This document shows positions 1 to 25,879 of a stretch of 25,879 nt of DNA, one piece after another. This DNA comes from a virus. Position numbers and translations under genes: made by a program. Position 1 is the stretch's first letter. Each line of letters begins with the position of its first letter. The stretch spans positions 1 through 25,879 of IMG/VR virus record IMGVR_UViG_3300047369_000786. The stretch is one strand, 5' to 3'. A model generated the notes under the pieces. It saw only the letters and a program-made list of their open reading frames with translations. It did no database searches and was not told the origin of the DNA.

Positions 1-3000
1 AGGTTATCTTATTTTGCTCCAATATATCTAAAAAATGAATTGCCTGAGTATTTTGTAATATTAAAAATAAATGACCCTATAAACTACAAAATAGATGAAT
101 CTAAACTTAAATATCCATTTACAAAAGATGAATATTTAATTGACATGTTCAAAAATTCAACAATAATAAAAACCTTTGATTTAACAGAGTCTAGTAAAGT
201 TGGTTCTTATCTAAGAAAATATGTATCCGATTTAAATTTTCCAAAGTCAGGTTTAACAGTAGATTACAAAAACGATACGTACACTAAGTTCAATGGTATT
301 TTATTAAGTTCAGGCGCATTTGGAAGCAGAAGTGAATTATTATCTGATTTTTACTCTTCATCAGCCCCGTTAAAACATTTCGAACAATTTGTAACACAGG
401 GATATGAAAGAAACGGAATAATATATCCAAATATAATGAATATTGAATTTATATTTAACGATGAAACTTCTGATCAATACGATTTTAATAGATATGTAGG
501 TTTTTATATTAATAAAATAGAATTAGATAAAATATCAACTGATATAGATAGAGTATACAACCAAAGAGCTACTTGGCAAAACACACCTAGGATAAGAAGA
601 AATATAAAAGAATATGAAGAAGTTAATGTAGTTCAAGAAAACACAAATGGTGTTCTTTTTCCTTATAAAAACACAGACTTGTTATTATCTGAATTTAACA
701 CTACTTACCAAGATAAAGACAATATGTATATGAATTACATCAATGATAAGGATGGAAATTTGTATTCATTTAAACTTAATTCTAATCCTATTGAAGAAGA
801 CTTAAACGATCTATCCAATGAACTTGATACTGGAAAAATAAGATTGTCTAAAACAGAAATTAATCTAGGTAAATTTTTTGGTCCAGGAAGAGATTTCTTA
901 CAAGACACTGCTTTTTCTACAAAAAATCCTGGATATTCTAATTCATACATAAAAATATTATCTGAATTACAACCAGGTGATGTTATAAAATTTTATCATC
1001 CAAGCGGAACTAAATCAGATACAAATGGAAAATATGATGATATAGTAGCGGCTGTTGGATATCCAATTGTTCCTAATCCCGGCGATTATTACTACTATAA
1101 CGATATAGATAACATAACAGGGTATGATACGTTCTATTTTAACGCCACGGGGACTCCTAGTGAAATAGCCACGGCAATACATGGTTGTTTAAATAATTTT
1201 AGAAACAGAGCGTTCAGGGTCACTGAAATAGACAACTACTTGTTTGTTAGAGCTTCTTCGTATGGAGACCATGACTCTAAGTTTTCTTTTAGATTTGAAT
1301 CTCCTTTACTTGATTATAATAGTATAGAAATAAAAAGTATCACTGGAAATGATTTAATAGGTGTTAATTTTAATTTCGAAGGAGGATCTTCTTACGCTGG
1401 AAATAGGTTAGTGATGAATGCTGACCAGAAAGATAAATTAGAATCAAACATAGGAGAAATAGTAATTAGAACAGAAAATGGTTGGTCTAAAATTAAAAAA
1501 GTATCTAATTATGTAGACACTATTTCTTCTGGGTATTTAGATTATTTTGACAAAATTGCGGTAGTATTAGAACTTGAAGAAAAACCATTTATAAGATTTG
1601 GAGAAGCCATACTAAAGTTGATTCATAGACCTTCCTTTGGATTTATTTCGTTTTTACCAATTAGAGATTTTGATTTTGATTTTTATTCAAGCAAATATTT
1701 AAATTTTCCTATAAATGATCTTTATCAATTTTATTATATACCTAGTGAAACTAATTTATTGAAAGAAGGGTATAAGTACCAAGTGTATGGTACAGGTACT
1801 ATTATATGGAATGGAGTTTCGTATTCAGAATCAAGTGCTCCTTTTGGACCAATTGGTTTATCTGATCCTAAATTTTACACAGTTGAATCTGGGGACCCGG
1901 TAGTTTCATACGAAAATGTAGATCTTTCTTCAAACATAGGATCGTCTGTTATTCCATACAATGATCAAAATCAAGAAATAAAAGATTTTGAAGGATTCTT
2001 TTTATTAAAGGATCCATCTAAAGTTGTTCCTGAAGAAGACAATGAACAATTCAATAGGAGAGAGCGTTATTTAAACGGAGTTACTCAAACGGAATATGAT
2101 TATTATAAAGAAAATTATTCAAAAGATTTTTCATTAGAATCAAAACTTATTCCTTACATAACTAAATGGTCATTATTAAATGGTAAAGATGCTAGAAATA
2201 ATCCATATAGATTGAACGATGAACTAATATTTGGATTCAATAATTTTTCACCTAGTCACGATGATACTACTCAAAACCCTTCTAATTTTACACATGAATG
2301 GTTTTACCTAGAATCAAAATTTGATTATCTAAATGATGAAAAAACAACTAAATTAAATAATAGTTATTTTGAAATACCGTTAGATGAAAATAGATTGTTA
2401 AGCGAAAAAGATTACTTTATAAATTATTTTACATATACCCCTTCGTTAGGAGGAGAAGAAGTAGGAGAAACTCAAACTAGATATTCAATAATCTCAAAAA
2501 ACGAGGTTAATGAATTTCAAACCTTTTTAAAAGGGTTTAAAATTAGTTTTAAAGATGTTATAAATGTAAATGATATAGGGTCAGATGGAAAACCTGTAGC
2601 TAATCCTAATACTACTCGATTTGAAAACTATAAATTTTCATGCATTCTAAAAACTATCAAAGAAGACATAAACGATGATACAAAACCTCCTATAAATTAT
2701 AGATTAATAGAACATAAGGATTTTAAATTCGTATTAGTTGTAATCGAATTACAATTAGGATCTTATGACAATATAGGTGACTTATGGAAAGATTTAGCTA
2801 CACAGGATTCAAGTGGAATATCTAAAATAAACTCTACTAATTTTCTTTCACCTGACCCAGTTGATCCCTTTGTTCAGTTATATAACACTGTCAATGGAGA
2901 CTATAGAGTTTCTTTTGAAACTGACATATTAACTGGAATAGATATTTCAAATATTACATATACTCTTTTATATTCTTTGAAACATAAGAAATACAATAAT

Positions 3001-4629
3001 ATACTTGATAATTATTCTAATATAAAATTAAGTTCTAAAATAGATTTAGGCCCAGCTGGAGCTTTTCTAGGAGGATCAAACGTAATTGAAAGTATTGAAA
3101 ACCCAAATATAACTAATTATCCTTCAAATGTTTCAGATGAGATAGTTAAATCTAAATCTGACACTTTTGTTATTCCTAGATTTAACACTACATCAACTGA
3201 TTTTTTCTTAGACACTCAAAGTGGATTTACGCCACTTTTAAATAACGGAGTTTTAAAAGCATTAAACAATGGTTTAGAGGTAAAAAACTTGCCTACCGGA
3301 ATAACTATATCACTAACAACAGATGCTTCTAGTTTTGGTGGAATTGTTCCAACCGGCATACCTACATCTATATACAGGGATTTATATACGTTTAAATCAA
3401 TGATTTCAGGTGAAAATTACTATGAAAAAATAATAGAAAAATTATCCTTTGCTAGATTTAAACAATACGTAAATGAATTAAATGATTTTATAGAATATGA
3501 AAGTTGGGAATTAGATAATAGTGGAACACCTACTCAAAATGCTTCACCTAAATACTATATTGAAATTCCAGACAATGAAACTATAACTAAAAAACAGGGC
3601 CTTGCTGCGCTAAAGGATAGTAATAGGCCTTCCAATTTTTCTTTTATAGACACTATAGGGTACGATTATTATATTTCAGATTTAGATAATAATTATGAAA
3701 TAAACAGATATAAAGGAAATTTTGAACCTATATTTACTGATGTTTTATTTTTTAAGTCTAATTATAGTTTTACTAAAAACACAACTATAAAGAATTTAGA
3801 TTTAGCAAATATTTCTTATAATATTAACGTAGAATCTTTTGGTACGATTGAAAATTTTTCACATATAAAAGTATCACCTACTAAAATACTAGACTTAGAA
3901 GCAAATGAATCATTTGAACCTAGGTATGAATTAATAAATGAAATTGCTATAGGCAAAAGGCCATATTTCCTATTTAATTCTAACTGGGAATTTGGATTCC
4001 ATCATAGATATGCAGACAAATCGACTGCTAGACCAGTTGCAGGTTCATTAAGAGTAGAAGAAGACGATTCATTTATAGGAAAGCTTATAAATCTACCTAA
4101 TGAAGTAGATTTAGAAAATTACGACGTAACGCTTCTTTCAGAACTTGAGTTATTAGAAAATGTTAATTTAGATACTATTGAAATTGTTTCAAAAGAAACT
4201 TCAAACGGAATAGAAGGATTTATTAATTTAAATAATATTTTATCTAGATATCTTATTGATAATGGTATATCTAACAAATTTTATGAATATTTGGTAAACG
4301 AAGAACAATACCTAGGACCTTATGAATCTATAGAAGATTACGTAAAAAAATATATTCAATTAAATATACTAAAATTATACGAAACTAAGGAGCTATTCTT
4401 TTATACAAAACAAGATAGAAAACTAACATCTGAATTACAAACCCCTAATAATTCAAATAATATAAAATTTATTTCATTAAACGATAATCAACGCAATGAA
4501 CAAGGGTTTTTTATTAATAAAAATTTAGAGATAAATAAATATGAAAGATTAATACTGAGATTTAACTTTAACAAAAGTAGTGAAAGCGGAACCTTAGTTA
4601 GTCCAAAAATTAAAATGAAATTTATTTAA
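1..4629 (+). CDS. Giant virion structural protein, 5'-truncated by the window
   Basis: The reading frame is open from base 1, so the true start lies upstream; the first in-frame start-like codon, TTG at 40, is preceded by sense codons (reading RLSYFAPIYLKNE) and is probably not the start. About 1542 residues are visible before the TAA at 4627. I do not recognise a named family. The protein is rich in Asn, Asp, Tyr, Phe, Ile and Ser, has no obvious signal peptide or membrane segment, and reads like a soluble beta-rich tail or baseplate protein. A stretch around residues 320-490 has short beta-strand-like segments separated by Gly/Asp/Asn turns. The next gene, a collagen/S74 fibre, starts two bases after the stop, which suggests co-expression and a shared place in the tail or baseplate. 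That it is a virion component is inferred from size, composition and neighbours. Confidence 0.75.
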   Translation, partial: RLSYFAPIYLKNELPEYFVILKINDPINYKIDESKLKYPFTKDEYLIDMFKNSTIIKTFDLTESSKVGSYLRKYVSDLNFPKSGLTVDYKNDTYTKFNGILLSSGAFGSRSELLSDFYSSSAPLKHFEQFVTQGYERNGIIYPNIMNIEFIFNDETSDQYDFNRYVGFYINKIELDKISTDIDRVYNQRATWQNTPRIRRNIKEYEEVNVVQENTNGVLFPYKNTDLLLSEFNTTYQDKDNMYMNYINDKDGNLYSFKLNSNPIEEDLNDLSNELDTGKIRLSKTEINLGKFFGPGRDFLQDTAFSTKNPGYSNSYIKILSELQPGDVIKFYHPSGTKSDTNGKYDDIVAAVGYPIVPNPGDYYYYNDIDNITGYDTFYFNATGTPSEIATAIHGCLNNFRNRAFRVTEIDNYLFVRASSYGDHDSKFSFRFESPLLDYNSIEIKSITGNDLIGVNFNFEGGSSYAGNRLVMNADQKDKLESNIGEIVIRTENGWSKIKKVSNYVDTISSGYLDYFDKIAVVLELEEKPFIRFGEAILKLIHRPSFGFISFLPIRDFDFDFYSSKYLNFPINDLYQFYYIPSETNLLKEGYKYQVYGTGTIIWNGVSYSESSAPFGPIGLSDPKFYTVESGDPVVSYENVDLSSNIGSSVIPYNDQNQEIKDFEGFFLLKDPSKVVPEEDNEQFNRRERYLNGVTQTEYDYYKENYSKDFSLESKLIPYITKWSLLNGKDARNNPYRLNDELIFGFNNFSPSHDDTTQNPSNFTHEWFYLESKFDYLNDEKTTKLNNSYFEIPLDENRLLSEKDYFINYFTYTPSLGGEEVGETQTRYSIISKNEVNEFQTFLKGFKISFKDVINVNDIGSDGKPVANPNTTRFENYKFSCILKTIKEDINDDTKPPINYRLIEHKDFKFVLVVIELQLGSYDNIGDLWKDLATQDSSGISKINSTNFLSPDPVDPFVQLYNTVNGDYRVSFETDILTGIDISNITYTLLYSLKHKKYNNILDNYSNIKLSSKIDLGPAGAFLGGSNVIESIENPNITNYPSNVSDEIVKSKSDTFVIPRFNTTSTDFFLDTQSGFTPLLNNGVLKALNNGLEVKNLPTGITISLTTDASSFGGIVPTGIPTSIYRDLYTFKSMISGENYYEKIIEKLSFARFKQYVNELNDFIEYESWELDNSGTPTQNASPKYYIEIPDNETITKKQGLAALKDSNRPSNFSFIDTIGYDYYISDLDNNYEINRYKGNFEPIFTDVLFFKSNYSFTKNTTIKNLDLANISYNINVESFGTIENFSHIKVSPTKILDLEANESFEPRYELINEIAIGKRPYFLFNSNWEFGFHHRYADKSTARPVAGSLRVEEDDSFIGKLINLPNEVDLENYDVTLLSELELLENVNLDTIEIVSKETSNGIEGFINLNNILSRYLIDNGISNKFYEYLVNEEQYLGPYESIEDYVKKYIQLNILKLYETKELFFYTKQDRKLTSELQTPNNSNNIKFISLNDNQRNEQGFFINKNLEINKYERLILRFNFNKSSESGTLVSPKIKMKFI

Positions 4630-4631
4630 AC

Positions 4632-7600
4632 ATGGCAGTCATTATAAATCTTAAAGAACTATTCTCATCCGATGCACAAGACATCTATGTAGACAAGGTA
4701 AATTTTAACTTTAATAAACTTTTAGAGTTAGGAATAGGACAGCCTGGTCCTCAAGGTATTACTGGTCCATTGGGTTCAGCAGGTCCTCAAGGGATTCAAG
4801 GAGATGACGGTCAACGTGGAAATAAATGGTTTGTTGGAATAGGAGATCCAAATACTCAAACTTTTCCTGGATTAATCATAGGCGACTTTTATCTAGAAAC
4901 AACCACAAGTAGTGTATATCAATATCAAGGATCCCCTGCCTCTTGGATTATGATTACTGATTTTACAAGTATTGTAAATAATATAATAACAGGTTCAACA
5001 ACTCCTTTTGTTAGAGGATTTGGGTTAGCCAGTCCCGATGATCATAGATATATTACGTTTACTAGACATGGAAATGATTTAGCTGATATCACAACAGATA
5101 TCAACTTAGGAAATAGCGCAAATAATGATACTTTACTCCTTAACAACTGGAATGAAAAAGTAACTACTATAGATAATTTTCCAACATCAACCGATGATGA
5201 ATTTAATTCTATACAAACATTATCTGTTGATCACACTATTACTCCGCTTGGTAGATATCATTTAGAACTAGGTTCATTATATAAAGATGGACCTGATACT
5301 TTACTTAGTGATCTTAATAATAATTTAAAACTAAGATATACTAAAGAAATAGCTACTCCTACTTATTATCCTGCGTCTAATGGTACTATTAATAAAGCTA
5401 AATTTTCATTAACTTTACCTGAATCTGAAACAAATTTAAGTTTAATAGATCAGCAAGGATTTTTTGAATTTGAAACACCTTTATACAATATAGAATCAGT
5501 TGCTAGTCAATCTAGATTTTATACAAAAATTGGAACTACAGAGCCTTTAAAAGAAACTTCAGCCCTGGATATTTCTTCAGACGGTATAGAATTTAAATTA
5601 AATTTACATTCTCTGTCTCTTGGTATGGTAAGATCAATACAAGACCAAATAAACAGCGGTTCAAATAGGCTCCCTTCGTATATGGATGGAGATTATGGAA
5701 TTTTAAATATTTCTGATTCATTAAAAGGTACCTTTATAAAAGAAAATGTTTATCATACTAGAGGCAATATGGAAAAAATTCATACTCACAATGAGTTTGA
5801 ATCTAGTAACATTACAAGCTTGGGAGGTATAGCTGGAATAGGTGGTGTTCAAGGTATTTGCTCAGATGGAAAATACGTAATGGCAGTTTCTCAAGACACA
5901 GATGCGACTGTTAATGGTAGCGGTGGCCTTGTTATATTAGACGTTTCTAATCCTAACGAACCCGTTACTCTAGTTAGTACTACGACAACGTCTCTTCCGC
6001 CAACGCCGTTTGCCCCTCCGCCTGACGACTATGATGTTCATGGAAACGCGTCCGGAAATGGGCCTTTTGATGGGTATAGTTCCAGTTCAAATAATCAGAT
6101 GAATTTAACCCCATTAACAAACGCTAGAGATATTGCTTTTAATGGAAATATAGGGGTCATAGTTAGACAAAAACCACAACCACCTTCGGGACCGCCCATA
6201 CCAGGATTTGACTATAGATATGATACCTTTTTAGTTTTTGAATTTGGAGTAAATCACCCTAATTCCGACAGACCGTCGAATATAAAAAATATATCCTGGT
6301 TAAACGGAAGTAATACTTTTTCAAACTTCATGTCCGGTAGTGATTTCAAGGGAGATACTAACATTTCAGAATTAGACGATTTAAAAAGGGTTCGATTAGT
6401 AGGAAATACTGCATATTGTATATCTGGCCCTGATCAACTTTCAGGTTTTGTTGCCGGTTTGGATTCTTATTTTATAGCTATTGACTTAACCAATCCTCAA
6501 AGACCTTATCTTTCGTCTCAAAATATAAAAACTAGTGCAGATTCTGCCCATATAGATTTTGACATATCTGATGAAGTTGCGTATGTAGCTTCTTTATATT
6601 CTACAGGTTTTGTGTGGTCACTTAATCTAGAAAAATATTCATTAAGCTCTCTTAGAACGTTAAGCCAAGGCTCATTAATAACTAACACTACTCTCATACT
6701 TAGTGGACCCCTAGCGACCCTTCCATCTAATTCTAGAGGATGTGTAAAAGTAAAAGGTCAACAGGTTTACGTAGGTTTTGGTGATAGAATATATATTAGA
6801 AATATAGATCTAGCCCTAGACGAGGTATGTAGCCCGATAAGTACTATATTATTATCAGATTCTTCATATGCGGTTCATGACTTACAAATTTCAGGAAAAT
6901 ATATTTATGCAAGCATCACAGACGGAACAGATAGTGCTTTAGTAGTATATGATATTACAGATTTAGCTAATCCATTTGAAGTAGATGGTATTAACATTAA
7001 TGATACCGATTCTATCATTAGTAGATCAACTCTAGTAGGTAATGAATTATTTACCGTAAATGAAGATAATAAATCTGGAACAACGGTTAATAAAATAAAT
7101 TTAGGTGGAATTGTTTCTCCATTAGGAAGAATAGGGAATCTACATTCAAACGATTTAAGAGTATCTGAAGATGCCTTTGTAGGAGGAGACATGTATGTAG
7201 GAAATTCTATTTCAGCAGGAAATGGTGGAATACAAACAGGTAGATTTGGATTACACTCAACCGGTCCTATCGTTGTAGACGCAAATATGATAAGTAACTT
7301 AGTTGATGCTTATACAGGGGTTAATTCTAATATAAGAGGCTTTGTAAATCAAGAAAACAATCCAACTACTTTAGCTAGGCCAATAGCAGCTACTATAAAC
7401 GACATGGATTTAACACCTAATACTCTTGGATCTCCTGGTCTTTATCAAATATCAGGTTTAGATATCCTTGCTAGTGATATAGATTTTCCACTCGCAGCAG
7501 ATACATTACTCGCTGAGTTCTATGGACTAAGAATGATTATTAGTAACGTAACTGATAATGAATTAGCAGGTGATCCTTCTACGTTAAAGAAATATGGATT

Positions 7601-8450
7601 ATATATTTCTGAAACTGGAAGCCCAACTATGCCTATGATGAATGTTTTACAAGGAAAAACATGGATAGGAAATGATATCGTTAATGGTTTTGATTACCAA
7701 AAATCTACCTCTGATTATGATTTAATGTTATCCACTAATCATGGAAATGGAGGACTTAGAATTAAAGCACACAGCTCCTATCGAGCATCTGGATATGATA
7801 GCTCGGCTGACATAGAAAATGGACAGTGGGGTATACAATATACTAAAAATGATAATTCTGATGATAGACAAAACGGTCTTAACTTTTGGAAACCGTTTCC
7901 GTCTCATAATCAGGGCAACTACAAATTATTCTTAAGCGATAATGGAAGCATTAGTATGGGATTCGATCCTTTACCTAGCTTTGATTATGGTGTATCTGGA
8001 AATCAATTCATGGGGAAAGGCTACGCTTATAATACCCCGTGGAGTTCTGGAGCAGCTACGGTTAGATTAGCTGTTAATGGAGCAATAGGTTGTCAATACG
8101 TTGTAACAACTTCGGATAGTAGATTAAAAGACAATGTAATAGATATAGATAATTCTTTAGAAAGAATACTTAAAACTAGACCGGTTTTTTATAGTTGGAA
8201 AGATCAAGAGGCAAAAATTCCTCATGGTGGATTCTTAGCTCAAGAGTTAGAAGAAGTTATACCTGAAGCTATTAGAATAAACAAAAGTAATGAATTAGAA
8301 GGAGGAAAATATAGTCTTCATTATGATACAATACTAGCTGTTTCAGTAGGAGCAATTAAAGAATTAAACAAAACGATAGAAGAAAAAGAGGAAAAAATAA
8401 AAGACTTAGAGAAAAGATTGGCAGCAATCGAAGAAAAAATAGGATTATAA
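4632..8450 (+). CDS. Tail fibre with collagen-like triplets, LVIVD-like repeats and C-terminal S74 chaperone domain
   Basis: A 1272-residue fibre probably used for host attachment. Residues 1-35 end in a short NFNFNKLLELG stretch that may anchor it to the baseplate. Ten uninterrupted Gly-X-Y triplets (glycines at 36, 39, ... 63) form a collagen-like trimer segment. The middle carries LVIVD-like strands followed by Asn-Pro turns, near 433 (LVILDVSNPNEP), 614 (FIAIDLTNPQRP) and 768 (LVVYDITDLANP), as in bacterial beta-propeller-type surface proteins. From about 1159 the motif SDSRLKDN opens a peptidase S74 (endosialidase-type) intramolecular chaperone, with GGFLAQELEEVIPEA following. Residues about 1242-1272 are a Glu/Lys-rich coiled coil. 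S74 domains trimerise the fibre and usually cleave themselves off at the conserved Ser; the Ser and the following Lys are present. No enzymatic depolymerase motif was recognised. Start ATG lies two bases after the previous stop. Confidence 0.88.
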   Translation: MAVIINLKELFSSDAQDIYVDKVNFNFNKLLELGIGQPGPQGITGPLGSAGPQGIQGDDGQRGNKWFVGIGDPNTQTFPGLIIGDFYLETTTSSVYQYQGSPASWIMITDFTSIVNNIITGSTTPFVRGFGLASPDDHRYITFTRHGNDLADITTDINLGNSANNDTLLLNNWNEKVTTIDNFPTSTDDEFNSIQTLSVDHTITPLGRYHLELGSLYKDGPDTLLSDLNNNLKLRYTKEIATPTYYPASNGTINKAKFSLTLPESETNLSLIDQQGFFEFETPLYNIESVASQSRFYTKIGTTEPLKETSALDISSDGIEFKLNLHSLSLGMVRSIQDQINSGSNRLPSYMDGDYGILNISDSLKGTFIKENVYHTRGNMEKIHTHNEFESSNITSLGGIAGIGGVQGICSDGKYVMAVSQDTDATVNGSGGLVILDVSNPNEPVTLVSTTTTSLPPTPFAPPPDDYDVHGNASGNGPFDGYSSSSNNQMNLTPLTNARDIAFNGNIGVIVRQKPQPPSGPPIPGFDYRYDTFLVFEFGVNHPNSDRPSNIKNISWLNGSNTFSNFMSGSDFKGDTNISELDDLKRVRLVGNTAYCISGPDQLSGFVAGLDSYFIAIDLTNPQRPYLSSQNIKTSADSAHIDFDISDEVAYVASLYSTGFVWSLNLEKYSLSSLRTLSQGSLITNTTLILSGPLATLPSNSRGCVKVKGQQVYVGFGDRIYIRNIDLALDEVCSPISTILLSDSSYAVHDLQISGKYIYASITDGTDSALVVYDITDLANPFEVDGININDTDSIISRSTLVGNELFTVNEDNKSGTTVNKINLGGIVSPLGRIGNLHSNDLRVSEDAFVGGDMYVGNSISAGNGGIQTGRFGLHSTGPIVVDANMISNLVDAYTGVNSNIRGFVNQENNPTTLARPIAATINDMDLTPNTLGSPGLYQISGLDILASDIDFPLAADTLLAEFYGLRMIISNVTDNELAGDPSTLKKYGLYISETGSPTMPMMNVLQGKTWIGNDIVNGFDYQKSTSDYDLMLSTNHGNGGLRIKAHSSYRASGYDSSADIENGQWGIQYTKNDNSDDRQNGLNFWKPFPSHNQGNYKLFLSDNGSISMGFDPLPSFDYGVSGNQFMGKGYAYNTPWSSGAATVRLAVNGAIGCQYVVTTSDSRLKDNVIDIDNSLERILKTRPVFYSWKDQEAKIPHGGFLAQELEEVIPEAIRINKSNELEGGKYSLHYDTILAVSVGAIKELNKTIEEKEEKIKDLEKRLAAIEEKIGL

Positions 8451-8451
8451 A

Positions 8452-8802
8452 ATGGGATTAAAAGTAACAAGTAAAATATTCACAGATAATGGAGATACTA
8501 GCGAAGCGTATCTAAACATTCCTAGCATTAAATATCTTAAAGATCAATGGGTTGGTTTATCTAATAAAACTGATTCTTTAAGTATAACGGTAAATACTTA
8601 TCTTAATAGAGAAGATAGAAAAGAAGATAGTAGTAATAAAGTTAATAGTTCTTCTATAAAAAGAAATTATTCATGGGTATCTGAAACAAGTCCAAATCCA
8701 TTATCTGGACTTAAAGAAGGTGAAAGCGTATTTAAAGTAGCATATGATTTACTTAAAAATGAATTAGAAGCAGAAGGTCTATCAGTAGAAAACGATCTTT
8801 AA
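8452..8802 (+). CDS. Small hypothetical protein, probably virion-associated
   Basis: This 116-residue protein is not recognised. It starts one base after the stop of the fibre gene, so it is very likely co-transcribed with it. It is hydrophilic, has no signal peptide or membrane segment, and has a Ser/Asn/Lys-rich centre (about residues 52-70) flanked by more ordered ends. The C-terminal part (FKVAYDLLKNELEAEG) looks helical. It could be a fibre-assembly partner or a minor baseplate protein; that is only suggested by position. Its TAA shares the bases TTAA with the stop of the convergent gene on the other strand. Confidence 0.65.
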   Translation: MGLKVTSKIFTDNGDTSEAYLNIPSIKYLKDQWVGLSNKTDSLSITVNTYLNREDRKEDSSNKVNSSSIKRNYSWVSETSPNPLSGLKEGESVFKVAYDLLKNELEAEGLSVENDL

Positions 8803-8817
8803 ATAAAGTCTTCTGAT
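8781..8817. terminator. Possible weak bidirectional terminator between convergent genes
   Basis: ATCAG (8781-8785) can pair with CTGAT (8813-8817), and inside it CTTTA (8797-8801) with TAAAG (8804-8808). The structure straddles the shared stop codons of two converging genes. The stems are short and AT-rich and there is no strong T-tract, so this is only a candidate. Confidence 0.22.
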
Positions 8818-9620
8818 AATTTAAAAGGTAATATATTTTCATCTATTAGAATATCTAAAGCATTTTCTAATAAGTTAGGATCAAATCTGCTTTCGTTAGC
8901 CATCAACTTATTTAATAGAATCGTATTTTTTATAGAATCTGATATATTATCTAGGTTTAATTCATGTTCTTTACATATACAAAATAATAAATTTAAATCT
9001 GGATCTAACTTATTTAGCTCGGGGTTGTTTATTTCTTCAATAACGTTTTTTATAGGAGTCTCTTCTATATTTTCTATATCTAAAGTTTCTACTTTTGAAA
9101 ATTTGTATCCTTTAGAAAATCTTCTATCCATTTTTAATTTCCATATTTGATAAACTTGAGTTTCATTAACATTTACTAAAACATAAATAGTGTTTAATAA
9201 ATGAATCTCACTATTTACATAATATACGTTAAAGTTTTTTATGTTAAATATATCACATTGTTTTTCTAAATAGTCTATGCATAGGTTTCTAAATATCTCA
9301 TTTGCACGCTTAACGGTTTCACCTGATTCGTTATCTTTTTTATAAAAAAGAGATAGTTCATTAGATATTTCAATAATTCTATCATTTCTCCATGAAGAGT
9401 TCATTTTAAAATCAAACATGTTACCGTCTAGTACTAGATTATTTAAATTTAAATAATGAAATAATATTTCATAAAAATATTCATTGTTTCCTTCTTTTAA
9501 GGCTTGACTATATTTTTGCTCAGCCGCCAGTAATACATAGTTGAAATATTCGGAGTCTATGTAATCCTTTTTCGTAATCCACATTGGATCTAATATATTT
9601 TTCGGCTTCAAAATTAGCAC
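8799..9620 (-). CDS. Hypothetical phage protein, 273 residues
   Basis: Not recognised as a named family. The frame stays open upstream to 10004, but everything beyond about 9730 lies antisense to the next gene and the first open residues read as low-complexity Tyr/Ile text. I therefore prefer the GTG at 9620, giving MLILKPKNILDPMW; an ATG at 9584 (MWITKKDYIDSEYF) is the alternative. The protein is mixed alpha/beta, with a Leu/Asn-rich motif HYLNLNNLVLDGNMFDFKM about residues 60-80 and acidic C-terminal helices. No signal peptide or membrane segment is seen. It is a single minus-strand gene between plus-strand virion genes, converging with 8452-8802 and diverging from 9730-11886. Its role is unknown; an assembly or morphogenesis factor would fit the context, but nothing in the sequence proves it. 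Confidence 0.7.
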   Translation of the reverse strand: MLILKPKNILDPMWITKKDYIDSEYFNYVLLAAEQKYSQALKEGNNEYFYEILFHYLNLNNLVLDGNMFDFKMNSSWRNDRIIEISNELSLFYKKDNESGETVKRANEIFRNLCIDYLEKQCDIFNIKNFNVYYVNSEIHLLNTIYVLVNVNETQVYQIWKLKMDRRFSKGYKFSKVETLDIENIEETPIKNVIEEINNPELNKLDPDLNLLFCICKEHELNLDNISDSIKNTILLNKLMANESRFDPNLLENALDILIDENILPFKLSEDFI

Positions 9621-9729
9621 ATTTATTTTATATATTTTACAAAAAATAGTCTTATTGGTTCTATCATAATTAAGTATTATATAATTAAATAAATAACAGT
9701 ATAGAGTATAAACATAATACATTGCATAA
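9621..9729. promoter_or_regulatory. Divergent intergenic region with late-promoter-like motif
   Basis: This 109-base, very AT-rich gap separates two divergent genes and must hold start signals for both. On the plus strand AATAAATA at 9688-9695 (followed by AC) lies 34 bases before the ATG at 9730 and matches seven of eight bases of the T4 late promoter TATAAATA. TATAAACA near 9709 is a second partial match. No equally clear motif was found for the minus-strand gene. Confidence 0.4.
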
Positions 9730-11886
9730 ATGAACATTACTATAAAAATTATACCTGAGTCGGGTTCAAATACACTAACTTTTAGTAAAAATTTTAGAAT
9801 ATTTTCTATAGCTGATCCTATTACAGGTGTGACTGGAATATCTGACATACTAGAAGACATTGAAACCACTTCCCCTGGATCAGTTGATTTAACATATTTA
9901 AAAAGATATTTTAGGTACTCTTCTAATAATATAGATTGGTCTCTCTGGTATGGATTTTCTCCAAAAGATGTTGATCCATCTGGTTTAGATAGTATAGAAG
10001 ACATTGAAATAGATCCAGATCAATGTGTTTATATAGAAATAAAATATGAATATGATAACGGTACCTTTGAAGAATTAGATTCTCCAATAGAAATTGACGA
10101 AATAAAAATAAGAGCAAAAAGACATGACCCTGGATTACCTAATGTATTAACACCTATTGTATGTTGTACTGATGAAAAATGCCCAGCTCTAATATTTGAA
10201 AGAGAAGCAAGTTTTAGACCATATCAAGTAGATAGCGCTATTGGTATCTATAAAGAGTTAAGTTTTCACACTAATAAAATATTTGGCCATGAAGTTGTTT
10301 ATTTTAGGACTGTTCCAGAATCGGATAGCGGAGACTATATTTTTAAGGAATGGACTCTTTATAAAAATGTTGATAGGAAATGCGTAAAAATACTTGTACC
10401 TGACAACAATTTCCCAGATAATAAACCTAAGTTTTCAGAGTTTGGTATAGATTTTGAAGTTCCTTTTGAAATACATGTAGATCATAGGTATTTTCAATCT
10501 GTTTTTGGAAGCGACGCTGAACCTAGAAAAAGAGATTTTTTATATTTTCCTTTAATCAATAGAATGTTTGAAATTCAAGGTTCTTATTTACATAGAGGTT
10601 TTATGATGGAACCTAGTTTTTGGAAAATTCAACTTTATAAATTTAATCCAAACATAGATATGTTAATGAAAGACGAAAATCGTCAATTTATGGACAATAT
10701 TATAACGAGTGCAGAAGAATTATTCGCTGAGGAAGTAAAAGAAGACATACAGGATGCTAAGATGCCTGAACAATATGAAACTATATCTACTCGATACGAT
10801 ATCACTAGAGGCTCTATTCACCCTGATCTAAAAATAAAAAACATAAAGTTTAATTTTAACTTTGCATCTTTAATGGAGAATTACTATGATTTAAGTGGAA
10901 TAGAATCAACTACTAATAATTATTTTTTGACTAGCGACTCTCCTTTGATATCTACTTCTCAAGAATTAATAAATTCCGAAGGAACAGTTAATAGTAAAAA
11001 GTCATATAATGTAATTAGAGCATATCAAGATAGCTCTATTTTTAAAACTTGGCAAAATAATTCATTAATGACAAACGATAAAAACATATCTGGAATAGAC
11101 GTAAAATATTTAAGAGTTAGAGGTCCTTTTGACACCATACCTGATCACGTAGGACAATCTGAATCTGGAAGATATTTACAGCTCGAAGCATACAAAGATT
11201 TAAGTTTTACTAATCAAAGAAATATAATGGTTAGCACTGTTGATTCAAAACCAGCAGCAGTTTTAAAACTAAGAGAAACTTCTATTGTATATAATAGGCT
11301 TCCTGAATTTGGTTCAAATGGAATAGATAATTTATCATATACTTGTATGTTTAATGTTCCTGGAGATTCTGAAATAGTTAGTTTTATAAACGGCTATGAT
11401 AATGAATCTCAATCGGGTATATATTTTTATGCACAATTCAATAAGTATTTTGGAGATCAACCCGAAGGAGACTTAATACTTAATATAAAAGTAAATGATA
11501 ATTTAAGTACGTTTACTATAAGTAATTTTGAATCCGGTACATGGCACTCGGCTGTTATATCAATATCTAATGAATTTAAACAAATGGGAGTTTACTTATA
11601 TAAAACAATAGAAGACGCATCAGATTTAACTAATCACACTGATTTTAGTAAAATATTTGAAAATGTATCTTCAATGCAAGAAAAAAACTTTAAGTTAGAA
11701 CAGCCATATACCATACCTACTTCCAATTTAAAAATATCTAATATTAGGTTATTTAAAACCATGATAAAAGAGGAACAGCATGATTTCATATTGAGTCAAC
11801 AGTTCATTAAAGATGAATCTATGCTATTACTTATAGATAATTGTAGACCTCAAGTTAAAGTACCTTTTATAACAAGAAATAGATAA
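9730..11886 (+). CDS. Large baseplate/tail-fibre protein with FnIII-like and LamG-like regions
   Basis: A 718-residue soluble protein, probably a virion component. Residues about 36-130 read like a fibronectin type III-type beta sandwich (RYSSNNIDWSLWYGFSP, later YIEIKYEYDNGT and IDEIKIRAKR). A Cys cluster, CCTDEKC, follows near residue 144. Residues about 240-360 contain compact beta/aromatic text (VDHRYFQSVFG, FPLINRMFEIQGSYLHRGF) typical of phage structural proteins. From about 530 to 705 the pattern (YTCMFNVPG, IYFYAQFN, TWHSAVISIS, LKISNIRLFK) resembles a LamG/concanavalin-like jelly roll, a fold often used for glycan binding. These domain readings are by eye. An ATAAATA motif sits 34 bases upstream. 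The next gene begins 13 bases after the stop. Alternatives are a baseplate wedge arm or a short tail fibre. Confidence 0.72.
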   Translation: MNITIKIIPESGSNTLTFSKNFRIFSIADPITGVTGISDILEDIETTSPGSVDLTYLKRYFRYSSNNIDWSLWYGFSPKDVDPSGLDSIEDIEIDPDQCVYIEIKYEYDNGTFEELDSPIEIDEIKIRAKRHDPGLPNVLTPIVCCTDEKCPALIFEREASFRPYQVDSAIGIYKELSFHTNKIFGHEVVYFRTVPESDSGDYIFKEWTLYKNVDRKCVKILVPDNNFPDNKPKFSEFGIDFEVPFEIHVDHRYFQSVFGSDAEPRKRDFLYFPLINRMFEIQGSYLHRGFMMEPSFWKIQLYKFNPNIDMLMKDENRQFMDNIITSAEELFAEEVKEDIQDAKMPEQYETISTRYDITRGSIHPDLKIKNIKFNFNFASLMENYYDLSGIESTTNNYFLTSDSPLISTSQELINSEGTVNSKKSYNVIRAYQDSSIFKTWQNNSLMTNDKNISGIDVKYLRVRGPFDTIPDHVGQSESGRYLQLEAYKDLSFTNQRNIMVSTVDSKPAAVLKLRETSIVYNRLPEFGSNGIDNLSYTCMFNVPGDSEIVSFINGYDNESQSGIYFYAQFNKYFGDQPEGDLILNIKVNDNLSTFTISNFESGTWHSAVISISNEFKQMGVYLYKTIEDASDLTNHTDFSKIFENVSSMQEKNFKLEQPYTIPTSNLKISNIRLFKTMIKEEQHDFILSQQFIKDESMLLLIDNCRPQVKVPFITRNR

Positions 11887-11899
11887 ATAATAATAACAT

Positions 11900-12682
11900 A
11901 TGAATACAGATAATCAAAACATAAGAAATTCTAATACACAGGATATTTTTTTAAGAAACGCAGTTCTTGCCTTACTTGATATACTGAATAGAGAAATTAT
12001 AATAGATTTAGTTAGAGATGGCGAAATAGAGAAACATGAAATTCCTTTTTTCTATAATATGGCAGCTGACGAAGGATTCATGAAAGATTTTTTTATACAA
12101 GTACCCGATGGTTGTAAAGTTCCAGTCCTAGCTGAAGGAAATTATGATATAATCCCTAGAGGAGTTGTAACCTTAGATTCATTTCAAATAAAAACAAGTG
12201 ATATAACCAATAAATTTGTTAGAGGTAGTTTCAACCAACAGGTTTTAGACGACAATGATCAAAAGGTAAATAAAGCCTTTTCAGCAAGATTATATAGCAT
12301 GCCAATGGGTTTAAAGTTTTCAGCTAAAATATTATGTGATAACCTAAACAAAACCTTTAAGATAATGGAAAGAGTTATTGATTTGTTTTATAAAAATAGA
12401 GTAGTTTATTTTCAATATAAAGGGGTTAGAATACCTGCTCAGTTTACGTTCCCTGACACTGAAGCTTTTGAAAAAAAGTATGAATTTGATTATACAACAG
12501 ATCAACGTGTAAAAATATCTTTTAGTATAGATATGGAAACATATTTTCCTAGCTTTAATGAAGATTCTGTTTTCTATAAAGGAAACACTATAAATCAAAT
12601 TGGATTAAATACAAAATTAGAAGACACGGGTGTTAATATAAATGATGCATGGATAGACAAAGATCATCCTCCAAGTGAATAG
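11900..12682 (+). CDS. Tail sheath stabiliser/completion protein, T4 gp15-like (probable)
   Basis: A 260-residue protein whose layout resembles T4 gp15, which forms a ring capping the tail tube and sheath and joins tail to head. Seen here: an N-terminal helix with LDILNREIIIDLVRDG, a strand followed by IPFFYNMAADEGFMKDFF (about residues 48-66), a PRGVVTLDSF strand near 88, a region of small beta strands with SMPMGLKFSAKI, then a helix NKTFKIMERVIDLFYKN (about 150-166) and a final beta segment ending MDMETYFPSF-like text (IDMETYFPSF). T4 gp15 shows the same order of helix, strand, 'FMMKL'-type segment and late helix, and is of similar length (about 270). The match is remembered, not computed. 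A GATAAATA motif overlaps the upstream stop, 10 bases before the ATG. Confidence 0.6.
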   Translation: MNTDNQNIRNSNTQDIFLRNAVLALLDILNREIIIDLVRDGEIEKHEIPFFYNMAADEGFMKDFFIQVPDGCKVPVLAEGNYDIIPRGVVTLDSFQIKTSDITNKFVRGSFNQQVLDDNDQKVNKAFSARLYSMPMGLKFSAKILCDNLNKTFKIMERVIDLFYKNRVVYFQYKGVRIPAQFTFPDTEAFEKKYEFDYTTDQRVKISFSIDMETYFPSFNEDSVFYKGNTINQIGLNTKLEDTGVNINDAWIDKDHPPSE

Positions 12683-12684
12683 TT

Positions 12685-13845
12685 ATGGAAATAAGAAAGA
12701 AGTATAAAATAGATCTACCTAAAGACATTCTAATGATACGAGATGTATTCAAAAAGAATGGATATAAATTATATTTAGTAGGAGGTGCTGTGCGAGACGC
12801 AGTGTCTGGTATCAATCCAAAGGATTACGATTTAGCTACAGACGCGCTTCCAGATAAAGTTAATGAAATGTTATTTCCTATCTATAAAATGTTACCTATA
12901 GGGGAACAATTTGGAATATGGCTAGCTATAACCCCAAGCGGAGAATTTGAAATAGCAACTTTTAGAGAAGACGTTGGAACAGGAAGAAGACCAGATGACG
13001 TAACTTTCACAACCATAGAAAATGATGTTAAAAGAAGAGACTTAACAATAAATGCTCTATTTTACGATATTGATACTGAAGAAATAGTAGATCTAGTTGG
13101 GGGAATAGAAGATTTAAAAAATGGAGTAGTTAAAACAGTTGGCGATCCCAAAGATCGTTTTTCAGATGATAAATTAAGAAAGCTCAGAGCCATACGTTTC
13201 GCCGGTGTTACGGGATCTGAATTAGATAAAGCCATACATGACTACTTACTAAAAGATCCTAATTTAGATGGAATATCATCTGAAAGAATTAGAGATGAAT
13301 TTCTAAAGGGTATTGCTAAATCTTCATCAGTTGTATACTTTATGAATCTATTAGATAAATATAATTTTTTTCAATATATTTTTCCAAATCTAAACACGAA
13401 TGCTAATTATATAGAAGAAAAAGACTACATAGTAAACCTCGCTACGCTTCTTAAAGAAAATGATTCGATTGAACTTAGAAACGCTTTAAATAAAGCAACG
13501 TATTCCAACGAGGAAATAAAAAATATTTTATTTTTAAAATCCCTTCTTCATTTAAATGAAAATAACGTATTAGATATAAAAAAGTCTCAATACAATACTT
13601 CTGTAAACAATGATCAGATACTAAAATTTTCAAAACTAAATGGGTTAGATGAAAAACTAATAAGTACTTTTATTCAATATATACCTAGTGTCAGTGGTAA
13701 AGATGTTATGGATAAGATGAACATTAAAGGTGGACCTGAAGTTGGCAAATATATAAACCAAATGGAAGTAGACATATTTAAAAATTTAATGTCAAATGAA
13801 TCTTACCGTTTTAAATACATAAAAGAATTTATAAATTATGAATAA
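12685..13845 (+). CDS. cca: CCA-adding enzyme / poly(A) polymerase family nucleotidyltransferase
   Basis: A 386-residue class II (bacterial-type) nucleotidyltransferase. Visible motifs in order: LVGGAVRD (31-38), the metal-binding pair DYD (47-49) in PKDYDLAT, a strand EFEIATFRED (87-96), the flexible-loop text TGRRPDDVTFTT, RRDLTINA (117-124), GDPKDRFSDDKLRKLRAIRFA (from 153) and the helix SERIRDEFLKGI (199-210). These cover the catalytic head and neck of the family; the C-terminal 170 residues are helical and diverged, and I see no HD domain. The enzyme should add CCA (or A) to RNA 3' ends in the cytoplasm, for example repairing host or phage tRNA ends; CCA addition and polyadenylation cannot be told apart from sequence alone. 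It starts two bases after the gp15-like gene and its end overlaps the next gene by 8 bases, so it is expressed with virion genes. No tRNA gene lies in this window. Confidence 0.88.
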   Translation: MEIRKKYKIDLPKDILMIRDVFKKNGYKLYLVGGAVRDAVSGINPKDYDLATDALPDKVNEMLFPIYKMLPIGEQFGIWLAITPSGEFEIATFREDVGTGRRPDDVTFTTIENDVKRRDLTINALFYDIDTEEIVDLVGGIEDLKNGVVKTVGDPKDRFSDDKLRKLRAIRFAGVTGSELDKAIHDYLLKDPNLDGISSERIRDEFLKGIAKSSSVVYFMNLLDKYNFFQYIFPNLNTNANYIEEKDYIVNLATLLKENDSIELRNALNKATYSNEEIKNILFLKSLLHLNENNVLDIKKSQYNTSVNNDQILKFSKLNGLDEKLISTFIQYIPSVSGKDVMDKMNIKGGPEVGKYINQMEVDIFKNLMSNESYRFKYIKEFINYE

Positions 13846-14287
13846 TCAACACATAAAAATATACGAAAATTTTGATATAAACGATGATAGTTATACTGAA
13901 GTAATTGATAATAACGTATATCAAAGAGTAAGCTTGTATAATTCACCCAAAGAAACTAGTCAATGGGGAGACGCAATAGATAGCGATTCTGAAATAGAGC
14001 TAAATAAAGTAATAGTTAAATTTAATTTAGATATAGAATATAAACGCAGTGGAATAGAAGACATTACTTTTAGATTAATTTCAATAGCGTTAGATGGAGC
14101 TATAATAGATTATGAAGGCAATGAAATAGAAAGCTTCGATATTGTAGATGATGATATAACATATGAAAAATATGAAACACAAATGGGAACTTTTCCACTA
14201 TATTTAGGAGATATAGAAATAAACATGAACAAAACCTTTGACACAAGCAAATGGAAATATGAAATAGCAATAGGTAACTTTAGATAA
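13838..14287 (+). CDS. Hypothetical protein, 149 residues
   Basis: Not recognised. The ATG lies inside the last codons of the nucleotidyltransferase gene (8-base overlap, ATGAATAA), a sign of translational coupling. The protein is acidic, rich in Asp, Glu, Ile and Tyr, without membrane segments. It opens with a short IKIYENFD segment and continues with alternating hydrophobic residues suggesting beta strands (KVIVKFNLDIEYK, ITFRLISIALDGAII). It sits between a gp15-like and a tail-tube-like gene, so a small virion or assembly protein is possible; no function can be assigned. Confidence 0.68.
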   Translation: MNNQHIKIYENFDINDDSYTEVIDNNVYQRVSLYNSPKETSQWGDAIDSDSEIELNKVIVKFNLDIEYKRSGIEDITFRLISIALDGAIIDYEGNEIESFDIVDDDITYEKYETQMGTFPLYLGDIEINMNKTFDTSKWKYEIAIGNFR

Positions 14288-14289
14288 TT

Positions 14290-14838
14290 ATGATTTTAAA
14301 TGTAAGAAATAACAGTTTTGTATTTTTATTCCCTGAGAATTTTTTTACTGCTTCAATAAAAGAAAAGTATAAGGATTATTATCAGAGTTTAATACTTCCA
14401 TATGACACTATAGATGATTTTATGTCATCTACGGTTCAACAAATAGATTTTCCAGCCTGGAATATGACAACGGCTGAGCAAACTAGACCATTGGGTAAGC
14501 AACAAGACTATAAGAGCTCTAAACCTCTTAAAGAATTGTTTAATCGGGAAATTACGCTTACTATGAAAATATCTGACGCATATTTAAACTATTTTATTTT
14601 TCTAGAAAATTCATTAGAATTCTTAGATTTTTCAAATAAGAAACAAACGCTTTCCCCTATTAGATTAATGATGTTGAATAACGAAGGATATTCGGTATCT
14701 TCTATAATATTCAATAGGCCAATACTTACTTCTCAAACCGGTATAAAGTTATCATACAGTTCAGTTACTCCTCAATTAAATACGTTTGATATAAAATTTA
14801 AATATTTTGATTTTGATTTAAAAGTTGATTTTAGTTAG
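14290..14838 (+). CDS. Tail tube-like protein (T4 gp19/gp54 fold candidate)
   Basis: A 182-residue protein starting two bases after the preceding stop. After an N-terminal strand (NSFVFLFPENFF) comes a helix ending near FMSSTVQQIDFPAWNM, then a basic loop (GKQQDYKSSKPLKELF), a strand FNREITLTMKI, a helix DAYLNYFIFLENSLEFLDF, a strand pair (SPIRLMMLNNEGY and SVSSIIFNRP) and final strands LNTFDIKFKYFDFDL. This order, an aromatic-ending last strand and the length are like tail tube proteins of contractile tails (T4 gp19 is 163 residues), where subunits stack as hexamers; tube initiators such as gp54 share the fold. The family call is from fold-pattern memory. Its position near the gp15-like gene supports a tail-tube role. 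The gene ends overlapping a convergent gene by 8 bases. Confidence 0.5.
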   Translation: MILNVRNNSFVFLFPENFFTASIKEKYKDYYQSLILPYDTIDDFMSSTVQQIDFPAWNMTTAEQTRPLGKQQDYKSSKPLKELFNREITLTMKISDAYLNYFIFLENSLEFLDFSNKKQTLSPIRLMMLNNEGYSVSSIIFNRPILTSQTGIKLSYSSVTPQLNTFDIKFKYFDFDLKVDFS

Positions 14839-14846
14839 GTTCAACT
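14823..14846. terminator. Possible weak bidirectional terminator
   Basis: AGTTGA (14823-14828) and TCAACT (14841-14846) form a perfect 6-bp inverted repeat with a 12-base loop exactly over the overlapping stop codons of two convergent genes. T-rich sequence follows on the plus strand (CTTTCCTTTT) and TTT follows on the minus strand. The stem has only two G-C pairs, so strength is doubtful. Confidence 0.3.
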
Positions 14847-15316
14847 CTTTCCTTTTGTATAGTATATAATTTATTAAGTGTTAATAAATGAAACATGCAT
14901 ATGGCTACTATAGCTATTATTTCAGCAAATAATAAACTAAACGGAATCACTGGAATAGCTGATAAATATATCCATTTACAAAAGTCATATTTATTAGCCA
15001 TGTATAGTGGATATATGCAAACTACAAAGAAAGCTACAGCTATTATATTATGTATACTGGGATAGTATTCAATAGAAAATGCAGTTACAAGTAATAGTAA
15101 ACACGAAGACAGTCTCCATTTAGGTATTCCTATTAAGTAATATCCTGTTATTAAATTAGATATAATAAACAAAGGTTGCATATTGGTATTCCAATAAGAA
15201 GATAAAGATTTTTCGTATCCTGAAAAAAACAAACATATAAAAGGAGAAATGGTTGCAAAAACAATCACACACACTCTTAATAAGTAGTCAAATTTAGTTA
15301 TGCTTCCGTTAATCAT
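14831..15316 (-). CDS. Multi-pass membrane protein
   Basis: A 161-residue protein made mostly of hydrophobic helices: about residues 11-31, 47-64, 69-83, 89-105 and 115-146 (the last long enough for one or two passes). The tail (NKLYTIQKERVEPN) is polar. A single His lies in YYPSIHNIIA at the start of one helix. There is no cleavable signal peptide pattern, so it should sit in the host inner membrane. It is the last gene of the minus-strand fibre cassette and has a perfect TATAAATA 51 bases upstream. Possible roles are a holin-like or superinfection-exclusion protein, or a host-derived membrane protein; it has more passes than a usual holin, and none of these is proven. Its stop overlaps the convergent tail-tube-like gene. 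Confidence 0.72.
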   Translation of the reverse strand: MINGSITKFDYLLRVCVIVFATISPFICLFFSGYEKSLSSYWNTNMQPLFIISNLITGYYLIGIPKWRLSSCLLLLVTAFSIEYYPSIHNIIAVAFFVVCIYPLYMANKYDFCKWIYLSAIPVIPFSLLFAEIIAIVAICMFHLLTLNKLYTIQKERVEPN

Positions 15317-15367
15317 ATAGCGCTTTCATAATGTTAAAAAATGTTTTTATAGAGAATTCTATAATTT

Positions 15368-15375
15368 TATTTATA
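15368..15375 (-). promoter_or_regulatory. TATAAATA late-promoter-like motif
   Basis: Minus-strand TATAAATA followed by AAAT, an exact match to the T4 late promoter -10 element. It lies 51 bases upstream of the membrane-protein ATG (15316), in the 95-base gap after the long fibre gene. Confidence 0.5.
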
Positions 15376-15411
15376 CAACACAGAATTTATAAAAAGAGTA
15401 ACCTGGTTTAT

Positions 15412-18135
15412 TTAAGCAAAAAACTGCACCGCTGGCATTTCACTTATAGTTCCATCTTGCTGCGTAGCCGTTGCTGGAAAAGACCCTCCACTAACCACTT
15501 CGGTTCCTTCAAACCATGCTACTGAAAGAGTATCTGGACATTCTATACCGTATGGCTTAGAAACAGTTGAGTCTAATGAAACTGCTAATACTACATCTTC
15601 TCCTCCTGTAAATGATAGACTTTGTCCTGTCTCAGCTGTCATTGTGTATGACTGTACATCGTTTGGGGTGGTTACTTGATTACTCTGTCCTACTAATACT
15701 GCTGTTGGGCCTGATCCTCTATATATTGCACAACATGTAATACCACTTCCAGAAGTTGAAAATGCCATTTTAGCAGTGGCAACTGTTATGTCAGCAGGTA
15801 TCGTATAGTTTATAAAAAATATTTGACCCGTACCTGGATAAGTTATCTCTTTTCCTTGCCATATTTCTATTCCTATTGTTGATATTGAACCCCTGTTGTT
15901 TTCCCAGCTGGCGTTACCTTGAGAATCTGACGTAAGAATTTTACCGTTTCCTTCTGTTCCATCTTCTAACCTTAAAGAATAATTGTTAGATCCTCCTTGA
16001 ACTGAAATTTTCATCCCAACATTAAGGGTAGAATTTGTATTTATAGCAATATTTCCACCTAACACGCTTGTTAAAGAAGCGCCACCTGTACTTACTAACT
16101 CAGTTTCAGCACCTATCATATTAGTTGCAGTAGGTCCTGGATTAATATAAATCCTAGACCCAGTGTTACTTAAGCTGTCTCCGTTAATAGTAGTAAGCGA
16201 TCCAAATATAGCCGCTGCATTTGTATCGTTTAATTCTGTTTGTATTCCGTATATCTTTGGTAAACTTCCACTTGTTACGTGAGCACCATTTGATTTAATT
16301 ACTGAACCTGATTTACTAGATACATTAGTAGCACTATTCATAATTATCCAGTTCCCAGCACTTTTCGATTTATTATTAGCATCATTTTGTATACAATTAA
16401 CTAAGCCTATATCAGAATTGGTAGCACTTGCGGATCCATATAATCCAATTTTAACACCATACATCGATGTAGCACTGGTTCCACTAGAAGATACGTTTAA
16501 ACCTACGCTATTTGCAGTGCTCAACGTAGACGTTTGACTTAGTTGCATGCTTGTGTCTAAACCGGTGTTATCTATATTGAAATGAACCTGACTAGATAAA
16601 CTGCCTATTCCTATTGTTGATCCATCGTCTAATAAACTTCCTAATTCTAGATTGTTACTTGCATCTTCTCTTAAAGTGGTGTTTGCAGTTCCTCCTGTAA
16701 TACTATCTCCTATTGTAAGACTTCCTCCCGCTGGTATAGATTGAGTTGATAGAATACCAGCGGCACTTGCCACTACCATTCTAGTTCCAGTTCCAGATAA
16801 GTTTGCCATTTCTATATTACTATCTTCGTCTATTACTAACCCGGTACTTGTTGCTCCTAAAGCATCCGTACTAAGAAATTGAATTTTTCCTCCGTTTTCT
16901 TTATTAGCTATTATAAAATTATCGTTAACGGTACTTCCATATCCAATATATCCTTTTTCACTAGTATTATCATAAAAGTCTATGAAATTTTTACCTAATG
17001 CGCTTACTGTCTCTAATCTAAGTATAGCTGAATCCCCTTTTATATGAACTTCTTGCTGAGGTGTATTTGTTCCAATACCTAATCTGTTTAAAGTATCATC
17101 ATATGCAAAATTAGCATTGTCTTGTCGTAGTTCTCCCATCAGTCCTATAAATAATACGGATTTAGATGTTCCAAGTCCTACGGTATTACCTATAGATAAT
17201 ACATCAGATACCGGTTTCCATTCTCCAGTTCCATTCATATCAACTGATCTCCATATATGGCCTTGTGTTCCACTGGTTTTTCTAAATTTCATGTCTCCAG
17301 CAAAACTATTAATAACAGATGCGTCTAATTGATTTATACCATAGAATTCTCCTGTTCCTTTTGTAATATTTCCTATTTCTCCTAGATATAGTTGATTATA
17401 ATTATCAACTGTTACGTCAGGCGTTGTTAATGTGACATCTCTTAACCTTATTCCATATACGTCAGGTAGTGTTCTTATATTACCGCTATATCCTATTTCT
17501 AAATCTACTCCTAATATTGTTCCAGTGTGATCAACTTTAGATTCAACTTCCGCATTATATCCTACTAACATAGCTGACCCTGAACTAGGCCCTGTAACGC
17601 CTCTAAAAATAACTCCACCTCCAACTGAATCTCCTTGAATAACTACGTCATTTCCAGCAGCTTCTACCTTAAACATGTTATTTGTATTAATAGCAGTTCC
17701 TATTGCCATATGAATTCCATCAAATAACAATCCTCCGTATGTAAAATCAGTACCCCCTGAGTTTACTCTAGGTATTTCATTTTGATTTCCTATAGTCACT
17801 CCACCTCCGGTTGATCCATTTGATGCAAGTGTTATTCTACCTTGAGAATCAATGGTTATATTGGCATTTGTATATGATCCTGGAGTCACAGAGGTATTTG
17901 CTAAGTCTATTGTTCCTGAACCGGTAATAATTCCTCCGTTCAAGCCAACTCCTGCAGTTATTGATGTTACAGTACCTCCACCCGCTAGTGATTGCCAGGA
18001 TATGTTTCCTGCTCCATCTGTTACTAAAGCTTGACCTAAAATTCCGTCAGCCATAGGTAAAGTAAACGCTCCATTTCCAATAGTTAGCTCATCTACCGAT
18101 AGGTTTATGTATTTTCTAGTAATTTTTGGTGGCAT
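15412..18135 (-). CDS. Long tail fibre protein, 907 residues
   Basis: A Gly/Ser/Thr/Asn-rich fibre. The N-terminal region has the text common in phage fibres: ILGQALVTDGAGNISWQSL (about 31-50), then Gly-rich turns and TVTSITAGVGLNGG, and ANITIDSQGRITLAS. Near 351 comes LGIGTNTPQQEVHIKGD, a motif frequent in repeat-built fibres and often found upstream of S74 domains, though no S74 domain is present here. GKILTSDSQGNASWEN near 735-750 echoes the N-terminal TDGAGNISW motif. Residues about 753-907 form a distinct C-terminal head (IEIWQGKEITYPGTGQIFF, ITCCAIYRG, DVVLAVSLD), the most likely receptor-binding part. Base composition is visibly richer in G+C than the flanking baseplate genes. A GATAAATA motif lies 21 bases upstream. 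Confidence 0.82.
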   Translation of the reverse strand: MPPKITRKYINLSVDELTIGNGAFTLPMADGILGQALVTDGAGNISWQSLAGGGTVTSITAGVGLNGGIITGSGTIDLANTSVTPGSYTNANITIDSQGRITLASNGSTGGGVTIGNQNEIPRVNSGGTDFTYGGLLFDGIHMAIGTAINTNNMFKVEAAGNDVVIQGDSVGGGVIFRGVTGPSSGSAMLVGYNAEVESKVDHTGTILGVDLEIGYSGNIRTLPDVYGIRLRDVTLTTPDVTVDNYNQLYLGEIGNITKGTGEFYGINQLDASVINSFAGDMKFRKTSGTQGHIWRSVDMNGTGEWKPVSDVLSIGNTVGLGTSKSVLFIGLMGELRQDNANFAYDDTLNRLGIGTNTPQQEVHIKGDSAILRLETVSALGKNFIDFYDNTSEKGYIGYGSTVNDNFIIANKENGGKIQFLSTDALGATSTGLVIDEDSNIEMANLSGTGTRMVVASAAGILSTQSIPAGGSLTIGDSITGGTANTTLREDASNNLELGSLLDDGSTIGIGSLSSQVHFNIDNTGLDTSMQLSQTSTLSTANSVGLNVSSSGTSATSMYGVKIGLYGSASATNSDIGLVNCIQNDANNKSKSAGNWIIMNSATNVSSKSGSVIKSNGAHVTSGSLPKIYGIQTELNDTNAAAIFGSLTTINGDSLSNTGSRIYINPGPTATNMIGAETELVSTGGASLTSVLGGNIAINTNSTLNVGMKISVQGGSNNYSLRLEDGTEGNGKILTSDSQGNASWENNRGSISTIGIEIWQGKEITYPGTGQIFFINYTIPADITVATAKMAFSTSGSGITCCAIYRGSGPTAVLVGQSNQVTTPNDVQSYTMTAETGQSLSFTGGEDVVLAVSLDSTVSKPYGIECPDTLSVAWFEGTEVVSGGSFPATATQQDGTISEMPAVQFFA

Positions 18136-18156
18136 ATATGTAAGATTTATTTAGTT

Positions 18157-18164
18157 TATTTATC
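18157..18164 (-). promoter_or_regulatory. GATAAATA late-promoter-like motif
   Basis: Minus-strand GATAAATA followed by AAC, 21 bases upstream of the ATG of the 907-residue fibre and within the 70-base gap between the two fibre genes. It differs from the T4 late element only at the first base. Confidence 0.45.
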
Positions 18165-18205
18165 TAAAATAAAAGCCAATTCTTTAAAGGGTTTGGTATA
18201 TCTTT

Positions 18206-20158
18206 CTAAACTATCACTGCTTTAACGTTTCCAACAGGATTAATTAGAAATGTAATATCAACCGTTGTGGTTGTTGCATTACTTATTTCTGTAGTTATTA
18301 CTTTTCCTGATGTAGCATCCCATAGTTGAACTATGATATCAGATGTTCCTAAATTATGAGTAATTGTATTAGCAGATCCTGCGATACCTGGTGTAAATGT
18401 TACAACTGCCTTACCATTTGTTATGGTAGATTTTACCCATTCTTTTGTAACGTATACATTATCTGGTTCAGTATCTATAGCAATTGTTGAGTCTCCTGGA
18501 TTCCATACATTTGTTATATCAGTCCATAATAAATGATTTCCATAAGTAGTATTTCCTTGATTTAAAGTATATGAAAGACTCGTCGATGTTAATTCAAACT
18601 CACCAGTAGGTCCTTGATTATATGTTCCGCCATTTATAAAAGCACCGTTTACTATTATTAGCCTTCCATCGTTATTTACGGTAATTCCAGGGAGTATTTC
18701 CATATCTCCCCATACAATATACATTGCGTTTTCAGGTATATTTAAATCAGACGTAATAGTGTGATATATTCCAAATCCACTTGAAGAAGCTCCACCTGCT
18801 GATACTACAACTACTCTTACGCTTGCTAAGTCTTGAGTAAATGTTAAATCTATTGAATCTGTGGTATAATTATCTATATCGCCATCTATTCTGTCTCCTG
18901 TGACAGTGTCTATTAAATCTACAACTACTCCGTTTGTACCTAATCCATGTGTTATTGTTTTTGTTACATTAGCGATAAAGTTTGTTGTTTCTACATATGA
19001 TGCATTTCCTGCGCCTCCTCCACAACATGGATAAGTTTTTTCATACTCCAGAGATACCATGACCTCTTCATTAAAACCTCCTGTGCTACTTCCTGCCGTA
19101 ACAGTACCTTTTACTACAAGAACGTCTCCTTCGTTAACGTCTATATCTAATCCACTTGTTTCTAAAAGAAAATAATTTCCATCAACGTTAGCTGTATTTA
19201 ATGTTAATATATTAGAACCTCCTGTTAAATCAACATAGTTCGTATCATCAGCTACTCCGTTTGGATCAATTAATTTACCAATACTCACTTCGTAATTGAA
19301 TAGAGCATCTACGCTTGCTGCCGTTGTGTCTAAATATTTTAGAGTTATGCTTTTAATCTTTAAGTCAAATTGAATAGGTAAAACTGAATTATGCGTACCT
19401 GTAGGACTTAAAACTCCAGCCCAGTCTACGTATTCAGGAACAGCCCCGGCTGCAAAATTGGTAATTAGACCCCATAGCATGTCTTTGGTAGTCATGGTAC
19501 TTCCTCCACCACCACCGCCATTACAGCATGTTAGTCTAAATATTTCTCCATTCTCATCTGTAAAGTATAAATCCTGCGTAGTTGGGGTATATGTAGTTGC
19601 AAGACCTGGGTCTCCGATCCACACTATACCTGATCCTGTAGATGGAGTTGGTGGTATACCGGGGCTACCGGTATTCTGTAATAACGTAAGAGCATATAAC
19701 GCACCTCCATTATCGGTTAAACTTACCCATCCTTTTCCATCTAAGTATCCTATAAAATCTTCCCCGAACTCAGGTCTTTGGTTTTGAATACCGGTATAAA
19801 TAATCTCTCCAGGTATTCCTACATTTGGCCAGTTATTAAAATCAGTATGTCTATATCTCTTAGCTTCTGCTACTTCTACTAAAAATGAATTACCTTCAGC
19901 TCTACCTTGGGAGTCTATATTAAATGTAGTTACTCCATTTAAGCTTACGCTAAGGTTGTTATCTACATTAATCTGTTTTACATTAATGTTATTTATGCCT
20001 TCTATGGCGTTAGTCGTTTCATTATAAGAAACGTTATTCAAAAACTCAAGTAAAGCAAGTGACAGGTCATTGAAATTGAGGTTAGATACCTCTATAATTG
20101 AACCTAAGCTTGAATTAGTTAATCTTCTTATATTTGAAAGTTTGGAATATATAGCCAT
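18206..20158 (-). CDS. Tail fibre protein with duplicated beta domain, 650 residues
   Basis: A fibre or fibre-tip protein. The N-terminal 40 residues include EVSNLNFNDLSLALLEFL, similar in pattern to the N-terminus of the 4632-8450 fibre (KVNFNFNKLLELG), which may be a common baseplate-docking helix. Two Cys-Cys/Gly linkers, CCNGGGGGGS near 211 and CCGGGAGN near 378, separate globular parts. A domain of about 55-60 residues occurs twice: TKTITHGLGTNGVVVDLID to about 451, starting near 396, and ANTITHNLGTSDIIVQLWD from about 593 to the C-terminus. Both share T-I-T-H-x-L-G-T, a V/I-rich strand, an Asp-rich turn and a V-x-V-x-V ending. This His-x-Leu-Gly domain is common in phage fibres. GC is higher than in neighbouring baseplate genes. 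AATAAATA lies 22 bases upstream. Confidence 0.82.
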   Translation of the reverse strand: MAIYSKLSNIRRLTNSSLGSIIEVSNLNFNDLSLALLEFLNNVSYNETTNAIEGINNINVKQINVDNNLSVSLNGVTTFNIDSQGRAEGNSFLVEVAEAKRYRHTDFNNWPNVGIPGEIIYTGIQNQRPEFGEDFIGYLDGKGWVSLTDNGGALYALTLLQNTGSPGIPPTPSTGSGIVWIGDPGLATTYTPTTQDLYFTDENGEIFRLTCCNGGGGGGSTMTTKDMLWGLITNFAAGAVPEYVDWAGVLSPTGTHNSVLPIQFDLKIKSITLKYLDTTAASVDALFNYEVSIGKLIDPNGVADDTNYVDLTGGSNILTLNTANVDGNYFLLETSGLDIDVNEGDVLVVKGTVTAGSSTGGFNEEVMVSLEYEKTYPCCGGGAGNASYVETTNFIANVTKTITHGLGTNGVVVDLIDTVTGDRIDGDIDNYTTDSIDLTFTQDLASVRVVVVSAGGASSSGFGIYHTITSDLNIPENAMYIVWGDMEILPGITVNNDGRLIIVNGAFINGGTYNQGPTGEFELTSTSLSYTLNQGNTTYGNHLLWTDITNVWNPGDSTIAIDTEPDNVYVTKEWVKSTITNGKAVVTFTPGIAGSANTITHNLGTSDIIVQLWDATSGKVITTEISNATTTTVDITFLINPVGNVKAVIV

Positions 20159-20180
20159 TTATCAGTCCTACTATTTTTTT

Positions 20181-20188
20181 TATTTATT
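20181..20188 (-). promoter_or_regulatory. AATAAATA late-promoter-like motif
   Basis: Minus-strand AATAAATA preceded by AG and followed by a run of A, 22 bases upstream of the ATG of the 650-residue fibre. It fits the same ATAAATAA pattern as the other start-proximal motifs. Confidence 0.42.
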
Positions 20189-20201
20189 CTAAAAAACATG
20201 G

Positions 20202-21530
20202 CTAATTATTACGAGACTTGTTTATTAGTTCGGTTTTATCGTCTATCTTAGATTCTTGAGAAAAGTTACCATCGAAAACCACACAATTTTTTAGATCAGC
20301 ATTTATTATATCATCTAAATTACTGTATATAGATGATGACGCTATCTCATTTAAATGTCCTCCATATTTACAATCAAATATTTTAGAATATTTTATATCA
20401 TTATTAGAGTGTAAATTACTTTCTTTTATATTAGAATTTCTAATAACGCACTGTTCAAATAGACAGTTTTCTAAATCTGCTTCTATACGACAGTTAAAGA
20501 AGTCCATTTCTGATAGAGAAAAGCCTTTTTTAATTCTGGCATCTTTTACTTGTACTCTTTTCCTAGCTGTATCGAAATTTATAACAGCCTTATTCATTTC
20601 ACAGCATGAGATTAATTCAAATAACTTATTTCTAATAACAGGGTAGTTAGACTCTATTAAAAAAGAATGTCTAGTTAAGTCAACTAAGAGATGTATATCT
20701 GGATAACTATGTTTAAAGGTATCGTATGTTTTAGTATTATCGATTATCCTTTGATATCTTTCAAGTAATTTTTGTATTTTTCTTTTTTCATCTACATTAA
20801 ATGAAAAATTATTTTTTAAAGTTTCATATAAATGCTCAGCTGTATAATTTATCAATTCAACTGATTCTTTTTTCTTTCTTTGATAATTCTTACCTCCAGC
20901 GTATTTAACCGATAGGTATCCATCCTGTATGTTAGAAAAATCGGTTCCGAAATTTGAAGATTTAGGAAAATTATATTCCATTGGATTCGCTTTTTCAAGT
21001 AAAGATCCTGTTAATCTACTTGCGTATAATTCTTTAGGATACACAAAAATCGCCTTACTCTGATGTATCTTTTGTTTTTCAGAAGAAGATTCTGGCCACA
21101 TTTTAAATATATTTCTTTCATTTATATTTAAAATATATTTAAACTTATTAAGAGTTTCAAGTCTATCTTTTAATCCTAGATCCATTTCATTTAATGAAAC
21201 TTTTATATTCATATTAGATCTACTATTTGTAAACCCATTTTCATTTATGAAATTCATACACTTTAACATGATATGAATACCTTCATGATATGGCATTAAA
21301 TCAGTATCTATTCTATTCATTTTATGTCCACCTTCGAAATCAGGAGATACATAAATCGCTTCGTCAACGAATTTTATTTTTGATTTATTAGCTAGCGGTA
21401 TTACATTTTTTCCTAAATATCTGCTTAATTTAGAAGATATTTTTTTCCTAGATAAAGGAGAAAAAAACTGAAAGGTAAATCCTATATTAGTATTATCAAA
21501 AAGAAACTTATTTTCTATATTATTATACAC
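20202..21530 (-). CDS. Amidoligase-like protein with C-terminal pentapeptide-like repeats
   Basis: A 442-residue protein starting at GTG (21530); a promoter-like GATAAATA 16 bases upstream supports this start. Residues 17-115 have the outline of phage proteins related to the amidoligase (ATP-grasp-like carboxylate-amine ligase) family: GFTFQFFSP (17-25), PDFEGGHKM (63-71), LMPYHEG (78-84) and NMNIKVSLNEMD (106-117). In the versions I recall, the first motif reads E-x-E and the last H-I-N-x-S; here the Glu and His positions are Thr/Gln and Asn, so catalysis may be lost. The middle is helical and Lys-rich (about 215-265). Residues about 338-423 read as pentapeptide-like repeats (FNCRIEADLENCLFEQC), suggesting a right-handed beta helix. 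It could modify or bind a virion or cell-wall component, or be a structural derivative. The family assignment is tentative. Confidence 0.5.
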   Translation of the reverse strand: MYNNIENKFLFDNTNIGFTFQFFSPLSRKKISSKLSRYLGKNVIPLANKSKIKFVDEAIYVSPDFEGGHKMNRIDTDLMPYHEGIHIMLKCMNFINENGFTNSRSNMNIKVSLNEMDLGLKDRLETLNKFKYILNINERNIFKMWPESSSEKQKIHQSKAIFVYPKELYASRLTGSLLEKANPMEYNFPKSSNFGTDFSNIQDGYLSVKYAGGKNYQRKKKESVELINYTAEHLYETLKNNFSFNVDEKRKIQKLLERYQRIIDNTKTYDTFKHSYPDIHLLVDLTRHSFLIESNYPVIRNKLFELISCCEMNKAVINFDTARKRVQVKDARIKKGFSLSEMDFFNCRIEADLENCLFEQCVIRNSNIKESNLHSNNDIKYSKIFDCKYGGHLNEIASSSIYSNLDDIINADLKNCVVFDGNFSQESKIDDKTELINKSRNN

Positions 21531-21546
21531 GAGTAATGTTTTTTAT

Positions 21547-21554
21547 TATTTATC
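21547..21554 (-). promoter_or_regulatory. GATAAATA late-promoter-like motif
   Basis: Minus-strand GATAAATA, preceded by AG and followed by ATAAAA, 16 bases upstream of the GTG start at 21530. It supports that start over any internal ATG. Confidence 0.42.
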
Positions 21555-21576
21555 CTATTCTCGTGAAAACTTTTTA

Positions 21577-21801
21577 CTAATTAACTATTTGAATAGACAC
21601 TTCGTCCTTATGTATCCATACTTCTTTTCCTGCCATAAATGCTGTTTCATCTAAATGATCATATAAATACGTTTTTGTAGGATATTTAGCCAGCTGATAA
21701 ACACCTATTTCGTATCTCCAAGCAAATTGAAATTCTTTTTTTACTATTAAGTCCGGTAAGGTGTCTAATTTATTGTTGTAATCTTTTATTATAACTTTCA
21801 T
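21577..21801 (-). CDS. Small hypothetical protein, 74 residues
   Basis: Not recognised. The product is soluble, with an N-terminal strand-like MKVIIKDYNN, aromatic residues FQFAWRYEIGVYQLAKY in the centre and a Lys/Asp-rich end. It is the first gene of the minus-strand cassette, 46 bases before the amidoligase-like gene, and diverges from the gp6-like gene across a 65-base gap. No ATAAATAA motif is seen in front of it on the minus strand, so it may be expressed from a different type of promoter. Confidence 0.6.
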   Translation of the reverse strand: MKVIIKDYNNKLDTLPDLIVKKEFQFAWRYEIGVYQLAKYPTKTYLYDHLDETAFMAGKEVWIHKDEVSIQIVN

Positions 21802-21841
21802 ACTTTAAAACTTTTATATATTATACTAAATAAAAATCAAA

Positions 21842-21849
21842 GATAAATA
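21842..21849 (+). promoter_or_regulatory. GATAAATA late-promoter-like motif
   Basis: Plus-strand GATAAATA followed by nine A residues, 17 bases upstream of the ATG of the gp6-like baseplate gene, in the divergent gap 21802-21866. It would drive the baseplate-terminase block to the right. Confidence 0.48.
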
Positions 21850-21866
21850 AAAAAAAATACACTTGA

Positions 21867-23528
21867 ATGGCTACAACAGCTTCGAATTGGAAAATATTTA
21901 AATCATTAGATTATTCTGTACAGTTAATGCTAAAGCAAACGATAGGATATCTGTCTACTAAATTTAATCAAAGTTTACAAGTATTTACAGCAGCTAGTCC
22001 ATTTGGACAACTTTTATTAGTTTTAGAAAACCTTAGTCAAATGATTTTCTACTATATAGAAGACTCTATAACTGAATTAAGCATGGAAGAAGCCACCAGA
22101 GTGTCTTCAATATATTCATTATCTACTTTAGCTGGTCATAGTCCAAGTAGAGCAATATCAGCTGGTGGTCAAATAGCTTTATCAACTACATCAAATTCAG
22201 CAACGGCTGATTTTGATACTATATTAATTCCAAACTTAACAAAATTAAAATCTAAAAATAATGGGTTAAATTATGTGATAAGCTTATCACAAGATGATAT
22301 AAAATTTTCAATGAAAGGAAGCACTAACGGAACCTCTATGAAAATACTTCAAGGAAACATAGAAACACAGACCCTAGTGGCTAAAGGAGTAGAGATTGAA
22401 AGTTTTTCTATAAATTCAGCTCAAAACTTTTTAGTTGATAATTATTTAGTTGAAGTCTATGTCAATGGAGAAAAATGGAAACGATTTAATTCAATATTAG
22501 ACATACCCAGAGGTGAAAAGGGTTACATTATAAAAACTGGAATCACAACAGGAGTTGATGTATTCTTTGGAAATGATTTTTTTGGAAAAGTACCAGTTGA
22601 AGGATCGGAGATAAAGGTTCAGTATTTAGTAAATAGCGGTGCTTCTGGAAACATTACAACCGAACAGGTTTCACAAGTCTTGTTTGAATGGGCCGATACT
22701 GGTTTTACTTTAACTGGAAAAGAAATAGATTTAAATGAATACGTTAAAATAGATACATTACATTCTCCACAATTTGGAGCTAACCCAGAGGATTCAGAAT
22801 TGACTCGATTACTTGCTCCAAAACAATCTAAAAGTTTTGCTTTAGTTAACATAGATCATTACATAGCTGTTTTAACTAGGCTTAAGATATTTTCTATCAT
22901 AAATGTTTTTTTAGATGAAAATGACAATAGAATGTTGAATTTATTTTTAGTTCCGGATATTAATAATCTATTTAATACAGGTCAAGATTATTTTAATGTA
23001 GATCCTTCTAAGTTTAAGTTAACTGAATTTAGAAAAAATGAAATATTGAGATATCTAAATATGACAGGTTCAAAGCTAATTTCAACAGACACTAAAATAG
23101 TAGACCCTACTATTACAAAATATGTAATTAATATAAATACAATCGTTTTCGATGATGTAGCCACTGAAGTAATAAAGAGAGACATATATAATAATCTAGG
23201 AAATTATTTTATATCTAACAAGAGACGAACTAGAATACCTAAAAGTGACTTAATAAAAATATTAGAGGAAGTAAATGGAATAGATTCAGTAAATGTTAAT
23301 GTAGTGTCTGAAAATAATGAAATAGCAGTTATAGAAGACCCTAACTCTCAACTAGTTGGATTAGATGAATTTAATGATATAATAATAAAAGATTATGAGC
23401 TTCCTATTATACAAGGAGGGTTTAAAGACAGATATGGAAATGAATATTCACAAGGTATTTCTGAACAAGCGTTAGGCTCAGTAAATATACAAATTAAAAA
23501 AATAGTGCCTAGGCCATTTGATAACTAA
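21867..23528 (+). CDS. Baseplate wedge protein, T4 gp6 / baseplate-J family
   Basis: A 553-residue baseplate wedge protein (T4 gp6 is 660). Hallmarks of the baseplate-J family are visible: a helical N-terminus, then SLSTLAGHSPSRAISAGGQIAL (about 86-107; the usual A-x-x-x-G-x-x-P-x-x-A-x-x-A-x-G pattern), a central VNSGASGNI near 255, and GANPEDSELTRLLAPK near 304-319, matching the G-x-x-x-E-x-x-x-x-x-R-x-P segment of the family. The C-terminal half has repeated alpha/beta modules (INTIVFDDVATEVIKRDIYN) like the domains that form the inner ring of the wedge. It would act in the ring around the tail tube that triggers sheath contraction. It begins 66 bases from the divergent minus-strand gene, and its stop overlaps the next ATG (TAATG). 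Confidence 0.85.
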   Translation: MATTASNWKIFKSLDYSVQLMLKQTIGYLSTKFNQSLQVFTAASPFGQLLLVLENLSQMIFYYIEDSITELSMEEATRVSSIYSLSTLAGHSPSRAISAGGQIALSTTSNSATADFDTILIPNLTKLKSKNNGLNYVISLSQDDIKFSMKGSTNGTSMKILQGNIETQTLVAKGVEIESFSINSAQNFLVDNYLVEVYVNGEKWKRFNSILDIPRGEKGYIIKTGITTGVDVFFGNDFFGKVPVEGSEIKVQYLVNSGASGNITTEQVSQVLFEWADTGFTLTGKEIDLNEYVKIDTLHSPQFGANPEDSELTRLLAPKQSKSFALVNIDHYIAVLTRLKIFSIINVFLDENDNRMLNLFLVPDINNLFNTGQDYFNVDPSKFKLTEFRKNEILRYLNMTGSKLISTDTKIVDPTITKYVININTIVFDDVATEVIKRDIYNNLGNYFISNKRRTRIPKSDLIKILEEVNGIDSVNVNVVSENNEIAVIEDPNSQLVGLDEFNDIIIKDYELPIIQGGFKDRYGNEYSQGISEQALGSVNIQIKKIVPRPFDN

Positions 23529-23773
23529 TGACTAAAGATAGTATATATAGAGCAGCTTATAATAGAAGAAAAAAGCTAATTAACACAGGATACCAGTACA
23601 AGGAAAATATTCTTAAAAAGACTATATCTAAGCAAATGTATGGAGTAAATGAAACATTAGACACATTTTTGAAAAATGTTAATGAAATAGTTTACGAAAA
23701 CATAGAAGCAGTAAAAACAATTAAGGTTTTTGCTAATCCAGCTTTAGACAAGTATGAAAGAGATATAAAATAA
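23528..23773 (+). CDS. Small basic hypothetical protein, 81 residues
   Basis: Not recognised. The ATG overlaps the gp6-like stop by one base (TAATG), which indicates translational coupling. The N-terminus is strongly basic (YNRRKKLIN), with predicted helices throughout and no membrane segment. It sits between a baseplate wedge gene and the terminase genes and could be a small baseplate or head-tail component or a DNA-binding accessory to packaging. Neither is shown by a motif. Confidence 0.65.
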   Translation: MTKDSIYRAAYNRRKKLINTGYQYKENILKKTISKQMYGVNETLDTFLKNVNEIVYENIEAVKTIKVFANPALDKYERDIK

Positions 23774-23790
23774 AGTATTAAAATTTAAAT

Positions 23791-24498
23791 ATGCTTAAAG
23801 ATAAAGATAATAGAAAGGCTTTAAAAAGCGAGATAGAAAGTCTATTAAGTGGAATAAATCACGATGAACATAATGAATTAAATGTAGATTCAGAATTACA
23901 TGAAGAAACTAAACCCGAAAGTCCTTATGATTTCGATGAAATGACACGTGAGTTTAATAAAAAAGCTAAAGATATAACCGATTCATTATTTGAATATTAT
24001 GTAGAATTAGGTATTTTAGAAGAAAACAATTATATAAAATTAAAAAAAGAAATGGACACAGTTAATATGTCTAATATTTTTTTTCAAATAAAAACTTTAA
24101 AAATTACCATAACTAAAATAATGGAGGAGATAACAACAGGTAATACTGCTCCTAGGTTAATGGAAGTATTCGGACAATTACAAGATAAATTAAAAACACT
24201 TGTTCAAACTCAAGCTAATCATATGTTATTTTTAGAAGAAACTTATAAAAATATAAACAATGATGATCCTAAGAACGGAAATAACACTTTAAATAATTCA
24301 AATCAAGAAGGGGAGTTTTTCATATCGGTTGGAACAAAAACAATGGTAGAAAGTTTACCTGAAAATTCTCAAGAATATGAAATAGATGATAGTCTAATAA
24401 ACCCGTCTAATAAAACTGAATTAATGAAAGAAAACAACATAAAAATAGAAGAAGACGATACGGATTCTGATTTTATAGACGTCACTGAAATAATTTAA
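23791..24498 (+). CDS. Probable small terminase subunit (T4 gp16-like position)
   Basis: A 235-residue acidic protein directly upstream (5 bases) of the large terminase. The central part, about residues 50-155, is nearly all helical (FDEMTREFNKKAKDITDSLF, then IFFQIKTLKITITKIMEEI and LMEVFGQLQDKLKTLVQTQ), compatible with the coiled-coil hairpin core of gp16-type small terminases that oligomerise into a ring and regulate the motor. The tail from about 160 is Asn/Asp/Glu-rich and probably disordered. T4 gp16 is 164 residues, so this one carries longer acidic ends. No helix-turn-helix is obvious. The call rests mainly on position and helical pattern. Confidence 0.62.
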   Translation: MLKDKDNRKALKSEIESLLSGINHDEHNELNVDSELHEETKPESPYDFDEMTREFNKKAKDITDSLFEYYVELGILEENNYIKLKKEMDTVNMSNIFFQIKTLKITITKIMEEITTGNTAPRLMEVFGQLQDKLKTLVQTQANHMLFLEETYKNINNDDPKNGNNTLNNSNQEGEFFISVGTKTMVESLPENSQEYEIDDSLINPSNKTELMKENNIKIEEDDTDSDFIDVTEII

Positions 24499-24503
24499 AG
24501 CCT

Positions 24504-25879
24504 ATGCAAAACCCGTTGTCAAAAGGAGGAGGATTCACGTCTTTAAAATTATCTAGTCTTAATTCAGGTGATGGAAATAACCACGTATGGAATTCTGAAA
24601 AAGTAAATAGTATTATTCATAAAGTTTCTCAAGAAGGATTAGATATTCGTGGAATGCAAAATACTCCATTTAAAGAAAATGATATCTTACTAAAAAGAGC
24701 AAATTTACCATTCGAATACACAAAAGAGGAATGGGAAGAAATGCAAAAGTGTAAATCAGACCCGATGTACTTTTCTCAAAAATTTGCATTTATAAGAACT
24801 CCAAAAGGGGACATGGCAGTTGAAGAAGCCGGTGGTTTACGAGATTTTCAAGAGCAATTAGTCAAAAATATGCATAACAATAAGTTTAACATATTAATGG
24901 CCAGTAGACAAATAGGTAAAACAGTTACTACAGCAATATACATAGTATGGTTTCTGTTATTTAATAAAGAAAAGAATGTACTGATGGTTGCCGATAACAT
25001 GACAACTACTAAAGAAATAATGGAGAAACTAAGAATAGTTTTAGACAACCTACCCTTCTTTATGAAACCTGGTATCGTAAAAATAAACGAATCATCTATT
25101 AGACTCGATAATGATTGTAGATTAGTACTTAGAACAACTACTAAAAAATCAGGTATTGGTATGACAGTAAACTTTCTATATATTGATGAATTTGCACATA
25201 TATCTGAATCAAACTTAGATAAGTTTTATAGAGCCATTCTACCTACTATTACAGAAGACCCGTATGCTAAAGTTGTTATAACATCGACACCGAATGGTAG
25301 AAATAAATTTTGGGATATATGGTCAGACGCGGTTGATAGGGAAAACGACTATAGCCCAATGAGAGTAGACTGGTGGCAAGTGCCAGGAAGAGATGAAGAG
25401 TGGAAGAAAAAAACAATAGCTAACATGGGATCTGAAACAGATTTCAATCAAGAATATGGCCTACAATTCTTTTCATCAGATCAGTTACTATTATCGTCTA
25501 ATGATCTTCAAAAATTAGAAACCTTTCAATCAGTATACGTAAATACTAATTTAGATTTAGAAGAAGAAGACTTTTATATAAACAACTTTTTAAGTTTTCA
25601 TAAAAAATATAAAGACTATAATCTCAATGATTTTAAAAACGATCCTTCGTATTACGTTTTTTCGATAGATACAGCAGACGGTGTAGATCAAGATTACTCA
25701 GTTTTAAACATATTTAAAACAGTTGCTCTTCCTATAAAAGACTTAATAAAAAATAAAAATAATATTAAAAGTGAAATTGACTCAATATCAATGGTTCAAG
25801 TAGGAAAATTTAAATCTAACACTTTAAATATTAACGATTTCGCAATAGCATGTGAAAAAATAATATATGACATATTTAA
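24504..25879 (+). CDS. terL: Large terminase subunit, T4 gp17-like, 3'-truncated by the window
   Basis: The frame is open from the ATG at 24504 to the end of the window (458 complete codons), and the C-terminus lies outside. The product is the ATPase-nuclease motor that packages DNA into proheads. Motifs seen: ASRQIGKT Walker A (133-140; Lys139), NFLYIDEFAH Walker B with catalytic Glu229 (223-232), the coupling motif TSTPNG shortly after, and the start of the RNase H-like nuclease with SIDTADGVDQDYSV (387-400; Asp389 is the expected metal ligand). FRDFQE-type text (LRDFQEQLVKNM) before Walker A fits the adenine-binding Q motif. T4 gp17 is 610 residues, so about 150 residues may be missing. 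It follows the probable TerS by five bases. An alternative upstream start is unlikely because the TerS stop lies in the gap. Confidence 0.95.
   Translation, partial: MQNPLSKGGGFTSLKLSSLNSGDGNNHVWNSEKVNSIIHKVSQEGLDIRGMQNTPFKENDILLKRANLPFEYTKEEWEEMQKCKSDPMYFSQKFAFIRTPKGDMAVEEAGGLRDFQEQLVKNMHNNKFNILMASRQIGKTVTTAIYIVWFLLFNKEKNVLMVADNMTTTKEIMEKLRIVLDNLPFFMKPGIVKINESSIRLDNDCRLVLRTTTKKSGIGMTVNFLYIDEFAHISESNLDKFYRAILPTITEDPYAKVVITSTPNGRNKFWDIWSDAVDRENDYSPMRVDWWQVPGRDEEWKKKTIANMGSETDFNQEYGLQFFSSDQLLLSSNDLQKLETFQSVYVNTNLDLEEEDFYINNFLSFHKKYKDYNLNDFKNDPSYYVFSIDTADGVDQDYSVLNIFKTVALPIKDLIKNKNNIKSEIDSISMVQVGKFKSNTLNINDFAIACEKIIYDIF

Follow-up and report, generated by a model that had tools for sequence, protein, structure and literature searches.

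Candidate T4-type late promoters before virion genes of a phage related to Bacteroidota-infecting jumbo phages

The stretch of viral DNA analyzed here (25,879 nucleotides, hereafter the window) carries seven copies of the sequence DATAAATAA that very probably are T4-type late promoters of the form RATAAATAA, read by a gp55-like sigma factor. All seven copies claimed in an earlier note on this DNA were confirmed at the reported places, the minus-strand positions given there falling inside the intervals below, and each is oriented in the direction of the gene that it precedes. The candidate boxes and the genes behind them are as follows.

9688..9696, plus strand: candidate late box AATAAATAA, 33 nt to ATG 9730; in 4/5 orthologues
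9730..11886, plus strand: putative late gene, homologue of the PTm1 gp292 "neck protein" (via orthologues)
11882..11890, plus strand: candidate late box GATAAATAA, 9 nt to ATG 11900; shares bases with the upstream stop codon
11900..12682, plus strand: putative late gene, T4 gp15-like tail sheath stabiliser (PF16724)
15367..15375, minus strand: candidate late box TATAAATAA, 50 nt to ATG 15316; in 2/3 orthologues, spacing 48-49 nt
Gene 14831, ATG 15316, minus strand: 161-aa membrane-type protein, behind box 15367..15375
18156..18164, minus strand: candidate late box GATAAATAA, 20 nt to ATG 18135; in 6/6 orthologues
15412..18135, minus strand: putative late gene, large presumptive fibre-type protein with repeats, 907 aa
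20180..20188, minus strand: candidate late box AATAAATAA, 21 nt to ATG 20158; in 32/32 orthologues
18206..20158, minus strand: putative late gene, large presumptive fibre-type protein, 650 aa
21546..21554, minus strand: candidate late box GATAAATAA, 15 nt to GTG 21530; in 27/34 orthologues
20202..21530, minus strand: putative late gene, conserved, no function assigned, GTG start 21530
21842..21850, plus strand: candidate late box GATAAATAA, 16 nt to ATG 21867; in 47/47 non-redundant orthologues
21867..23528, plus strand: putative late gene, gp6-like baseplate wedge, heading a gene run that extends to the terminase
21819..21830, minus strand: TTTAGTATAATA, promoter-like but distinct from the late box, preceding the 74-aa gene 21577-21801

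Measured from the end of the box, the start codon follows after 33, 9, 50, 20, 21, 15 and 16 nt, which matches the earlier description of 10-51 bases with five copies within 10-22, and it is likewise true that four successive minus-strand genes (14831, 15412, 18206 and 20202) each have their own copy. The fifth minus-strand gene, 21577-21801, is without the core octamer ATAAATAA and has a different conserved box instead: TTTAGTATAATA is conserved across its aligned orthologues, and ATAAATAA is found in 0/8 of them. As side observations on this region, a gene for a CCA-adding tRNA nucleotidyltransferase (12685-13845, plus strand) lies within the run of virion genes, and the minus-strand ORF at 8799-10004 is a genuine conserved gene whose last 276 residues are 82% identical to G002, the nearest large relative (105 kb and collinear with the window), although in its long form it extends into the beginning of the 9730 gene.

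Counted over the whole window and both strands, ATAAATAA occurs 11 times, against a shuffle expectation of 11.6. This is chance level, as might be expected if the boxes were simply a product of AT-rich intergenic DNA. The enrichment is positional and is not one of total count: within -60 to -1 of the start codon, the octamer is present on the sense strand of 7/16 genes and on the antisense strand of 1/16. The earlier note would have given up its reading had there been no enrichment near starts over shuffled sequence; the enrichment is present, the 7/16 comparing with a mean of 0.72 and a maximum of 5 in 20,000 dinucleotide shuffles of those upstream 60-mers. Upstream, ATAAATAA also ranks first among 28 octamers of the same composition and first among all 8-mers in the window. 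The upstream shuffles, the conservation in orthologues, and the top rank of the octamer in relatives at 42% GC refute an origin by chance, which retains next to no probability.

Among confirmed viral stretches, 112 contain a relative of the gp6-like wedge; further ones are encoded by metagenomic huge phages of 462-735 kb, by Sphingomonas phage PAU, and by named phages that infect Prevotella (Lak), Tenacibaculum, Flavobacterium, and Chryseobacterium. The named hosts are mostly Bacteroidota, and from them a host of this kind may be presumed for the window's phage. When over-represented upstream 8-mers were ranked de novo, using a simple gene caller and supplying no motif, ATAAATAA came out on top in twelve related contigs with a GC content of 0.30-0.42 (G001, G002, G004 to G010, G012, G014, and G015), and likewise in G013; in G003, a 20-kb piece, it ranked ninth. 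Of the 82 copies in G010, 57 lie upstream of a gene. The same procedure applied to T4 as a control returned TATAAATA. The corresponding variants elsewhere are GATAAATA in Flavobacterium phage MaF61, ATATATAA in LR756500, ATACATAA in the Tenacibaculum phage PTm1, where it ranks behind the host-type TATATTTG, and, with TAG read as sense, AATAAATA in Lak-A1, the difference lying mainly at -9. The variant divides virion from replication genes in Lak-A1 (p 0.0025), G013 (0.00025), LR756500 (0.029), and PTm1 (0.005), with too few genes in MaF61 (p 0.25); these p values are descriptive only because the variants were chosen from the same genomes.

In the window's clade, the box has the consensus RATAAATAA, with A or G favoured at -13 (the base preceding ATAAATAA is A in 0.49, G in 0.36, T in 0.14, and C in 0.01) and an extra A at -5. 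Positions -12 to -6 are the same as in the T4 late promoter TATAAATA, which functions with gp55, gp33, and gp45 (PMC2988020, PMC7892883), whereas T4 has a T at -13. A box-anchored alignment revealed no conservation upstream, and therefore no -35 element; an A-rich patch follows 3-5 nt past the box, the downstream sequence is A/T-rich, and the spacing to the start codon peaks at 15-24 nt. Thus, an 8-bp -10-like box without a -35 element, AT-rich downstream sequence, and occurrence on both strands and before virion genes are all shared with T4. The earlier comparison with the T4 sequence stands as to promoter type but needs refinement to RATAAATAA, which is nearer to the cyanophage late promoter NATAAATA of S-PM2 and Syn9 (PMC2984593) than to TATAAATA. 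The cyanophages have the same core, a relaxed first base, and a gp55 homologue, but they infect cyanobacteria and reportedly retain homologues of both gp33 and gp45. The -7 box of the Bacteroidota sigma-A promoter, TAnnTTTG (PMC9723704), is unlike the late box in sequence and was not found at the seven sites, all of which are DATAAATAA; boxes of this host type are apparently used by these phages for other genes.

Scored at the level of operons, the box precedes 82/104 virion genes and 2/33 genes of replication and nucleotide metabolism, a difference for which the p value of 3e-14 overstates the evidence because orthologues are not independent. It is rare before genes tightly packed in operons (2/142, 2/117, and 0/55) and frequent at divergent starts (23/42 and 6/6), as promoters should be and unlike ribosome-binding signals. 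This distribution bears on the possibility that the box is a translation-initiation signal, in which an A-rich leader replaces the Shine-Dalgarno sequence in Bacteroidota. The box does lie near start codons at a preferred spacing, and Shine-Dalgarno sequences are missing in Bacteroidota (PMC6847099). However, operon-internal genes, which are also translated, and replication genes have almost no boxes before them, and the box outranks all permutations of the same composition, making a role in translation initiation very unlikely.

The late-promoter reading is also supported by the conservation of individual sites, as seen when orthologues, which are not independent of one another and come from a simple gene caller, were aligned by protein N terminus. 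The box is retained in 47/47 orthologues at the gp6-like gene, 32/32 at 20158, 27/34 at 21530, and 6/6 at 18135 (the last three on the minus strand), and in 4/5 at 9730, 2/3 at 15316 (minus), and 2/7 at 11900, the last figure being low partly because of misanchored starts. Among its five orthologues, the 9688 box was not found in G002, the closest relative. At 21546..21554, the nearest orthologues still have GTG as the start codon and 15 nt as the spacing. Box-free control genes gave 0/54, 5/54, 4/20, 0/8, 0/3, and 0/2 orthologues with a box; a further control gene, 4632, gave 2/5, but at a distance of 87-92 nt.

The window fragment stops short of the gp55-like locus, which by its position in the clade would lie about 10 kb to the left (24366-24779 in G002), and the evidence on the sigma factor comes from relatives only. 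PHROG 234, the family of T4 gp55, matches proteins in G002, G007, G010, G011, G012, and G013 (4e-20 to 1e-11) and in LR756500 and Lak-A1; the matches in MaF61 and PTm1 are weak. A homologue is present in every relative of at least 141 kb and in the 105-kb G002; it was not detected in nine contigs, all of them fragments of at most 128 kb. A profile of six gp55-like proteins had gp55 in 7d7c as its first PDB match (E 2e-7), and an AlphaFold2 model (pLDDT 72) found its best fold match in 7d7c_F (rank 1, probability 1.00, rmsd 1.9 A over 103 columns). In T4 gp55, A-12 is held by Y97 and A-8 by T99, with a shallow A-9 pocket formed by N13 and H95 (PMC7892883). The Y97 and T99 pockets are retained in the homologues, T99 being conserved in all aligned gp55-like proteins and Y97 in all except that of PTm1 (Phe), and H95 is replaced by Phe in every non-T4 member of the alignment. 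In MaF61, the gp55-like protein (54739-55476, minus strand) has an insertion of >100 aa inside the region-2 core.

De novo enrichment, site conservation, specificity for virion genes, lack of a -35 element, and the gp55 fold match, all of them computational observations, support the reading as T4 late promoters served by a gp55-type sigma factor that the earlier note had put forward. The gp55-like sigma-region-2 protein on host RNA polymerase would recognise each box (R-13 A T A A A T A A-5) in the melted non-template strand as a self-sufficient -10-like element. Transcription would then start about 5 nt past the last A, and virion genes on both strands would be expressed late in infection.

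RATAAATAA without a -35 element fits gp55 best, although with at least two other sigma factors in the genomes the gp55-like protein is not proved to be the reader. ECF-like and RpoD-like sigmas are also encoded in the relatives, and three or more sigma-type genes per phage were counted in G001, G005, G007, G008, G010, and LR756500. An ECF-like sigma directly follows the terminase and, judged by synteny, would be located about 1 kb past the right end of the window. Conceivably, the boxes are late promoters read by another phage sigma such as this one: a Sigma70_r2 protein occurs in all 15 contigs searched, one of about 210-220 aa was seen just past the terminase in those inspected there, and the gp55-like protein is missing from the nine fragments of at most 128 kb. 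ECF sigmas, however, contain region 4 and use -35 elements, which are not present at the boxes, whereas the gp55-like protein is without region 4, its counterpart in T4 recognises an almost identical box, and box and gp55 co-vary between clades. We therefore regard another sigma as an improbable reader and the gp55-like protein as the likely one.

Between clades, A persists at -12 and -8, and variation within the core falls mainly on -9. Where the residue after T99 is Gln, 103 loci have A at -9 and 3 have T; where it is Glu, 124 have T and 20 have A. Repeated evolution was rejected as an account of this correlation, since the gp55 tree requires a single switch and therefore one event, which could be a clade effect.

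A search for gp55 together with gp33 and gp45, as the earlier note had proposed, succeeded for the first in relatives and failed to detect the other two. For the co-activator gp33, no credible PHROG 254 match was found outside T4, and gp33 is known to diverge strongly; for the gp45 sliding clamp, sequence searches with T4 gp45 or PF02916 gave no match outside T4. Clamp-loader homologues are present in the relatives. At 132-147 aa, the gp55-like proteins are shorter than T4 gp55 and differ from it at the C-terminal end: the alignment ends before the T4 C-terminal part, and in place of a T4-type clamp-binding tail, which was not found, they have a conserved [IV]Y[ST]I-type end. T4 gp43 and gp33 share the C-terminal tail of gp55. 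A search for proteins sharing the gp55-like tail gave a single good match, a homing endonuclease of LR756500; DNA polymerases are without this tail. The gene for this endonuclease (231551-233164, minus strand) directly follows that for the gp55-like protein and ends in the same residues, NAEIYSI.

Spacing in the window's clade is bimodal, with a second group at 4-7 nt besides that at 15-24 nt and few boxes at 8-14 nt. In this clade, 49/272 sites (about 18%) lie at most 8 nt from the start, mostly at 4-7 nt; the class at 4-7 nt comprises 16/59 sites in G013, 0/131 in Lak-A1, and 0/20 in T4, from which the present phages differ in this respect. The earlier note considered the copy at 11882 the weakest. 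Its short gap and its overlap with a stop codon are real, but it belongs to this second class, which recurs at the gp15-like gene in several relatives (6 nt to the start in G002, 4 in G010, and 5 in G012 and G014; 15 in G006). Mis-called start codons were rejected as the source of the short spacing, alternative downstream ATGs being no commoner than background, and overlap with upstream stop codons accounts for only 14/49 sites; the class remains among boxes that are clear of any upstream gene end. If the T4 start geometry is applied to these boxes, leaderless late mRNAs with leaders of 0-3 nt would be predicted. In Flavobacterium psychrophilum, 5.5% of mRNAs are leaderless (PMC9723704).

More tentatively, jumbo and mega-phages related to those that infect Bacteroidota, Lak among them, may generally use gp55-type late transcription, with the box drifting chiefly at -9 in parallel with gp55 (A with Gln and T with Glu by the T99 pocket), with about a fifth of late promoters in the window's clade placed 4-7 nt from the ATG and yielding leaderless mRNAs, and with a sigma factor that functions though neither gp33 nor a T4-type clamp tail is recognisable; we consider this wider picture possible rather than probable. 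No description of late promoters in these phages was found in the open-access papers searched. On the main reading, a textbook mechanism of an E. coli phage would extend to giant phages with named relatives that infect Bacteroidota, providing a transcription programme for jumbo phages of a large group, most of it uncultured, in which late and non-late genes could be sorted from sequence alone. The natural series of sigma factors and promoters (A, T, or C at -9), combined with the solved gp55 structure, makes specificity directly testable, and one may ask by what means gp55 functions if gp33 and gp45 are missing or cannot be recognised.

Other boxes were seen in the relatives. GTATAAT-type boxes lie upstream of topoisomerase, DNA polymerase, SSB, and gp55 genes, and G001, G008, PTm1, and Lak-A1 have boxes of host type (TATATTTA, TATATTTG, and TATCTTTG) preceded by a T-run. 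The resemblance of the host-type boxes to the Bacteroidota sigma-A promoter suggests a separate class of host-read genes.

Follow-up and report, generated by a model that had tools for sequence, protein, structure and literature searches.

The window analysed here, a virus record of 25,879 bases, raises the question of what use a phage has for a protein that has the outline of an amidoligase, lies beside fibre genes and carries substitutions at the residues expected of an enzyme. The query ORF runs on the minus strand from 21530 to 20202, in a block that also encodes a 161-residue hydrophobic protein, a 74-residue protein and two fibre-like proteins, and the plus-strand genes of the window include a gp15-like tail sheath stabiliser (PF16724, E 2.3e-06). 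Phage amidoligases are often annotated and little understood, and the phage branch to which the query belongs, found in phages of up to 735 kb, often adjoins neck, baseplate or fibre genes. In one large-phage lineage, what was once an enzyme has probably turned into a structural or assembly component of the virus.

Table 1. Features of the query gene and its neighbours, with positions in the window
Feature	Position	Strand	Detail
Putative GS-like pseudo-amidoligase with predicted beta-helix tail	20202..21530	-	442 aa; GTG start at 21530, stop 20202-20204
GS-like amidoligase domain (predicted fold) and helical linker, residues 1-313	20592..21530	-	VIA match to 4bax; BFVD matches named amidoligase
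Predicted C-terminal beta-helix, pentapeptide-like, residues 314-442	20205..20591	-	Strands in the model; family-profile matches
650-aa fibre-like protein, directly downstream of the query gene	18206..20158	-	tblastn pairing in query-clade and sister loci
907-aa fibre-like protein	15412..18135	-	Same minus-strand block as the query gene
74-aa protein, upstream of the query gene	21577..21801	-	tblastn match in the query clade only
gp6-like baseplate wedge protein, divergent neighbour	21867..23528	+	phrog_219, E 1.2e-29
Residues 19-21, T-F-Q in place of E-x-E	21468..21476	-	E19 and E21 in 103/103 others, 0/10 in clade
Residue 73, R in place of E of E-L-x-T-G	21312..21314	-	E73 in 103/103 others; in clade R 8/10, S 2/10
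Residues 108-110, N-I-K in place of H-x-N	21201..21209	-	In clade N or G at 108; K110 in 10/10
Residues 207-209, S-V-K in place of E-x-R	20904..20912	-	E207 and R209 in 103/103 others

Searched by itself, the query reached the cut-off of no Pfam family, giving only sub-threshold pentapeptide matches and one chance match; PF12224 (Amidoligase_2, cut-off 22 bits) was not listed for it at E≤1, and a PHROGs search returned no match. Its relatives connect it to that family. The sister protein L123, 41% identical to the query over the full length (alignment A4; tblastn E 7e-120), scored above the Amidoligase_2 cut-off over residues 14–212 (30.3 versus 22 bits), and the sister proteins as a group were 41–44% identical to the query across their full length, with every motif kept. 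PF12224 was matched by 15 of 53 intact representatives at E≤0.01, and a scan of whole records placed 3 of 22 above the cut-off, each at the amidoligase-family gene. An AlphaFold2 model of the query (pLDDT 84.9, pTM 0.80, weakest at residues 150–190 with pLDDT 51–60) aligned in VIA with glutamine synthetase (GS) 4bax at Z 11.2 (188 aligned residues, 3.5 Å, 5% identity), and all 50 matches listed were of the GS or GmaS type, with no ATP-grasp entry among them. GS was also the best PDB match in Foldseek (E 3.3e-04, TM only 0.27), and BFVD returned A0A6J5PQ40, an uncharacterised protein of an uncultured Caudovirales phage (full-length match, 41% identity, TM 0.95 over 439 columns), followed by many proteins named amidoligase from E 1e-10. 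The intact L123 protein gave a similar model (pLDDT 88.7, GS match at Z 12.7).

Judged by the predicted model and the 50 matches listed, the fold is most probably that of GS rather than ATP-grasp. The original prediction had allowed for an ATP-grasp-like/amidoligase fold; a GS-like amidoligase fold is present in the N-terminal domain, whereas ATP-grasp was dropped. Its central idea, that the protein was once an enzyme of the amidoligase type and has had key residues replaced, is supported by homology, fold and motif loss. The query has the fold and motif layout of the GS-like Amidoligase_2 proteins of phages and bacteria, but falls below reporting in that family, is without the catalytic residues and carries a predicted beta-helix tail; similarly, it resembles the GS/GmaS fold (4bax, 7cqw) but lacks the catalytic acids and has a different C-terminal part. 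On sequence grounds we place the protein in the amidoligase family by its ancestry, but do not count it as an amidoligase by function.

The segments on which the prediction was based lie at residues 17–22 (GFTFQF), 62–71 (SPDFEGGHKM), 79–84 (MPYHEG) and 106–112 (NMNIKVS) of the query. The E-x-E expected at the first of the substituted sites is real in relatives: beyond the query clade, the motif table shows it in all 108 of the distinct full-length proteins. At the expected H-I-N site, H108 occurred in 87 of 103 rows outside the clade, and the other 16 had Q. Two further sites that had not been noticed are also lost, since the query has R for the E of E-L-x-T-G and S-V-K for E-x-R. In alignment A4 (113 distinct proteins, 10 from the query clade and 103 others, with five INPHARED proteins omitted), E19, E21, E73, H108 and N110 were found in none of the 10 query-clade rows, which read GF[TS]FQF, x-I-D-x-x for E-L-x-T-G and [NG]-I-K for H-x-N; the E-x-R triplet was variable within the clade, E207 being kept in two rows and R209 in one. 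From what is established for the GS superfamily, we take the lost ExE, E of ELxTG, HxN and ExR to be residues for metal and ATP binding and for the reaction. The 80 non-sister rows share 46 positions with at least 95% conservation; of these, 17 are missing from every one of the 10 clade rows and 5 from every one of the 23 sister rows. Polar bias among the lost positions was not significant (13/29 polar versus 4/17 others, Fisher p 0.21), so the case for loss was built on the motif sites instead. These substitutions make it very probable that the active site of the query protein is dead.

A second clade, the group of L154 and L159–L180 (16 rows in A4), has Q-F-S for H-x-N, with Q-F-N in one row, and keeps E-x-E, E-L-x-T-G and E-x-R; its sequences suggest that activity there is perhaps altered rather than lost.

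A tblastn search of phage records found five distinct huge phages of 462–735 kb (six records, two of which share length and position) whose proteins were 23–27% identical to the query, with E from 3e-16 to 9e-33 and two at 1e-16, and all five carried the intact motif set; a seventh match, at E 8, was discarded as chance. IMG/VR contained 15 further contigs with close relatives, 68–91% identical to the query. Profile scans found at least 492 relatives when an intact-form profile was used and 336 with a mixed profile, 80 of each being kept, and a clade-only profile found 15 loci, all of the query clade. Of 190 loci, 183 had ORFs of at least 380 residues, eight short ORFs being dropped, and collapsing rows with identical last 380 residues gave 118 rows including the query. 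A scan for cellular homologues, covering the contigs of 84,980 genomes, gave three loci, of which one lies on a 254-kb contig resembling a binned phage. In one intact-clade locus, L152, the copy is split into two ORFs (4370–5341 and 5367–5789), which may reflect assembly error or decay. We also asked whether the phage carries another, active copy as a substitute and found none: each of the 23 records examined had a single family member, those of the query clade being fragments, and no PF12224 match appeared in the query-clade records G000, G001, G002 and G004, all fragments.

In a quick maximum-likelihood tree of 50 rows, 8 of them from the query clade and with the root not fixed, the query clade occupied one branch (SH-aLRT 100) and joined the intact sister clade (96), with intact L151 outside. 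The simplest reading of these sequences is that the active site was lost once, on the stem of the query clade. Within the clade dN/dS was 0.037–0.217 (median 0.076; 33 of 36 pairs computable), and because dS exceeded 1 throughout and is saturated, these values are rough, though far below 1. Pairwise identity in L182, L186 and L181 was 91%, 79% and 68% for the query protein, 89%, 76% and 68% for the gp6-like baseplate protein, and 83%, 69% and 65% for the fibre. The query gene is under constraint, with identity close to that of the gp6-like protein and above that of the fibre.

Constraint on the domain is also compatible with a pocket that was rebuilt rather than abandoned, in which case the GS fold would now serve a new enzyme or a protein that binds a ligand, and several replacements are themselves uniform: E21 to Q and Y156 to H are fixed in 10 of 10 clade rows, K110 is present in all 10, and no residue but T or S occurs at position 19. 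However, the conserved acidic set is gone, E207 and R209 drift, and the model is uncertain around residues 150–190 (pLDDT 51–60), and we consider a rebuilt pocket unlikely.

The genomic setting bears on what the protein retains. It had been placed beside fibre genes, and indeed the 650-residue fibre-like gene is directly downstream, with the 907-residue one in the same block. A homologue of the 650-residue fibre was next downstream in 13 of 13 query-clade loci, with 47–76 bases between the tblastn hits, and the same fibre N-terminal domain lay downstream in 34 of 37 sister loci, with 41–92 bases between hits; of the three exceptions, one locus lacked the domain and two ended too soon. In 37 of 37 sister loci the gene comes directly after a same-strand gene for a neck-like protein, whereas in the query clade the block is divergent from a gp6-like gene, and the 74-residue protein upstream had a tblastn match in every query-clade locus but L181 (12 of 13) and in 0 of 37 sister loci. 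Because the pairing spans two genomic arrangements, the amidoligase-family gene and the fibre gene appear to have been kept together through relocation, and because the intact sister clade has the pairing too, it is older than the loss of the active site. The link to the fibre is not general, the partner being absent from all 20 of the more distant intact loci examined. A gp6 homologue was downstream in six of these 20, and the head-tail adaptor/connector profile phrog_211 was matched by the downstream gene in four of seven distant loci scanned (L166, L085, L017 and L156), with no match in L043, L022 and L061.

The fibre N-terminal domains were also compared for signs of an abandoned substrate, and no convincing candidate emerged among lysines or acidic residues that the sister clade retains and that are missing here. 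At residue 47 of that domain, comparison of the sister and query clades showed a Q-to-E difference.

The published proposal for phage amidoligases, as given in two papers (PMC5498523, PMC10580990), is cell-wall modification with GATase and ATP-grasp partners, in which podovirus amidoligases would modify peptidoglycan against superinfection. Extended to the present family, it would make the intact proteins host-modifying enzymes acting on the cell wall or on protein, the dead copy a decoy against the enzyme or the host, and the fibre position incidental. The podovirus peptidoglycan-modification cassette of PSA-HP1 and LUZ24-like phages likewise includes a phage-coded amidoligase, with PF12224 in UFV-P2, but there the amidoligase genes adjoin ATP-grasp and GATase genes, whereas the query family adjoins tail genes. 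Such a cassette around the query family was rejected, GATase_6 being found in 0 of 21 family-bearing records, many of them fragments; PF14395 was also found in 0 of these 21, in a search where the controls were equally silent. Moreover, the gene lies in a tail/baseplate block and its pairing with the fibre survives changed surroundings. Host modification with a decoy copy is, on balance, improbable.

Elsewhere in the literature, PMC12619734 describes 'glutamine synthetase' genes in nine moraphages, and the word amidoligase is absent from the main text of PMC9723777. We found no pseudoenzyme reading of an amidoligase, or of a phage tail protein like this one, in the open-access literature; phage amidoligases themselves are already known, and we file the query as a catalytically dead variant.

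The C-terminal tail was retained together with the fold. A beta-helix was predicted over approximately residues 315–436 of the query, with short strands at high pLDDT, so that the proposed helical tail holds as a predicted structure, but not its length of 85 residues. Its pentapeptide-like character was evident for the family and not for the query alone, which stayed below the Pfam cut-offs (PF00805, 16.4 versus 20.2 bits; PF13599, 15.1 versus 38 bits); against solved structures, the family profile matched pentapeptide-repeat proteins, AlbG/MfpA-type chains, at E 4.6e-05 to 0.001, and Pentapeptide_4 was matched by 30 of 53 intact representatives at E≤0.01. The model of the intact L123 protein has the same tail strands as the query. 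Since intact relatives carry this tail as well, it was not newly added in the query lineage. Compared with the known pentapeptide-repeat proteins (AlbG, MfpA, Qnr), the query is alike in its predicted beta-helix and weak profile match, but its repeats are degenerate and fused to a GS-like domain. The matches to AlbG- and MfpA-type chains could mean that the tail is the working part, a Qnr/MfpA-like DNA mimic acting on gyrase with the dead domain as its carrier. However, the tail has no more than a mild excess of acidic residues (18 D+E versus 12 K+R in 105 residues), its repeats are degenerate and intact enzymes have the same tail, which makes a DNA mimic very unlikely.

That the substitutions reflect a decaying remnant or an assembly artefact is scarcely credible: nothing within the query clade points to it, the split copy in L152 belongs to the intact clade, and the query clade is present in 15 further contigs, with the frame open to each contig's reach and strong constraint.

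The catalytic residues are lost but the fold, tail, neighbour and constraint are kept, which argues for a pseudoenzyme with a binding role. Specifically, we consider it reasonably likely that the query is a pseudoenzyme belonging to a family of GS-like amidoligases particular to phages, and that it has been retained because it helps to assemble the fibre or baseplate or forms part of the virion. In the course of events that we envisage, the ancestor would have been a GS-like amidoligase with a C-terminal beta-helix, belonging to that phage-specific family. It would have bound a tail or fibre protein, probably the product of the gene next door, and may have modified that protein or something near it. 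On the simplest reading, ExE, the E of ELxTG, HxN and ExR were replaced on the stem of the lineage, while the protein kept its fold and beta-helix and its gene stayed beside that of the fibre. The descendant would thereby have kept the binding and lost the chemistry, and the present protein would bind the fibre and act as an assembly factor for the fibre or baseplate, or be present in the virion. Because the pairing with the fibre is older than the loss, the ancestor with its active site intact may already have served fibre or baseplate assembly, a proposition that we hold to be evenly balanced. A wider reading is more tentative and somewhat doubtful: this phage branch as a whole might use a GS-like amidoligase with a beta-helix in neck, tail or fibre assembly, the intact form covalently modifying a virion protein and the query lineage having become a permanent structural subunit, a virion pseudoenzyme.

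A copy that is dead yet conserved separates binding from chemistry. If the query protein is dead but retained, its remaining activity must be a non-catalytic part of the family's job, and a comparison of sister and query proteins, both acting on one kind of fibre, could then test what role the intact enzymes have.

Several other features of these genomes were recorded. In L124, the next gene after the sister fibre (11865–12821) matched phrog_4417, a family of no assigned function, at E 3.1e-65. Its product has a D-x-D stretch that we take to be reminiscent of glycosyltransferases. The genes preceding the intact amidoligase in L166 (6833–7999) and L085 (4828–6123) appeared by eye to encode repeated S1-type RNA-binding domains, with no PHROGs match. 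Within the tail gene block of the window, directly after the tail sheath stabiliser, lies a gene for a CCA-adding tRNA nucleotidyltransferase (12685–13845, plus strand), and a CCA-adding enzyme gene was likewise found in L110, L188 and L190. Finally, two ORFs of the window on opposite strands, 8799–10004 (minus) and 9730–11886 (plus), overlap by 275 bases, and the homologous matches to this pair overlap in some sister loci (L124) and not in others (L115).
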